Part shown: piece after piece, positions 1 to 64,000 of the stretch
Numbering within the stretch: the first letter of the stretch is position 1
Layout: every line of letters begins with the position of its first letter
Assembly (NCBI GenBank): GCA_003645455.1
Contig: QNFE01000002.1
Location: 1 to 64,000 of the forward strand
DNA from: Gammaproteobacteria bacterium
Lineage (GTDB): Bacteria > Pseudomonadota > Gammaproteobacteria > QNFE01
Length of the DNA stretch: 64,000 bases
Direction of reading: 5' to 3'
Program-made: the position numbers and the translations under genes
Notes under the pieces: model-generated
The model's database searches: none
What the model was told of the DNA's origin: nothing
Seen by the model: only the letters and a program-made list of their open reading frames with translations

Positions 1-45
1 AGTCAAAATATGCTAATATTTTACAAAAAAATGACAAAAAATGAT

Positions 46-246
46 TTAATCTGGCAAAAAAACTAAAAAAATGGTTTTAAGAAAAAACGAATGGAAAATT
101 ATTTGATTATGCAAAGGTCTCATAATAACGACTAAAATCATAAAACCAACTGTTCTATCATTGTTACCACCTGTTGTAAATAACAACAACGAAAATAATA
201 AAGGTATAGAGCTTACAACTATTGCTATTCTATCTTTTTTAACCAT
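46..246 (-). CDS. small membrane protein, C-terminus replaced by repeat sequence
   Basis: 66-residue ORF beginning MVKKDRIAIVVSSIPLLFSL, with two hydrophobic segments (about residues 7-23 and 33-42) and a GGAG ribosome-binding site 7 nt before the ATG on the minus strand. The first ~40 residues look like a small two-helix inner-membrane protein of unknown function. From residue ~42 the frame reads RPLHNQ, which is the translation of the repeat end found all over this window, so the original C-terminus has probably been lost. Still an open frame; whether it is functional is unknown. Confidence 0.5.
   Translation of the reverse strand: MVKKDRIAIVVSSIPLLFSLLLFTTGGNNDRTVGFMILVVIMRPLHNQIIFHSFFLKTIFLVFLPD
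102..121. repeat. solo end of the GAGACC repeat family
   Basis: Reads TTTGATTATGCAAAGGTCTC, matching the right terminal repeat of the elements listed below with small differences. No matching opposite end is visible in bases 1-100, so this is an isolated or decayed end, or its partner has diverged. The adjoining bases are ATAAT. Confidence 0.6.
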
Positions 247-263
247 TTCTCACTCCAAGTATT

Positions 264-287
264 CAGCCGAAGCATTACGGTCGGCTG
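264..287. other. hairpin in gene-poor leader (247-481)
   Basis: CAGCCGA, a 10-nt loop, then TCGGCTG: a perfect 7-bp stem 18 nt upstream of the start of the small minus-strand gene. There is no proper T-run on either side, so it is not a convincing terminator. The rest of 247-481 is AT-rich; the hisA promoter is the only other thing seen in it. Confidence 0.35.
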
Positions 288-421
288 GATTTTGACAAGT
301 TTTAAAAGAAAAGAGATGATTTTTAGTGCCATATCTTTTCAACCAAAAAATATCATACACAATTTGAAAAAAAATTACAATTATTTACGAACCTCATTAA
401 AGTTGTAATTGACAATAGATT

Positions 422-451
422 TTGGCATAATTTTAAAAAATATGTTATAGT
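422..451 (+). promoter_or_regulatory. putative promoter of hisAFIE
   Basis: TTGGCA, 18 nt, TATAGT; transcription would start near 458, 24 nt before the hisA ATG. No other his genes lie upstream, so the four-gene unit probably starts here. Sequence match only. Confidence 0.45.
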
Positions 452-481
452 GTCTTGTTTTTTTGTAAAAATTTAATTCAA

Positions 482-1204
482 ATGATAATTATTCCGGCGA
501 TTGATTTAAAAGATGGTGCTTGTGTCAGGTTGCGTCAAGGGCTGATGAGCGACAGCACGGTGTTTGCCAAAAATCCTGTTATTATGGCGGATAAATGGGT
601 GCAACAAGGGGCAGAGCGATTACATTTGGTAGATCTTGACGGTGCTTTTGCAGGCAAACCCAAAAACCAACAAGCCATTGAAAAAATATGTCATAAATAT
701 CCAAATATGCCGATTCAAATTGGTGGTGGAATTCGTGATATAACAACCGCAGAGCATTATTTTAAGATGGGAATATCCTATTGTATTATCGGCACTGCGG
801 CGATTGCAGACCCTGAATTTGTTAAAAAACTAAGTTTAAAATATCCTCAAAAAATAATCCTCGGTATTGATGCTAAAAATGGGATGGTAGCCACAGACGG
901 ATGGGCGAAAACTACGGATATATCAGCGATAGATTTGGCACTATCCTATAAAAATTTACCAATTAGTGCGATAGTTTATACTGATATTAGTCGCGATGGA
1001 ATGATGCAGGGGCTAAATATCAAAGCTACTGCCGAGCTTGCCCGTCAAATAAAAATCCCCGTAATTGCATCAGGTGGCATGACAAATATGGCTGATATTA
1101 AAAAAGTCAAAGAGATTGAAAAAGATGGAGTATCGGCGGTTATCATCGGCCGAGCTTTGTATGAGGGCACGATTGATTTGCCAAAAGCTTTGGGAATTAT
1201 TTAA
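482..1204 (+). CDS. hisA: ProFAR isomerase HisA (phosphoribosylformimino-AICAR-P isomerase)
   Basis: 240-residue (beta-alpha)8 barrel catalysing the Amadori rearrangement of ProFAR to PRFAR in histidine synthesis. The N-terminal IPAIDLKDG carries the catalytic Asp, GIDAKNG the second catalytic Asp, and GGGIRD and ASGGM are the two phosphate-binding loops. The track ORF starts at 455, but the family begins MI.IPAIDL, so ATG 482 is chosen; the length then matches the usual ~245 residues. First gene of hisA-hisF-hisI-hisE, with 2 nt to hisF, so cotranscription is expected. Confidence 0.95.
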
Positions 1205-1206
1205 AA

Positions 1207-1968
1207 ATGTCTCTTGCTAAACGCATTATTCCCTGCCTTGATGTTAATAACAGACGAGTTGTCAAGGGGATAAATTTTGTTGATTTGCAAGATGCAGGTG
1301 ACCCTGTTGAGGTAGCAAAAAGATATAATGCCGAGGGCGCTGATGAGATTACTTTCTTAGATATAACTGCCTCATCTGATAACCGTAAAACAATTTTAGA
1401 TGTTGTAGAAGCTGTCGCAAATGAGGTTTTTATTCCACTCACAGTCGGCGGTGGAGTTAAAAAAATAAGTGATATCCGAGATATTTTAAATAGCGGAGCG
1501 GATAAGGTAGCAATCAATACCGCGGCTATTTTTAACCCAGATTTTGTGCGTGATGCCGCTGATAAAGTTGGTAATCAATGTATTGTAGTTGCCATTGATG
1601 CTAAAAAAGTGGATGATGATAGATGGGAGATTTTTACCCACGGAGGTCGCGAAAAAACCGGCATTGATGCTGTTGAATGGGCGATTAAAATGGCAGAGTG
1701 TGGAGCAGGCGAAATTCTTTTAACCAGTATGGATAGAGACGGCACCAAAATAGGGTTTGATTTGGAATTAACAAGAAAAATATCAGAGGCTATACGGTTG
1801 CCTGTAATAGCCTCAGGCGGAGTTGGCAATTTGCAACATTTGGTTGAAGGAATAAAAGATGGCAAGGCAGATGCTGTGTTGGCGGCAAGCATTTTTCACT
1901 TTGGCACATATAGCATCAATGAGGCAAAAGAATATATGCAAAAAGCCGGAATACAGATGAGATTATAA
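1207..1968 (+). CDS. hisF: Imidazole glycerol phosphate synthase cyclase subunit HisF
   Basis: 253 residues, full length. This barrel-fold cyclase works with HisH, which supplies ammonia, to turn PRFAR into IGP and [19 protein letters not shown] at the N-terminus and VVAIDAKK near residue 127 contain the two catalytic aspartates; TVGGGV and IASGGVG are phosphate-binding loops. It sits 2 nt after hisA and 4 nt before hisI. hisH is not in the window and must lie elsewhere. Confidence 0.96.
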
Positions 1969-1972
1969 AATT

Positions 1973-2374
1973 ATGAACTATATAGATGACATAAATTTTA
2001 ATGCCGCAGGTTTAGTGGCAGTTATTTGTCAGGACTTTAAAACCGATAAAGTTTTGATGATGGCATGGATGAATAAACAAGCCTTAGATTTAAGTATTCA
2101 AAAAAACAAGGCTGTTTTTTATTCTCGCTCACGTCAAAAACTTTGGCACAAAGGCGAAGAATCTGGCTTTTTTTTAAATATAAAAGATATAAGGTTGGAC
2201 TGCGATGGTGATGTTATTCTATTAAAAGTTGAGCAAATTGGTGGAATTTCTTGTCATACTGGCAGATTAAGTTGTTTTTATCGTCGCCTTAAAAATAATA
2301 ACCAATGGGAGAGTTTTTTAAATGTTTTAAAAGACCCTGCCATAATTTACAAAAAAAATAAAAATGCAAAATAA
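1973..2374 (+). CDS. hisI: Phosphoribosyl-AMP cyclohydrolase HisI
   Basis: 133 residues. Opens the adenine ring of PR-AMP, the third step of histidine synthesis. The metal-binding signature is present: DCDGD, followed by GGISCHTGRLSCF with the two zinc-site cysteines. It is a stand-alone enzyme, not fused to HisE as in E. coli, and the hisE start overlaps its 3' end by 11 bp, which suggests translational coupling. Confidence 0.95.
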   Translation: MNYIDDINFNAAGLVAVICQDFKTDKVLMMAWMNKQALDLSIQKNKAVFYSRSRQKLWHKGEESGFFLNIKDIRLDCDGDVILLKVEQIGGISCHTGRLSCFYRRLKNNNQWESFLNVLKDPAIIYKKNKNAK

Positions 2375-2690
2375 TAATATCTTAGAACAAATTCAACAGG
2401 TAGCAGAGGCAAGAAAAACAGCATCTGCTGAAAAATCATATATAAGCTCGTTATATCAACAAGGCACAGACAAGATTTTACAAAAAATAGGCGAGGAGGC
2501 AACCGAGACAATTTTGGCGGCAAAATCTACTGACACAGAACATTTGATAAAAGAGATAGCGGATTTATGGTTTCATAGTATAGTTTTGTTATCTCATAAG
2601 GATTTGAAAATTGATGATGTGTTGCAAGAATTACAACAAAGATTTGGTTTATCTGGCTTGGATGAAAAAAAACAAAGAAAACTGCTTTAA
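2364..2690 (+). CDS. hisE: Phosphoribosyl-ATP pyrophosphatase HisE
   Basis: 108 residues, an all-alpha MazG-like pyrophosphatase that hydrolyses PR-ATP to PR-AMP. The KIGEEATETILAAK helix carries the acidic metal ligands typical of HisE. The start lies inside hisI (11-bp overlap). Last gene of the run; a dispersed-repeat region follows directly. Confidence 0.94.
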   Translation: MQNNNILEQIQQVAEARKTASAEKSYISSLYQQGTDKILQKIGEEATETILAAKSTDTEHLIKEIADLWFHSIVLLSHKDLKIDDVLQELQQRFGLSGLDEKKQRKLL

Positions 2691-2709
2691 TAACGAGCGA
2701 AAAATTCCA

Positions 2710-2950
2710 GTCATTGCGAATAAGCGAAGCGAATGCGGCAATCTCATCAAAGCAGACGGACACCAAAAGAGATCACTTTGCTGTGCTCGTGATGACGACA
2801 GTAAAAAGAGATAACCACGGCGGTTTATTATTCCGTGTTTCTGTTTTATCTCCGTCCGCCTCGTTATGACGAATTCTGTATTTTTGCGAGCAAAAAAAGT
2901 AACCCCGTCATAACGAGCGAGCTTACGAGTGCGGTTATCTCACTCGGACC
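2710..2950. repeat. dispersed repeat cluster (CGTCAT...GAGGCGGAC type)
   Basis: Intergenic block built of the same words as the elements at 13465 and 34401: GTCATTGCGAATAAGCGAAG at 2711, GTCCGCCTCGTTATGACG at 2854-2871 and a CGTCATAACGAGCGAG copy after about 2905. Parts are inverted relative to one another. ORF 2611-2814 in the track is this repeat read through and is not a gene. The remainder of 2951-3045 is AT-rich leader for the next gene. Confidence 0.6.
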
Positions 2951-3001
2951 ATACATGTTAATTTAATTTTTCAATAAAAATAAATAAATAATAAAATAAT
3001 T

Positions 3002-3011
3002 ATGTTATAAT
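3002..3011 (+). promoter_or_regulatory. extended -10 promoter element
   Basis: TGTTATAAT (TG-n-TATAAT) 35 nt before the ATG at 3046; no good -35 box is visible. A good SD, GGAG, precedes the ATG. Confidence 0.45.
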
Positions 3012-3045
3012 ATTGCTTTTTTAATTTTAACTTTGGAGAAATATT

Positions 3046-3639
3046 ATGAAGAAATTATTATTAATCGTGGCAGTGTTTTTGGGTTCTTTGTCTTTTAATG
3101 CTAATGCAGGATTTTTAGATTATATGGGTGGTGGCGCAGCCATTCAAGATGTGGGCGGTGCATTTGATGATGGTGTTGCAGGTGTTTTTAATATGGGTAA
3201 AATATTCCCAAAAACCCGCACAAAGGGTGGTTTTGCTGGGGTATTTGGTGGTGAGGCTGAGATAACTAAATCTTTGGTCAAGCCTAAATACGACAAAGGC
3301 AATATCAAAGCAGAGACAGATATTTTAACCCTATCAGGTTATGGCACTTATCGCCATTATTTTAACAAAAAATTCTATATGATGTTAAAAGCTGGTGTGT
3401 TTTATGTTAAATCAGAAGGAGAGGCTGAAGTCACAATCCCTAGTTATACTTGGTTTGGCACAACAGTAGGAGGTGGGACAACAACAGTCACTACATCTGA
3501 CACAGACACTGGTTTGACCTATGGAGTGCAAGGTGGTATGGCATTGTCAAGAAAGATGGATTTAACAGCCAATTACACAGCCTATCAATTGGATACCACT
3601 ATGACATTGTTAGGTGTTGGAGTAAAATTTAAATTCTAA
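3046..3639 (+). CDS. outer-membrane beta-barrel-like protein
   Basis: 197 residues. A clear signal peptide ([21 protein letters not shown]) precedes a Gly/Thr-rich mature chain whose alternating pattern ends in aromatic-flanked strands ([19 protein letters not shown]; final [10 protein letters not shown] with C-terminal Phe). This matches small eight-strand porin/OmpA-like barrels. The C-terminal Phe is typical of proteins inserted by BAM. No specific family is recognised. Followed by a strong hairpin and then tatA. Confidence 0.7.
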
Positions 3640-3656
3640 TTTTTTAATAGTGTTTC

Positions 3657-3685
3657 AACAAGGGGGCAATTATTGTCCCCTTGTT
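3657..3685 (+). terminator. hairpin terminator after the barrel gene (CAAGGGG palindrome)
   Basis: AACAAGGGG pairs with CCCCTTGTT and the pairing continues inward (GCAAT/ATTGT with one G-T), giving a ~14-bp stem with almost no loop. The following T-run (ATTTGTTT) is only moderate. One of three CAAGGGG...CCCCTTG palindromes in the window. Confidence 0.6.
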
Positions 3686-3733
3686 ATTTGTTTAAAAAAT
3701 AGTAACAAAGTTTATCTTTTAGGAAATTTTATT

Positions 3734-4021
3734 ATGGGAATTAGTATTTGGCAGTTATTGATAATTTTGGCAATTGTTTTATTGTTATTTGGGGCAAAAC
3801 GCCTACGGAATATCGGCGGTGATCTGGGTTCGGCTATCAAAGGCTTTAAAAATGCCGTCAAAGATAATGCTGATGATGACAAAAAAAAAGATAAGGATAA
3901 AAACGATAAAAACGATAAAGAACAGATAACAACAAAAGAATCCGATGATAATATCATTGAAGGCGAGGCTACTATCTTAAAAAAAGATACCGCAAAAGCA
4001 AAAAGTAGCAACAAAAAATAA
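3734..4021 (+). CDS. tatA: Twin-arginine translocase subunit TatA
   Basis: 95 residues. [20 protein letters not shown] is the single N-terminal membrane helix, followed by the [20 protein letters not shown] amphipathic helix typical of TatA and a charged Lys/Asp tail. The track ORF begins at 3650, but AGGA lies 9 nt before ATG 3734 and the family starts at MG.S.WQLL, so 3734 is used. TatA polymerises to form the pore for folded, cofactor-loaded proteins such as SoxB and perhaps SoxY here. Confidence 0.94.
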
Positions 4022-4033
4022 TATATAAAATAA

Positions 4034-4447
4034 ATGTTTGATATTGGCTTTTGGGAAATTCTTATTATTGGTATAATTGCCTTGTTAGTCATAGGGCCTG
4101 AGCGATTACCAGAGGTTGCCCGCACTATCGGCAAATGGGTCGGCAAAGCCCAGCGATTTACCCAATCGATGAAAAATGAACTCAACTCCGAACTTGAAAA
4201 AAATGATCTCAAAGAAGCATTAGAAGAACCTAAAAAAGCCCTCAACGAATTACAACAAAGTTTTCACGATAGCCAAAGTGCCATCAACCAAGAAACCGCA
4301 GATGTTCTTGACATTATGGATGATACCCCCTTATCCCAACAGAAACGAGATGATTTAGACGAAGAGTTAGACGGATTAGATGACTTAGATAACTTAGAAT
4401 ATGACAAACCCAAAAAAGCACAAAAAAGCACAAAAAAAGACGACTAA
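4034..4447 (+). CDS. tatB: Sec-independent translocase subunit TatB
   Basis: 137 residues. MFDIGFWEILIIGIIALLVIGPERLP is the diagnostic N-terminus (membrane helix, then GPERLP hinge), followed by an amphipathic helix (IGKWVGKAQRFTQSMKNEL) and an acidic tail. TatB forms the signal-peptide receptor with TatC. The gene overlaps the start of tatC by 47 bp. Confidence 0.94.
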   Translation: MFDIGFWEILIIGIIALLVIGPERLPEVARTIGKWVGKAQRFTQSMKNELNSELEKNDLKEALEEPKKALNELQQSFHDSQSAINQETADVLDIMDDTPLSQQKRDDLDEELDGLDDLDNLEYDKPKKAQKSTKKDD

Positions 4448-5237
4448 TAACGAACAACCATTTTTATCTCATCTATTAGAATTACGAGATAGAATCTTAA
4501 AAGTTGTCGTGGCGATTGTTGTAGTTTTTGTGGTAATGTTTCCCTTCTCGGAGATAATTTATTCCATTATGGCGACCCCACTATTATCAAGCCTACCAGA
4601 TAATAGCAAAATGCAAGCCATCGGAGTAGCCGCTCCTTTTTTGATCCCTTTAAAAATGGTGCTGGTGGGAGCCGTTTTTATCACAATGCCCTATTCATTG
4701 TATCAAGTTTGGTCTTTTATAGCACCTGGATTATACCTGCACGAGAAAAAAATGGTGCGTCCTTTGATATTTTCATCCACAGTTTTATTTTATACGGGCA
4801 TAGCTTTCGCCCATTTTGTCGTGTTGCCATTAGCTTTTAATTTTTTCGCCACCATCAATATTGAAGGGGTGGAATATAATGCTGATATTGGTTACTACCT
4901 TGATTTTATTTTAACGATTTTTTTTGCATTCGGCATTGCATTTGAGGTGCCGATTGCCACAGTTTTATTGATTGCAACCGGAGCCACCACGGCCGAGAAG
5001 CTTGCTAAAAAACGCCCTTATGTTGTCGTTTTTGCTTTTATAATTGGGATGATGTTAACCCCACCTGATATAATCTCCCAGACTCTACTGGCACTACCGA
5101 TGTGGTTTTTGTTTGAAATGGGACTTATAGTTTCAAAATATTTTTTAAAAAACAAAAAAAATAATAACGATGACAATGATCTTAGTGACGAAGAGCAAGA
5201 GAGAGAATTAGACCAAGCAGAAAAAGAAGAGTTATAA
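4401..5237 (+). CDS. tatC: Sec-independent translocase subunit TatC
   Basis: 278 residues with six predicted membrane helices. The conserved N-terminal FLSHLLELRDRI, the SFIAPGLYLHEKK loop and the FGIAFEVPI motif identify TatC, which binds twin-arginine signal peptides. ATG 4401 is the only plausible start, giving a ~20-residue Lys-rich N-terminus and a 47-bp overlap with tatB. The C-terminus ends in a charged Asp/Glu tail. Confidence 0.94.
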   Translation: MTNPKKHKKAQKKTTNNEQPFLSHLLELRDRILKVVVAIVVVFVVMFPFSEIIYSIMATPLLSSLPDNSKMQAIGVAAPFLIPLKMVLVGAVFITMPYSLYQVWSFIAPGLYLHEKKMVRPLIFSSTVLFYTGIAFAHFVVLPLAFNFFATINIEGVEYNADIGYYLDFILTIFFAFGIAFEVPIATVLLIATGATTAEKLAKKRPYVVVFAFIIGMMLTPPDIISQTLLALPMWFLFEMGLIVSKYFLKNKKNNNDDNDLSDEEQERELDQAEKEEL

Positions 5238-5239
5238 CC

Positions 5240-5764
5240 TCAACTATATTTATATTTTGCCGAATATTTTGGGACTATATCTCTTAGTTTGAATAATTTT
5301 GGATAGATTGTAGTAGATTTTTTAAATATTTTTTCAATTGTTTTGCCATATTTTAAATCATCAAATTCAATGCTATCTAAAAAATTTTTTACATTCAAGC
5401 CTAATTCGGTATCACCTGACATTTTTAATCGCCGATTAAAAAATAAAGTATCAGGATCCTCGCTACGGACAATTAACAATAAGAACTCATATAAGTTGCC
5501 GGCGATTGTCATATCTGCTTGTTTGCCTACTGCATTTATTATTGTTTTTTTGCTTTCATCAATAGATACAGCAAAACAGACATTAATATCCTCTATTTTA
5601 ATTGACAACACTTTATCTTTTAAAAAATCTAATTCACCATTTATCAAATAACTTTTAAGGGTTTTGTTTAATACCATTACAATTGCACCGGTTGAGATTG
5701 TAGGTGGCACCAAAGATATAGGAGCGGATAGAATTTTTGGTAATATATATTGGTTATTTTTCAT
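5240..5764 (-). CDS. ubiT: UbiT-like SCP2-domain protein (O2-independent ubiquinone synthesis)
   Basis: 174 residues with an SCP2 sterol-carrier-like lipid-binding fold. The segment RSEDPDTLFFNRRLKMSGDT followed by ELGLNVKNFLD closely matches E. coli UbiT (YhbT), a factor of the O2-independent ubiquinone pathway. Convergent with tatC (2 nt between the stops). ubiU and ubiV, usual neighbours, are not nearby, so the assignment rests on the motif alone; a general SCP2 protein is the alternative. Confidence 0.75.
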   Translation of the reverse strand: MKNNQYILPKILSAPISLVPPTISTGAIVMVLNKTLKSYLINGELDFLKDKVLSIKIEDINVCFAVSIDESKKTIINAVGKQADMTIAGNLYEFLLLIVRSEDPDTLFFNRRLKMSGDTELGLNVKNFLDSIEFDDLKYGKTIEKIFKKSTTIYPKLFKLRDIVPKYSAKYKYS

Positions 5765-5815
5765 TTTATATGTTAAAATTTATTTTTATTAGAGCAAACC
5801 ATAATACACCATTTT

Positions 5816-6847
5816 ATGAAAATTTTTCTTTTATTTTTGTTTTTGCTTTTTAACCTCTCGGTTTTTGCGGTTGAAAACAATGATTTATCATTTGACGACA
5901 TAGATGATAATTTAATTTTTAATGATTCTCCATTAAAAGATGAATTGTCGCATCCTGATTGGTTCAAACACAGTTTTTTAAATCTACCAGAGGATATAAT
6001 AGAGGCAAAAAAAGATAAAAAAAAAGGGATTATAGTATATTTTGGCCAGAGATTTTGTCCCTATTGCAAAACCTTGATGGAAGTAAATTGGCGAAAGCCT
6101 GATATAGTTAAATATACTCGTGATAATTTTGATGTAATTGCCCTTAGTATTTGGGGCAATAAAGAGGTGGTTTTGCCAGATGGCACTAAAACTACCGAGC
6201 GAGAATATGCCATCAGAAATAATGCTAATTTTACCCCATCTTTAATTTTTTATGATGTATCTGGCAAACAAACTCTTATGTTGCGAGGTTATTACCCTCC
6301 TTATAAGTTTCTGGCAGCATTAGAATATGTAGTAGGAGAGCATTATAAACAAGAAAGTTTGGCTTCTTTTATGTTGCGAGCAAACCCTCCACCTAAATTT
6401 GAAATAGGTGATTTAAACGAACAAGATTTTTTTACCAAAGCTCCTTTTATGCTTGATAGGAGTCGTTTTAAAGCCCAAAAACCTTTGGCAGTATTTTTTG
6501 AACAAAAAGATTGTTATGCCTGTGATGTTTTGCATTCAAAACCACTTTCTGACAAAAACACAAAAAAACTATTGGATAAATTTGAAATAATTCAAGTTGA
6601 TACCAATGACAGGACTCCAATAGTAATTCCAGGCGGACAAAAAATAAATGTTCAACAATGGGCACAGAATCTACAAATTTTCTATACTCCCACTATTGTA
6701 TTTTTTGATGAGATGGGGGTTGAGATTATAAGAGTTGAGTCTGTTGCTCATCTGTATAGAATCCAAAATGTTTTAAAGTTTGTAATCGACAAAACATATT
6801 TGGTGTATCCTAATTTTGCCACTTGGCGTTTTGATATGTTATTTTAA
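5816..6847 (+). CDS. periplasmic double-thioredoxin protein, SoxW-like
   Basis: 343 residues with a signal peptide (MKIFLLFLFLLFNLSVFA). There are two thioredoxin-fold halves: the first has GQRFCPYCKTLMEVNW (about residues 77-92), the second FEQKDCYACDVLHSKP (about 226-241), each with a CxxC site. Both halves carry the PTIVFFDE / PSLIFYDV segment of the fold. It lies next to and convergent with soxXYZA, so a role in keeping Sox proteins (for example the SoxY carrier Cys) reduced is likely, as proposed for SoxW. The tandem arrangement is less usual. Confidence 0.75.
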   Translation: MKIFLLFLFLLFNLSVFAVENNDLSFDDIDDNLIFNDSPLKDELSHPDWFKHSFLNLPEDIIEAKKDKKKGIIVYFGQRFCPYCKTLMEVNWRKPDIVKYTRDNFDVIALSIWGNKEVVLPDGTKTTEREYAIRNNANFTPSLIFYDVSGKQTLMLRGYYPPYKFLAALEYVVGEHYKQESLASFMLRANPPPKFEIGDLNEQDFFTKAPFMLDRSRFKAQKPLAVFFEQKDCYACDVLHSKPLSDKNTKKLLDKFEIIQVDTNDRTPIVIPGGQKINVQQWAQNLQIFYTPTIVFFDEMGVEIIRVESVAHLYRIQNVLKFVIDKTYLVYPNFATWRFDMLF

Positions 6848-6882
6848 TTTTTTTAAAAAAGAGCTCGTTGAGTCATTTGCAT

Positions 6883-6910
6883 AAAAAAGGCAACGAAAAG
6901 TTGCCTTTTT
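6883..6910. terminator. bidirectional terminator between the thioredoxin gene and soxA
   Basis: AAAAAGGCAAC, loop GAAAA, GTTGCCTTTTT: an 11-bp stem with a T-run on both strands, placed between two convergent genes. Confidence 0.85.
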
Positions 6911-6931
6911 AAATTTTAATAAAACATTATA

Positions 6932-7756
6932 CTACTTACGAGCACCAGGGCCATTGGCATCTAAACCATTCCCCATAAAAGATTCATAATATTCCAAAGC
7001 ACGATATTCCTCGCTTTGTGGTTTTTTAGGTTTTGCTCTGATATTCTTATTGCAACCTGCATATCTGCGGTGCAGTGAACCTAAACTTCCCCACTTTGAT
7101 CTATAAACAGGCCAGTGAGTTGTGTGTCCCAAAGCAGGTCCTAATAAATCAGCACGCACATTTTTACCAACATTGTTTACATGACAATCGGTGCAAGACA
7201 TATCTAATTGACCACGTTTGGTTTCAAAGAATTTTTTGCCCTTTTCATACCATGCTATCGCTCTTTTGTCATTAGGAATTTTAATATCAATAGTTTTGCC
7301 ACGTGATGTGAAAGCCAGATATGCACTTATATCAATTAGTGGACCTTTTTTATATTTCAAAGGTTTCTCGTTATTGGCTTTGCGGCAGTTATTAAGAGCC
7401 AACTCCATTGTTATTAAATCTCCGGTTTTGGCATCAAAACGAGGATAAGTGTGTTTGATTCCTATGCCACCATTATCAAAACAACTGGCATATGTTTTGC
7501 CATTTTTAAATGCTGTTTCAAATAGTTTTTTACCACTATCAACATTTATTTCATAGGGTGGAAATTCCTCGATTGATTCCCACTGATCTTTTGATGCAGC
7601 ATCAATAGCATATACCCCATTATTAAATTCAGCAGGATGCACATCTGGATATAAATCATAATAATGTTTGGCAAATGCCTTGCGATCTGATTCAGGTGAT
7701 GCATACAAACCAATACTTATAAAAAATGTTAATAATAAAATTATTTTTTTATTCAT
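6932..7756 (-). CDS. soxA: SoxA, cytochrome c subunit of the SoxAX thiosulfate-oxidising complex
   Basis: 274 residues with a signal peptide (cleavage near residue 19, SIGLYA-S). One haem-binding site, CTDCH (188-192), is present; the N-terminal domain has only isolated cysteines (C92, C124) and no CxxCH, so this is a mono-haem SoxA. RRYAGCNKNIRA (C235) holds the cysteine that ligates the active-site haem and forms the cysteine persulfide. With SoxX it couples thiosulfate to the SoxY cysteine. Last gene of soxX-soxY-soxZ-soxA. Confidence 0.93.
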   Translation of the reverse strand: MNKKIILLLTFFISIGLYASPESDRKAFAKHYYDLYPDVHPAEFNNGVYAIDAASKDQWESIEEFPPYEINVDSGKKLFETAFKNGKTYASCFDNGGIGIKHTYPRFDAKTGDLITMELALNNCRKANNEKPLKYKKGPLIDISAYLAFTSRGKTIDIKIPNDKRAIAWYEKGKKFFETKRGQLDMSCTDCHVNNVGKNVRADLLGPALGHTTHWPVYRSKWGSLGSLHRRYAGCNKNIRAKPKKPQSEEYRALEYYESFMGNGLDANGPGARK

Positions 7757-7782
7757 AGTAATGTTCCTCCTCCAAGGATTAT

Positions 7783-8094
7783 TTATTTAATTTTAGCCGT
7801 AGCACTATCTTTTTCACCTTTATTATCAATCCAACTAATAGTGACATCATCTCCTACTTTGCCACCTTTGAATTGGAATGAAAAATAAGGGTTTTTAGAA
7901 ATCGCTCCGCCCCAGTGGGCATGAACTATTTCTATATCGCCATGTTTGGCTGTTACCTCTTGAATGAAATGGGCAGGAATAAGTTTTTTGGTTTTTTTGT
8001 CCTTTCTTAATCCTGTTTCCATTTTATGTTTAATTAAAGTGCGAACTTCTGTTATCTCACCTTTTAATTTCGCTCTAATTTTAATAGATCCCAT
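7783..8094 (-). CDS. soxZ: SoxZ, sulfur-carrier partner of SoxY
   Basis: 103 residues, no signal peptide. An Ig-like SoxZ domain with the family's N-terminal IRAKLKGEITEVRTLIKHKMETG and SIKIR/HWGGAISKNPYF segments. It heterodimerises with SoxY and is carried to the periplasm with it. 26 nt separate it from soxA and 27 nt from soxY, both within one operon. Confidence 0.94.
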   Translation of the reverse strand: MGSIKIRAKLKGEITEVRTLIKHKMETGLRKDKKTKKLIPAHFIQEVTAKHGDIEIVHAHWGGAISKNPYFSFQFKGGKVGDDVTISWIDNKGEKDSATAKIK

Positions 8095-8121
8095 TGTATT
8101 TTCTCCTGTTATAAAATATAA

Positions 8122-8586
8122 TTAACCGCCACAGCCACCGATAGTAACCTTGACTTCTTTTTTTGCTTGATAGAATTTGCCACCTGCCTTGACAACTGCA
8201 ACTAAGTTGGCAGTTTTACCCATTTTAATTCTTGTTGCCACAAATCCTACGGCACCCTTGCCAAAATTAAAAGTAGAGGTAAGCGGTGATTCATTTTGGT
8301 CGGCAAGAATAGAGATAGATTCTACATTTTCCAAACTTGTGCTAATCGTAATTGGAACCACGGCTCCATTTTCAGCAATATCTGGTGCTTTGATGGTTAT
8401 CTTATCGGATTGAGCAACATCTGTTGCTCCGAGTTCTGCGAAAACCTTATCTACTGCTTTGGCATTAAACTCAGCTTCAATCCAAGCTGCTGCCATAGAG
8501 TTCGTAGGAATGGTAATTCCTGCTGTTGCCATAACCGCTGCGATTGAGGTAGCAAGCGAGTGTTTTAATAATAATCGACGATTCAT
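8122..8586 (-). CDS. soxY: SoxY, thiosulfate-oxidation carrier protein
   Basis: 154 residues. It ends in VTIGGCGG, the swinging-arm motif whose cysteine carries the sulfur intermediate. The N-terminus MNRRLLLKHSLATSIAAVMA has a twin-arginine-like RR followed by a hydrophobic stretch, consistent with Tat export of the folded SoxYZ dimer; tatABC lies 4 kb away. An Ig-like SoxY fold fills the middle. Confidence 0.95.
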   Translation of the reverse strand: MNRRLLLKHSLATSIAAVMATAGITIPTNSMAAAWIEAEFNAKAVDKVFAELGATDVAQSDKITIKAPDIAENGAVVPITISTSLENVESISILADQNESPLTSTFNFGKGAVGFVATRIKMGKTANLVAVVKAGGKFYQAKKEVKVTIGGCGG

Positions 8587-8650
8587 AAAAATATCTCCTA
8601 AAAAATAAAAATAAAAAATTAAACTCTTGAAAACAACATAGTTTCAAAGT

Positions 8651-9034
8651 TTATAAAGTATATATAAAATCCGTTATCAAGTCAATCTCTTTTTCAGTTA
8701 AGATTTTTTTGGCAGAAAATGGTGGCATAATTGATAACTTGTTTCGTGCTCTTGAATTAGCAATTTGTGATCTTAAGGCTTTTTTAGTTTTAAAGCGCAC
8801 CTTCATAGCCACTAAGGGTGGACCTACATTGCCAGGCAACGAACCATCTGCTATAATATGGCAAGCTAAACAATTGCCTTTTTTTCTGCCGAAAGTAAGT
8901 TTTTTGCCCTCTGCTGTGCTTTTTGCACCAACAGCTTCCGCACTATTAACAGAAGTTAGCATAAAAAAATTCAACAAACCTGCAAAAACTATCGCCAAAG
9001 AACTAAACTTCAAAGTTTTTTTGATGAATGACAT
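8651..9034 (-). CDS. soxX: SoxX, mono-haem cytochrome c subunit of SoxAX
   Basis: 127 residues with an N-terminal signal/membrane segment and one haem site, CLACH (55-59), followed by the family's GNVGPPL and a later SIMPPF segment containing the likely axial Met. It accepts electrons from the SoxA haem. First gene of the minus-strand operon; a GGAG-type SD precedes the ATG. Confidence 0.92.
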   Translation of the reverse strand: MSFIKKTLKFSSLAIVFAGLLNFFMLTSVNSAEAVGAKSTAEGKKLTFGRKKGNCLACHIIADGSLPGNVGPPLVAMKVRFKTKKALRSQIANSRARNKLSIMPPFSAKKILTEKEIDLITDFIYTL

Positions 9035-9104
9035 AATTTGTTCTCCTCCAAATTAAATTAAATAAAAATTAAATTCTACAAAATCCATTTAATAACGATA
9101 AAAA

Positions 9105-9162
9105 AACTACATTTTTGTAGTTAAAATAAGTATTAAATAGTGGCTACAATAATACTTATTTT
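9105..9162. promoter_or_regulatory. two inverted repeats upstream of soxX
   Basis: AACTACA-tttt-TGTAGTT (9105-9122) is followed at once by AAAATAAGTATT ... AATACTTATTTT (9123-9134 and 9151-9162), a 12-bp perfect inverted repeat with a 16-nt loop. They lie 70-130 bp before the soxX ATG, where operators or a leader structure would be expected. Function unproven. Confidence 0.45.
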
Positions 9163-9290
9163 TTTATCGTCTGCAATTTATTTTATACCTATTTCATTTT
9201 TTTAGAATATTATAATTTTCTTATACAATTAAATATCTATGCAATTATTGGCATCATACCCCATAACAAAACATTGTTTTTACTATATAT

Positions 9291-9331
9291 TTGATTTAAA
9301 TCAAATTTTTTAAAATTACCATTTTTATATT
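9291..9331 (+). promoter_or_regulatory. perfect FNR/ANR-type site with spaced -10 box in the soxX-soxB divergent region
   Basis: TTGATTTAAATCAA (9291-9304) matches the FNR consensus TTGAT-N4-ATCAA at all ten positions. A TATATT -10 box at 9326-9331 places the site centre about 41 nt before the expected start, the class II activation geometry, pointing to soxB. The rest of 9163-9480 is very AT-rich; a second candidate -10 (TATAAT, 9447-9452) is nearer soxB. Confidence 0.6.
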
Positions 9332-9463
9332 AGTATTTCATTATATGCTAACTAATTGATAATTATATATTTCTGCAATATTGTCATTTTTTTTACCTAT
9401 CAACAAAAAATATTAAAAATATTACATAATTTTTTATAACACTTTGTATAATTTTACAAACCA

Positions 9464-9485
9464 ACAAGGGGACATGTCCCCTTGT
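9464..9485. repeat. perfect 22-bp palindrome upstream of soxB
   Basis: Core CAAGGGGACATGTCCCCTTG is fully self-complementary and extends one base each side. It lies about 50 bp before the soxB ATG, inside the probable leader. Related to the palindromes at 3657 and 45163. Confidence 0.7.
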
Positions 9486-9535
9486 CAAAAAGAAGATGTT
9501 TTATTGTTGTTAGTTTAATTTATAGGAGAATATCA

Positions 9536-11293
9536 ATGAGTATATCAAGAAGACAATTTGTCCAACTTATGGGAATCGCAGGAGCCGCAAGTTTTATATC
9601 AAACCCATCTTTTGCCCGCAAACAAGAATTTAATGATATTTACAATATTCCCAAATTCGGTGATGCCACTATTATGCACTTTACGGATGTGCACGGACAA
9701 CTAAACCCTATTTATTTTCGCGAACCAAATGTCAATATTGGTGTAGGCGGTGCCAAAGGACATGCCCCGCACCTTGTTGGTAATAATTTATTAAAACATT
9801 TTAATATTAAACCGAACTCAATTGAAGCTCATGCATTCACTTATTTAAACTATACAAAAAACGCTCAAACTTTTGGCAAAATTGGCGGTTTTGCCCATCT
9901 ATCTACTTTGATAAATAAAATTCGCTCCTCTGTTGGTGGTGCTGAAAATACTTGCCTCTTAGACGGCGGTGATACTTGGCAAGGCTCTGGCACCTCTTTA
10001 TGGACGAATGGCGAAGATATGGTAGACGCTTGTAATTTACTCGGTGTTGATGCGATGACAGGACACTGGGAATTTACTCACCAAGATACTCAGGTTTTAT
10101 CTAACATTAAAAAATTCAAAGGCGAGTTTTTAGCGCAAAATGTGCGAGTAAAAGAAGAGGCATTATTTGATGATGCTCCGGCATATGATGCTGATAATGC
10201 GATGGCTTTTAAACCATGGACGATAAAAAAAGTAGGCGGACACAGAATCGCTATCATAGGACAGGCATTTCCATATACTCCGATTGCTAACCCGCAAAGA
10301 TTTATTCCAAATTGGAGTTTTGGCATTATGGATGATGAGATGCAAAAAACTGTTGATAAGATTCGTTCAACTGAAAAACCAGATGCGGTGGTGGTTTTGT
10401 CTCATAATGGAATGGATGTAGATTTAAAAATGGCATCAAAGGTTACAGGAATTGATGTAATTTTTGGTGGCCATACTCACGATGGCGTGCCACAACCTAT
10501 CAAGATTAAAAATAAATCTGGCATAACACTGGTCACTAATGCAGGCTCAAATGGTAAATTTTTGGGAGTTATGGCTTTAAAAATAAAAAATAAAAAAGTT
10601 GTTGATTTTAAATATAATCTTTTGCCTGTTTTTTCTAATTTATTGCCTGCTGATAAAAAAATGCAAGATTATATTGATAATGTTCGCCGGCCATACTTGA
10701 AAAAATTAAATCAACCTCTTGCGGTAGCAGATAATTTATTATATCGCCGTGGTAATTTCAACGGCACATTTGATCAGATAATTTGCAATGCTATGAATGA
10801 TGTTAAAGACTCACAAATATCGCTATCTCCTGGTTTTAGATGGGGCACGACTGTTTTACCAGGACAGACAATTACAATGGAAAATGTATTAGATCAAACT
10901 TGCATAACTTACCCTGAAACCTATCGCAGGCAAATGAGTGGCAAAGATATAAAAATAATATTAGAAGATGTAGCGGATAATCTTTTTAACCCTGACCCTT
11001 ATTATCAACAAGGCGGTGATATGGTGCGAGTTGGAGGCTTGGATTATGCCATCTCCCCTAATAAAAAAATAGGTTCTCGCATATCTAGCATGACATTGGA
11101 TAATGGCAAAAAAATAGATCCTAATAAAAAATATATTGTCTCAGGTTGGGCGACAGTGGGCTCAAAGTCCCCAGGGGAGCCGATATGGGATGTAGTAGCC
11201 GAACATTTATCAAAAAATAAAACCGCCAAAATCCCTAAAATAAATACTCCCAAAATTACAGGACTTGGTAAAAACCCAGGACTTGGCAGTTAA
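9536..11293 (+). CDS. soxB: SoxB, dimanganese thiosulfohydrolase
   Basis: 585 residues. A Tat signal (SRRQFVQLMGIAGAASF) precedes a 5'-nucleotidase-type metallophosphoesterase domain with HFTDVHGQ, the LLDGGDTWQGSG metal loop, VLSHNGMD and FGGHTHD. SoxB hydrolyses the terminal sulfate from SoxY-bound thiosulfonate. The track starts at 9482, but AGGAG lies just before ATG 9536 and the Tat motif then sits correctly. Divergent from soxXYZA; no soxCD nearby. Confidence 0.95.
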   Translation: MSISRRQFVQLMGIAGAASFISNPSFARKQEFNDIYNIPKFGDATIMHFTDVHGQLNPIYFREPNVNIGVGGAKGHAPHLVGNNLLKHFNIKPNSIEAHAFTYLNYTKNAQTFGKIGGFAHLSTLINKIRSSVGGAENTCLLDGGDTWQGSGTSLWTNGEDMVDACNLLGVDAMTGHWEFTHQDTQVLSNIKKFKGEFLAQNVRVKEEALFDDAPAYDADNAMAFKPWTIKKVGGHRIAIIGQAFPYTPIANPQRFIPNWSFGIMDDEMQKTVDKIRSTEKPDAVVVLSHNGMDVDLKMASKVTGIDVIFGGHTHDGVPQPIKIKNKSGITLVTNAGSNGKFLGVMALKIKNKKVVDFKYNLLPVFSNLLPADKKMQDYIDNVRRPYLKKLNQPLAVADNLLYRRGNFNGTFDQIICNAMNDVKDSQISLSPGFRWGTTVLPGQTITMENVLDQTCITYPETYRRQMSGKDIKIILEDVADNLFNPDPYYQQGGDMVRVGGLDYAISPNKKIGSRISSMTLDNGKKIDPNKKYIVSGWATVGSKSPGEPIWDVVAEHLSKNKTAKIPKINTPKITGLGKNPGLGS

Positions 11294-11384
11294 AGAAAGC
11301 CTGATTAACTCAAAAAATAGCCAACATACTATTAGCATTACATGTTTTGTTTATCAAATTAGCTTTGAGGGTTATTTTTGTCTG

Positions 11385-11729
11385 TTAATCGGAGCCTCTT
11401 TTAAGGGTGTAAATATAGGTATCAACCATAACTTTATTTTTAAGCTCTGCTGTGGTAAGCTCTCTCTTGTATTCCTCTCCCTCAAACTTATCTAATTTAT
11501 GCCAATTTGTTGCCAGATTGTCGCAAATAAATACATATCCATAAACTTTATCGCCATTTTTATCCAAAACAATTGCAGGATAGCCAATTTTTGCAGCCCA
11601 TCCATTTTGATGTAAAACACCGGTAACACTGGCATTTTCCCACACACCCTCGCCAATATCGGATAAAATATGTTCGTTAGGACAACCAGGGCATAGGCTC
11701 CCATACACAAACAATTTATTTACTACCAT
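11385..11729 (-). CDS. gamma-glutamylcyclotransferase-like (AIG2/YtfP) protein
   Basis: 114 residues with the diagnostic N-terminal LFVYGSLCPG and the later LDKFEGEEYKRE segment of the GGCT-like fold, whose glutamate is usually catalytic. Family members cyclise gamma-glutamyl amines, but small bacterial ones are mostly uncharacterised. Stands alone between soxB and yejF, on the same strand as yejF with 35 nt between them. Confidence 0.8.
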   Translation of the reverse strand: MVVNKLFVYGSLCPGCPNEHILSDIGEGVWENASVTGVLHQNGWAAKIGYPAIVLDKNGDKVYGYVFICDNLATNWHKLDKFEGEEYKRELTTAELKNKVMVDTYIYTLKRGSD

Positions 11730-11764
11730 AATTTATATTCCTTAATTGTCATAAAGAGAGCTCA

Positions 11765-13360
11765 TTATAAAATTGAATCTACTAACTGTTGAGTATAGGT
11801 GTGTTGTGGGTTTTTAAATATCTTATCTGTGCTGTTTTTTTCAACTATCTTACCCTGTTTTAAAACGATAACTTCATCACAAATTGCCCTTATAACATTC
11901 AGATCGTGGCTAATAAAAATATAAGTAAGATTTTCTGTTGTTTGTAAGTCTTGCAATAATTCTAAGACATTTTTTTGAGTTGAAACATCTAAGGCAGAGG
12001 TAGGTTCGTCCAGGATTATAAGAGAGGGTTTTAAAATAATAGCACGAGCTATGGCGATTCTTTGACGTTGTCCGCCGGAGAATTCATGCGGATATAGATG
12101 GGTTATATCGGCAGGCAATCCAACATTTTTTAAAACCTGTTGCATTTTTTGGTTATTTTCTGTATCACTATTATTTGGTTGAAAAACACCCAGACCCTCA
12201 CAAATAATTTGTCCGATGGTAAGGCGAGGAGATAAAGAGGCGAACGGGTCTTGAAAAACAATTTGTAAAAATTCACGCATTTTTTGTATTTGTTTACGAT
12301 TCAAGTCTTTGATTGTTTTATTATTAAATTTTATCGTGCCATTATAAGTTTGCAAATTTAAAATACATTTTGCCAAGGTGGATTTACCAGAACCTGACTC
12401 ACCTACGACACCAAGTGTAGAGCCTTGTTTGACTTTAAAATCAATTTTATCAAGGGCATTTATAATCAGCGGTTTTCTATCAAAAAAACCTTTTTTAATC
12501 TTAAAAGTTTTTGATAAATTTTTTGTCTCTAAAATTGTTTTATCATAGGTTTGATGCGGTTTTTGAGATAATTTATTGGCCTCTAATAATTTTTTGGTGT
12601 AATGATGTTGAGGAGATTTAAAAATATTATCACAAGTCCCACTCTCTACTATTTGCCCTTTTTGCATCACAAAAACATTTTGAGCGAACGATTTAACCAG
12701 TAGTAAATTATGAGTAATCAATAAAATTGCCATTTTATTTTGTTGTTGCAACTTTAATAATAACTCCATAATCTCACTTTGGGTATTGACATCCAAAGCT
12801 GTTGTCGGCTCATCTGCTATCAAAAGTTTAGGGCAGCCTGCCAGCGCCATCGCAATCATCACTCTTTGGCGTTGTCCGCCTGATAACATATGTGGATAGT
12901 TGTTAATCCGTTGCTCGCTATTTTGAATACAAACCAAATCTAATAATTCCAAAGCCCTATTTTTAATTTGTTTTTTATTAAGGGTTTTGTTGTTACTATG
13001 GAGCCGTATGTTTTCTGATAACTGGGCGCCGATAGTCCACAAGGGATTCAAAGCACTCGCAGGCTCTTGAAAAATCATCGTTATATCAGAACCACGAATT
13101 TGTTGCATTGATAAATTATCTAACTTTAAAATATCATCAGTTTGGTTAAAAATAATCTTGCCTTGATATTTAACATATTTTTCATCGTGTAATCGCAACA
13201 AACTCATCGCTGTCACAGATTTCCCAGAGCCAGACTCACCCACCAAAGCAATTCTTTGATTTTGAAAAATCTGCATTGATAAACTTTTTACAATTTCTGT
13301 TTTATCCCCAAACCGCTCAAACGAGATTGATAAATTTTGAATATCTAAGATGGTTTTCAT
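11765..13360 (-). CDS. yejF: peptide ABC transporter ATPase with two nucleotide-binding domains (YejF-like)
   Basis: 531 residues. Two complete ABC halves: GESGSGKSVTAMSL with LSGGQRQRVMIAMAL, and GESGSGKSTLAKCI with FSGGQRQRIAIARAI, each with a LLIADEPTTALD / LIILDEPTSALD Walker B. The OppDF fused-type subunit is standard for YejABEF microcin C/peptide uptake. Its permeases yejB and yejE lie 2 kb upstream on the same strand, separated by a plus-strand methyltransferase-nuclease pair. The substrate is not evident. Confidence 0.88.
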   Translation of the reverse strand: MKTILDIQNLSISFERFGDKTEIVKSLSMQIFQNQRIALVGESGSGKSVTAMSLLRLHDEKYVKYQGKIIFNQTDDILKLDNLSMQQIRGSDITMIFQEPASALNPLWTIGAQLSENIRLHSNNKTLNKKQIKNRALELLDLVCIQNSEQRINNYPHMLSGGQRQRVMIAMALAGCPKLLIADEPTTALDVNTQSEIMELLLKLQQQNKMAILLITHNLLLVKSFAQNVFVMQKGQIVESGTCDNIFKSPQHHYTKKLLEANKLSQKPHQTYDKTILETKNLSKTFKIKKGFFDRKPLIINALDKIDFKVKQGSTLGVVGESGSGKSTLAKCILNLQTYNGTIKFNNKTIKDLNRKQIQKMREFLQIVFQDPFASLSPRLTIGQIICEGLGVFQPNNSDTENNQKMQQVLKNVGLPADITHLYPHEFSGGQRQRIAIARAIILKPSLIILDEPTSALDVSTQKNVLELLQDLQTTENLTYIFISHDLNVIRAICDEVIVLKQGKIVEKNSTDKIFKNPQHTYTQQLVDSIL

Positions 13361-13464
13361 TTTTTGTTTTCACTTAAATTAAATTTTGCAATAGTATATC
13401 ATAAATTTACATTACTGATGATAATTTTAAAACTAATTTTTATCATTGCAAAAAAACAATAATT

Positions 13465-13713
13465 CGTCATAACGAGGCGGACGAATCGCTAATTAACAAT
13501 TGATAGTTAACAGTTATTAGTTTGAGTGTCACTATTAATTTTTAACTAATAACTAATAACTATTTTTAATCCGCCGTGGTTATCTCGTGTTATTATCCGT
13601 TTGCTTTGTTTTTAATCTTGTTTTGTCACAGGTTTAGTGCATACACAGCGAGATTGCCGCGGCGGTTTAAATTCTTGATATTACAGCATTTTTCCGTCCG
13701 CCTCGCAATGACG
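13465..13713. mobile_element. MITE-like element, CGTCATTGCGAGGCGGAC family
   Basis: Bounded by CGTCATAACGAGGCGGAC (13465-13482) and GTCCGCCTCGCAATGACG (13696-13713). Its right ~140 bp is a near-identical inverted copy of 34401-34540. The left part holds an extra AT-rich inverted segment (TAGTTAACAGTTATTAG against CTAATAACTAATAACTA). No ORF of substance. It fills most of the 580-bp gap before the methyltransferase gene; 13714-13870 shows nothing else beyond short hairpins. Confidence 0.7.
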
Positions 13714-13872
13714 GTGGTTCTTTTTTTAGGCTTATGTCCAGCTCTGTCCGACTTATGATAAAAATATGGTTGAGTGTCCAAAATCAGGGCGACCATATTG
13801 TGGGCTTGTAGCCACAACCAAAAACAATGTTGTTGTGTCTATTAATTCTGGTTATCCATGTCATTGAAAAAT

Positions 13873-13901
13873 TTGAAAACAAAAATTAAAAAGTTTATAA
13901 T
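13873..13901 (+). promoter_or_regulatory. promoter of the methyltransferase gene
   Basis: TTGAAA, exactly 17 nt, TATAAT; start expected near 13908, about 33 nt before the ATG. Confidence 0.65.
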
Positions 13902-13940
13902 GTCTATCTTTTGAGAGTGTAATTTTTACTATAAAAACAT

Positions 13941-14723
13941 ATGACACCATACTTTAAAGACAAATCAGTTAAACTTTTTTTGGGGGATAGTTTAGAGTTA
14001 TTAAAAGAGATGCCTGCCGAATGTGTTGATATGATTTTTGCCGACCCTCCTTATAATTTATCAAATGGCGGTTTTAGTTGTCATGCTGGAAAAAGAGTAA
14101 GTGTCAATAAGGGTAAATGGGATCAAAGCCGTGGAATAGAAGAGGATTTTAAATTTCACAATAAATGGATTAAGGCTTGTAGGCGAGTTTTAAAACCAAA
14201 CGGCAGCATGTGGATTTCAGGCACTTATCACTCTATTTATTCTTGTGGTTATGCTTTGCAAAAACAAGGCTGGCATATTATCAATGATATATCATGGCTC
14301 AAACCAAATGCTGCCCCGAACCTATCTTGCAGAATGTTTACCGCAAGCCATGAAACTTTGATATGGGCAAGAAAAGATAAAAAATCCAAACATACTTTTA
14401 ATTATCCAGCAATTAAAAATGGCAACTTCCCAAAAGACTTTATAAAAAAACCAAACAAGCAAATGCGTAGTGTGTGGGCGATCGGCACTCCCTTAAATGG
14501 TGAAAAAAAATATGGCAAGCACCCTACCCAAAAACCAGAGAGCCTATTGGAGAGAATAATTATTGCCGCAAGCTGTGAGGGAGATTTAATATTAGATCCT
14601 TTTTGTGGCAGTGCCACAACAGGTATTATGGCATTAAAACATAAGCGTAAATTTGCAGGATTAGATATGGAGCAACAATATTTTGATGATTTGGCAATAC
14701 CAAGAATTAAGGATTTATTATGA
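13941..14723 (+). CDS. adenine/cytosine-N DNA methyltransferase, beta-type motif order
   Basis: 260 residues. Catalytic motif IV DPPYNLS (about residues 32-38) comes before the AdoMet-binding DPFCGSATTG (about 219-228), the beta-class order; KHPTQKPESLLERII is the usual linker. Target sequence unknown. Preceded by its own good promoter. Its TGA stop is shared with the first bases of a repeat element; without that element the stop would overlap the next ORF's start as ATGA, so the two genes form a probable modification-restriction pair. Confidence 0.9.
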   Translation: MTPYFKDKSVKLFLGDSLELLKEMPAECVDMIFADPPYNLSNGGFSCHAGKRVSVNKGKWDQSRGIEEDFKFHNKWIKACRRVLKPNGSMWISGTYHSIYSCGYALQKQGWHIINDISWLKPNAAPNLSCRMFTASHETLIWARKDKKSKHTFNYPAIKNGNFPKDFIKKPNKQMRSVWAIGTPLNGEKKYGKHPTQKPESLLERIIIAASCEGDLILDPFCGSATTGIMALKHKRKFAGLDMEQQYFDDLAIPRIKDLL

Positions 14724-14817
14724 GACCTTTGCATAATTCAAGCACAATTTATAAAACACATAAAAATGCACTATTTTCTGCATTCTCTAAACAGCACTTG
14801 ATTTATGCAAAGGTCTC
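14722..14817. mobile_element. GAGACC-family MITE (96 bp) with ATTAT duplication
   Basis: Ends GAGACCTTTGCATAATTCAA and its inverse (TTGATTTATGCAAAGGTCTC), flanked by perfect 5-bp repeats ATTAT at 14717-14721 and 14818-14822. Short size class without the inner palindrome. It lies exactly at the methyltransferase-nuclease junction. Confidence 0.88.
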
Positions 14818-14820
14818 ATT

Positions 14821-15348
14821 ATGATTGAGGGCGGAACAGGTGGAAACACAACTTTAACTGGTTTAAACTTTGAGAATAAGGTAGATTTAATCACACTACT
14901 AATGCAAATAAAAGGATATAGTGTAAAAAAACAAGCAGTTGGAAACAACATATTATTCAACAATAAAGTTGTAGCAAGATGTTTTAAAAAATATGAATTT
15001 TATAAGTTTTTAGATGAACATAAAATAGACCATAAGAGCATATTATCTAAAAAACTTTTACCAGATGATGCTTTACTTGTCATTGTCCGCGAAACCTTAT
15101 TTATTATTGAGGTTAAATATCAACAAGTTGCAGGATCTGTTGACGAAAAACTACAAACTTGTGATTTTAAAAGAAAACAATACTTGAAATTGGTTCAGCC
15201 ATTAGGCATTAAAGTTGAATATGTTTATGTGTTAAATGATTGGTTCAAACAACCATCTTATAAGGATGTTTTGGATTATATCAATAGCATGAATTGCCAT
15301 TATAAATTCAATGAGTTGCCTTTATCTTGGCTGGGATTACCGAAATAA
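14821..15348 (+). CDS. putative type II restriction endonuclease (PD-(D/E)XK)
   Basis: 175 residues. The N-terminus GGTGGNTTLTGLNFE is a glycine-rich start followed by the conserved Glu; PDDALLVIVRETLFIIEVKYQ supplies an acidic-X(n)-E-V-K core typical of PD-(D/E)XK nucleases. Directly downstream of a methyltransferase, so it is the likely cognate restriction enzyme. The AAAGG of the MITE right end lies 7 nt before the ATG and can act as its ribosome-binding site. Specificity unknown. Confidence 0.7.
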   Translation: MIEGGTGGNTTLTGLNFENKVDLITLLMQIKGYSVKKQAVGNNILFNNKVVARCFKKYEFYKFLDEHKIDHKSILSKKLLPDDALLVIVRETLFIIEVKYQQVAGSVDEKLQTCDFKRKQYLKLVQPLGIKVEYVYVLNDWFKQPSYKDVLDYINSMNCHYKFNELPLSWLGLPK

Positions 15349-15356
15349 AAGACCTA

Positions 15357-16397
15357 TCAATTATTACGAGTATCAAAAGCAGATCGCAATGCCTCGCCGA
15401 TAAAAATTAGTAAAATCAAAGTGCCGACCAAAACTGTAAAAGTTGTCAAGGATAACCACCATGCATCAATATTTTCTTTGCCTTGGGATAATAACTCGCC
15501 CAATGATGGCGTTGAAGGTGGCACGCCTAACCCCAGATAATCCAAACTTGTTAAGGCTAAGATTGAGGCGGACAAACGAAATGGCAAAAAAGTTATAACC
15601 GGGGTCAGGCTATTTGGCAAAAGGTGTCGCCACATTATTTTTACATTTCCTACCCCCAACGCCCGAGCTGCCTCGACATAGTCCAGATTTCGTGCTTTGA
15701 GAAACTCGGCACGAACATAATCTGCCAAACCCATCCAGCCGAACATTGATAATAAAATCAACAATAACCAAATACTAGGCTGAAAGATTGAGGCAAAAAT
15801 AATCAACAAATATAACTCTGGCATTGAACCATATACTTCAATAATTCTTTGCATCACCAGATCAATTTTGCCGCCAAAATATCCTTGAATTGCTCCCAAA
15901 ATTATGCCAATAATTGTGCCGATAACACTTAACACAACTCCAAATAATAACGATAACCGAAAGCCATAAATCAGCCTTGCTAAAACATCTCGCCCTCTGT
16001 CATCTGTCCCCAGTAAATTATCCATATTCGGTGGTGCGGGGTTGGGGTGGCGGGTGTTATAATTGATGGTATTAAAACTATACGGATTAGGTGGATAAAT
16101 TACCCAGTTGCCGTTTTTTGTTAATTTTTCTTTAATATATTCGTCATTATAATTTGCCTCTGACTCAAAATCTCCGCCAAAAGTTGTTTCAGAATAGGTT
16201 TTAAAAAGTGGAAAATAATAAGAGTTATTATAATTTATTATCAAAGGTTTGTCGTTGCTAATCACTTCGGCAAACATACTAATTATGAATAAAAAACTAA
16301 TTATCCATAAACTTATCAAACCACGGCGATTTTTTTTAAATCTTAAAATTGCCTGTTGAGTGATGGAAAGATTTTTTTTTGTATTTGTGTTTTTCAT
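15357..16397 (-). CDS. yejE: peptide ABC transporter permease (YejE-like)
   Basis: 346 residues of the DppC/OppC permease family. An N-terminal helix is followed by the long periplasmic insert found in YejE (residues ~45-130), the LLGTDDRGRDVLARLIYG motif and a C-terminal five-helix BPD domain with the EAARALGVGN coupling loop. Forms the membrane channel with YejB. 15 nt after yejB. Convergent with the nuclease gene, 8 nt apart. Confidence 0.9.
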   Translation of the reverse strand: MKNTNTKKNLSITQQAILRFKKNRRGLISLWIISFLFIISMFAEVISNDKPLIINYNNSYYFPLFKTYSETTFGGDFESEANYNDEYIKEKLTKNGNWVIYPPNPYSFNTINYNTRHPNPAPPNMDNLLGTDDRGRDVLARLIYGFRLSLLFGVVLSVIGTIIGIILGAIQGYFGGKIDLVMQRIIEVYGSMPELYLLIIFASIFQPSIWLLLILLSMFGWMGLADYVRAEFLKARNLDYVEAARALGVGNVKIMWRHLLPNSLTPVITFLPFRLSASILALTSLDYLGLGVPPSTPSLGELLSQGKENIDAWWLSLTTFTVLVGTLILLIFIGEALRSAFDTRNN

Positions 16398-16412
16398 AAG
16401 ACCTTCATCTTG

Positions 16413-17462
16413 TTATCTCGCCTCATCAAATGCAATCCGTGGATCAATCAACACATAACTTATATCAGACATAAGTTTTGCTACCAAGCCCATCAGACTA
16501 AATATAAATAAAGATCCCAAAACAACTGGATAATCTCGCCGCAGGATTGACTCATAGGATAATAACCCTAATCCATCAAGGGAGAAAATCTGTTCTATCA
16601 ATAGGCTTCCGGTAAAAAATGCTCCGATGAAAGCGGCTGGAAACCCTGTAATAAGCGGAATCATTGCATTGCGTAAAATATGGCGGTATGAAATTGTTGT
16701 CTCAGATAAACCTTTGGCTCGTGCGGTTATAACATATTGTTTAGATATCTCTTCCAAAAAACTATTTTTAGTAAGCATTGTCATAACTGCCAAGGAACCA
16801 ACACTCATCGCCAAAACTGGTAAAAAAATATGCCATAAATAATCGGTTATTTTGCTCCAAAATGATAGAGAATCAAAATTATCAGATATCAATCCTCGCA
16901 ACGGAAACACATCATAAAAACTACCGCCACCGAACAAAACCAACAAAGCGATGCCTAACAGGAAACCCGGAATTGCATAACCTACTAAAATCACCGTGCT
17001 ACTTATAACATCAAAACGACTGCCGTGATAGAGTGCTTTGCTGATGCCTAATGGGATTGAGATAAGATAAGTGATTAAAAAAGTCCAAATACCAAGACTG
17101 ATTGAGACCGGTAATTTTTCTTTAATTAGTGAGATGACGGATTTATGTTGAAAATAACTATCCCCAAAATCAAGGACAAGGTAATTTTTTATCATCATCC
17201 AAAATCTTTGATGAATCGGTTTATCAAAACCATATCTTAATTTTATTTTATTTAATATCTCATCATCAAGCCCTGCCCTGCCACGATAGGTTTGTCCGAA
17301 ACCAGTGGCAACCTCTCCTGTTTGTGATTCGCCTTGAAGTTGATGAACTAATTGTTCCACAGGACCGCCCGGCACAAATTGGGTCACTATAAAAGTTAAT
17401 AACATTATGCCAAACAAAGTTGGAATCATCAATAATAATCTTTTAAGTATATAAAAAAACAT
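16413..17462 (-). CDS. yejB: peptide ABC transporter permease (YejB-like)
   Basis: 349 residues, DppB/OppB family: an N-terminal helix (LLLMIPTLFGIMLLTFIVTQFVPGGP), then the YGFDKPIHQRFW segment, and a BPD domain with the ITARAKGLSE coupling loop. The ~60-residue insert after helix 1 (QGESQTGEVATGFGQTYRGRAGL) is characteristic of YejB. First gene of the transporter unit; no yejA-type binding protein is adjacent. Confidence 0.9.
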   Translation of the reverse strand: MFFYILKRLLLMIPTLFGIMLLTFIVTQFVPGGPVEQLVHQLQGESQTGEVATGFGQTYRGRAGLDDEILNKIKLRYGFDKPIHQRFWMMIKNYLVLDFGDSYFQHKSVISLIKEKLPVSISLGIWTFLITYLISIPLGISKALYHGSRFDVISSTVILVGYAIPGFLLGIALLVLFGGGSFYDVFPLRGLISDNFDSLSFWSKITDYLWHIFLPVLAMSVGSLAVMTMLTKNSFLEEISKQYVITARAKGLSETTISYRHILRNAMIPLITGFPAAFIGAFFTGSLLIEQIFSLDGLGLLSYESILRRDYPVVLGSLFIFSLMGLVAKLMSDISYVLIDPRIAFDEAR

Positions 17463-17524
17463 AAGGTCTATTTTTGTTTTAAAAAGACAGTATAAAAGAT
17501 TTTTATGTTATTTTTTGAAAAAAC

Positions 17525-17554
17525 TTGATTTTAACACTTTATTTATTGTATAAT
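17525..17554 (+). promoter_or_regulatory. promoter of tusA-dsrE2
   Basis: TTGATT, 18 nt, TATAAT, ending 33 nt before the tusA ATG; AAGGAG is the ribosome-binding site. Confidence 0.6.
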
Positions 17555-17587
17555 GGTTTGTTTTTACTTTTTATAAGGAGTTTTATT

Positions 17588-17818
17588 ATGGCAGATTTTG
17601 ATCAAGAATTAGATGCATCGGGCTTGAATTGCCCACTACCAATTTTGCGAGCTAAAAAATCTTTGACATCTATGGATGTAGGACAGGTTTTAAAAATTAT
17701 TGCAACTGATCCTGGTTCTGTAAAAGATTTTGAAGCATTTTCAAACCAAACTGGCAACGAATTATTATCCTCAGGTGAAGAGGGCGGTAAATTTGTTTTT
17801 GCCATTAAAAAATCATAA
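17588..17818 (+). CDS. tusA: TusA-family sulfur carrier protein
   Basis: 76 residues. GLNCPLPILRAKKSL carries the CPxP active-site cysteine that accepts persulfide sulfur. The track start (17525) adds a hydrophobic stretch that is not part of the family; AAGGAG and ATG 17588 fit the known N-terminus. In sulfur oxidisers TusA passes cytoplasmic sulfane sulfur to the DsrEFH/DsrC or Hdr-like machinery. Followed 28 nt later by dsrE2, a typical pairing. Confidence 0.93.
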   Translation: MADFDQELDASGLNCPLPILRAKKSLTSMDVGQVLKIIATDPGSVKDFEAFSNQTGNELLSSGEEGGKFVFAIKKS

Positions 17819-17846
17819 GATTTTTTATTTTTTGAGGTATTAAATT

Positions 17847-18326
17847 ATGGCTAACAAAAAACTGGCAATTATTGCCACCAAAGGCACACTTGACTGGGCT
17901 TATCCGCCTTTTATTTTGGGTTCAACAGCGGCTGCCTTAGGATATGATGTTGAGATTTTCTTTACTTTTTATGGTTTGCAGTTGTTAAAAAAACAACCAG
18001 ATCTTTCTGTATCACCACTTGGCAACCCTGGGATGCCAATGCCGATGGGTATGGATAAGTGGTTTCCGGTAATCGGCACCGCCATCCCTGGAATGCAGGC
18101 GATTATGACGGCAATGATGAAAGCCAAGATGAAAAAGAAAGGTGTCGCCAGCATTGAAGAATTACGCGAGTTATGTGGTGAGGCAGAAGTTAAATTTATC
18201 GCCTGCCAGATGACGGTTGATTTATTTGATATGAATCCTGATGATTTTATGGATGGTGTGGAATATGCAGGAGCCGCTAAATTCTTTGAATTTGCAGGTG
18301 GTGCTGATATATCACTCTACATTTAA
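17847..18326 (+). CDS. dsrE2: DsrE2-like sulfur-transfer protein
   Basis: 159 residues of the DsrE/F/H-like (DrsE superfamily) fold. The N-terminal KKLAIIATKGTLDWAYPPFI and the conserved FIACQMTVDLF, whose Cys is the likely sulfur carrier, match DsrE2. A hydrophobic MPMGMDKWFPVIGTAIPGMQ segment (about residues 65-85) suggests membrane contact, as in other DsrE2. Acts with TusA in the sulfur relay. A strong terminator follows. Confidence 0.88.
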   Translation: MANKKLAIIATKGTLDWAYPPFILGSTAAALGYDVEIFFTFYGLQLLKKQPDLSVSPLGNPGMPMPMGMDKWFPVIGTAIPGMQAIMTAMMKAKMKKKGVASIEELRELCGEAEVKFIACQMTVDLFDMNPDDFMDGVEYAGAAKFFEFAGGADISLYI

Positions 18327-18345
18327 CTTTTATTTTTTTTACATC

Positions 18346-18377
18346 AAAGGCAATTATTATGTATAATTGCCTTTTTT
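18346..18377 (+). terminator. terminator of tusA-dsrE2
   Basis: AAAGGCAATTAT, loop TATGT, ATAATTGCCTTT and a T-rich tail (TTTATTTTTT): 12-bp stem. Confidence 0.9.
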
Positions 18378-18395
18378 ATTTTTTAAACTCATAGA

Positions 18396-20099
18396 ATGCA
18401 ACTTGATGGCAGTCAAATTTTAATTGAATCTTTAAAAGCAGAAAAAGTTAAAACTATTTTTGGTTATCCGGGCGGAGCAGTTTTGCACATCTATGACGAA
18501 TTATCTCGTCACCAAGATCTTCAACATATTTTAACCCGTCACGAACAAGGGGCAACCCATGCCGCCGATGGTTTTGCTCGTGCCACAGGCGAGGTGGGGG
18601 TGGCTTTATTAACCTCAGGTCCTGGGGCTACCAATGCTGTCACAGCTCTGGCGACAGCTTATATGGATTCCATTCCAATTGTAGTTATCACCGGACAAGT
18701 AATGAGCCACTTTATCGGCTCGGATGCTTTTCAAGAGGCAGATATAACAGGAATTACTCGCCCTTGTGTTAAACACAACTATTTAATAAAAGATATAAAT
18801 GATATTGCCCCTACTATAAAAAAGGCTTTTTATATCGCCAAAACTGGCAGACCAGGTCCGGTGTTAATTGATATTCCCAAGGATCTCACTGCACCTGCTT
18901 TAAAGACAAATTTTACCTATCCAAAAAATATAAATATTCGCTCTTACAAACCAAACACCACAGGCAACCCTCGCCAAATTAAAAAAGCTTTGGAGCAGAT
19001 TAAAAAAGCCAAAAAACCAATTATTTATTATGGTGGTGGTGTAGTCTTGGCTAATGCCGATAAAGAATTACGAGAATTTGCTAAAAAAATAAACTCACCT
19101 GTAACCAGCACCCTGATGGGTCTTGGGGCTTTTGACAGCACTGATGAATTGTTTGTAGGTATGCTTGGCATGCACGGCACCTATGAGGCGAATATGGCGA
19201 TGCATGAGTGTGATACCCTAATCGCTATCGGTGCACGTTTTGATGACCGGGTCACAGGCGAGGTGGAACATTTTTGTCCGCAAGCGACGATTATTCATAT
19301 TGACATAGATCCATCATCAATTTCAAAAAATGTCCAAGTGGATACCCCTATTGTCGGTGATGTCAAACAAGTCTTAACAATTTTTAACAAAAATTTTGCT
19401 AGCAAAAAATCGACAAGCCATCAAAAATGGTGGCAAGATATTCAAAAATGGCGAAAATCAGATTGCCTAAAATATAACAAAAAATCAGATAGAATAAAAC
19501 CACAAGCGGTGGTGGAGGCATTAAGTGAGATTGCCCCGGATGCAATAGTAGCAACAGATGTCGGACAACACCAAATGTTTGCTGCCCAATTTTTCAAATT
19601 CAACAGAAATCGCCAATTTTTAACCTCTGGTGGCTTAGGCACAATGGGTTATGGGTTGCCTGCGGCCATAGGAGCTGCGGTGGCAAAACCTAAATCTGAT
19701 ATAGCACTGATTACCGGGGACGGCAGTATTCAAATGTGTATCCAAGAGTTAGCAACTTGTTTTCAATATGGACTACCCATCAAAATTATAAATCTTAATA
19801 ATAGCTTTCTTGGAATGGTTCGTCAATGGCAAGAGTTTTTTTATGATGAAACATATAGCCAAACCCCTTTAAATCACAATCCAGATTTTGTTAAATTGGC
19901 GGAAAGTTATGGACATATTGGAATAAGAATTACAAAACCTGCTGATGTTCGCCCAGCATTAAAAAAAGCTTTTGCCATCAAAGACAAATTAGTTTTTATG
20001 GATTTTTTAACCGATCAAACTGAAAACGTATATCCTATGATAGTCGCAGGCAAAGGACACCACGAGATGCAACTATCACCTGAATCTGCCCTATTATGA
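18396..20099 (+). CDS. ilvB: acetolactate synthase large subunit
   Basis: 567 residues, ThDP- and FAD-dependent. The N-terminal [15 protein letters not shown] holds the catalytic Glu environment ([15 protein letters not shown]), and [29 protein letters not shown] is the ThDP-binding motif. Makes acetolactate/acetohydroxybutyrate, the first common step to Val, Leu and Ile. Overlaps ilvH by ATGA. Whether it is called ilvB, ilvI or ilvG is arbitrary here. Confidence 0.95.
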
Positions 20100-20584
20100 A
20101 AAGACATATCTTAGCAATTTTAATGGAAAACGAATCAGGAGCATTAGCACGAGTCGCAAGCCTATTCGCTGCTCGTGGTTATAATATTGAATCTCTGACT
20201 GTGGCAAAAACCCATGATAATACTCTGTCTCGTATGACGATAGTAACCTGTGGTTCCACCCAAATTATTGAACAAATCTGCAAACAACTCAACAAACTAA
20301 TTGATGTTGTGCATATCCGTAATTTAACCGACTCCGATCACATTGAACGTGAAATGATGTTAATCAAAGTCAATGCCAATGCCAAAACAAGAGATGAGAT
20401 ATATCGTTTAACCAGCATATTCAGAGCAGATATTGTTGATGTATCAGCCACAACATTTGTTATCAATATCACAGGCAGAAGCAGTAAATTAGACGCCTTC
20501 ATCCGGGCCGTAGGCTCCGACAACATCAAAGAAATTGTGAGATCAGGAGTCACAGGCATCATCCGCGGCAAAAATATTCTTTGA
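20096..20584 (+). CDS. ilvH: acetolactate synthase regulatory (small) subunit
   Basis: 162 residues. An ACT domain ([31 protein letters not shown]) followed by the C-terminal IlvH domain. Binds valine and activates the large subunit. ATGA overlap with ilvB. The usual next gene, ilvC, is displaced by about 3 kb of accessory DNA. Confidence 0.95.
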
Positions 20585-20609
20585 TAGATTGTCGCCACCA
20601 AAGTTAATA

Positions 20610-21464
20610 ATGGAAAAACAAAAAACTGACAAAAAAGATAATTCTATTGTTCTTTTTAATCAAAAACAAGTTCGCAGACATTGGGACGATGAAAAAGAGA
20701 TTTGGTATTTTTCTGTTGTAGATGTAATTGAAATTTTAACAGAAAGTCCACGTCCTAGAAAATATTGGAATGCTCTAAAAACAAAATTATCAGAAGAAGG
20801 GAGTCAGTTGTCCCAAAAATTGGGACAACTGAAAATGAAATCTTCTGATGGCAAATTTTATAAAACAGATGTAGCAGATACAGAAAATATCCTCAGACTT
20901 ATTCAATCTATTCCCTCTCCTAAGGCAGAACCTTTTAAATTGTGGCTTGCAAAAGTAGGACACGAAAGAATTGAAGAAACCGAAGACCCAGAACTTGCCT
21001 TTGATAGAGCTATGCAAACATATCTTAAAAAGGGCTATTCCAAAGAATGGATAAACCAAAGACTCAAAAGCATTGAAATAAGAAAAGAGCTCACCGACGA
21101 GTGGCAAACAAGAGGAGTTAAAGAAGGTTTGGAATATGCTATTTTAACAGATGAAATAACAAAAGCATGGGCCGATAAATCAATCAAAGAATACAAGAAT
21201 TTTAAAAATTTAAAAAAACAAAATTTACGAGATAATATGACAAACCTTGAGTTGGTTTTAAATATGTTAGCAGAAGCATCTACGACAGAAATTTCTAAAA
21301 AACAACAACCAAAAAATCTTAATCAAAACAAACTGGTAGCTCAAAAAGGTGGAAATGCCGCTAAACAAGCTAGAATTTCAATTGAAAAACAAACAGGTGA
21401 GAGTATCATCTCTTCGCAAAATGCAAGATATTTACAAAACAAAGAGAAGAAAAAACTAAAATGA
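20610..21464 (+). CDS. Bro-N domain protein (phage antirepressor/DinD-like)
   Basis: 284 residues. An N-terminal Bro-N fold (IVLFNQKQVRRHWDDEKEIW, WYFSVVDVIEILTESPRPRKYW) is followed by a helical middle and a C-terminal AKQARISIEKQTGESIISSQNA segment seen in DinD-like proteins. Family roles include DNA-damage response and phage antirepression; the precise role is unknown. The track start at 20589 is a TTG; ATG 20610 (MEKQKTDK) is preferred. Its TGA stop is completed by the first two bases of the repeat end at 21463; before insertion the frame would have ended one codon later, at TAA. Confidence 0.75.
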   Translation: MEKQKTDKKDNSIVLFNQKQVRRHWDDEKEIWYFSVVDVIEILTESPRPRKYWNALKTKLSEEGSQLSQKLGQLKMKSSDGKFYKTDVADTENILRLIQSIPSPKAEPFKLWLAKVGHERIEETEDPELAFDRAMQTYLKKGYSKEWINQRLKSIEIRKELTDEWQTRGVKEGLEYAILTDEITKAWADKSIKEYKNFKNLKKQNLRDNMTNLELVLNMLAEASTTEISKKQQPKNLNQNKLVAQKGGNAAKQARISIEKQTGESIISSQNARYLQNKEKKKLK

Positions 21465-22777
21465 GATCTTTGCATAAATCAAGTAATATTTAGATGATGT
21501 ATAAAATAATGAAAAAATTATCTCAAAATATCATCATCTATAAAACAGCAGACGGAAAGTCCGCAGTATCTTTGTATGCCAAAAATGGGAATATTTGGAT
21601 GAACCAAAATCAAATTGCAGAACTTTTTGACACCTCCGTCCCAAATATTAGTATTCACACCAAAAACATAACAGAAGAGGGAGAGTTAAGCCAAAATTCA
21701 GTTGTTAAAGATTACTTAACAACTGCCTCTGATGGAAAAAATTATAATGTAACTTTTTATTCGTTAGAGATGATTTTGGCGATTGGTTTCCGGGTAAAAA
21801 GTAAAAAAGGTACACAATTTCGAAAATGGGCAAATGAAAACCTTAAAGAATTTATGGTTAAGGGTTTTTTGATAGATTCTGAAAGGCTCAAAAATCCTGA
21901 TGGACGAGCAAGTTATTTTGAAGAATTACTCGCTCAAATTCGAGATATTCGCTCCTCTGAAAAAATTTTTTACCAAAAAGTCAGAGATTTATTGTCACTA
22001 AGTAGTGATTATGACTCTACGGACAAAGCAACTCAAATGTTTTTTGCAGAAACCCAAAACAAAATTTTATATGCCATTACAGGACAAACTGCGGCAGAGA
22101 TTATCTCAAATCGTGCCGATGAAAAAAAACTAAATATGGCACTGACAAATTGGCAGGGAAAGATTGTCCGAAAACAGGACATTTTTATTTCAAAAAATTA
22201 TTTGAATCACGATGAGTTGGATAGTTTAAATCGTTTTGTAACCGTGTTTTTGGAAACAGCGGAGTTGCGAGCGAAAGATGAAAAGGATATTACAATTTCT
22301 TTTTGGCAAGAAAATATTGACAAAATCATTGAACTGAATAATAAAAAATTACTTAGTTATAAGGGGAGTGTTTCAAATAAAGAAATGGAAAAACTGGTTT
22401 CAAAAATGTATGAAAAATTTAATAATAATCGGAGAAAAGAGCAGATGATTTTGGCAGACAAACAAGATTTAAAAGAGCTTGAAGCTTTTGAAAAAAATAT
22501 CAAAAAATTTAATTCTTAAAAAATAATATGACTACAAAATTAAATTTTCTCAAAGAATATAAACAATATTATGCTGCAAAAAATTTACCTGTAATTATTG
22601 AATTTGGTAAAACCCCATATCTTACCATCAAAAAACAAGGAGAGCCTACGGGAGAAAAATTTACCAAAGCAGTTGAATCCTTATGTCCAACAGCCTATTC
22701 TATGGAATTAAAAAAATTTATAAAAATGCACTATTTTCTGTATTTTCTAAACAGCACTTGTTTTATGCAAAGGTCTC
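21463..22777. mobile_element. 1.3-kb composite element: GAGACC-family ends enclosing a RhuM gene and a GyrI-like fragment
   Basis: Left end GAGATCTTTGCATAAATCAA at 21463-21482; right ~66 bp (TTTATAAAAATGCACTATTT to GCAAAGGTCTC, ending 22777) is the right half of the standard MITE. The flanks are perfect 5-bp repeats, AAAAT at 21458-21462 and 22778-22782, the same duplication length as the simple copies. So the whole 1315 bp behaves as one inserted unit. No transposase inside. Confidence 0.7.
21494..22519 (+). CDS. RhuM-family protein
   Basis: 341 residues, full length for the virulence RhuM family. Typical segments are present: WMNQNQIAELFDTSVPNISI near the N-terminus (wHTH-like), VTFYSLEMILAIGFRVKSKK, FRKWANENLKEFMVKGF and the QNKILYAITGQTAAEII region. 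The biochemical role of the family is not established; it is often found on islands and near restriction genes. ATG 21509 is an alternative start. It lies inside the composite repeat element and reads in the same direction as the ilv genes. Confidence 0.82.
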   Translation: MMYKIMKKLSQNIIIYKTADGKSAVSLYAKNGNIWMNQNQIAELFDTSVPNISIHTKNITEEGELSQNSVVKDYLTTASDGKNYNVTFYSLEMILAIGFRVKSKKGTQFRKWANENLKEFMVKGFLIDSERLKNPDGRASYFEELLAQIRDIRSSEKIFYQKVRDLLSLSSDYDSTDKATQMFFAETQNKILYAITGQTAAEIISNRADEKKLNMALTNWQGKIVRKQDIFISKNYLNHDELDSLNRFVTVFLETAELRAKDEKDITISFWQENIDKIIELNNKKLLSYKGSVSNKEMEKLVSKMYEKFNNNRRKEQMILADKQDLKELEAFEKNIKKFNS

Positions 22778-22806
22778 AAAATATTAAAAAAATCAACACC
22801 TTATAA
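22528..22806 (+). pseudogene. truncated GyrI-like domain gene
   Basis: The first ~62 residues (KYAAK-type start, LPVIIEFGKTPYLTIKKQGE, KAVESLCPTAYSMELKKF) resemble the N-terminal third of GyrI-like small-molecule-binding proteins of ~200 residues. From about base 22713 the frame reads repeat sequence (KMHYFLYFLNSTCFMQRSQ). The gene therefore lost its 3' two thirds at the edge of the right repeat half. Confidence 0.65.
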
Positions 22807-22815
22807 ATTTATTTG

Positions 22816-22824
22816 TGCTATAAT
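22816..22824 (+). promoter_or_regulatory. extended -10 promoter before the YHYH gene
   Basis: TGCTATAAT (TG-n-TATAAT), about 94 nt before the ATG at 22918. A degenerate repeat copy lies in between and would be transcribed as leader. Confidence 0.4.
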
Positions 22825-22834
22825 ATGACTTTTT

Positions 22835-22895
22835 GAGACTTTTACAAAAATCAAGTTATATTTTTTTATGTGTTCTTGATTTGTGCAAAGGTTTT
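22835..22895. repeat. degenerate short copy of the GAGACC repeat
   Basis: GAGACTTTTACAAAAATCAA at the left and TTGATTTGTGCAAAGGTTTT at the right, inverted and only ~20 nt apart; interior almost gone. No clear flanking duplication. Confidence 0.6.
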
Positions 22896-22917
22896 TATTG
22901 TTTTTTAGGAGTTAGTT

Positions 22918-23235
22918 ATGAATAAGTATAAAATATTATTATCCGTATTTTTGTTTTCAATTTTTGCATTTAATGTATCATTTGCCCACAAAGGCGGTTT
23001 AGATAAAAATGGTGGTCATACAAACAAAGCAGACAATAAATATCATTGCCACTCTGATAAATGTTTTGCGGCAAAAGGTGAAAAAAGAAAAGATGTGGAA
23101 GCTGAAAAAAAGGTAAAGAAACAGGAAGCAAAGGCTGATAAAAAAGCCAAGAAGAAAGAGGCAAAAGCTGCCAAAAAAAACAAGAAGCAAGAAAAAAAGG
23201 CTGGGAAAAAATCAAAGAAAAAGAATAAAAAATAA
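22918..23235 (+). CDS. exported YHYH-type protein with Lys-rich tail
   Basis: 105 residues. A signal peptide (MNKYKILLSVFLFSIFAFNVSFA) is followed by HKGGLDKNGGHTNKADNKYHCH, the His/Gly pattern of YHYH-type domains and a possible metal site (three His and two Cys close together). The C-terminal half is almost only Lys, Ala and Glu (KKVKKQEAKADKKAKKKEA). Function unknown. AGGAG precedes the ATG. Confidence 0.7.
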   Translation: MNKYKILLSVFLFSIFAFNVSFAHKGGLDKNGGHTNKADNKYHCHSDKCFAAKGEKRKDVEAEKKVKKQEAKADKKAKKKEAKAAKKNKKQEKKAGKKSKKKNKK

Positions 23236-23251
23236 TTTTTCTTTCTCTGTC

Positions 23252-23290
23252 AATCTGTTGATTGTTATGTTTATTATCAATCAACAGATT
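23252..23290 (+). terminator. long hairpin after the YHYH gene
   Basis: AATCTGTTGATTG pairs perfectly with CAATCAACAGATT (13 bp, 13-nt loop). It lacks a long T-run, so termination is probable but not certain. The rest of 23291-23537 shows only a small TTTACCA-CTAC-TGGTAAA hairpin and an AT-rich stretch before ilvC. Confidence 0.6.
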
Positions 23291-23525
23291 TAAAACCTAC
23301 GGCACAAAACATTGTAATCGTTGCCAACGAATTGCCTAACTCATGCACAATTTGATTATGATAAATCATTAAAACAGCAACTTTACCACTACTGGTAAAT
23401 TTACTACTTTACTAATCATCGCAGTTATTCAAAGCTCCTTAAAATCTCATCAGTTAAGTTTTTTTTAAAATTTTAAAATTTATTTTTAAAAAAGAGTAAA
23501 ATAGGCGAGTTAATTTAATTTTTAG

Positions 23526-24554
<1,029 letters not shown>

Positions 24555-24584
24555 AACAAGAATTAAATCCAAAATTAAATAAAA

Positions 24585-25829
24585 ATGTCTTTAATAGTTG
24601 TGGGGCTAAACCACAATAGTGCTCCGGTAAATATTCGCGAGAAGATAAATTTTAGCGAGGCACAATTGCAGCGAGCGTATGGGGAATTATTAAAAATCAG
24701 CCAAATCAAAGCGGTTTTAATAATCTCAACTTGCAATAGGACTGAAATCTATGCCAATTCAAATCAAGATGGCATCGATATAATTATCCGCAAATTATAT
24801 GAGTTTCATAATCTCTCGGCTCATCAAATTGTGCCTTACCTTTTTTCTTACCAAAACAACGAGGCAATAAATCATCTTTTTGGGGTTTGTTGTGGTTTGG
24901 ATTCTTTGATTCTCGGCGAGCCACAAATTTTAGGACAGGTAAAAGCAGCTTTTAAAACCGCTTGTCAATATGATGCCATTAATTCGTATTTTTATAAATT
25001 ATTTGAATGCAGCTTTGCCACCGCCAAATTAGTGCGAACCAAAACTGCCATCGGCGCTAACCCTGTCTCGGTGGCTTTTGCTGCGGTGTCTCTTGCTAAA
25101 CAAATTTTTGGTGGATTGGAGCAATATACCGCTTTGATGATTGGTGCAGGCGAGACGGTTGAGTTGGCAATATCTCACTTGAAAAAAAATAAAATTAAAA
25201 ATATCATCATTGCTAATCGCACTTATGAAAAAGCTCAAAAGCTTGCCAAAACCTGCGATGGACAAGCTATTATTATCAAAAATATTCCAGATTATCTCTT
25301 ACAAGCTGATATTATTATCTCCTCCACAGCATCACAACTACCATTGCTTGGCAAAGGAGCGGTTGAAAGTGCCCTGAAAGCTCGCAAACATAAACCGATG
25401 TTTATGGTTGATATTGCCGTGCCTCGTGATATTGAAGAGCAGGTTAATGAATTAGATGATGTATTTTTATATACGGTTGATGATTTGCAGGATATTATTA
25501 CCGAAAACCAAAAATCTCGCCAAACCGCCGCCATAGAGGCACAAAAATATATATATCTTGCAGTTGATGACTTTTTAAAAACAGAAAAATCTTTGTCCGC
25601 AACAGACACCATAAAAAATATGCGTGCCAATATCAATAACATAGCAGATGAAGTTATGGCAAAAAATAATCAAAAAATAGATGAGGGGCAAAAAAAATTA
25701 TTAGAACAATTTAGCCGCAATCTTGTCAATAAAATTATGCACCAACCGACAATATCTTTAAAACAAGCTGCTGTTGATGATAATCAAGATTTAATCCAAG
25801 CAGTCAATAAAATATTTAATTTAACTTGA
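24585..25829 (+). CDS. hemA: glutamyl-tRNA reductase
   Basis: 414 residues. The N-terminal GLNHNSAPVNIREKI, the catalytic ISTCNRTEIYA (Cys nucleophile) and GLDSLILGEPQILGQVK segments are followed by an NADPH-binding domain (MIGAGETVELAISHL, IIANRT) and a dimerisation helix. First committed step of haem synthesis by the C5 route. The TGA stop is made of one genomic T and the first GA of the MITE at 25828; the right flank shows that the original stop was TAG. Confidence 0.95.
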   Translation: MSLIVVGLNHNSAPVNIREKINFSEAQLQRAYGELLKISQIKAVLIISTCNRTEIYANSNQDGIDIIIRKLYEFHNLSAHQIVPYLFSYQNNEAINHLFGVCCGLDSLILGEPQILGQVKAAFKTACQYDAINSYFYKLFECSFATAKLVRTKTAIGANPVSVAFAAVSLAKQIFGGLEQYTALMIGAGETVELAISHLKKNKIKNIIIANRTYEKAQKLAKTCDGQAIIIKNIPDYLLQADIIISSTASQLPLLGKGAVESALKARKHKPMFMVDIAVPRDIEEQVNELDDVFLYTVDDLQDIITENQKSRQTAAIEAQKYIYLAVDDFLKTEKSLSATDTIKNMRANINNIADEVMAKNNQKIDEGQKKLLEQFSRNLVNKIMHQPTISLKQAAVDDNQDLIQAVNKIFNLT

Positions 25830-26001
25830 GACCTTTGCATAAATCAAGTGCTGTTTAGAGAATGCAGAAAATAGTGCATTTTTATAGCAAAAATGAGGAA
25901 AATGGTAAGTCCTTTGGAGTTTCTCGCTACGCTCGTGATGACGAATTTTTGCTATGAAAAGGTGTGTTTTATAAATTGTGCTTGAATTATGCAAAGGTCT
26001 C
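25828..26001. mobile_element. GAGACC-family MITE (174 bp) with AACTT duplication
   Basis: Ends GAGACCTTTGCATAAATCAA and inverse, flanked by AACTT at 25823-25827 and 26002-26006. Long class with a second inverted pair inside (TATAGCAAAAAT / AATTTTTGCTAT) and an internal GCTACGCTCGTGATGACGA word shared with the other repeat family. The track ORF 25821-26003 is this element. Confidence 0.92.
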
Positions 26002-26022
26002 AACTTAGCTTAGTAAAAATTT

Positions 26023-27090
26023 ATGCAATCAAGAATATTAGGTTTTGATGTTGCCCGAGCATTTGCCATATTTGGGATGGTAATAGTTAATTTTAAAATT
26101 GTTATGGGGGCAACGACAGGCAGTGCTTTTTTAATTTGGTTTGCCGGCATTTTTCATGGCAGAGCATCGGCATTGTTTGTGGTTTTAGCAGGTATTGGCA
26201 TTGCTTTTTTAACAAAAAAAGCCCACTCCTGTCAAGATCTGACTCTGATACTTGCTAAGAGAAAAGCTTTGATAAAACGTGGGTTGCTGTTGATTATCAT
26301 AGGTTTGGCTTATACTCCAATTTGGCCGGCTGATATTTTACATTTTTACGGTTTTTATTTTTTAATCGCATCATTTTTATTCAATTTAAGTGATAAAAAA
26401 TTATTAATTTTGACTGCTTTTGTTGCTCTTATGTTTCCGGTTTTATTGATGTTATTTGATTATAATGCCAACTGGGATTGGAGCGCTCTTACCTATCATC
26501 AATTATGGACTTTTGATGGACTCGTCAGAAGAATATTTTTTAATGGTTTTCATCCAGTTTTTCCTTGGGTTTCATTTTTGTTGCTTGGCATTTGGTTAGG
26601 GCGACAAAACCTATTAGATAAAAATAAACGGAAACAATTATTGAAATATTCTTTGATTATATGGATAACAACGGAATTATTTTTTTGGACTCTTAATTTG
26701 TGGTTGAGTTATAATCTTGCCGATAATATAGGTTTGCTTTTGACTACATCAGTTATTCCACCAATGCCACAATATATCATAGCCGCCAGCAGCTTGGCAA
26801 TTGTTTTAATTATTATCAGTTTAAATGTATCAGAAAAATATTCCAACAATATTGTAGTAAAATATTTTTACCAAACAGGGCAGATGTCTTTGACACTATA
26901 TGTAGCTCATGTAATTATAGGTATGAGTATTTTGGACTATTTAAATTTGTTAAAAAATCAGACAATTGAACTTGCTTTGTTTAGTGTTTTATCTTTTTGT
27001 ATTTTTGCTGTAATGTTTAGTGTTGTTTGGTTAAAATATTTTAAGGTCGGACCATTAGAATGGTTTTTTAGAAAAATAATCAACCTTTGA
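26023..27090 (+). CDS. DUF418/acyltransferase-like integral membrane protein
   Basis: 355 residues, about ten hydrophobic segments. The start RILGFDVARAFAIFGMVIVNF resembles the HGSNAT/DUF1624 acyltransferase entry helix, and the C-terminal TGQMSLTLYVAHVIIGMSIL is like the DUF418 helix. Such proteins are thought to transfer acyl groups across the inner membrane; the substrate is unknown. 13 nt before rsmD. Confidence 0.7.
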   Translation: MQSRILGFDVARAFAIFGMVIVNFKIVMGATTGSAFLIWFAGIFHGRASALFVVLAGIGIAFLTKKAHSCQDLTLILAKRKALIKRGLLLIIIGLAYTPIWPADILHFYGFYFLIASFLFNLSDKKLLILTAFVALMFPVLLMLFDYNANWDWSALTYHQLWTFDGLVRRIFFNGFHPVFPWVSFLLLGIWLGRQNLLDKNKRKQLLKYSLIIWITTELFFWTLNLWLSYNLADNIGLLLTTSVIPPMPQYIIAASSLAIVLIIISLNVSEKYSNNIVVKYFYQTGQMSLTLYVAHVIIGMSILDYLNLLKNQTIELALFSVLSFCIFAVMFSVVWLKYFKVGPLEWFFRKIINL

Positions 27091-27103
27091 ATTATTTGGG
27101 CTT

Positions 27104-27661
27104 ATGTTAAAAAACCAAGTTACCATCATAGCAGGCAAACACAAAAGAACAAAAATAACATTTGGCGATTTTGATGGTTTGCGACCGACCGCAGCTAAAA
27201 CTCGTGAAACTTTGTTTAGTTGGTTACAACACGATATAACAGATAGTGTTTGTTTGGACTTATTTGCAGGCTCGGGAAGTTTAGGGTTTGAGGCCACTTC
27301 ACGAGGTTGCAAAAAACTCATTATGGTTGAAAAAAATTATCAAATATGTCAGCAACTGAAAAAAAATTCAAATAAAATAAGCGGTGATATAGAAATTATC
27401 AACAAAAGTGCAGAGAAATTCGCTACCCACACCACGCAAATATTTGATATTGTATTTTTTGACCCACCTTTTAAGAGCGAACTATATCAAAAATTAAATT
27501 GGTTTTTAGAGCATATTCCTCTCAGTCATAATGGCAAGGTTTATGTTGAAATTCCTGTGGATAGAGAATTAGAATTAAATAATAACTGGATAATTAGTCG
27601 CAAAAAAATATATTCTATGGTAAAATTTTACCTTTTAACTAAAAAGCACAATGATGAATAA
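27104..27661 (+). CDS. rsmD: 16S rRNA (guanine966-N2)-methyltransferase
   Basis: 185 residues. LDLFAGSGSLGFEATSRG is the AdoMet-binding motif I, FDIVFFDPPF the catalytic DPPF motif IV; DGLRPTAAKTRETLFSWL is the family's N-terminal signature. Overlaps coaD by 11 bp, a common gammaproteobacterial arrangement. Confidence 0.93.
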   Translation: MLKNQVTIIAGKHKRTKITFGDFDGLRPTAAKTRETLFSWLQHDITDSVCLDLFAGSGSLGFEATSRGCKKLIMVEKNYQICQQLKKNSNKISGDIEIINKSAEKFATHTTQIFDIVFFDPPFKSELYQKLNWFLEHIPLSHNGKVYVEIPVDRELELNNNWIISRKKIYSMVKFYLLTKKHNDE

Positions 27662-28148
27662 AAATAAAATAATTTATCCTGGCACATTTGATCCTATAAC
27701 CTACGGGCATAGCAATATAATCAGCCGAGCAGCTAATCTTTTTGATGAGGTTGTTGTCGCCGTGGCAGAAAGTTCCAAAAAACAACCATTTTTTTCATTA
27801 GAACAAAGAATTAACTTAGCACAAGAGGTAACAAAAAATATTCCGCAAGTGAGTGTCATAAAATTTGATTGTATGTTGGTGGATTTAGCCCACCAATTAA
27901 ATGCCAAAATAATCTTACGTGGGTTGCGGGCGGTATCTGATTTTGAATATGAGGTGCAATTATCTGGGATGAATCATCAAATTGCTCCTGACATTGAAAC
28001 TATTTTTATCTCAGCATCACAAGAGCATGCTTTTGTAAGTTCCTCGTTGGTGCGAGAGATGGCATCTATCGGTGGTGATGTCAGTCAATTTATTGATCCA
28101 AAAGTGCAAATTGCATTAAAACAGGAATTATTAAAAAAGAAGTGTTAG
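27651..28148 (+). CDS. coaD: phosphopantetheine adenylyltransferase
   Basis: 165 residues. The nucleotidyltransferase motif TFDPITYGHSNII and the SSSLVREMASIGGDVSQFI motif are intact. Transfers AMP from ATP to 4'-phosphopantetheine in coenzyme A synthesis. Two ATGs in tandem (27651, 27654); either start is possible. Confidence 0.95.
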   Translation: MMNKNKIIYPGTFDPITYGHSNIISRAANLFDEVVVAVAESSKKQPFFSLEQRINLAQEVTKNIPQVSVIKFDCMLVDLAHQLNAKIILRGLRAVSDFEYEVQLSGMNHQIAPDIETIFISASQEHAFVSSSLVREMASIGGDVSQFIDPKVQIALKQELLKKKC

Positions 28149-28179
28149 AATATTGTTTTTTATTATTTTTATTATTTAG

Positions 28180-28443
<264 letters not shown>

Positions 28444-28450
28444 TTAGATT

Positions 28451-29422
28451 ATGAATACCAATTTTCTTGATTTTGAACAACCTATCGCTGAATTAGAAGC
28501 AAAAATTGAAGAGCTTCGTTTTTTAGATAGTGATGTCGAGATTGATATTCAAAATGAAATTGAAAACTTAGAACAAAAATCCGCTAAGCGTACCAAATCA
28601 ATTTTTGCAAACTTAGATGCCTGGCAAATCTCAAAATTATCCCGTCACCCACAACGACCCCACACCAAAGACTACATTGATTTAATATTTACAGATTTTC
28701 ATCAACTGCATGGGGATCGTAATTTTTCAGATGATGTAGCGATTATAGGTGGATTAGCCAAACTTGATGGCAAACCTGTGATGGTAATAGGTCACCAAAA
28801 AGGACGCAATACCAAAGAAAAAATAAAAAATAATTTTGCTATGCCACGTCCTGAAGGTTATAAAAAATCTCTGCGACTGATGGAACTTGCTCAAAAATTT
28901 AAACTCCCAATTTTTACTTTTATTGATACTCCGGGGGCATATCCTGGCATAGGAGCCGAAGAACGCAACCAATCCTATGCAATTGCTTATAACTTATATA
29001 AAATGTCAGATTTAGCAACTCCAATTATTTGCACTATTATCGGAGAAGGTGGATCAGGAGGTGCTTTGGCAGTAGGTGTTGGTGATGAAATTGTAATGTT
29101 ACAATATAGCACCTATTCTGTTATATCACCAGAAGGATGCGCATCAATACTGTATAAAAATGCAGATAAAGCATCGGAGGCTGCAAAATCTATGGGAATA
29201 ACTGCGGATATATTAAAAGAACACAATTTAATTGATACCATCATAGAAGAGCCACTTGGCGGAGCCCATCGTGATTTTCAAAAAACAGCATCATCTTTAA
29301 AGAATCATTTAAACAAAATACTGTCTATATTAGAGGCAAAACCCATTAAAAATTTGGTGCAGAACAGATACGATAAACTTATGGCATTTGGTAAATTTGA
29401 TACTACCACTACTGAAAATTAA
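28451..29422 (+). CDS. accA: acetyl-CoA carboxylase carboxyltransferase subunit alpha
   Basis: 323 residues. [18 protein letters not shown] at the N-terminus, [20 protein letters not shown] and [18 protein letters not shown] are diagnostic. With AccD it transfers carboxyl from carboxybiotin to acetyl-CoA. 7 nt after the ferredoxin, 5 nt before tilS. Confidence 0.96.
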
Positions 29423-29427
29423 AAATC

Positions 29428-30723
29428 TTGCAAAATTTATCTTGGCAAAGAATTGAAGTTTTTTTACAGAACTCAGATTTCAATAAATTTTTAATTGCCA
29501 TAAGTGGTGGGGTTGATTCGTCTGTTTTATTGCATCTGTGCCATACCCTAAAAACTCACAACAAAAAAATTCAATTCAGAGCAGTGCACATTAATCATCA
29601 GCTACAACAAAATGCGACCATATGGGACAAACATTGCGAAGATGAGTGCAAAAAACATGACATTTCATTCATCAGTCAAAAAATTACCATCAATACAAAC
29701 ACTAAAAAAAGTCCAGAGGAACAGGCACGGATTCAAAGATACCAAGCTATAAAAAATATTGTTAAAAAAGATGAGCAAGTTTTGTGCGCTCATCATCTTA
29801 ACGATCAGGTTGAAACTTTTTTTTTAAGGTTGCTACGAGGTTCAGGCAGTGTCGGTTTATCTGGCATAAAACCTCGTATCAATATATTTAATATGTCGCT
29901 TGCTCGCCCCTTTTTGAATATATCACAACAACAAATAAACGACTATGCAACAACTCATCAAATAAAATATATTGTGGATGATAGCAATGCTGATATAAAA
30001 TTTACTCGTAATTATTTAAGATTAAAAGTTATGCCAAGCCTTGATAACATAAACACAGCTTATCTTAACAATATCAACAAAGCCATCAACATAATTGCCG
30101 AAAATAATAATTTTATTGATGAAACTCTGTTGCAAAAATATAAAAATATAGATTTTTGCTCTGATAAAATAAATAGTGAGGTTTTAAATCTTGCCCCGAA
30201 TTTTGAAAAAAAATGGGTAATAAGATATTGGTTATCAAAAAAAATATGTTTTTATCCAAATCAAAAACACACCGAAGAAATAATAACTCAACTTATCAAT
30301 AGCAATAATGACAATAAAATCGAGATTAAATTAGATGATAATCATAGTTTAAAAACCTATGATAATGTAATATACTTAGTCCAAAAAGATGATGATGATG
30401 TTGCTTGTAAAAAAGAAATTGTATGGGTTTTTAAAGAGGGGGATTTAAAAATTAACCAAAATTTAACTCTCACCTTAGAGCAATTAAAACAACAAAATTT
30501 TGATTTTTCCAAAACAAAAAATGTTAAAATATCCTATCGTCAAGAAGGGCAAAAGATGCAACTTAATTATAATGGCAGTTATAAAAAATTAAAAAAAATA
30601 TTTCAAGAATATAAAATCCCACCATGGATGCGAGACGGCATTCCTCTGTTATATCTAAAAAACGAGTTGGTGGCAATTTATGGAGTTGTTTGTCGGTGGG
30701 ATTATAGAATACAAAAAATATGA
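29428..30723 (+). CDS. tilS: tRNA(Ile)-lysidine synthetase
   Basis: 431 residues. The PP-loop ISGGVDSSVLLHL (about residues 23-35) binds ATP; HLNDQVETFFLRLLRGSGSVGL is the conserved N-type PPase segment, and the C-terminal TilS domain is present (VKISYRQEGQKMQL, KIFQEYKIPPWMRDGIPLLY). Modifies C34 of tRNA-Ile (CAU). Starts with TTG, 5 nt after accA. Its end overlaps surE by ATGA. Confidence 0.93.
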   Translation: MQNLSWQRIEVFLQNSDFNKFLIAISGGVDSSVLLHLCHTLKTHNKKIQFRAVHINHQLQQNATIWDKHCEDECKKHDISFISQKITINTNTKKSPEEQARIQRYQAIKNIVKKDEQVLCAHHLNDQVETFFLRLLRGSGSVGLSGIKPRINIFNMSLARPFLNISQQQINDYATTHQIKYIVDDSNADIKFTRNYLRLKVMPSLDNINTAYLNNINKAINIIAENNNFIDETLLQKYKNIDFCSDKINSEVLNLAPNFEKKWVIRYWLSKKICFYPNQKHTEEIITQLINSNNDNKIEIKLDDNHSLKTYDNVIYLVQKDDDDVACKKEIVWVFKEGDLKINQNLTLTLEQLKQQNFDFSKTKNVKISYRQEGQKMQLNYNGSYKKLKKIFQEYKIPPWMRDGIPLLYLKNELVAIYGVVCRWDYRIQKI

Positions 30724-31469
30724 ATATTTTACTAAGCAATGATGACGGGTTTAATTCTCGTGGCATTCAAACTTTAAAAAATGTCCTATCAAAACAACAT
30801 GATGTGACAATCTTTGCCCCTGACAGAAACCGCAGTGGAGCTTCTAATTCTTTGAGTTTGGATCGTCCTTTAAAAGTTGATAAGCTATCAAATAATACCT
30901 ATGCCGTGGATGGCACACCCACAGACTGCGTGCATCTTGCCTTGTGCGGTTTATTAAAAAAACAAATTGATATAGTCATAAGTGGCATCAACCACGGTGC
31001 CAATCTGGGCGATGATGTGCACTACTCCGGCACAGTTGCCGCCGCTATGGAGGGCAGATTCTTAGGAGCGCCTGCAATCGCAGTATCTTTGGTAGGAGAT
31101 AATTTGGATTATATAAAAGATGGGGCAGAAATAATAAATGATTTTATAAAAAATATAAAAAACCTAAAAATGGATAAATACACTTTTTTAAACATAAATA
31201 TTCCCAACTTGCCAAAAAATAAAATCAAAAAAATAGTTGCCACCAGATGTGGCAATCGCCACCGAGCAAAATCCGCTGTAATCGACAAACTAAACCCACG
31301 AGGTGGCGTGTCATATTGGATCGGCTCCGTAGGGGACACTGATGATAATGGCAAAATGACAGATTTTTATGCTATTGAAAATAAATGTGTCTCCATAACT
31401 CCGCTTACGATAGATATGAGCGCCCACTCTCAATTAAAAACCTTAGATGAATATATATACACAATCTGA
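30720..31469 (+). CDS. surE: 5'/3'-nucleotidase SurE
   Basis: 249 residues. MNILLSNDDGFNSRGI holds the metal-binding DD; VISGINHGANLGDDVHYSGTVAAAMEG is the second signature. A survival protein that removes phosphate from nucleotides. Overlaps tilS (4 bp) and pcm (23 bp), the standard surE-pcm pair. Confidence 0.95.
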   Translation: MNILLSNDDGFNSRGIQTLKNVLSKQHDVTIFAPDRNRSGASNSLSLDRPLKVDKLSNNTYAVDGTPTDCVHLALCGLLKKQIDIVISGINHGANLGDDVHYSGTVAAAMEGRFLGAPAIAVSLVGDNLDYIKDGAEIINDFIKNIKNLKMDKYTFLNINIPNLPKNKIKKIVATRCGNRHRAKSAVIDKLNPRGGVSYWIGSVGDTDDNGKMTDFYAIENKCVSITPLTIDMSAHSQLKTLDEYIYTI

Positions 31470-32121
31470 AATAGATGGCATAGGTTTTACCTCTCAAAGA
31501 TCACGAAATCGTCTGGCGGATAATCTTGCAGATAAAGGAATCTTTAACCAAAAAGTATTAGATGTTATCAAAAAAACTCCCCGTCATCTTTTTATGAATA
31601 GTGGATTATCTCAGCAAGCCTATGAAGATCTGGCTGTGCCAATCTCGTGTGGTCAGACTATCTCACAACCTTTTATAGTGGCAAAAATGACCGAGCAATT
31701 ATTGCACACCAAGAATCTCAACAAAGTTTTAGAAATCGGCACAGGTTCTGGTTATCAAGCTGCAATCCTATCCGCTTTAATCCCAGAGGTTATAACAATT
31801 GAGCGAATAAAAACTCTGCACCAAAAAGCTGTTGATAATTTTTATGCTTTGCAAATAAAAAATATCACTGCTATTTTATCAGACGGTGATGAAAATATAG
31901 AAAAACATGCCCCATTTGATGGTATAATGATAACCGCAGCAATTAACAAAATCCCTCAACATTTTACTGATTTATTACCAGATGGTGGCACAATTATCGC
32001 ACCCATAGGGGAGACAAATAAACCTCAACACCTAACACTTTTCACGAAATATAATGACACCCTAAGCGAACAAATTCTTTTAAGAGTGCAATTTGTCCCA
32101 TTTTTGCAGGGAATTGCATGA
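31447..32121 (+). CDS. pcm: protein-L-isoaspartate O-methyltransferase
   Basis: 224 residues. VPISCGQTISQPFIVAKMTEQL and VLEIGTGSGYQAAILSAL (AdoMet site) identify it. Repairs isomerised Asp/Asn residues. Slightly longer at the N-terminus than E. coli Pcm because the start lies in surE. Confidence 0.94.
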   Translation: MNIYTQSEIDGIGFTSQRSRNRLADNLADKGIFNQKVLDVIKKTPRHLFMNSGLSQQAYEDLAVPISCGQTISQPFIVAKMTEQLLHTKNLNKVLEIGTGSGYQAAILSALIPEVITIERIKTLHQKAVDNFYALQIKNITAILSDGDENIEKHAPFDGIMITAAINKIPQHFTDLLPDGGTIIAPIGETNKPQHLTLFTKYNDTLSEQILLRVQFVPFLQGIA

Positions 32122-32151
32122 AACTATAATTTTTTATAAATATTTTTTACT

Positions 32152-33096
32152 ATGATAAAAACTATAACAAACTTTTTTATATTATCTTTTATTTTTGCAT
32201 TGACAACGAATCCAATATATGCAAAAAAGACAACAAAACCTAAGGACAATAAGTCTTATGCAATTAGTTATTCTTGTTTTCAAAAAGCTAATCCAAAAAT
32301 TAATGATTTGGATCGTCTTGAATATAGCATAAGTGAAGGATATAAAAATTATCTAATTTACACTGGACGAAGTAATAAAAAGCTTATTCCAATTCACAAA
32401 TGCCTATCGCAAATAATTCTTGCCAAACTCAATAACGATAAAACCCAAGATTTTAGCATTAAATCTTATGGAATGGACGACGGCAAGGAATATAAATTTG
32501 CAGGTTTATATAACACCAAAGCAATTGATCTTACAGTTTTTTATAAAAATAAAGCAATATCTGGCATAGGAGTTAAATTTGTTACCTCAAACTACAAACA
32601 AAATTCTGGTAATTATTTTGAGAATATGTTGGGCGAGACTATCAATGTAAAAGCCAAATCTTTGTTGTATGGACAATTTTTATTATTTAAACATAAAATC
32701 CCCTATTGGAGTAAAAAAGAAAAAACTTTTAAAAAAATAGAGCAATTGAATGATAAAAATTTAAAAAAATATGTTTTATTGGATGCAGCTAATACAAAGC
32801 AAAATTATAAACCAGATTTTTTATTCATAGGTTTTGTTGAAACAGGAGATGAAGAAGATTTTGCCAAAATAACCCAAGCATACAAAAATAAAAAACCTAT
32901 AACTATAAACAAAAATAATTTTCATCAAAAATTAGCCGATAAAGTGGCTGTAAAATTTATTAAAACTACTGATGCAAATGCTTATAATTATAATTTAGAT
33001 ACTATTACTTTTTTAAAAAAAGCAAATGATTTCAATCGTTTTATTGCAAATTTTGTCAAACAAACAAAAGCAAAAGCCTATAATAAAAAATTTTAA
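32152..33096 (+). CDS. exported protein of unknown function
   Basis: 314 residues with a signal peptide (ITNFFILSFIFALTTNPIYAKK). The mature chain is Lys/Asn/Tyr-rich with no cysteine pairs except one near residue 42 and another near 84, and no recognised motif. Separate from pcm by 30 nt, same strand. Ends 9 nt before a MITE. I do not recognise the family. Confidence 0.6.
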   Translation: MIKTITNFFILSFIFALTTNPIYAKKTTKPKDNKSYAISYSCFQKANPKINDLDRLEYSISEGYKNYLIYTGRSNKKLIPIHKCLSQIILAKLNNDKTQDFSIKSYGMDDGKEYKFAGLYNTKAIDLTVFYKNKAISGIGVKFVTSNYKQNSGNYFENMLGETINVKAKSLLYGQFLLFKHKIPYWSKKEKTFKKIEQLNDKNLKKYVLLDAANTKQNYKPDFLFIGFVETGDEEDFAKITQAYKNKKPITINKNNFHQKLADKVAVKFIKTTDANAYNYNLDTITFLKKANDFNRFIANFVKQTKAKAYNKKF

Positions 33097-33105
33097 ATTT
33101 ATAAA

Positions 33106-33264
33106 GAGACCTTTGCATAATTCAAGCACAATTTATAACAACAATAAAATGCGCCTATTTTATCAAAAAATTCGTCAAATAACAGGCTATTTTCCTCTTT
33201 TTTTAATAAAATATGCACTATTTTCTTATTATTCTAAACAGCACTTGAATTATGCAAAGGTCTC
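33106..33264. mobile_element. GAGACC-family MITE (159 bp) with ATAAA duplication
   Basis: GAGACCTTTGCATAATTCAA and inverse, flanked by ATAAA at 33101-33105 and 33265-33269. Its interior (TATCAAAAAATTCGTCAAAT ... TTTTTTTAATAAAATATGCA) belongs to the same subtype as the copy at 53287. Confidence 0.92.
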
Positions 33265-33274
33265 ATAAAATATA

Positions 33275-34432
33275 ATGGAGCCTTTTAAAAATATTTATAA
33301 CGATAAGTTTTTTGCTGAATTTATGCAGGTTTTATCCGTTGTGATAGATGATTTTAATTCTGATTTATTTATGGAGCAGGTTTGTGATAAAAACTGGCAA
33401 CAGCGAGAGTTAAAAGATAGGATGAAACATATTTGTTTTATTTTGCATCATCATCTGAGCTCTGATTTCCCCCAAGCGGTCCAAATTATTTTAAAAATTG
33501 TCAATCTTTTAAAAACAGCAGAAAATGATTTAAGGTTGGAGTATATGTTTTTACCAGATTATATTGAAACCTATGGGTTAGATGATTATAAAATCTCAAT
33601 GCAGGCTTTGGAACAGATTACCAAATTTACCAGTTGCGAGTTTGCTATCCGTCCTTTTATCATTAAAGACTCACAAAAAACTATGCAACAAATGTTGTTG
33701 TGGTCACAAAACAACAATGAATCTGTGCGAAGACTTGCCTCTGAGGGTTGTCGTCCGAGGTTACCCTGGGCTTGTTCTTTACCAGAATTTAAAAAAAATC
33801 CTATGCTGATTTTGCCGATTTTAGAGAACTTAAAAGCCGACAAATCTTTATTTGTCAGAAAAAGTATCGCTAATAATCTCAACGATATAGCAAAAGATAA
33901 TCCAGATATTGTCATAAATATTATCAAAAAATGGCAGGGGATAAATTCAGATACTAACTGGTTGATAAAGCATGCCGCTCGCACCCTCTTAAAAAAGGGC
34001 GATAAAGAGGTTATGAAAATTTTCGGTTTAGAGCCAAGTCATAAAATTAAAATTGATAATTTTTTAATTGTTAATTCAAAAATTAAAATCGGCAATTATT
34101 TAGAATTTTCTTTTAATCTGTATAATCAAAAATCTCAAAAAACAAAAATTAGGTTGGAGTATGTGATTTATTATCAAAAGGCAAATGGGACTTTAACAAA
34201 AAAAGTTTATAAAATTAGCGAGAAAGATTATAGTAAAAATTCCATAACAAAAATTATCCGCAGGCAGTCTTTCAAAGTTATAAGCACTCGCAAATTTCAT
34301 CAAGGATTACACAAAATCGCAGTTATAATCAATGGTCGAGAATATCAAAAATATGATTTTATCTTATTAACTGCTGATGAAAGAGACTCAAAAAAACTCC
34401 GTCATTGCGAGGCGGACAAAAAAATGATGTAA
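33275..34432 (+). CDS. AlkC-like DNA alkylation repair protein (HEAT-like repeats)
   Basis: 385 residues. Helical-repeat N-terminal ~270 residues with RRLASEGCRPRLPWA, the hallmark of AlkC/AlkD-like DNA glycosylases that excise alkylated purines, followed by an Ig-like C-terminal domain (residues ~275-370) as in longer AlkC forms. The last ~15 residues (LRHCEADKKMM) are encoded by the repeat element at 34401, so the natural stop has been replaced. Start lies 10 nt after a MITE. Confidence 0.8.
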   Translation: MEPFKNIYNDKFFAEFMQVLSVVIDDFNSDLFMEQVCDKNWQQRELKDRMKHICFILHHHLSSDFPQAVQIILKIVNLLKTAENDLRLEYMFLPDYIETYGLDDYKISMQALEQITKFTSCEFAIRPFIIKDSQKTMQQMLLWSQNNNESVRRLASEGCRPRLPWACSLPEFKKNPMLILPILENLKADKSLFVRKSIANNLNDIAKDNPDIVINIIKKWQGINSDTNWLIKHAARTLLKKGDKEVMKIFGLEPSHKIKIDNFLIVNSKIKIGNYLEFSFNLYNQKSQKTKIRLEYVIYYQKANGTLTKKVYKISEKDYSKNSITKIIRRQSFKVISTRKFHQGLHKIAVIINGREYQKYDFILLTADERDSKKLRHCEADKKMM

Positions 34433-34583
34433 TATCAAGCGTTTAAATCGCCGCGGCAATCTCGCTGTGTATGCACCAAACCTGTGACAAAATAAGATTA
34501 AAGGCAAAGTATACGGATAATAACACGAGATATGGCAATTTTTTGTGTTTTGCATCGCTTTATCTGTCCGCCTCGTTATGACG
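34401..34583. mobile_element. MITE-like element, CGTCATTGCGAGGCGGAC family
   Basis: Ends CGTCATTGCGAGGCGGAC (34401-34418) and GTCCGCCTCGTTATGACG (34566-34583). The first ~140 bp are a near-identical inverted copy of the right part of 13465-13713. It overlaps the 3' end of the AlkC-like gene. More fragments of the same kind (GACTGCCGCACTTCGCTACG) continue to about 34640. Confidence 0.75.
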
Positions 34584-34644
34584 GATAATAACAAGAGACT
34601 GCCGCACTTCGCTACGCTCGTTCGCAGTGACGACCATTGTTTTT

Positions 34645-34833
34645 TTATGTTTTTCCCAACAACTCTTGACGTTGATACTTTTTCAATAAATCTTTTTTGA
34701 TTTTTTTTAAATTACGAACCGGAGATATAATGCCCCATATCATCAAAGCAAAACTTATGGCAAAGCTACTCCAAACATAAGCACCATAACCGCCCATTGC
34801 CATAAATTCCATTATCTCATCATAACTTATCAT
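34645..34833 (-). CDS. ccmD: haem exporter protein CcmD
   Basis: 62 residues when started at ATG 34833, which overlaps the ccmC stop as ATGA. EFMAMGGYGAYVWSSFAISF is the conserved entry to the single membrane helix; a basic cytoplasmic tail (KKIKKDLLKKYQRQ) follows. CcmD holds haem-loaded CcmE in the CcmABCD complex. The longer track start (34863) is inside ccmC and less likely. Confidence 0.88.
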   Translation of the reverse strand: MISYDEIMEFMAMGGYGAYVWSSFAISFALMIWGIISPVRNLKKIKKDLLKKYQRQELLGKT

Positions 34834-35570
34834 GATTGTTTTTTGACCATATCTTTGACCCAAGAGGTTGTGCTCTCGCTGATTAAAATCTGATTTTTTG
34901 CATTATGCAAGAGATTGATTATGTAATAAAACTTAAAAGCTACCGCCATCACCAGCAACGGAATTAACATATCAATATGGATTGATGGTTTGTCAAATTT
35001 TGTCACAGTCGGTCCTTGATGTAGAGTGTTCCACCACTCAACCGAGTAATGAATAATAGGAATATTAACAACACCAACCAGCACTAAAATTGACACGGCT
35101 TTAATGGCAATTTTTTTATCCTCAATGGCATTATAAAGTGCTAAAACTCCGATATATAAAAATAATAAAATTAACTCCGAGGTTAATCTTGCATCCCACA
35201 CCCACCAAGCACCCCACATAGGTTTGCCCCAGATTGAACCTGTCACCAAAGCGATTGTTGTAAAAATCGCACCAACCGCAACACTTGATATTAACATAAT
35301 TTGTGCCATTTTCATCCGCCAAATAAGCACAACCACGGCACAACTTGCCATCACCATATAGACAAACATACTCATCCAAGCTGCCGGCACATGGACATAT
35401 ATAATCCGAAAACTATTGCCCTGTTGATAATCCGCAGGAGCAGTAATCAGCGCTCCATACATACCATACAACAATAATCCAAAAAATATGATATATAAAT
35501 ATGGTAAGATTTTATTGATAAAATTATAAAAATATGGCGGTGAACCAAATTTATGTAAAAATTTAAACAT
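34830..35570 (-). CDS. ccmC: haem exporter protein CcmC
   Basis: 246 residues, six membrane helices. VHVPAAWMSMFVYM and GSIWGKPMWGAWWVWDARLTS (the WWD haem-handling motif) are diagnostic. Delivers haem to CcmE for cytochrome c maturation, needed by SoxA and SoxX. ccmA and ccmB, usually just upstream, are absent here; bioF takes their place. Confidence 0.95.
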   Translation of the reverse strand: MFKFLHKFGSPPYFYNFINKILPYLYIIFFGLLLYGMYGALITAPADYQQGNSFRIIYVHVPAAWMSMFVYMVMASCAVVVLIWRMKMAQIMLISSVAVGAIFTTIALVTGSIWGKPMWGAWWVWDARLTSELILLFLYIGVLALYNAIEDKKIAIKAVSILVLVGVVNIPIIHYSVEWWNTLHQGPTVTKFDKPSIHIDMLIPLLVMAVAFKFYYIINLLHNAKNQILISESTTSWVKDMVKKQS

Positions 35571-35624
35571 TTTTATTTTTAATTAAAAAGTGGCTATTAT
35601 CTAATATTTTGCAAAAAAAATCCA

Positions 35625-36806
35625 TTATAAATTTAGTTTATGAAAAATAACAGCCTCATTTATTGCCTTGACCAAAGTTTTAATTTGTGCTGGACTATGT
35701 TCGGCGGTAAGTGTTATTCGCAAACGAGCAAAGTTTTTTGGAACTGTAGGAGGACGAATAGCACCGACAATTATTCCGTTATTTTTTAAATAGGAGGATA
35801 TATCAATTGTTTTTTGGTTATCGCCTATAATTATAGGTTGGATGGCAGTATTTGATTTTGTTAATTTTATATTGAACGAGGATGCAAGTTTTTTAAAATA
35901 ATGGATGGATTCAGATAATTTTTCAACTCGCCAATTCTCTTTTTGCATAACATCCAAAGCCTTGTCTGCTGCCCTTATAACCGCAACAGGCAGAGCGGTT
36001 GTATAGATATGTTGAGGAGCAAACTGTAATAGAGTATCACAAACAAGATCAGATCCTGCAACATATGCACCATAACAACCCAATGCCTTGCCAAGAGTTG
36101 CCATATAAATTACATTACTATTATCATTGTAATCATCAGCCACTTGCAAGCCGTTATCACCTAAAACTCCAAAACCGTGGGCATCATCAATAATTAAATC
36201 CAGATCATTTTCTGTGGCAATATTAGATAATCTTTGCAAAGGAGCAAAATCGCCTCCCATACTAAAAATACTTTCACTCATAATAGCGCCACCTCCATCG
36301 CGAACTTTTATTTTTGACAATAAATGAGCGGCATCAAGATGAGCATAACGAACCAAGGTAGCATCAGATGCCAAGCCACCGAGAATAGCCGAGCTGTGGT
36401 TTAGTTTATCTTGATAAATAAAATTAGTTTTTTTGTAGAGAGTTGTGTTTATTGCCATATTTGCCATAAAACCATTAGCAAATATTAGGGCTCGTGGTTT
36501 GTTGCTTATCTGAGCTAATTTTTGTTCTAAATCATGGTGGGCGACAGTGTGGCCTGTGACCATATCAGATGAGCAGGCAGAAACACCGAATTTATCAACG
36601 GCATTTTTCATAGCCATCATAACATCAGGATGATTAGCAAGACCAAGATAATTGTTTGATGAAAAATTTAAGTAGGATTTTTTATCATTATTATCAAGAA
36701 TAATTTGTGTAGCCTGCGGACTTGATAATTTTAATCTATGACGAGTAAGATTGTTTTTTTCTCTTGTTTGTAGGGCATCATATCTTATTTTATTTATTTT
36801 TCTCAT
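35625..36806 (-). CDS. bioF: 8-amino-7-oxononanoate synthase
   Basis: 393 residues, PLP-dependent alpha-oxoamine synthase. FSSNNYLGLANHPDV, the LIIDDAHGFGVLGDNG motif and MATLGKALGCYGAYVAGS (PLP lysine) are present. Condenses pimeloyl-ACP with alanine in biotin synthesis. Related KBL/HemA(ALAS) enzymes are possible but the length and motifs favour BioF. Its start overlaps the end of dsbC by 17 bp; no other bio genes adjoin. Confidence 0.85.
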   Translation of the reverse strand: MRKINKIRYDALQTREKNNLTRHRLKLSSPQATQIILDNNDKKSYLNFSSNNYLGLANHPDVMMAMKNAVDKFGVSACSSDMVTGHTVAHHDLEQKLAQISNKPRALIFANGFMANMAINTTLYKKTNFIYQDKLNHSSAILGGLASDATLVRYAHLDAAHLLSKIKVRDGGGAIMSESIFSMGGDFAPLQRLSNIATENDLDLIIDDAHGFGVLGDNGLQVADDYNDNSNVIYMATLGKALGCYGAYVAGSDLVCDTLLQFAPQHIYTTALPVAVIRAADKALDVMQKENWRVEKLSESIHYFKKLASSFNIKLTKSNTAIQPIIIGDNQKTIDISSYLKNNGIIVGAIRPPTVPKNFARLRITLTAEHSPAQIKTLVKAINEAVIFHKLNL

Positions 36807-37524
36807 CTAATATTTCCAGTAATTGCTCGGTAGGCACATACCCACGAACAAGATCGCCATCTGGTAATATTATCATAGGAGTGCCTGTCAACCCCATATC
36901 CCCTGCGACTTTCACATGTTGCTTAATTGGATTCGGACAGGTTTTATCAGTTATTTTATCACCATTTTTAGCATCAGTTAAGGCTTTTTGTGGGTCATCA
37001 GCACACCAGGCACTTTGCATAATTTTTGATGACTGTGAGTCAATTCCTGCTCGTGGGAACAACATATAACGGACACTTATCCCCTTTTTATTAAGAGCTG
37101 GCACCTGTTGATGAAACTTTTGACAATAGGGGCAGGATGTATCTGTGACGACTGTAATGGTTTTTTTAATTTTATCGGAGGCAGGAGGAGCATAGGTCAA
37201 AAAGTCTTTCTCTTTTATGTGATTTAAGCTCTCTAATCTATACGGCATAAGAGATTCATCAGTAAGACTTTTATTGTCATCAGTTTGATAAAGCTGGCTT
37301 CTGAAAAAATAGTGTTTAGCATCGGCAGTAAAGTATAAAATTTTGCCCTCGATTAAAACCTCATAAATATTAGGAATTGGAGATTTTTTGATGTTTTGTG
37401 ACATTTTTGCCAAATCTGGTGAGACTTTTATCAAGCTTTTTTTAAAGTTATCTATGTCTGCTGCAAAAGATAAACTGCCTAACAAAAAAGATAATATAAG
37501 GACTGTGGCATTAAGAATTTTCAT
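36790..37524 (-). CDS. dsbC: periplasmic disulfide isomerase DsbC-like
   Basis: 244 residues with a signal peptide (LNATVLILSFLLGSLSFA). An N-terminal dimerisation domain (residues ~25-95) leads into a thioredoxin fold with VVTDTSCPYCQKFHQQVPAL (CPYC active site) and the later LTGTPMIILPDG cis-Pro loop. It isomerises wrong disulfides. Next to ccm genes on the same strand, fitting a periplasmic redox cluster. Confidence 0.9.
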   Translation of the reverse strand: MKILNATVLILSFLLGSLSFAADIDNFKKSLIKVSPDLAKMSQNIKKSPIPNIYEVLIEGKILYFTADAKHYFFRSQLYQTDDNKSLTDESLMPYRLESLNHIKEKDFLTYAPPASDKIKKTITVVTDTSCPYCQKFHQQVPALNKKGISVRYMLFPRAGIDSQSSKIMQSAWCADDPQKALTDAKNGDKITDKTCPNPIKQHVKVAGDMGLTGTPMIILPDGDLVRGYVPTEQLLEILDEKNK

Positions 37525-37638
37525 AATATTTATTCATAGTTAAAAAGATTAAGACACTGTATTATACAAAAAGTTTAAAAAAAAAGTTTTAATTTGTTAA
37601 AATGATTGACTTTCATAGGCTAAATTCATAAACCAAAA

Positions 37639-38496
37639 ATGATTTTTAAAAAAGTTGCTCTGTTTAGCAAAAAACAAAATGACAAACTATTGTCAATAGC
37701 ACTAACAAACATTGTTGATTTTTTGCAAACAAAAAAAATACAAATATGTTTTGTCGGCTCTGCTGCTGACATTATGCAACAAGATTCCTGCTCCATTGAT
37801 GTCATAAATTGTAACTGTGATTTAATTATCTCTCTTGGAGGTGATGGAACTTTGTTGAGTGCATCCCGTAATTTTGCCTCTTTGAATATCCCAATTGTAG
37901 GAGTTAATCTTGGTCGTTTAGGGTTTTTGGTAGATGTTCCTTACGATGATAAGTTCATCCAATTAGATAAAATCCTCCAAGGAGAATATCAAAGCGAGAG
38001 CAGACTTATGTTAAATGCCACCATCCAAAGAAACAAAAAAATAGTTTTTTCAGCAACGGCATTAAATGATATAGTTTTAAGAATTAAGGATGCCGTAAAA
38101 ATGATTGAATTTCAAACCTACATCAATGATAATTTTGTCAACAATCAAAGAGCAGATGGTTTAATAATAAATACTCCATCAGGCTCCACTGCCTATGCTT
38201 TGTCAAATGGCGGATCAATATTATCGTCAGGAATTAATGCCTTGCAAATATTGCCAATTTGCCCACACACACTTAGCAGTCGTCCAATTGTAATAAATGC
38301 ACAAGACAAAATAAAAGTAATTTATAGCAAAAATAATAAATTTAACTCCCATGTAGTTTATGATGGTTACCAAAGCTTTAATCTTGTTCCAGGAGATGAA
38401 ATTCATATTCAAAAGTCAAATGATGATGCTACCCTAATCCATCCTGTAGAACATGATATGTATTATATTTTAAGAGAAAAACTAAATTGGGGATAA
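37639..38496 (+). CDS. nadK: NAD kinase
   Basis: 285 residues. LIISLGGDGTLLSASR is the GGDGT catalytic loop; GVNLGRLGFL, DGLIINTPSGSTAYALSNGG and PICPHTLSSRPIVI are the other signatures. Makes NADP from NAD and ATP. Divergent from dsbC. Confidence 0.95.
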   Translation: MIFKKVALFSKKQNDKLLSIALTNIVDFLQTKKIQICFVGSAADIMQQDSCSIDVINCNCDLIISLGGDGTLLSASRNFASLNIPIVGVNLGRLGFLVDVPYDDKFIQLDKILQGEYQSESRLMLNATIQRNKKIVFSATALNDIVLRIKDAVKMIEFQTYINDNFVNNQRADGLIINTPSGSTAYALSNGGSILSSGINALQILPICPHTLSSRPIVINAQDKIKVIYSKNNKFNSHVVYDGYQSFNLVPGDEIHIQKSNDDATLIHPVEHDMYYILREKLNWG

Positions 38497-38533
38497 ATTT
38501 AATTCATCAATTTTTTTTATAATAATGTAACAT

Positions 38534-38693
38534 GAGACCTTTGCATAATTCAAGTGCTGTTTAGAGAGGACAGAAAATAGTGCATTTTTATAGCAAAAAT
38601 GAGGAATATGGTAATTCCCTTTGACGAATTTTTGCTATGAGCATATGCAATCTATTTGTTTTATAAATTGTGCTTGAATTATGCAAAAGTCTC
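38534..38693. mobile_element. GAGACC-family MITE (160 bp) with AACAT duplication
   Basis: GAGACCTTTGCATAATTCAA and inverse (one mismatch, GCAAAAGTCTC), flanked by AACAT at 38529-38533 and 38694-38698. Interior with the AGCAAAAATGAGG...GACGAATTTTTGCT inner inverted pair. It lies between nadK and the paaK-like gene; 38699-38783 shows nothing more than AT-rich leader. Confidence 0.92.
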
Positions 38694-38783
38694 AACATGA
38701 GGATTTGGTTTGTTGCAAACAAAAACTCTCAGATGGGTGGATTGCTTGCAATATTATAATAGTATTTTTTAAAGGATAAAAAA

Positions 38784-40088
38784 ATGATTTTAGATGTCAC
38801 ATCCGAAACCCTATCAGGGGAAAATTTGCAATCTTTGCAATTACACAGGCTACAAGAGACTATCAAAAGAGTTTATCATACCGTTAAACACTATAAAGAC
38901 GCAATGGATGAGTTAGGAATTAAACCTGCTCATGTTAAAAAATTGTCAGATGTATCTTTGTTGCCTTTTACCAAAAAAGAACATCTTAGACATAATTATC
39001 CGTTTGGAATGTTTGCAGTTCCTACCGACCAAATTGTGCGAGTGCATGCCAGCTCTGGCACAACTGGCAAACCAACTGTCGTGGGATATACCAAAGCTGA
39101 TATAAAAACCTGGGCTCATCTTATGGCACGCACTTTTGCCGCCGCAGGTGTGCGAGCAGGAGACAGAGTGCATAATGCTTATGGTTATGGATTATTCACA
39201 GGGGGACTAGGCTTTCATTATGGGGCAGAAGAATTAGGGGCGATGGTAACACCTGTATCAGGTGGGCAAACTCAAAAACAAATAATGTTAATCAAAGATT
39301 TTGAACCAGATACATTATGTTGCACGCCATCTTATGCTTTGAATTTGTTGGAAGCCTCTGAAAATATGGGTTTTGATATTAAAAAATCATCATTAAAAAG
39401 AGGTTTGTTTGGGGCGGAACCTTGGAGCGAGGAGATGCGTTATCAGATTGAATCAAGTTTAGGCATTGATGCTATTGATGTTTATGGTTTATCCGAGATT
39501 ATAGGTCCTGGGGTAGCATCGGAGTGCATTGAAGCCAAAGACGGCTTGCATGTGTTTGAAGATCATTTTTTGGTAGAATGTGTTGATGTTGATACAGGGG
39601 AGGTGTTACCAGCTGGCGAGCAGGGTGAGTTGGTTTTTACCTCGCTTACCAAACAAGCCTTCCCTATTATCCGTTATCGCACTCGTGATATTTCAGTTTT
39701 AAATGATGCTCCATGCAAATGTGGCAGAACCCACAAAAGAATGAAAAGAATAACAGGTAGATCTGATGATATGTTGATTATCCGTGGGGTCAATGTATAT
39801 CCATCGCAGGTGGAATCAATCTTGGTTAAAACAGAAAATTTATCACCATTTTATCAATTAGAAATTTATCGCAAAGGCTCGATGGATAGTTTGGAGGTAA
39901 ATGTTGAGGGTAGCCCTGTTTTAATATCACAAGGAGATGATGCGATGCAACGGGTAGCCCAAAATATTCAACACAATATCAAAGATTTTATCGGGGTTTC
40001 TTGTTCGATAAACATCAAAAAACCAGGGCAAATAGCGCGATCTGCCGGCAAAGCAGTGCGAGTCATTGATCACAGAAAAGAGGATTAA
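38784..40088 (+). CDS. paaK: phenylacetate-CoA ligase-like enzyme
   Basis: 434 residues, ANL adenylating superfamily. VHASSGTTGKPTVVGYT is the ATP/AMP P-loop, YGLSEIIGPGVASEC and PIIRYRTRD the further core motifs, GRSDDMLIIRGVNVYPSQVES the hinge and C-terminal entry. PaaK activates phenylacetate and related aryl acids. It directly precedes iorA (4 nt between stop and ATG), so the natural substrate is probably an arylacetate linked to aromatic 2-oxoacids. Confidence 0.88.
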   Translation: MILDVTSETLSGENLQSLQLHRLQETIKRVYHTVKHYKDAMDELGIKPAHVKKLSDVSLLPFTKKEHLRHNYPFGMFAVPTDQIVRVHASSGTTGKPTVVGYTKADIKTWAHLMARTFAAAGVRAGDRVHNAYGYGLFTGGLGFHYGAEELGAMVTPVSGGQTQKQIMLIKDFEPDTLCCTPSYALNLLEASENMGFDIKKSSLKRGLFGAEPWSEEMRYQIESSLGIDAIDVYGLSEIIGPGVASECIEAKDGLHVFEDHFLVECVDVDTGEVLPAGEQGELVFTSLTKQAFPIIRYRTRDISVLNDAPCKCGRTHKRMKRITGRSDDMLIIRGVNVYPSQVESILVKTENLSPFYQLEIYRKGSMDSLEVNVEGSPVLISQGDDAMQRVAQNIQHNIKDFIGVSCSINIKKPGQIARSAGKAVRVIDHRKED

Positions 40089-40092
40089 AAAT

Positions 40093-41928
40093 ATGAGTGA
40101 AGCATTAAATTGCAAAATAGGGCAAAGTTGTTTTGTCTCAGGCAATGAGGCGGTGGCTCGTGCTGTATGGGAGGCAGGGGCAAATGTGGCAGGGGCATAT
40201 CCTGGCACACCATCCACCGAAATTATAGAATATTTATCCCAATATCCAGATATTTATACCGAGTGGTCAATCAATGAAAAAGTCTCAATGGAGGTGGCAA
40301 TCGGGGCATCTTTGGCAGGATCGCGCGCGTTTTGTGCGATGAAACATGTCGGAATGAATGTTGCCTCGGATGCTTTTATGACCCAAACTTTGGCAGGGGT
40401 TGTCGGCGGATTGGTAATAGCTGTGGCGGACGATGTGGGTTTATCCAGTTCACAAAACGAGCAGGATTCAAGATATTGGGGCAGGTTCGCTCATTTACCA
40501 ATTTTGGAGCCATCTGATAGTCAAGAGACTTATGAAATGATAAAAAAAGCCTTTGATATATCAGAGCAGTTTGATACCCCGGTTATTGTCCGTCTCACTA
40601 CTAGAATTTGTCATGTAAAAACTCGTCTTACGATTAAAAACGATAGAATCGAAAAGCCTGCCACAGGATTTGTCAAAGATGTGGCTCGTTGGGTGATGAC
40701 ACCGATTGCCGCAGGCAAAAGACTGCCTCTGATGTTTGCCCGCGATGAAAAATTCAAACAATTCTCTGAAACCACGGAGCTTAACAAAATAGAAAATACT
40801 GCCAATAAACAATTAGGTTTTATTGTTTCAGGTTCGGCTTATATGAATGTCAAAGAATTATACGATGAATATCCGATTTTTAAATTAGGGTTTTCATACC
40901 CTTTGCCAATTGAAAAAATTAAAAAATTCGCTAAACTCGTTGATAAATTAATTGTCGCAGAAGAGGTGGAAGACTTAGTTGAAACTGAGTTAAAAGCTGC
41001 CGGCATAAAGAATATTTACGGCAAGGATATTTTACCCAAGATGGGTGAGTTAAATGCGACAGCCTTAAAACCTGCTATCAATAAATTACTTGGCAAAAAA
41101 GATAAACTCGCCGATATAAAAATAAATCAAGTTTTTCCAAGACCTCCTACGATGTGTGTCGCCTGTCCGCATTTAGGGCCTTATTTTGCACTGGCACATA
41201 TGAAAAATATAAATATCACAGGAGATATAGGTTGTTATACTTTAGGAGCAGGCGACCCATGGCAAGCGATGGATACTTGTGTTTCAATGGGTGCATCGAT
41301 GGGTGTGGCGTTGGGGATGGATAAAGGCCGTGGTAAGATGGATGAAAAAAAGGCTGTCGTGGCAGTTATCGGAGATTCCACTTTTTTACATATGGGAATG
41401 CAAGGATTATTAGATATTACCTACAACAAAGGCAATGTGACAGTTTTATTATTAGATAATCGTGCCGTGGGTATGACAGGTGGACAGACAAATCCTGGCA
41501 TGGGTAAGGATTTACATAATGAGGACACCATAAGAGTTGATTTTGTCAAACTCTGCGAAGCATTGGGGGTTAAAAAACAAAGAATAAGAAAAATAAATCC
41601 ATATGAATTGCCAACTGTAATGAAGGTTTTACGAGAGGAGACAAAAATCCACGAGCCGTCGGTTATTATCACCGACCAACCTTGTGTTTTGGTGGATGCT
41701 TATGATGCATTAGAACCCTTGACAGTAATTGATGAGGATTGCACAGGATGTGGCAATTGCTTGGATACTGGTTGCCCGGCTATTTTTGTCACTCGCCGTG
41801 AAACCGTCACAAAACCCACTGGCAAACAAAAAGAATTAGCTTTTGTGCGAATTGATGAGGCAATTTGCACCGGTTGTAAATTATGCACCAAACCATGTGC
41901 CCCTGATTGCATTGTGCCAGTTGAATAA
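40093..41928 (+). CDS. iorA: indolepyruvate:ferredoxin oxidoreductase alpha subunit
   Basis: 611 residues. An N-terminal pyrimidine-binding domain (GNEAVARAVWEAGANVAGAYPGTPSTEI) is followed by the ThDP-binding region (VAVIGDSTFLHMGMQGLLDITYNKG) and two C-terminal [4Fe-4S] motifs (CTGCGNCLDTGCP, CTGCKLCTKPCAPDC). Oxidatively decarboxylates aryl pyruvates to aryl-acetyl-CoA, or runs in reverse. ATG 40093 is chosen over 40066 because it avoids overlap with paaK. The partner iorB is not adjacent. Confidence 0.9.
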   Translation: MSEALNCKIGQSCFVSGNEAVARAVWEAGANVAGAYPGTPSTEIIEYLSQYPDIYTEWSINEKVSMEVAIGASLAGSRAFCAMKHVGMNVASDAFMTQTLAGVVGGLVIAVADDVGLSSSQNEQDSRYWGRFAHLPILEPSDSQETYEMIKKAFDISEQFDTPVIVRLTTRICHVKTRLTIKNDRIEKPATGFVKDVARWVMTPIAAGKRLPLMFARDEKFKQFSETTELNKIENTANKQLGFIVSGSAYMNVKELYDEYPIFKLGFSYPLPIEKIKKFAKLVDKLIVAEEVEDLVETELKAAGIKNIYGKDILPKMGELNATALKPAINKLLGKKDKLADIKINQVFPRPPTMCVACPHLGPYFALAHMKNINITGDIGCYTLGAGDPWQAMDTCVSMGASMGVALGMDKGRGKMDEKKAVVAVIGDSTFLHMGMQGLLDITYNKGNVTVLLLDNRAVGMTGGQTNPGMGKDLHNEDTIRVDFVKLCEALGVKKQRIRKINPYELPTVMKVLREETKIHEPSVIITDQPCVLVDAYDALEPLTVIDEDCTGCGNCLDTGCPAIFVTRRETVTKPTGKQKELAFVRIDEAICTGCKLCTKPCAPDCIVPVE

Positions 41929-41951
41929 ATAAAAAAGGAGATTCACGGAAT

Positions 41952-43103
41952 ATGGAAACCACAGAAATTTTAGAAATAATAGCAAGAGGTGAAGATGGTA
42001 GACACCAATTTAAAGCTAATGTAACCAACTCAACTTCTCTATCACAAGAAATGGTAGCTTTCAGCAACTCTGTTGGTGGCATGATAATAATTGGAGTGTC
42101 TGATGATGGTTCTATATCTGGCTTGAAACGTGAAGATATTGGTAAATTAAGTAATATTGTTTCAAATGCAGCTTCGCAACAGGTCAAACCTCCAATCAAT
42201 CCAATTACTGAGAATTTTTTCATAAAAAATGGATTTATTATGGTTGTGCATATTTTACCTGGAATTTCAAAACCATATATGGATAAAGATGGTGTTGTTT
42301 GGGTTAAAAGTGGTCCAGACAAACGAAAAGCTACCTCAAGAGAAGAAATTCAGAGAATGTATCAAGATGCAGGTTTGATTCATGGAGATGAAATTCCTGT
42401 TTCGGAAATGACAATTAATGATATTGATGAAAAATTATTTGCCAAGTTTTATGAAAAAGAATATGAGGAAAAAATAAACGAGCAAGAATTGCCACTGAAG
42501 CAGCTTTTTGATAACCTCAATTTAAGTAAAAACGGCATAATTAATGTTGCAGGATTGCTTCTTTTTGGAAAAAATAATAAATATCGCTTGCCTGCTTTTG
42601 TTGTAAAATGTGTAACTTATCCGAGCTTTGAGATTGACGAAGATAGTTATTTGGATAGTCAAGATATTTCAGGAGCAATCAAAAGTGTTTTTGATGACAC
42701 AATGGGATTTGTTTTACGAAATATAAAAAGAGTGCAAAAAGATAAAAATGTTAATTCATTAGGAGAGTTAGAAATCCCTAAAATTGTTTTTGAAGAGTTG
42801 ATTGTTAATGCCTTAATTCATAGAGATTATTTTATTTCAGCTCCAATAAGAATTTTTATTTTCAGCAATAGAATTGAAATCATAAGTCCTGGAAGTTTAT
42901 CAAACAATCTGACAATTGAAAATATAAAAAGTGGCAACTCAAATATCAGAAATCCAATTTTGGCGACATTTGCTACCAAACTATTGCCTTATAGAGGGTT
43001 AGGTAATGGTGTTCGCCGGGCATTAAAAGCTTATGAGAATATTCAATTTTTTCAGGATAAACAAGCCATGCTTTTTACAGCTGTTATATCCTACAAACAA
43101 TGA
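41952..43103 (+). CDS. AlbA_2-domain / HATPase_c_4 putative regulator
   Basis: 383 residues. The N-terminal EDGRHQFKANVTNSTSLSQE with FSNSVGGMIIIGVSDDGSISG is the Schlafen AlbA_2 nucleic-acid-binding fold; the C-terminal half (VFEELIVNALIHRDYF, IEIISPGSL) matches the ATPase-like HATPase_c_4 domain. Widely found on islands, role usually assigned as transcription regulator, sometimes defence-linked. First gene of the inserted block after iorA. Confidence 0.8.
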   Translation: METTEILEIIARGEDGRHQFKANVTNSTSLSQEMVAFSNSVGGMIIIGVSDDGSISGLKREDIGKLSNIVSNAASQQVKPPINPITENFFIKNGFIMVVHILPGISKPYMDKDGVVWVKSGPDKRKATSREEIQRMYQDAGLIHGDEIPVSEMTINDIDEKLFAKFYEKEYEEKINEQELPLKQLFDNLNLSKNGIINVAGLLLFGKNNKYRLPAFVVKCVTYPSFEIDEDSYLDSQDISGAIKSVFDDTMGFVLRNIKRVQKDKNVNSLGELEIPKIVFEELIVNALIHRDYFISAPIRIFIFSNRIEIISPGSLSNNLTIENIKSGNSNIRNPILATFATKLLPYRGLGNGVRRALKAYENIQFFQDKQAMLFTAVISYKQ

Positions 43104-43113
43104 AATTATAAAA

Positions 43114-43275
43114 ATGATAGAGTTTAATTAAAAAGGACAAGATATTTTAAGCATTAATGACAACAATGATTTTTTAAAATATATAGTTGATAGATTGCAA
43201 AGAGACAACTATAGAGGCATCCATATATCTCAACATAAAACAACAATCAAAAATATTTATGAATTTGACAAATAA
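43114..43275 (+). pseudogene. small ORF with in-frame TAA at codon 6, directly before the zeta toxin
   Basis: Reads MIEFN-stop-KGQDILSINDNNDF and on to YEFDK, 53 codons ending TAA, which joins the toxin ATG with no gap. Only one stop (43129-43131, TAA) breaks the frame; TAT or TAC would restore it. Not in the ORF track. It may be a decayed partner gene of the toxin; the family is not recognised. Confidence 0.4.
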
Positions 43276-43848
43276 ATGAAAAATCCTATTTTTACAATTA
43301 TTGCAGGAGTTAATGGTTCAGGAAAAACCACTTTTGCAGAAGATTATTTTAAAGGCTCTGATACTATTTTTATCAATGCGGATTTAATTGCCACCGGTTT
43401 ATCAACCAATAATTCGGATATATCACAATTTAGAGCTGGCAAAATAATGTTAAGACAAATCGGGAACTCCATTGAGAGAAAAAATAGTTTTGCGATTGAA
43501 ACTACACTTGCGAGCAAAAATTATTTAAAAATCATAAAAAAATTAAAAAATGATAATTGGCAGGTTCAAATGTTATATTTATACTTGCCAAGTGTCCACC
43601 TCTCAGCTCAAAGGGTTGCCGAGAGAGTTTTAAATGGAGGACATAATATAAATATTGTTGATATAAAAAGAAGATATGCCAGAAGCATTGACAATCTCAT
43701 CAATGATTATTTTGCTGTTGTTGAAAACATTATTTGTTTTGATAACACAAATAATCGTAGTTTAGTTTTTAGCAAAACACAAGATAAAATAAACATAGGT
43801 GATCAAAAATTATACAATAAAATCTTGGAGTATAAAAATGTTAGATGA
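43276..43848 (+). CDS. zeta-toxin family P-loop kinase
   Basis: 190 residues. Walker A GVNGSGKTTFAEDYF, FINADLIATGLS with the catalytic Asp, FAIETTLAS, and the Arg-rich lid AERVLNGGHNI identify the zeta/PezT-like group that phosphorylates UDP-GlcNAc and blocks wall synthesis. Such genes are often chromosomal and their toxicity varies. An 11-bp overlap with the next small gene suggests a coupled toxin-antitoxin module. Confidence 0.85.
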   Translation: MKNPIFTIIAGVNGSGKTTFAEDYFKGSDTIFINADLIATGLSTNNSDISQFRAGKIMLRQIGNSIERKNSFAIETTLASKNYLKIIKKLKNDNWQVQMLYLYLPSVHLSAQRVAERVLNGGHNINIVDIKRRYARSIDNLINDYFAVVENIICFDNTNNRSLVFSKTQDKINIGDQKLYNKILEYKNVR

Positions 43849-44011
43849 AAAAGAAGTTTTAAAATCTTTTGACAAAAGTGTCAGTAAAGCCCTTGCTATT
43901 AAAAAAGCACTGGGGCATTATGCTGTGATATGGGATTATGAAAAAAATAAGGTTGTGCGAATTGAGGCGGATGATTTGCCAGAATATCAATACAAAAATG
44001 ATAAATCATAA
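43838..44011 (+). CDS. small protein paired with the zeta-like toxin (possible antitoxin)
   Basis: 57 residues from ATG 43838 (GGAG 8 nt upstream), inside the toxin's last codons. The chain is helical then a short strand pair (ALGHYAVIWDYEKNKVVRIEADDL). Small proteins with a similar G-x-Y-V-W...V-x-I pattern commonly accompany zeta-like kinases. The antitoxin role is inference from position. Confidence 0.6.
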   Translation: MLDEKEVLKSFDKSVSKALAIKKALGHYAVIWDYEKNKVVRIEADDLPEYQYKNDKS

Positions 44012-44093
44012 ATTTAATTTTATTAGAATATTAGTTATGGGTTATGCACCAAAACTTCGTGTATCATATTGTGTTGTGCTTGTAAGTTAAATT

Positions 44094-47054
44094 ATGGCTA
44101 TATTTCAAAAATCAGTTGTCAAGACTTATCTTAAAAAACAACAAGAGCAAAATCAGGCCTTGTTAGATAAGGCATATCAAAATTATAAATTAAATTATAA
44201 CCTGCAAAAACAAGCAACGATAAAAAATATGAAAGAGGAAGAATATCAAGATGGATTTTTAAATGATATCTTTGTCAATGTTTTAGGATATACTTTAAAA
44301 CCCAATCAAAACTATAATTTAGAGCGAGAGTATAAAAACCAAAACGATAACAAAAAATGCGATGGGGCAATTATCAAAGAGCAAAAAGCTATCGCTATTA
44401 TTGAACTTAAGTCCACCAAAACAATTGATTTAACGAATGTTACCGCCCAAGCTTTTAATTATAAAAACAATCAAGCTGGTTGCAAATATGTCATAACAAG
44501 TAATTTTCGCAAACTAAGATTTTATATTGATTATGCTGGCGAATATGAAGAATTTGATCTGTTTAATTTAACAGCGAATGATTTTGCTTTTTTTTATTTA
44601 ATCCTACACAAAGATAATATTTTTGCCGATTTACCACAAAAATTAAAAGACGACACCAAATTTCACGAAAAAGAAATATCAGACAAACTTTATCAAGACT
44701 ATTCAGGTTTTAAAAACAAAATATTTGACAACCTGCAAGCCAACAACAAAGATATTGATAAACTAACCCTCTTTAAAAAATCACAAAAACTTCTTGATAG
44801 ATTATTGTTTATTTTCTTTGCCGAGGATAGTGGGCTTCTGCCTGAAAATTTAATAAGAACTATAATTGAGAGATATGGAAATTTAAAAAAATTAGATGCT
44901 TATAAACCACTATATGATATTTTTAAACAATATTTTGTTTATCTAAATCTCGGAGATGAGAATTATCAAATCCCTGCCTATAATGGTGGCTTGTTTGCCC
45001 CAGATGAATTATTAGACAACTTAAAAATTGATGATGAAATTTTAAAACAAGATAGTTTAAAAATCACAGAATATGATTTTAGCTCTGATGTAGATGTCAA
45101 TATTTTGGGACATATTTTCGAACACTCTCTCACCGAGATCGAAAAAATGGAGCAGAATATAACAAGGGGGCATGCCCCCTTGCCAAATACGGTTTCAAAA
45201 CGCAAAAAAGATGGGGTTTTTTACACCCCTAAATACATAACTCAATATATCACAGATAATACCATAGGTTTGTTATGCACTGATAAAAAAGAACAGATGC
45301 AAATAAGTGATATTGAATTTGATGGTAGCCATACAGCAAAAAAGGGTTTAAATGCCAAGGGCAAAAAACTATATAACAAATTGGATGATTACAAAAAATG
45401 GCTATTTAATTTAAAAATATTAGACCCTGCCTGTGGATCAGGGGCATTTTTAAACCAAGCCTTGCAGTTTTTAATCACCGAGCATCAGAAAATTGATGAT
45501 TTAATAATTGAGCTTACCGATGATAGACTAAATTTACAAAATACTGACAAAGAAATTTTAGAAAATAATTTATATGGTGTTGATATAAATGAGGAGAGTG
45601 TCGAGATAGCAAAGTTATCTTTGTGGCTTAGAACCGCTAAAAAAGGACGCAAATTATCAAACCTCAATGATAATATTAAATGTGGCAATTCACTTATTGA
45701 TAAAGAAGGTTTAGGTTACAAAAATATCTTTAAATGGGAAGAAGAATTTCCTATCATTATGCAGTCAGGTGGTTTTGATGTAGTTATAGGAAACCCACCT
45801 TATGGAGCAAAATTAAGCAAAAAAACCCAAAAATATTTGCACGAAAAATATATAAAAGGTGGTGGTGAGTCAGTTATTTCATTTTTAAAATTATCGGATA
45901 TATTATTAAATAACAAAGGAATACAAGGTTTTATTATTCCAAAATCATTTATTTTTTCTTCAAACTATAAGTCAATCAGAGAATTTTTGAAAGACAATAT
46001 TTTTGAAATAGTTGATTGTAAAAAAGTTTGGAAAGAGGTAAAATTAGAGCAAGTAATTATATCTTATAGAAAAAATAAAAAAACAGAGTTTTATTACACT
46101 TCCGTTCTTGAATTAGAAGAGGTAAAAAAAGTAGGAAAAATAACAAAAAATACTTTTGAGACTTATGGATTCTTTTTAAATAACGTGAATAATGAAGAAT
46201 TAAATATTGCAAATAAATTGACAAAAAATAATTTATTTTTAGATGATATTTCAATAAATAGTCGTGGTGGCATTTTTCAAAAACATATAAAAAATGAAGG
46301 TGATTTTGAAGTTCTCGGCGGAGCAGAAATTCAGCGATATGAAATTGTAGGAATAAAAGGAAAAATTAAAAATGAAATTATTAAAAATGAAAAAAAAGCC
46401 ACCATAAAAGGAAATTCTGTCTTGGTGCAAAATATTGTGGCACACATTGAAAAGCCGAAGCCTCATATCAAAATAACTGCTTGTGTGCCTAATAATTTTG
46501 ATTATAAAATCGTAGACACAATCAATCAAATTACTGTAAATAAGAATTTTTCAAATAAATTTATCTGGATAGTTTTAAATTCTAAATTAATAAATTGGTA
46601 TTCTTATAGATTTATTTTTGCAAAAGCCATAAGAACAATGCACTTCGACAGTCCCGTTACTTCAAGACTGCCTGTTAAAAAAATTTCCATAAAAGCCCAA
46701 CAACCATTCATAAAAAAAGCAGATAAAATGCTGGTTTTAAATCAAGAAATGCAAGAAAAATCAAGCAAATTTATCAAAAGAATCGTGGCAAATTTTGCCA
46801 TAGATAAATTAACGAACAAACTGAAAACATTTTATGATTATGATTTTAAAACTTTTATTGACGAGTTAAAAAAGAAAAAAATTATTTTAAAGTTAGATGA
46901 ACAAGATGAATGGGAGGACTATTTTGATAACTACAAAAATCAGATAAATGCCCTGCAAAACCAAATCAGCCAAACTGATGATGAAATAGATAAACTTGTT
47001 TATAATCTGTATAATCTTACCGAGGATGAGATAAAAATTGTGGAAAATACATAA
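44094..47054 (+). CDS. one-piece restriction-modification protein (type IIG/Eco57I-like)
   Basis: 986 residues. N-terminal PD-(D/E)XK nuclease-like region (CDGAIIKEQKAIAIIELKST, about residues 87-105), then an N6-adenine methyltransferase: GVFYTPKYITQYI (about 373), AdoMet site ILDPACGSGAFL (about 443) and NPPYG (about 565), and a TaqI-like target-recognition C-terminus ending in coiled coil. Cleavage, methylation and specificity are in one chain. A 20-bp palindrome is inserted in frame at 45163. Target unknown. Confidence 0.87.
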   Translation: MAIFQKSVVKTYLKKQQEQNQALLDKAYQNYKLNYNLQKQATIKNMKEEEYQDGFLNDIFVNVLGYTLKPNQNYNLEREYKNQNDNKKCDGAIIKEQKAIAIIELKSTKTIDLTNVTAQAFNYKNNQAGCKYVITSNFRKLRFYIDYAGEYEEFDLFNLTANDFAFFYLILHKDNIFADLPQKLKDDTKFHEKEISDKLYQDYSGFKNKIFDNLQANNKDIDKLTLFKKSQKLLDRLLFIFFAEDSGLLPENLIRTIIERYGNLKKLDAYKPLYDIFKQYFVYLNLGDENYQIPAYNGGLFAPDELLDNLKIDDEILKQDSLKITEYDFSSDVDVNILGHIFEHSLTEIEKMEQNITRGHAPLPNTVSKRKKDGVFYTPKYITQYITDNTIGLLCTDKKEQMQISDIEFDGSHTAKKGLNAKGKKLYNKLDDYKKWLFNLKILDPACGSGAFLNQALQFLITEHQKIDDLIIELTDDRLNLQNTDKEILENNLYGVDINEESVEIAKLSLWLRTAKKGRKLSNLNDNIKCGNSLIDKEGLGYKNIFKWEEEFPIIMQSGGFDVVIGNPPYGAKLSKKTQKYLHEKYIKGGGESVISFLKLSDILLNNKGIQGFIIPKSFIFSSNYKSIREFLKDNIFEIVDCKKVWKEVKLEQVIISYRKNKKTEFYYTSVLELEEVKKVGKITKNTFETYGFFLNNVNNEELNIANKLTKNNLFLDDISINSRGGIFQKHIKNEGDFEVLGGAEIQRYEIVGIKGKIKNEIIKNEKKATIKGNSVLVQNIVAHIEKPKPHIKITACVPNNFDYKIVDTINQITVNKNFSNKFIWIVLNSKLINWYSYRFIFAKAIRTMHFDSPVTSRLPVKKISIKAQQPFIKKADKMLVLNQEMQEKSSKFIKRIVANFAIDKLTNKLKTFYDYDFKTFIDELKKKKIILKLDEQDEWEDYFDNYKNQINALQNQISQTDDEIDKLVYNLYNLTEDEIKIVENT
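45163..45182. repeat. 20-bp palindrome inside the restriction-modification gene
   Basis: CAAGGGGGCATGCCCCCTTG is fully self-complementary and encodes the in-frame residues TRGHAPLP just before the methyltransferase X/I motifs. Same family as the palindromes at 3657 and 9464. Confidence 0.7.
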
Positions 47055-47099
47055 CAACCATAACATCAATGCAAAATAATAATGAGGATTTAAAAAACT

Positions 47100-48062
47100 A
47101 TGGATAATTATATTACAACTGCTTGTCAGGTTATAAATAAAGAGGCAGAAGCATTAAAAAACCTATCAGCATCTCTTGATGAGAATTTTACGATCGCTTG
47201 TGATGTTATTCTAAAAACCACGAATCGAGTTATTGTGATGGGCATCGGCAAATCAGGACATATTGCTAACAAAATTGCCAGCACTATGGCAAGCACAGGC
47301 ACACCTGCATTTTTTATTCACCCTACCGAAGCGGGACACGGTGATTTAGGGATGATTAAAAAAGATGATGTTTTGTTGTTAATATCAAACTCAGGTGAGA
47401 CTGCTGAGATTTTAGAGCTAATCCCTGCTTTGAAAAAATTAGGCTGCAAAATGATAAGCATTACCAAAAATAAAACATCAACATTGGCAAAGAATTCTAA
47501 CTGTTCTTTGATTGTCGCTGTCAAAGATGAGGCTTGCCCTTTAAATCTTGCTCCGACATCAAGCACAACAGCAACTTTGGCGCTCGGAGATGCTCTCGCT
47601 GTGGCTTTATTAGAGAAAAAAAGATTTAATGCTGATGATTTTGCTCTGTCACACCCCGCAGGCTCATTGGGTAAAAAATTACTCTTAAAAGTATCTGATA
47701 TTATGCATATTCAAGATGAGATTCCAAAGGTGGATAAAAATGTAACTATTTCAGATGCAATTTTACAAATGAGCGCTAAATCATTAGGTTTTACCGCCAT
47801 AATTGACGAACAAAACAAAATTATAGGAATTTTTACAGACGGTGATTTAAGGCGAGTATTAAACCAAGACATAGATATAAAAACTTATAAAATAGCCGAT
47901 ATTCTGTCAAAGAGTTGCACGACTATAACATCAGATAAATTAGCAGTTGATGCTCTGCAACTGATGGAACAAAAATCTATCAATGGTTTGCTGGTAGCGG
48001 ACAATAAAAATAAACTTATCGGTGCTTTGAATATGCACGATATTTTAAAAGCTGGAATATAA
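47100..48062 (+). CDS. kdsD: arabinose-5-phosphate isomerase KdsD
   Basis: 320 residues. A SIS domain (GIGKSGHIANKIASTMASTGTPAFFIHPTEAGHGDLG) followed by two CBS domains. Converts ribulose-5-P to arabinose-5-P, the first step to Kdo for lipopolysaccharide. Its kdsC partner follows, but with a MITE between the two genes. Confidence 0.95.
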   Translation: MDNYITTACQVINKEAEALKNLSASLDENFTIACDVILKTTNRVIVMGIGKSGHIANKIASTMASTGTPAFFIHPTEAGHGDLGMIKKDDVLLLISNSGETAEILELIPALKKLGCKMISITKNKTSTLAKNSNCSLIVAVKDEACPLNLAPTSSTTATLALGDALAVALLEKKRFNADDFALSHPAGSLGKKLLLKVSDIMHIQDEIPKVDKNVTISDAILQMSAKSLGFTAIIDEQNKIIGIFTDGDLRRVLNQDIDIKTYKIADILSKSCTTITSDKLAVDALQLMEQKSINGLLVADNKNKLIGALNMHDILKAGI

Positions 48063-48063
48063 T

Positions 48064-48223
48064 GAGATCTTTGCATAAATCAAGCACAATTTATAAAACA
48101 CATAAAATGCACCTTTTCACAGCAAAAATTCGTCAAAGGGAATTACCATATTCCTCATTTTTGCTATGAAAAGGCACTATTTTTTGTATTCTCTAAACAG
48201 CACTTAATTTATGCAAAGGTCTC
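48064..48223. mobile_element. GAGACC-family MITE (160 bp) between kdsD and kdsC, no duplication seen
   Basis: Left end GAGATCTTTGCATAAATCAA, right end TTAATTTATGCAAAGGTCTC. Flanks are ATAAT and AAGCA, so the 5-bp duplication is missing; the insertion may be old or rearranged. Interior is inverted relative to the 38534 copy. The right end supplies AAAGG before the kdsC ATG. Confidence 0.85.
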
Positions 48224-48228
48224 AAGCA

Positions 48229-48759
48229 ATGAAAATAGATAAAAATTATCATAAAATAAAAAAAATAAAATGCCTGTTGTTAGATGTTGATGGAGTCTTA
48301 ACTGATTCAAAATTATATCTGGATAATAATGGTGTTGAGTCCAAAACTTTTAATTCCAAAGATGGTTTAGGACTTCGGATGTTACAAGATAGTGGGATTG
48401 AAGTAGGAGTCATTACCGCAAGGAATTCAAAAATTGTGCAACATAGGGCAGATGAATTGGGTTTTAAATATGTTTATCAAGACCGCAAACAAAAACTACC
48501 TGCCTTTGAAGAGTTTCTATCTGATTCTGGTTTAAAACCAGATGAGATAACTTATGTCGGTGATGATTTGATTGATTTACCGATTTTATCAAGAGTGGGT
48601 TTTGCTGTTGCCGTAGCAGATAGCCATAAAATTGTCCTCAAAATGGCAGATTACATCACAACTTTAAATGGCGGTTGTGGGGCAGTGCGCGAGGTGTGTG
48701 AAAAAATTATGCTAACTCAAAATACTTTTGCCGAACAACTATCAAAATTTAACCTATGA
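48229..48759 (+). CDS. kdsC: 3-deoxy-D-manno-octulosonate 8-phosphate phosphatase
   Basis: 176 residues, HAD family. LLLDVDGVLTDSKLYL is the catalytic Asp motif, GVITARNSKIV and YVGDDLIDLPIL complete the set. Removes phosphate from Kdo-8-P. The track start at 48211 (MQRSQ) is read from the repeat; ATG 48229 gives the family length. ATGA overlap with purC. Confidence 0.93.
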   Translation: MKIDKNYHKIKKIKCLLLDVDGVLTDSKLYLDNNGVESKTFNSKDGLGLRMLQDSGIEVGVITARNSKIVQHRADELGFKYVYQDRKQKLPAFEEFLSDSGLKPDEITYVGDDLIDLPILSRVGFAVAVADSHKIVLKMADYITTLNGGCGAVREVCEKIMLTQNTFAEQLSKFNL

Positions 48760-49640
48760 GAGATGACACCCAGATTATAAAAAGCCTGCCCCTTATTCAA
48801 CAAGGCAAGGTGCGAGATATTTATCAAATTGATGATGATAATTTATTGATGATAACCTCTGATAGAATCTCCGCTTTTGATGTTGTCCTGCCAACACCAC
48901 TACCTAATAAAGGCAGGATTTTAACTTCTATTGCAAAATTTTGGATGAATAAATTCGCTGATATTGTCCCAAACCATTTAAATCCAAGCTTATCATTAAA
49001 AAAAATATTAACCGACAAAAAAGAATATGAATATGCCAATGGTCGGGCAATGATAGTTAAAAAATTAAAACCTTTAAAGATTGAGGCAATTGTTCGCGGA
49101 TATATTATAGGCTCAGGCTGGGAAGATTATCAAAAAACAGGAAAAGTCTGCGGGATTGAATTGCAAAAAAATCTAAAATTAGCCCAAAAATTAGAAAAAA
49201 ATATTTTTACCCCATCAACGAAAGCTGATATCGGCGACCATGATCAAAATATATCTTATCAAAAAGCACAAGAGATAATAGGGGCAGACCTTGCAAAAAA
49301 AGTCCGTGATATTTCTTTAAAACTATACCAAAAGGCAGCCGACTATGCCGATAAAAAAGGTATAACAATAGCCGATACGAAGTTTGAATTCGGTGAGGAT
49401 GAAAATAATAATTTATATCTAATTGATGAGGTTTTAACCCCAGATAGCTCACGATTTTGGGATAAAAATTCTTATCAAATTGGTATATCACCGAAAAGTT
49501 TTGACAAACAATTTATCCGTGATTATCTCTTAAAAATAAAATGGAACAAAACCGCTCCTGCCCCTGAATTACCAACAGATATAGTCAAAAAAACCACGGA
49601 TAAGTATAAAAGTGCATTGGATAAAATAACCGGCACTTGA
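48756..49640 (+). CDS. purC: phosphoribosylaminoimidazole-succinocarboxamide synthase
   Basis: 294 residues, the longer (yeast-like) SAICAR synthetase form. GKVRDIYQIDDDNLLMITSDRISAFDVVL, VRGYIIGSGWEDYQKTGKVCG and LIDEVLTPDSSRFW are diagnostic. Joins aspartate to CAIR in purine synthesis. Four-base overlap with kdsC. Confidence 0.94.
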   Translation: MRDDTQIIKSLPLIQQGKVRDIYQIDDDNLLMITSDRISAFDVVLPTPLPNKGRILTSIAKFWMNKFADIVPNHLNPSLSLKKILTDKKEYEYANGRAMIVKKLKPLKIEAIVRGYIIGSGWEDYQKTGKVCGIELQKNLKLAQKLEKNIFTPSTKADIGDHDQNISYQKAQEIIGADLAKKVRDISLKLYQKAADYADKKGITIADTKFEFGEDENNNLYLIDEVLTPDSSRFWDKNSYQIGISPKSFDKQFIRDYLLKIKWNKTAPAPELPTDIVKKTTDKYKSALDKITGT

Positions 49641-49664
49641 CTTTGTGCAAAAGTTTTAAATCGC

Positions 49665-51308
49665 TTACCTGTTTATCTTTATGCTTTGATAAAGTGCTTT
49701 GTAATATAATTGTTGCATCTTTTTATCAATATCTGTATTTTTAGGTTTCTGTGTCAATATATCATATACGATATGAGGAAGCTCATAGTGTTTACTGCCT
49801 GAAATATTTATAGGTGTTGTGCCATCCATCAAGATTGCAACATTTATAAATTTATTATATTTGTATTTAATTGTATTGCTTAATATCGGCGGTATATGGT
49901 CGCTGGCAATCAGAATAATTGCATTAGAATCTATTGATAAAATAGATTTTATATACTGCGATAAAGCATAGGTTCTATAATAAAATTGATTACTTATGTT
50001 TGTTGTATTGCTGTTCTTATGATTACTAATTTTAATAATATCTGGCCTTTTTTGTTTGTTTCTGTGATAAGGCATATGTCCGTAAATACCTAAAACATAG
50101 TTAAAAAGTGGTTGGGAGCCGGTAGATAAATGTTTTTTGATTTTTTTAAGATTAAGTTTAAATAAATCTCCGTCAAATACATATATATCTCCTGTATTTT
50201 TATTAAAATTTTTATCATCCTGCAAAAATAAAACCTCATCAAAACCTAAACTTTTATAGGCTACTCTTGAATTAAAATAAGTGGGGGTAGCCCCGATAAT
50301 TGCCATGCTTTTGTAATTATTTTTATTAAGATTATCAATAAAAGATTTAATTAATCCACCTTTCATCACATTAAACTCAATTGATTGAATTTTTGATAAT
50401 GCTTTGATTCCTGTTAAAATTTCAAACTCAGCTTGTGCCGTATCACCGCCATATACAGGAGATATTACTTGCGAAAATTCTTTATTTATAAGGTATGGAT
50501 ATAACTTTGGATTTAGCGGATTTTTATTAAATTTTATATCAGTTAAATAATTAGGATTGATAAAACTCTCCATAACAACAAAATATATATTTCTATTTTT
50601 TTTGATTGGGTTTTTGTAGAGGGCATCAATAATATTGATTTTATTATTTTGTTGGTTTTGCAGTTTTGATAGATTTGTTTTCTCTAATAATGATAACTGA
50701 ACAAAACTAAATAACCTGCCATTTTTTATTATGGTTGCTTTATCTGCATGAGGGGCAATTATAAATATTTGATCTAATTTTTTATATCCAAAATCAGTTC
50801 TAATTATCAATACAAAAACAATTAAAGATAAGAATCTTACAAGGATTGAAACATAAAAATATTTTAAATTATCAGCTTTTTTAAATTTTAACAATAAAAA
50901 CAATATCAATGACAATAAAATTAAGATTGATACAATGATGATAAAAAACAATAGTGGAGAAAAATTTAAAATACCATTTATATTGTTAAAATCAGATATT
51001 CTTGGCGATCTTGATAAAAAATTATAAAAAATTTCAACAGATAGGTATAAAAATAGGGTGGGAATAATGGGGATTATATATTTGATATATTTGTTTGTTA
51101 TTTTATGAAAATATAATAAACTTATCAAATACAGACTAAAAGGTAATTCAAAAACATATACTGCAAAAGTTGAGCCTGTTTTTAAATCACTCCAAAATTG
51201 AGAAATTCCATTATAAAACAACAAAACTAACGACACGAACAATAAAAATTTTAAGTAGCCATTAAATACTTTTAAGGGTTTTATTTTTTTTATGTTTTTG
51301 TTCTGCAT
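49665..51308 (-). CDS. membrane-bound sulfatase-fold transferase (LTA-synthase/phosphoethanolamine-transferase-like)
   Basis: 547 residues. Five N-terminal membrane helices are followed by an extracytoplasmic alkaline-phosphatase-type domain: IYFVVMESFINPNY, SPVYGGDTAQAEFEILTG (conserved Thr nucleophile candidate), GIYGHMPYHR and LIASDHIPP. Such enzymes transfer head groups (for example glycerol-P or phosphoethanolamine) to surface glycans. Precise reaction unknown. Same strand as the two glycosyltransferases. Confidence 0.72.
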   Translation of the reverse strand: MQNKNIKKIKPLKVFNGYLKFLLFVSLVLLFYNGISQFWSDLKTGSTFAVYVFELPFSLYLISLLYFHKITNKYIKYIIPIIPTLFLYLSVEIFYNFLSRSPRISDFNNINGILNFSPLLFFIIIVSILILLSLILFLLLKFKKADNLKYFYVSILVRFLSLIVFVLIIRTDFGYKKLDQIFIIAPHADKATIIKNGRLFSFVQLSLLEKTNLSKLQNQQNNKINIIDALYKNPIKKNRNIYFVVMESFINPNYLTDIKFNKNPLNPKLYPYLINKEFSQVISPVYGGDTAQAEFEILTGIKALSKIQSIEFNVMKGGLIKSFIDNLNKNNYKSMAIIGATPTYFNSRVAYKSLGFDEVLFLQDDKNFNKNTGDIYVFDGDLFKLNLKKIKKHLSTGSQPLFNYVLGIYGHMPYHRNKQKRPDIIKISNHKNSNTTNISNQFYYRTYALSQYIKSILSIDSNAIILIASDHIPPILSNTIKYKYNKFINVAILMDGTTPINISGSKHYELPHIVYDILTQKPKNTDIDKKMQQLYYKALYQSIKINR

Positions 51309-51327
51309 ATCAGAATACGATGCCTCA

Positions 51328-52500
51328 TTATTTTAACTGTAAAAATTGTTGGGATATTGCTGTGGCATCAAAACGATTAAACCAGTGTGTTTTTATTTTT
51401 ATCGGATTTTTGAGTGCATAGTTTATTTTGTCTGCTAAGTCTTGAGGGTTGTTTTTGGCTATCAGTTTTGCCTGCTCTTCTATTAAAATGTCTCTTATTC
51501 CACCAGGGCAATCTACTGCCACAACTGGTGTGCCACAAGCCAAGGATTCTACATTAACAAAACCAAAACCCTCATGCACCGAACTTAAAACAAAAAGTTT
51601 GGCAGCTCTCATCCAAGGATAGGGATTTTGTTTTTCTCCGACAAAAAAAACTTTTTTATCAATTTTTAACTCTTTGGCAAGTTGCTGTAATTTTTTTAAA
51701 GTTGCCCCATTGTCTCTGTCTGCTCCTACAATAATTAACGATTCTTTTATATTAGCAATCTTATAAGCCTCTAATAATAAGGGTTGATTTTTTTGATAGG
51801 TTAGTCTGCCAACCTGAACTATATAATCCTTGACTGGAATAGATATTTTTTCTTTTGAAAGCTTAATAATTTTCTCAATGGGACATGGATTTGGGATAAT
51901 TGTCAATGATTTAGCTTTTAAGCCATATTTTTGGAGTTTTTCTTGCATACTTTTTTTGGTGCCACTTGAATTTGCTACAATATTTTTATTAGAAAATCTT
52001 AATTTTGTATAAAATTTATCAAGAAAATTGTGTTGTGGTTTATTAAAAGGCGAGACTATCATAAGATATAACCGCTTATCATTGTAATTCCATACGTGCT
52101 CAAAAGAGCCTTGTCCTACCATAATAATTTTATCAAATTTATTATATTTTTGTTCTAATTTTCTTATTTTCCATCTTAACATCAAGCCACCATATGCTCC
52201 CGAGAAAACAAAAGATGATTTTGGTAATATTGACCGAAGGATTATTTTGGTAATTATTTGGTATATCAATCCTATCCCAGTCAAAGCAAATATTTTTTCA
52301 TAATTAAAATAATGTAAATGTAATTTTTTATTTATTGTTAGTTCAATTTTTGGTTTAAAATGCAAGAGGTGGACTTCAATGTTTTGCTCTATCCAAGCAT
52401 CTACCAGATTTAAGGCATGAATTTCCAAACCTCCCATTTTCAAATTACGAATAATTATTAAAACATTTTTTTTGTTAGGGTTACTTTGTTGTCTTTTCAT
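51328..52500 (-). CDS. GT4-family glycosyltransferase
   Basis: 390 residues, GT-B fold. N-terminal LKMGGLEIHALNLVDAW, the QVGRLTYQKNQPLLLEAY donor-domain start and SSVHEGFGFVNVESLACGTPVVAVDCPGGI (E-x7-E type) are typical of GT4. Retaining enzyme using a nucleotide sugar; acceptor unknown, likely surface polysaccharide. 20-bp overlap with the GT2 gene. Confidence 0.85.
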   Translation of the reverse strand: MKRQQSNPNKKNVLIIIRNLKMGGLEIHALNLVDAWIEQNIEVHLLHFKPKIELTINKKLHLHYFNYEKIFALTGIGLIYQIITKIILRSILPKSSFVFSGAYGGLMLRWKIRKLEQKYNKFDKIIMVGQGSFEHVWNYNDKRLYLMIVSPFNKPQHNFLDKFYTKLRFSNKNIVANSSGTKKSMQEKLQKYGLKAKSLTIIPNPCPIEKIIKLSKEKISIPVKDYIVQVGRLTYQKNQPLLLEAYKIANIKESLIIVGADRDNGATLKKLQQLAKELKIDKKVFFVGEKQNPYPWMRAAKLFVLSSVHEGFGFVNVESLACGTPVVAVDCPGGIRDILIEEQAKLIAKNNPQDLADKINYALKNPIKIKTHWFNRFDATAISQQFLQLK

Positions 52501-53242
52501 TTTCTTGTAATTCTAATAATTTAATATATTTCATATAAACATGAAAAACTGTTGTTATTGTAACAGTCGCTCCATCTAAGCCTTGAAAAATGCCACCTTT
52601 GAATATATATTTTCGTAAAAAAGCTACTATGGAGTGAATAATTGGAGTTGCTTTGGAGGCTCTAACTCCTTTTTGTTGCATAGCCCAAGCATCTCTGGTG
52701 CTAAGAGTGTTTATTCTTTCTATCCAGTTTTGATAACTAAGATAAGTATAATGAATTATATGAGAGTTAAGTTTTTTTACTCTATCCGCTTGCACAAAAG
52801 AGTGAGATTTCTTGTCAGAGTATTGGCAGGTTTTCTTGTTATATAAACGGATTACATTATCAGGATAAAAACCCGCAGCTTTTATCCATTTTTTACCAAC
52901 AAAATTTTTACGAGCAAAAGAGTAAGCATCGTATTCATTTTTTATCAAATCAATATTTTGAATTTCAGCCACCATATCTTGATCTAATCGCTCATCGGCA
53001 TCAATACTTAAAATCCAGTTATTTTTTGCATATTGAACACCAAACTGTTTTTGCGGACCATCGCCCTGATATTTTTGGACATATACTTTTGCCCCCATAG
53101 ATTTTGCAATTTTAACCGTATCATCAGTGCTTTTAGAATCTACCACAATAACCTCATCGCATATCTTTACAACCGATTCTATGCAATTTTTTATATTATA
53201 CTCTTCGTTCAAAGTTATAATTGTAACGGTAATTTTATTCAT
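52481..53242 (-). CDS. GT2-family glycosyltransferase (WaaE/KdtX-like)
   Basis: 253 residues from ATG 53242. GT-A fold with ITLNEEYNIKNCIESV, VVDSKSTDDTV, LSIDADERL (DxD) and the C-terminal RKYIFKGGIFQGLDGATVTI segment, resembling WaaE/KdtX LPS-core glucosyltransferases. The track start at 53275 adds residues not typical of the family. Fits the neighbouring kds genes and GT4 in surface-glycan assembly. Confidence 0.85.
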   Translation of the reverse strand: MNKITVTIITLNEEYNIKNCIESVVKICDEVIVVDSKSTDDTVKIAKSMGAKVYVQKYQGDGPQKQFGVQYAKNNWILSIDADERLDQDMVAEIQNIDLIKNEYDAYSFARKNFVGKKWIKAAGFYPDNVIRLYNKKTCQYSDKKSHSFVQADRVKKLNSHIIHYTYLSYQNWIERINTLSTRDAWAMQQKGVRASKATPIIHSIVAFLRKYIFKGGIFQGLDGATVTITTVFHVYMKYIKLLELQENEKTTK

Positions 53243-53286
53243 TTTTATTTTTGTTAAAAAAGATAACACAGGCACTAATTTTCATG

Positions 53287-53444
53287 GAGACCTTTGCATA
53301 AATCAAGTGCGATTTAGAGCAATAGAAAATAGTGCATATTTTATTAAAAAAAGAGGTGCATAGCCTGCTATTTGACGAATTTTTTAATATAATAGGTGCA
53401 TTTTATTGTTGGTATAAGTTGTGCTTGCTCTATGCAAAGGTCTC
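53287..53444. mobile_element. GAGACC-family MITE (158 bp), 4/5 flanking match
   Basis: GAGACCTTTGCATAAATCAA and inverse, flanks TCATG and TCATC. Same interior subtype as 33106. It overlaps the 3' end of the DUF4143-type ATPase gene. Confidence 0.88.
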
Positions 53445-54742
53445 TCATCGTTTAAATCTGCATAAAGTGGTAAAAAATTCAAATTATCAATCTGCCCTAT
53501 ATTACCACTATTTAAAACAAAGCCTTGTTTTATTTTTGGATTTTCTTTTAAAAATAGATGCAAACTTTTGAGTTTTCCGGCTGGTCCATTTTTTATTTCA
53601 ATCGGATATATTTTATTATCTCGGACAATTAGATAATCAACTTCGGCATTAGAGTTTTTTTTATTACGTTGCCAATAAAATAATCTGTTATTCTGTGAGC
53701 CGCCGTTTGCCATTAACTCTTGTCCTATATATTGCTCGGCTAATGCTCCACGATAAGTTGCCAATAAATCATTGTTTTGAATAAATTCTGTCGGGTTTAT
53801 GCCACAAATATGTTGCATCAAACCTATGTCGAGAAAACAAATTTTAAAAGATTTAATGTTTGCTCCTTGCGTTAATGGCAAACCACTTGCACTTGTAGCA
53901 TAACTTATATTTATCAACATTGCCTTTCTTAAAACTTGTAAAATATTTTTTATTTTATAAGCTGTAATATCTTTTGATATAGTGGTATATTTTATCTCTT
54001 GTCCGACAAGTGATGGCAATTTTTCAAAAACAAAAGATAAAGAATCTGTTTGGATGTTTTTTTGATATTTTAAAATATCTTGCAAAAATGATGTGATTAA
54101 ATTTGAATGGACTTTGACAACATACCTCATTGATTTTGTTATATAGGTTTTTACTGCCTCTGGCATCCCGCCGACTAACATATATTCTTTTAATAATTTT
54201 AATAATTTATTGTGAATTAAAACGGGTAATTTTTTGTTATCTTGCAAGTTTGGGCGATATTTTAATAATTTTTTATTTTTGGTGGCTATAAGAAATTCAG
54301 CAAAACTCATCGGCAACATATACATAAACTCAACCCTGCCAACTGGATAGGATATTTTGTCTAACTCAAATTCCAAAAGAGAGCCTGCCGCTACGATATG
54401 TAATTTTGGCATATCTTCATAAAAATATCGCAAAGCCATCAATGCTCTTGGCGCTAACTGGATTTCATCCAAAAATAATAGGGTTTTGCCGATGATAATA
54501 TTAGTTTTTGTTTCAATTTCAATTATATCAACGATTTTTTGAGCATCAAAATCTTCTGCAAAAATTTTAATAAAACTGTGGTTTTTTTCAAAGTCAATTT
54601 TTATATAGTTTTCAAAATTTTCATTGGCAAACTTTTCAATTATATAAGTTTTGCCAACTTGACGAGCACCACGGACAATCAACGGTTTTCTGTCAGTTGA
54701 TTTTTGCCATTTTTTTAAACTCTTATCTACAAACCTTCTCAT
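53384..54742 (-). CDS. AAA-14/DUF4143 ATPase
   Basis: 452 residues. KPLIVRGARQVGKTYIIEKFA is the Walker A, LLFLDEIQLAPRAL the Walker B, followed by the DUF4143 PD-(D/E)XK-like domain (NAEVDYLIVRDNKIYPIEIKNG). A common mobile archaeal/bacterial family of unclear function, sometimes linked to toxin or defence loci. The last ~20 residues (ERPLHRASTTYTNNKMHLLY) come from the MITE, so the native stop has been displaced. Confidence 0.85.
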   Translation of the reverse strand: MRRFVDKSLKKWQKSTDRKPLIVRGARQVGKTYIIEKFANENFENYIKIDFEKNHSFIKIFAEDFDAQKIVDIIEIETKTNIIIGKTLLFLDEIQLAPRALMALRYFYEDMPKLHIVAAGSLLEFELDKISYPVGRVEFMYMLPMSFAEFLIATKNKKLLKYRPNLQDNKKLPVLIHNKLLKLLKEYMLVGGMPEAVKTYITKSMRYVVKVHSNLITSFLQDILKYQKNIQTDSLSFVFEKLPSLVGQEIKYTTISKDITAYKIKNILQVLRKAMLINISYATSASGLPLTQGANIKSFKICFLDIGLMQHICGINPTEFIQNNDLLATYRGALAEQYIGQELMANGGSQNNRLFYWQRNKKNSNAEVDYLIVRDNKIYPIEIKNGPAGKLKSLHLFLKENPKIKQGFVLNSGNIGQIDNLNFLPLYADLNDERPLHRASTTYTNNKMHLLY

Positions 54743-54789
54743 TATTGATACTTATACAAAAAAACAATACTATAACAAACAAGATTGGA

Positions 54790-54862
54790 TTATGCAAATT
54801 TATTTTAAAAACACCATTGGAAAATCAAAATAAATTTTTAAAACACTATTGGAAAAATCAAA
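54790..54862. repeat. two tandem-like copies of a ~32-bp AT-rich word
   Basis: TTTTAAAAACACCATTGGAA and TTTTTAAAACACTATTGGAA follow one another with the same downstream AAATCAAA. They lie between the ATPase start and rbfA stop. Too AT-rich for a firm structural reading. Confidence 0.4.
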
Positions 54863-54864
54863 TT

Positions 54865-55206
54865 TTATAATTTTGATAATAATTCATCAATTTTTTGTGA
54901 CTTTTCAGGAATATCATCATAAATAAATTCAAGCTCTGGCATAATTCGCAGTTTCATTTTTTTGCTGATATGATATTTTAAAAATCCTTTAGCATGATTT
55001 AGGGGTTTAATTATGCTCTCATCTCCTGTTATTTCAGTTACATATATGCGGGCATAGGATAAATCATGAGTTAAGACTAATTCATTGATGGTAATAATTT
55101 TGTTGTTGAGGCTTGGGTCTTTCAATTGTGTATTGATAAGCACAGCTAATTCTTGGTGAATTTGATCACCTACCTTTAGGTTACGATTTTTGTTCTCTTG
55201 TTGCAT
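54865..55206 (-). CDS. rbfA: ribosome-binding factor A
   Basis: 113 residues, KH-type fold. VGDQIHQELAVLINTQLKDP and YARIYVTEITGDE are family segments, LRIMPELEFIYDD the conserved C-terminal strand. Helps 30S maturation. Last gene of the nusA operon, 3 nt after infB. Confidence 0.94.
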   Translation of the reverse strand: MQQENKNRNLKVGDQIHQELAVLINTQLKDPSLNNKIITINELVLTHDLSYARIYVTEITGDESIIKPLNHAKGFLKYHISKKMKLRIMPELEFIYDDIPEKSQKIDELLSKL

Positions 55207-55209
55207 TTT

Positions 55210-57768
55210 TTATTGTATTTTTTGCTGTATTTCTTCTCGGATATAAACCTCAATTTTGTCATCTTTTTTAATTTCATTATAATTTTTAACCCCGATACCA
55301 CACTCGGTTCCCATCCGCACTTCTTTTACCTCGTCTTTGAAACGTCGTAAGGATTCAACTTCGCCCTCATAGATGACAACATTATCGCGTAACACCCGAA
55401 TTGGAGCATTAATTTTTATCTTGCCATCAACTACCATACAGCCTGCTATGTCGCCTAATTTCTGTGAGCGGAATACTTCTGATACCTTGGCAGTTCCTAT
55501 AATCTGCTCTTTAATTTGCGGAGATAATAAACCTGATGCTGCGGCCTTTACCTCATCAATTAGTTCATAAATTATGCTGTAATAGTGTAAATCAAGTTTA
55601 TTTTCATCAATTAGTTGTTTTGATTGTTTGTCGGCGCGAACATTAAAACCGAAAATTATGGCTTTGGCTGTGATGGCTTGTTGCACATCCGATTTTTTGA
55701 TGCCACCTATGCCACCGAAAACCTTAACGCTAATTTCATCATTTTTATCTTTGATGATTTCTAATGAATTTTTAATTGCCTCAAACGAGCCGTGAGTGTC
55801 GGCTTTTACTAAGATATTTAAAACCTTATCACTTTTTTTGTTGGCAAAAAAATCATCTAATGTTTTTGGCTTGTTGGCAGCTTGTCTCTCTTGCACAAAA
55901 TCGGCATGTCTTTGGTTGGTAAGCTCTCGTGCCATTCGCTCATTTTTAACGACCATAAACTTATCGCCTGAATTAGGTGGCGAGGAAAAACCTAACATTG
56001 AGGCAGGTAGGGCAGGTCCTGCATTATCTAATTGATGATGATTTTCATCAAATAGAGTTCGCACCTTGCCAAATTCCACCCCTGCAACAATAATATCTGA
56101 TTTTTTAAGTGTGCCATTTTGCACCAACAAAGTTGCCATCACACCACGACCCTTATCAAGGCTGGTTTCAACGACAATTCCTGTGGCGTCTCCTGTTGAA
56201 AATGCATGTAATTCCAAAACTTCCGCTTGTAAGATAATGTTATCTAATAAGTCGTCAATACCAGCACCTGTTTTAGCAGATATTTCAACAAAAATATTTT
56301 CTCCACCCCAATCTTCTGGAATTACCTCTAACTTACTTAACTCTTGTTTTACTTTTTCAACATTGGCATTTTCTTTGTCTATTTTGTTGATGGCAACTAT
56401 GATTGGTGCATTGGCAGATTTGGCATGTTCTATCGCCTCAACAGTCTGAGGTTTGACACCATCATCGGCTGCCACTATCAAAATTACAATATCGGTTAAA
56501 TCAGCACCACGAGATCGCATCGCGCTAAATGCGGCATGTCCTGGGGTATCTAAAAATGTTACCATCCCTTTTTTGGTTTCCACATGATAGGCACCAATAT
56601 GCTGGGTTATGCCACCTGATTCCGAATCTGATACTTTGGTTTGACGAATATAATCCAATAGTGAAGTTTTGCCGTGATCAACATGCCCCATCACAGTAAC
56701 AATAGGGGCTCTGGTAATTTTATCGCTATATTTTTTGTTAATTTTTTCTTGAATATCTTTTTCTAATTGGTTGTCGTCTGATTCTTGAGAGGCTGTATGT
56801 TTTAAGTCTTCCACTAATAGAGTTGCTGTGTCGCGGTCAATAGCTTGGTTAATCGTGCTCATAACTCCCATTTTCATTAACTGCTTTATAACATCTCCTA
56901 CTTTGAGTGACATTTGTTGGGCAAGATTAGATATGTCGTTATGGTTGTAAATTTTTATTTTTTTAATCTGAGGTTCAACTGGTTTTTCAAATTCATGTTT
57001 TGTTTTGATGCTAACAACTGATTTTTGTTTTTTGTTTTTGTTGTGAAGAGCCATTTTTTCAGGACTTAGATGAAGTTTATCTCTGTTGGCGATAGCCACA
57101 TCTATTTCATTGCGTTTTTTGCCACCACGGCGACGATTTTTCTTTTTCTTTTTTTTCTGGGTTAGTTCTTTTTCTAGTGATTTTATGTCTTCTTTTTGTT
57201 CCAATTTATCTGTTTTTTTAATGACAAGTTGGGGCTCTTCTTTGATGTTATTGTCTGGGTTAATAATTTTTTTATTATCTGTTTTATTTTGTTCGTTTGT
57301 GGAAGCAATATTCTTGTTATTTTTGTTATCTTTATTTTGTTGTATTCTTTCTTTTAGTTTTGCATCATTTTCTTTTTTCTTTTGTTCTTTATCTTGTAAT
57401 TGCTTTTCTTTGAGTTCTTGGAACAGCTTTTGATGTTTTTGTTTGTCTTCTGTGGCTTGCATTTTGGTAGGTTTTTTTATAGGAGCATTTTTGTTTAATA
57501 TTTTTTTGCCACCTTGCACATTTATAACAACTTTATTTTTAGGAGATTTTTTTGCCGTTAATGTTGTGGTATTGACAAGATTTAATTTTTCTTTCTTTTT
57601 GGGAGAATTTGATGAGCTACGATAGAATTTTGCCATCTGCACAAATTCTTCATTAGTCAAACTATCTGCTGCTTTTTTTATGCCAATATCTGCTGTGACT
57701 AAATCCTTGATAAAGACATCAAGTGATTTTTTAAACCTATTAGCAAATTGTTCAACTGTTTGACTCAT
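55210..57768 (-). CDS. infB: translation initiation factor IF-2
   Basis: 852 residues. IF2-N domain (start, EQFANRFKKSLDVFIKDL), a long Lys/Glu/Asn-rich linker (about 70-260), a second IF2-N, then the G domain APIVTVMGHVDHGKTSLLDYIR, DTPGHAAF, NKID, and domains II-IV. Positions fMet-tRNA on the 30S subunit. The low-complexity linker gives several false plus-strand ORFs in the track. Confidence 0.97.
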   Translation of the reverse strand: MSQTVEQFANRFKKSLDVFIKDLVTADIGIKKAADSLTNEEFVQMAKFYRSSSNSPKKKEKLNLVNTTTLTAKKSPKNKVVINVQGGKKILNKNAPIKKPTKMQATEDKQKHQKLFQELKEKQLQDKEQKKKENDAKLKERIQQNKDNKNNKNIASTNEQNKTDNKKIINPDNNIKEEPQLVIKKTDKLEQKEDIKSLEKELTQKKKKKKNRRRGGKKRNEIDVAIANRDKLHLSPEKMALHNKNKKQKSVVSIKTKHEFEKPVEPQIKKIKIYNHNDISNLAQQMSLKVGDVIKQLMKMGVMSTINQAIDRDTATLLVEDLKHTASQESDDNQLEKDIQEKINKKYSDKITRAPIVTVMGHVDHGKTSLLDYIRQTKVSDSESGGITQHIGAYHVETKKGMVTFLDTPGHAAFSAMRSRGADLTDIVILIVAADDGVKPQTVEAIEHAKSANAPIIVAINKIDKENANVEKVKQELSKLEVIPEDWGGENIFVEISAKTGAGIDDLLDNIILQAEVLELHAFSTGDATGIVVETSLDKGRGVMATLLVQNGTLKKSDIIVAGVEFGKVRTLFDENHHQLDNAGPALPASMLGFSSPPNSGDKFMVVKNERMARELTNQRHADFVQERQAANKPKTLDDFFANKKSDKVLNILVKADTHGSFEAIKNSLEIIKDKNDEISVKVFGGIGGIKKSDVQQAITAKAIIFGFNVRADKQSKQLIDENKLDLHYYSIIYELIDEVKAAASGLLSPQIKEQIIGTAKVSEVFRSQKLGDIAGCMVVDGKIKINAPIRVLRDNVVIYEGEVESLRRFKDEVKEVRMGTECGIGVKNYNEIKKDDKIEVYIREEIQQKIQ

Positions 57769-57770
57769 TG

Positions 57771-59213
57771 TTATGCACCTTTATTTTCATCATCAGGGAT
57801 ATTGATTTTATCGTTTTTATGCTCTGTTTTTTTTGTGTCTTGATCAGAAGATTGATTATCACTATTGTTTTGAGTTTCATCCTCTTCGTTATCTTCGTCT
57901 TGATTTGACAAAAGATATTCCATTGCCCGATCTTGCAGAGTTTGGGCGATTTGATCGTCCAAAACATCAATATTAATTAATTGTTCCACATCAGTGTAGG
58001 CTAATTGTTCAATGCTCTGGAATCCCTCTTGTGCCAAAATTGTCGCAAAATCTTCGTCAATGTCCAAGTATTTAACAAACAATTTAATGACATTCTTTTG
58101 CTCCTCGCTTTGATCTTTATCGGATTGTGACTCATCTACCACATTTAGGCTCCATCCAGTAAGCTCAGATGCCAATCTTACATTCTGACCACTTCTGCCG
58201 ATAGCTTGTGATAAGTTGTCTTTGGAGACCAACACATCCATTGATTTGTTATCTTCATCCATGGATACCGAGCTTATTTCAGCAGGAGACATGGCATTTA
58301 TAATAAACTGCACTATATCATTATCCCAAAGAACGATATCAACTCGCTCGCCATTTAATTCGTCTGATATGGTTTGCACCCTGCTACCACGCATTCCTAC
58401 ACAAGCACCGACTGCATCCAAACGAGGATCCAAAGCTTGCACGGCAATTTTTGCTCGCATTCCAGGGTCGCGAGCGGCTGTATGTAATTTTATAATTCCT
58501 TGTCCTATCTCTGGCACTTCTAATTCAAACAAGCGCATTATAAAATCAGAGCTGGTGCGAGAGGCCAATAAAACCGGACCCTTGCGTTCGATATTTATAT
58601 CACTTAAAATTGCTCGCACTCTATCACCCTTACGAATTGACTCTCGTGGAATTATATCTGCTTTAGGAATCAAGGCTTCTATGTTTTCTTCTAACTCTAT
58701 ATAGGCACCATTTCTATCAACTCTTTTTATGTTGCCCATAATTAACTCACCTACCTTACCCTGATAAGCTTCAATAATTTTATTACGCACGGCATCTTTT
58801 ACTTTTTGAAAAATTACCTGTTTTGCACTTTGGATTGAGATTCTGCCAAAAGCTGTCTGTTCTATTTCTTCTGTAATAAAACCACCCTCTATTATATCAG
58901 GCTCTAATTCAATGGCAGCAGATAGGGTTATGTGTTTTGTGCCGATAAAATCTTTTTGTTCAAAATCTTCGGCATTTTCGTCAACTGCCATCCAGGCACG
59001 ATATGTTTTATATGAGCCATCTTCGCGATTAATTTTAACCTTGGCATCTATGTTTAATTTATGTGTTCGGCGAACAGCAGATGCCAGCGCTTCTTCTAAG
59101 GCAGCAAAGATAACCTCTTTTTCAACATTCTTCTCATTCGAGACGACATCAACGACCATTAAAATTTCTTTGTGGTCAATTACCTGATTCGTTATTTTTT
59201 TTGGTTTTGCCAT
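57771..59213 (-). CDS. nusA: transcription termination/antitermination factor NusA
   Basis: 480 residues: N-terminal RNAP-binding domain, S1 domain (GELIMGNIKRVDRNGAYIEL), KH1 and KH2 (DPRLDAVGACVGMRGSRVQTI, QAIGRSGQNVRLASEL) and one C-terminal HhH/AR2-like repeat (ATILAQEGFQSIEQLAY). E. coli NusA has two such repeats; here a long acidic tail (residues 440-480) takes that place. 2 nt before infB. Confidence 0.96.
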   Translation of the reverse strand: MAKPKKITNQVIDHKEILMVVDVVSNEKNVEKEVIFAALEEALASAVRRTHKLNIDAKVKINREDGSYKTYRAWMAVDENAEDFEQKDFIGTKHITLSAAIELEPDIIEGGFITEEIEQTAFGRISIQSAKQVIFQKVKDAVRNKIIEAYQGKVGELIMGNIKRVDRNGAYIELEENIEALIPKADIIPRESIRKGDRVRAILSDINIERKGPVLLASRTSSDFIMRLFELEVPEIGQGIIKLHTAARDPGMRAKIAVQALDPRLDAVGACVGMRGSRVQTISDELNGERVDIVLWDNDIVQFIINAMSPAEISSVSMDEDNKSMDVLVSKDNLSQAIGRSGQNVRLASELTGWSLNVVDESQSDKDQSEEQKNVIKLFVKYLDIDEDFATILAQEGFQSIEQLAYTDVEQLINIDVLDDQIAQTLQDRAMEYLLSNQDEDNEEDETQNNSDNQSSDQDTKKTEHKNDKINIPDDENKGA

Positions 59214-59217
59214 ATTT

Positions 59218-59673
59218 TTATCCCTTAATCTGTCCTACAATATTTGCTTTTGCAATATTTTGATAGTCAATTTCTATTTGTTGTTTATTTTCAATTATTG
59301 TTATGGTGTCATCATCAACTTTTTTAATAATTCCTTTATAGTTCTTTTGATTATTTACAATGTTTGGAACTAATAGTTTTATTTTAACTTGCTCCTCTAT
59401 GTGTTTTGCATAGTCGTCAATCTCAAATAATGGTCTGTTAATGCCAGGAGATGAAACTATTAAATTTTTAATGTTGTCTGATAGATTTTCAACATCAAGA
59501 AGAACATTTAAATTCCGACTGTATTTTGCACAATCGTCAGCATTGATAGCATTATTTTTGTCGATGTATATCTCCAAAATACCGTTGCTGTGATTAAAGT
59601 TCAAACCAACAAATTCATATGATAACGAATCCGCTATGTTTTTACACAATATTTTAATTTTATCTATAACCAT
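59218..59673 (-). CDS. rimP: ribosome maturation factor RimP
   Basis: 151 residues. GLNFNHSNGILEIYIDKNNAINADDCAKYSRNLNVLLD and SSPGINRPLF are characteristic. Needed for 30S maturation. First protein gene of the rimP-nusA-infB-rbfA operon; the initiator tRNA lies just upstream. Confidence 0.93.
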   Translation of the reverse strand: MVIDKIKILCKNIADSLSYEFVGLNFNHSNGILEIYIDKNNAINADDCAKYSRNLNVLLDVENLSDNIKNLIVSSPGINRPLFEIDDYAKHIEEQVKIKLLVPNIVNNQKNYKGIIKKVDDDTITIIENKQQIEIDYQNIAKANIVGQIKG

Positions 59674-59685
59674 AATCAGTATTAT

Positions 59686-59701
59686 GAGACCCTCGCATAA
59701 T
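59686..59701. repeat. degenerate single end resembling the GAGACC repeat
   Basis: GAGACCCTCGCATAAT, preceded by ATTAT, matches 13 of 16 bases of the standard end. No opposite end is seen. It also shares CCTCGCAT with the tRNA 5' end at 59800-59808, so chance similarity is possible. Confidence 0.3.
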
Positions 59702-59721
59702 AAAAAAGCTCCAAATGGAGC
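59702..59721 (-). terminator. hairpin after tRNA-fMet
   Basis: On the minus strand GCTCC-ATTT-GGAGC followed by TTTTTT. A small but standard terminator between the tRNA and rimP; partial read-through to rimP is likely as in related operons. Confidence 0.6.
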
Positions 59722-59730
59722 CCTATAAAG

Positions 59731-59807
<77 letters not shown>

Positions 59808-59879
59808 TCAAAAAAAATTACTATCAAGCCGAGTATTATAATCTTTTTTTAACAAAATGCAAATTTTTTATTATTTTAT

Positions 59880-59908
59880 TTGACATTATGGATTTAATAT
59901 ATGATAAT
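59880..59908 (+). promoter_or_regulatory. near-consensus promoter of rpsT
   Basis: TTGACA, 17 nt, GATAAT; start near 59915, 25 nt before the rpsT ATG. Confidence 0.75.
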
Positions 59909-59939
59909 GTGCTTTTTTATTTCTTTATTTATTTTAATT

Positions 59940-60203
59940 ATGGCAAATACAAATCAGGCAAAAAAAAGAGCAAGACAGGCGGAAACTCACAGGTTAAGAA
60001 ACACATCTTCTCGCTCTATGATGCGCACCTACCTTAAAAATACAATTGCCGCAATAGATGAAAAAGACAAAAAAACAGCCGCAGAAAAATATTTATTATT
60101 AGTGCCAGTATTAGATAAATCAGTCTCAAAAGGCTTAATCCACAAAAACAAAGCTGCAAGATATAAAAGTCGACTTAACACAAAAATCAAATCATTATCA
60201 TAA
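59940..60203 (+). CDS. rpsT: 30S ribosomal protein S20
   Basis: 87 residues. [21 protein letters not shown] is the typical start, [19 protein letters not shown] the typical end. ATG 59940 is used rather than the track start 59901, which would add a non-family hydrophobic leader. Its stop overlaps the stop of the convergent phosphatase gene by 6 bp. Confidence 0.95.
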
Positions 60204-60836
60204 CAATTCTGTGATATTGTCAATAATTGATAGTGGTTTATATTTTTGTAAATCTTGTGGGCAATGCACTCCATAGCTGACCCCTATACTTGCTACCTTA
60301 GCATTTTGTGCCATCTCTAAGTCATAGGTAGTATCTCCTATTATTATAGCTTGTGATGATTTAAAATTTAATTGTTGTAAAATTTCATTTATCATTTGAG
60401 GATGGGGTTTATTTTTTGTTTGTTCGGCAGTGCGATAGGTCGCAAAAAACTTTGTTAACTTAGTGTTTTTTAAATCTGATAGTAATCCTCTCTCGCCCTT
60501 GCCTGTAGCTATTGCAAGAATATACCCCCTATCATATAGTTTTTCAATGGTAGATTTTGCATTTTCAAATAAGTCGCTACTCTGTGGTTCTGATGAAAAA
60601 TAACAATTGCGATAAATCTTGACTGCTTTTTTTATATCAAATTGTTCGGTGGGGAATAAGGTTAAAATTGCATTTTCTAATCCTAAACCAATTATATTTT
60701 TTAATTCAATATCTGTGCATTTGGGTAGTTTTAATGTTGTTGCCATAGATTTCAGACAACCGACAATTTTTGCCTCTGAGTTCATAATTGTGCCATCCCA
60801 GTCAAAAATCAATAATTTTATTTTTTTGTTATTCAA
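60198..60836 (-). CDS. HAD-IA family phosphatase
   Basis: 212 residues. [14 protein letters not shown] (nucleophile motif I), [11 protein letters not shown] (II), KPHP (III Lys) and [15 protein letters not shown] (IV) with a helical cap. Similar to Gph/YqaB-like phosphatases; phosphoglycolate would be a sensible substrate in a RuBisCO-bearing cell, but this cannot be told from sequence. 8-bp overlap with the HxlR gene. Confidence 0.85.
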
Positions 60837-61155
60837 TGTGGTTTTGCCCCCACTTTTTCATTTGCTCTAAAATTGGTAATAGAGTTTTGCCATAATCACT
60901 TATATTATACAATACTTTTGGTGGCACCTCTGGATATATTTTTTTTTCAATTATACCGTCATTAACTAATTCTTGTAATTTATTTGCCAAAGTTTGTTTT
61001 GATATTTTGTCAGTATTTTTTAGTATAATTCCAAACCTATTATATCCTAACAGTATCAAAAATAAAATTATAGGTTTATATTTTCCACCAATTTTTGACA
61101 TACAATAGGTTATAGGGCATTTAAATTGATCCGTAGTATATTTTTTTTCAGGCAT
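60829..61155 (-). CDS. HxlR-family transcriptional regulator
   Basis: 108 residues. Winged helix with FKCPITYCMSKIGGKYKPIILF, ISKQTLANKLQELVNDGIIEKKIYPEVPPKVLYNIS and an N-terminal conserved Cys as in redox- or aldehyde-sensing HxlR members. Divergent from the MBL-fold gene, which is its likely target; a MITE now lies between them. Confidence 0.85.
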   Translation of the reverse strand: MPEKKYTTDQFKCPITYCMSKIGGKYKPIILFLILLGYNRFGIILKNTDKISKQTLANKLQELVNDGIIEKKIYPEVPPKVLYNISDYGKTLLPILEQMKKWGQNHIE

Positions 61156-61307
61156 AATGTGTTCTAAATTACAATTATCAATATTTATAGACTAACTACA
61201 TTTTTTTAGACTACTTGACACAATTTAGTCATTTTCTTACAATACCTTATTTGACAATTTAATTTTGTCAATATTCGTTGCAAGATAAAAATCTTGTATT
61301 ATACATT

Positions 61308-61404
61308 GAGACCTTTGCATAATTCAAGTGCGGTTTAGAATAATAAGAAAATAGTGCATATTTTATTGTTGTTATAAATTGTGCTTAAAGCATGCAAAGG
61401 TCTC
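61308..61404. mobile_element. GAGACC-family MITE (97 bp), 4/5 flanking match
   Basis: GAGACCTTTGCATAATTCAA and inverse (TTAAAGCATGCAAAGGTCTC), flanks ACATT and ATATT. Short class. Lies in the divergent region between HxlR and the MBL gene, which itself has a separate AT-rich part (61156-61307) with no other clear signal. Confidence 0.88.
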
Positions 61405-61427
61405 ATATTATCTTTTGGAGAATTTTT

Positions 61428-62303
61428 ATGAAAATTATTTTTAAAACACTTATAACAGCTGTATCTTTATCTTTTTTGTCATCTGTTTTATATGCAAATG
61501 ACACTAAAAATATTGAAATTATGGAGATTGGTGACAACAAAATTCATACATTTTATGGCATTTCAAACTCACATATTATTGAAACCCCATCAAAACTTAT
61601 TTTGATAGATATGCAGTTTAATTTTAAATTAGCTACAAAACTCAATGAGTATATTAAAACTTTAAAAAAACCATTGAGCAAAATTATTTTATCACATTCA
61701 CACCCTGACCATTGGTTTGGTTATCCGATTTTTAAAGATGTGCCGATTATAACTACCTCGGGTATTGTTGCAGATTTAAACCATAAGGGAGCGTTTTATA
61801 TAAAAAGATTGCAGAAAAAAATGGCAGCTATTATCCCTAAAAAACCAGTTGAACCTCTTACAACTTTAAAACTTGGCAAGCAAAACTGGGGTGGATTGGA
61901 TGTTATTGTAGAAGAATATACCGAACAAGAAGCCCATCATTCAATTTTGATAAAAATCCCCCAGCATAAAGTTATGATAGGTCAGGATTTGTTTTATAAC
62001 AATATGCACCTTGTAGCATCGCAGCGAAGTCGTAATAATAACTGGATTAAAATTTTACAATCTTTTCAAAAAAATGAAGCAAAATTATATGATAAAATTT
62101 TAACAGGTCACGGTAAAAATACTGATACTTCTGTATTTGCTGATAATATAACTTATCTACAGAAATTAGAGCAAATTTTGGCATCAGGTGCCAACAAAGA
62201 AGAAACAAAAGAACAGCTAATCAAAGCATTTCCTGATAGAGGTGGCAAAGGCTTTATCAATATTACAGTTGGTAATTTGTTTGTCGACAAGAACAAAAAA
62301 TAA
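61428..62303 (+). CDS. exported MBL-fold metallo-hydrolase
   Basis: 291 residues from ATG 61428 (GGAG upstream; the track start 61392 is repeat-derived). A signal peptide (TLITAVSLSFLSSVLYA) is followed by LSHSHPDHWFGYP, the HxHxDH zinc motif, later QEAHHSILIKIP, GQDLFYNN and LTGHGKNTD. Similar to periplasmic beta-lactamase-fold hydrolases of unknown substrate. Likely controlled by the divergent HxlR protein. Confidence 0.85.
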   Translation: MKIIFKTLITAVSLSFLSSVLYANDTKNIEIMEIGDNKIHTFYGISNSHIIETPSKLILIDMQFNFKLATKLNEYIKTLKKPLSKIILSHSHPDHWFGYPIFKDVPIITTSGIVADLNHKGAFYIKRLQKKMAAIIPKKPVEPLTTLKLGKQNWGGLDVIVEEYTEQEAHHSILIKIPQHKVMIGQDLFYNNMHLVASQRSRNNNWIKILQSFQKNEAKLYDKILTGHGKNTDTSVFADNITYLQKLEQILASGANKEETKEQLIKAFPDRGGKGFINITVGNLFVDKNKK

Positions 62304-62326
62304 CGATTAGTTATATATTGCCCTAT

Positions 62327-62357
62327 AAAATAAGCTCCAATTTGGAGCTTATTTTTT
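62327..62357 (+). terminator. terminator after the MBL-fold gene
   Basis: AAAATAAGCTCC-AATT-GGAGCTTATTTTTT: long stem with a T-run on the plus strand, and an A-run that makes it usable on the other strand. Confidence 0.9.
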
Positions 62358-62435
62358 GCAAAATTTATATTATTTTTCAAGTTTTACTTATAAAATATAC
62401 AATAATTTTTTAGTTTTTATTGAAAAATAAAATGT

Positions 62436-62441
62436 TATACT
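62436..62441 (+). promoter_or_regulatory. possible -10 box for cbbM, upstream of the MITE
   Basis: TATACT with no good -35 at the right distance. If real, the MITE would form most of the cbbM leader. Weak. Confidence 0.25.
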
Positions 62442-62459
62442 ATGCTTGTTTTTATTTTA

Positions 62460-62618
62460 GAGGCCTTTGCATAAATCAAGTGCTGTTTATAGAATACAGA
62501 AAATAGCACATTTTTATAGCAAAAATGAGGAATATGGCAATTCCCTTTGACGAATTTTTGCTATAAAAAGGTGCATTTTGTGTTTTTATAAATTGTGCTT
62601 GATTTATGCAAAGGTCTC
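62460..62618. mobile_element. GAGACC-family MITE (159 bp) in the cbbM leader, 4/5 flanking match
   Basis: GAGGCCTTTGCATAAATCAA and inverse, flanks TTTTA and TATTA. It has the inner inverted pair TATAGCAAAAATGAGG / GACGAATTTTTGCTAT. Its right end is 24 bp before the cbbM ATG; the SD (GGAG, 62631-62634) lies outside it. Confidence 0.88.
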
Positions 62619-62642
62619 TATTATTTTTTTGGAGATACAATT

Positions 62643-64000
62643 ATGGCATTATTAGACCAAACTAGCCGTTATGCGGCTTTGGATTTGAATGAGAAAGATT
62701 TGTTAGACGGTGGTAAACATGTTTTATGTGCTTATCTTATGAAACCCAAAGAAGGATATGGTGATTTTTTATCAGTTGCCTCGCACTTTGCAGCCGAATC
62801 CTCAACAGGCACAAATGTAGAAATATCAACCACAGATGACTTTACCAAAGGTGTCGATGCATTAGTGTATGAAATTGACGAGGCAAAAGAGATTATGAAA
62901 ATTGCCTATCCTATTGATTTATTTGACCGCAACATTACGGATGGTAGAGCAATGTTGGTATCATTTTTAACTCTTGCTATTGGTAATAATCAAGGTATGG
63001 GAGACATTGCATACTCAAAGATGTTAGATTTTTATGTGCCACCTAATTATTTAAGACTATTTGACGGTCCTGCCAAAGATATATCAGATTTATGGCGTGT
63101 TTTAGGTCGCCCTGAGGTTGATGGTGGTTATATATCAGGCACAATTATTAAACCAAAATTAGGTTTGCGTCCTGAACCTTTTGCTAGTGCTGCTTATCAA
63201 TTTTGGCTCGGTGGCGATTTTATTAAAAATGACGAACCACAAGGCAACCAAGTATTTGCCCCGATGCAAAAAGTTATTCCGTTGGTAGTTGATGCTATGA
63301 AACGTGCTCAGGATGAAACAGGTGAGGCTAAATTATTTTCAGCCAACATCACAGCAGATGATCATTATGAAATGTTAGCCCGTGGTGAGTTTATTTTAAA
63401 TGCGTTTGGTGAATTTGCCCCTCATGTAGCGTTTTTGGTGGATGGTTATGTCGGCGGACCTGGAATGGTGACAACTGCGAGACGTAATTTTGCTAATCAA
63501 TATTTGCATTATCATCGAGCAGGACACGGTGCGGTAACCAGCCCACAAGCTAAAAGAGGTTATACAGCTTTTGTATTGGCAAAAATGTCAAGACTACAAG
63601 GTGCCTCTGGTATTCATGTTGGCACTATGGGTTATGGCAAGATGGAAGGTGAAAAAGATGACAAAAATATCGCTTATATGATTGAACGCGATAGTGCTGA
63701 TGGTCCTTTTTATCACCAAGAGTGGTATGGTATGAAACCAACCACTCCAATTATTTCAGGCGGTATGAATGCTCTAAGACTGCCAGGATTTTTTGAAAAC
63801 TTAGGTCATGCAAACCTTATCAATACCGCAGGTGGTGGCTCATATGGGCATATTGATAGTCCGGCGGCAGGTGCGATATCACTCAGGCAAGCATATGAAT
63901 GTTGGCAGGCAGGAGCAGATCCGATTGAATGGGCAAAAGAGCATCAAGAATTTGCTCGTGCTTTTGAGTCATTCCCGCATGATGCAGATGATATATTCCC
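62643..64000 (+). CDS. cbbM: ribulose-1,5-bisphosphate carboxylase/oxygenase, form II (partial)
   Basis: 452 residues read to the window edge; about seven more plus the stop are expected (form II is ~459). Not in the ORF track because the stop is outside. [20 protein letters not shown] and [27 protein letters not shown] are form [16 protein letters not shown] (K170) and [14 protein letters not shown] with the carbamylated K195 are active-site segments, and [13 protein letters not shown] follows. Single-subunit enzyme. Fixes CO2, linking sulfur oxidation to autotrophy. SD is GGAG. Confidence 0.96.

Follow-up and report, generated by a model that had tools for sequence, protein, structure and literature searches.

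Control of the sox genes has mostly been described through sulfur-sensing repressors. In Hyphomicrobium, SoxR and sHdrR repress sox and also affect nitrate respiration genes (PMC12423496, PMC10451225). In Pseudomonas aeruginosa, ANR and DNR control denitrification (PMC8139620), and in known FNR proteins the ETxSR pattern reads TTGAT (PMC7349173). We found no report of FNR or DNR control of sox in the literature searched, which left most subscription journals outside. Here, we describe a perfect FNR/DNR-type box between divergent sox genes of a gammaproteobacterium and, judging from the sequence and its genomic context, consider it fairly likely that sox belongs to an FNR/DNR regulon in this organism, probably being activated toward soxB at low oxygen or in the presence of NO.

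The window, that is, the whole stretch of 64,000 nucleotides that was analyzed, contains sox genes whose identities were assigned by Pfam and NCBIfam matches. On the plus strand lies soxB, coding for the thiosulfohydrolase (9536–11293; NCBIfam TIGR04486, 862.6 bits), and on the minus strand the divergent soxXYZA genes: soxX, the first of them, coding for a c-type cytochrome (8651–9034; NCBIfam TIGR04485), soxY (8122–8586; PF13501), soxZ (7783–8094; PF08770), and soxA (6932–7756; PF21342 and TIGR04484). The starts of soxX (9034, minus) and soxB (9536, plus) are separated by a 501-bp gap, midway in which we located the box TTGATTTAAATCAA (9291–9304, no strand; centre 9297.5). As the original prediction had stated, this box matches all ten conserved bases of TTGATN4ATCAA without a mismatch; it also forms the central part of a perfect 18-bp palindrome, ATTTGATTTAAATCAAAT (9289–9306). 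The distance from the box centre to the start codon is 263.5 bp for soxX and 238.5 bp for soxB, so that the box is in the promoter region and outside the genes.

In one given 500-bp intergenic stretch, the chance of a perfect box is about 0.003–0.004. Across the window there were two perfect boxes vs. 0.43 expected from dinucleotide shuffles, and 10 of 100 shuffles gave at least two. To find one perfect box in a 64-kb window is nothing unusual, and in an AT-rich genome such a box taken alone is weak evidence; the description of a ten-of-ten match with correct spacing as uncommon overstated the single-site statistics. It is the genome-wide company of similar boxes that sets the sox box above chance. 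Pattern searches of the genome (AT-rich, 2.06 Mb in 83 contigs), and of the stretches around sites or genes of interest, revealed 26 perfect boxes. The 18 of them in coding sequence are at the chance rate (12–22 expected from Markov models). In contrast, with strict ORF boundaries, 8 were intergenic vs. 1.4–2.0 expected, a 4–6-fold excess (Poisson 1e-3 to 1e-4), the expectation being that of a model built from 25 kb of intergenic sequence and extrapolated to the whole intergenic fraction, estimated at 11.5% of the genome (~237 kb). A reversed-pattern control (52 vs. 198) was rejected as a yardstick because the pattern is rich in TAG/CTA. The extended form TTGATT[T/C]AAATCAA was present at 5 places in the genome vs. 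~0.5 expected, namely at sox, a DUF302 gene, napF, nirS, and one contig-end site. Again with strict ORF boundaries, the TT[T/C]AA centre was seen in 4 of the 8 intergenic boxes vs. 1 of the 18 coding ones (Fisher 0.02); this single coding example, a second box at nirS, reaches just into the 3' end of the preceding gene.

Classic targets of FNR/DNR are found among the genes that follow such boxes (napF, nirS, hemN, and the hydrogenase operon). Besides the one in the sox gap, intergenic perfect boxes precede napF (two boxes; TIGR00402, the first gene of the nap operon), the cytochrome cd1 gene nirS (PF02239, 400 bits; this intergenic box in addition to the overlapping one), hupD, and the DUF302 gene; of the remaining two, the first sits at the end of a contig and the second is apparently a chance match. 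A box with one mismatch (9/10), TTGATTTAAATCAT, was found upstream of hemN. The gene hupD opens a [NiFe] hydrogenase operon (L160, 11990–17759), which codes for a maturation protease, several redox or membrane proteins, and the large subunit; the box lies 82.5 bp ahead of hupD. The DUF302 gene (L166, 4661–5206) is preceded, likewise by 82.5 bp, by a box identical to TTGATTTAAATCAA (4572–4585). A norC/norB-like pair (L168, 5365–7235) is preceded, at a distance of 153 bp, by the variant palindrome TTGACGTATGTCAA, possibly a form preferred by DNR. Within the 350 bp searched, this variant was the only candidate at norC, and no good box was seen at nosZ, ccoN, fnr, or dnr.

Next to the sox box, a candidate −10 element for soxB, TATATT (9326–9331, plus; 5/6), begins 28.5 bp from the box centre, in agreement with the class II distance claimed in the original prediction. 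The implied soxB start is near 9338–9339 and would place the box at about −41.5, the class II spacing. This element alone means little, because a 5/6 −10 within a 3-bp slot is expected at about 7% of intergenic positions. The same measure, from the box centre to a 5/6 −10, gave 29.5 bp at nirS, 28.5 bp at napF, and 29.5 bp at hemN, each against a background near 7% per slot; a 5/6 −10 at class II spacing was absent from the hydrogenase, DUF302, and contig-end boxes. The napF case is doubtful: at class II spacing from the box nearer to napF (L158, 3648–3661), the transcript would begin right at the napF start codon, so that either the message would be leaderless or the box would be used in another way. 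Toward soxX, a weak candidate −10, TGTTAT (9263–9268, minus; 4/6), begins 29.5 bp from the box centre, and the sox box could also serve soxX.

We also compared the sox region with 113 other soxB loci (114 with that of the window; 79 from genome contigs and 30+ class-level), a set without any further member of this order. The assignment of the genome to the Gammaproteobacteria follows from its soxB relatives. The divergent arrangement of soxX and soxB (6932–11293) was particular to the window, being present in 0 of the 113 others. Searched over 2.5 kb upstream of soxB, none of these loci, all of which lack the divergent gap, showed a perfect box, and none of 29 other soxX loci had one at soxX. 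One locus (L050) has a perfect box about 2.6 kb from soxB, ahead of an unrelated gene, and single-mismatch boxes upstream of other soxB loci were scattered. This absence from the sampled sox loci counts mildly against deep conservation of the box. It also speaks for the possibility that the sox box is simply among the 1.4–2 perfect boxes to be expected in an AT-rich intergenic space of ~237 kb and that nothing of importance binds to it, as do the chance-level coding matches and the ubiquity of −10-like hexamers. Nevertheless, we regard such an accident as unlikely, given the intergenic excess, the TT[T/C]AA centre common to the sox, nap, and nirS boxes, a −10 spacing at soxB that agrees with those at nirS, napF, and hemN, and the position of the box in a shared divergent promoter region.

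Examination of the genome for cognate regulators revealed two clear Crp/Fnr-type HTH proteins. The first (L016, 1021–1743) scored as FNR (232.6 bits vs. the NF008365 cut-off of 228), with the solved FNR regulator 5cvr as its best match (6e-53); its CX2CX5C motif and central Cys align as the four cluster cysteines, and its recognition helix carries ETVSR. Its activating loop reads TEQGDEQ vs. TDAKNTQ in 5cvr and is one residue shorter, such that the class II contact is not guaranteed. The second (L017, 1042–1746) is DNR-like (best match DNR 3dkw, 1e-36), lacks the N-terminal cysteines, and has a PETLSR helix; the ETxSR pattern is therefore kept in the recognition helices of both proteins. Thus, the fnr gene that had been predicted is present, accompanied by a DNR-type gene. 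The genome also encodes nap, nirS, a nor-type pair, and nosZ. One of two COX1-family genes adjoins the norC-like gene; the other looks, by its neighbors and without a family match, like a cbb3-type oxidase. The presence of the nap, nirS, nor, cbb3-like oxidase, and nosZ genes makes nitrate-dependent thiosulfate oxidation plausible for this sulfur bacterium.

A functional box need not activate soxB in the class II manner. It may instead repress or fine-tune sox when oxygen is lacking, with soxB served by another promoter, such as one at 9356–9384, or it may function from a class I position at about −93. Consistent with either, the box is central, 238–264 bp from both start codons, and a sigma-70-like site directed toward soxB, TTGATA-17-TATTGT (9356–9384, plus; 9/12), would give a start that puts the box near −93. 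That site is at chance level, as sigma-70-like sites in the gap were as frequent as in shuffled sequence (7 found vs. 6.0 expected), whereas the better −10 stands at the class II distance, as at other targets in this genome. Moreover, with denitrification genes present, shutting down a donor pathway in the absence of oxygen would be odd. We accordingly judge repression or class I action quite unlikely. A class II start would imply a soxB leader of ~200 nt, longer than the leaders at hemN or hupD, which is a point against the class II reading. The predicted folding of this leader was within the chance range (z −1.7), and an Rfam search of positions 1–20000 gave no match. Within the predicted leader is a REP-like palindrome, AAGGGGACATGTCCCCTT (9467–9484, no strand), whose 14-bp core, GGGGACATGTCCCC, recurs at 37 places in the genome, usually inside ACAAGGGGACATGTCCCCTTGT. 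Four copies flank the sole detected match to a Y1-type (REP-associated) transposase (contig 17; L225, 1360–2383), and together the palindromes and the transposase look like a REP/RAYT family.

An ArsR-type regulator gene (L226, 1420–2441), followed by rhodanese-like and glutaredoxin-like genes, is a candidate sulfur-responsive regulator. That a repressor of this kind (SoxR/sHdrR) alone controls sox, with oxygen status irrelevant, has the Hyphomicrobium precedent and this one gene with its neighbors in its favor, but is very improbable, as the gene lies on another contig away from sox and the box would be left unexplained, and both controls could coexist.

We therefore return to FNR/DNR activation of sox as the preferred reading. 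That a regulator binds the sox box, where transcription begins, whether expression rises or falls, and which of the two proteins acts are all inferred, and the site suits the NO-sensing DNR no less than the oxygen-sensing FNR. With falling oxygen, FNR carrying an intact 4Fe-4S cluster, or, once NO appears, DNR, would bind as a dimer at 9291–9304. Acting as a class II activator, the bound dimer would then contact the RNA polymerase that uses the −10 at 9326–9331 and so increase the expression of soxB and, perhaps, of the oppositely directed soxXYZA, and thiosulfate oxidation would thereby be expressed together with nap, nirS, the hydrogenase, and hemN. The original prediction that thiosulfate oxidation is tied to oxygen or nitrogen-oxide status is partly supported, namely by the site, the spacing, the regulators, and the nap and nirS boxes; its activation part, class II activation toward soxB, is plausible on the sequence features described. 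More tentatively, the thiosulfate and hydrogen donor pathways and the denitrification chain might form one FNR/DNR regulon in this lineage, in which case donor and acceptor machinery would be switched jointly by an oxygen/NO cue and not by the sulfur substrate. An oxygen/NO-responsive box on sox would link a sulfur donor to denitrification transcriptionally in a chemolithotroph, which matters for how such bacteria couple the removal of sulfide or thiosulfate with the loss of nitrogen where oxic and anoxic zones meet.

The box, its spacing, and the regulators make up a textbook arrangement, whereas its application to sox is less documented. As in the FNR/ANR class II promoters of Gammaproteobacteria (PMC7349173), there is a 10/10 TTGATN4ATCAA at about −41.5 from the implied start and an FNR with four cluster cysteines and an ETxSR helix; in contrast to those promoters, the target here is sox, and the activating loop of FNR differs. 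The genome resembles Pseudomonas aeruginosa (DNR/ANR) in having two FNR-like regulators (oxygen, NO) and boxes upstream of the genes for nitrate and nitrite reductase, but here the same boxes are also found on the electron-donor pathway sox and on the hydrogenase operon. With the SoxR/sHdrR system of Hyphomicrobium denitrificans (PMC12423496) it would share the joint regulation of thiosulfate oxidation and denitrification, which there depends on sulfane-sulfur-responsive ArsR-type repressors, whereas here we propose activators that sense oxygen or NO.
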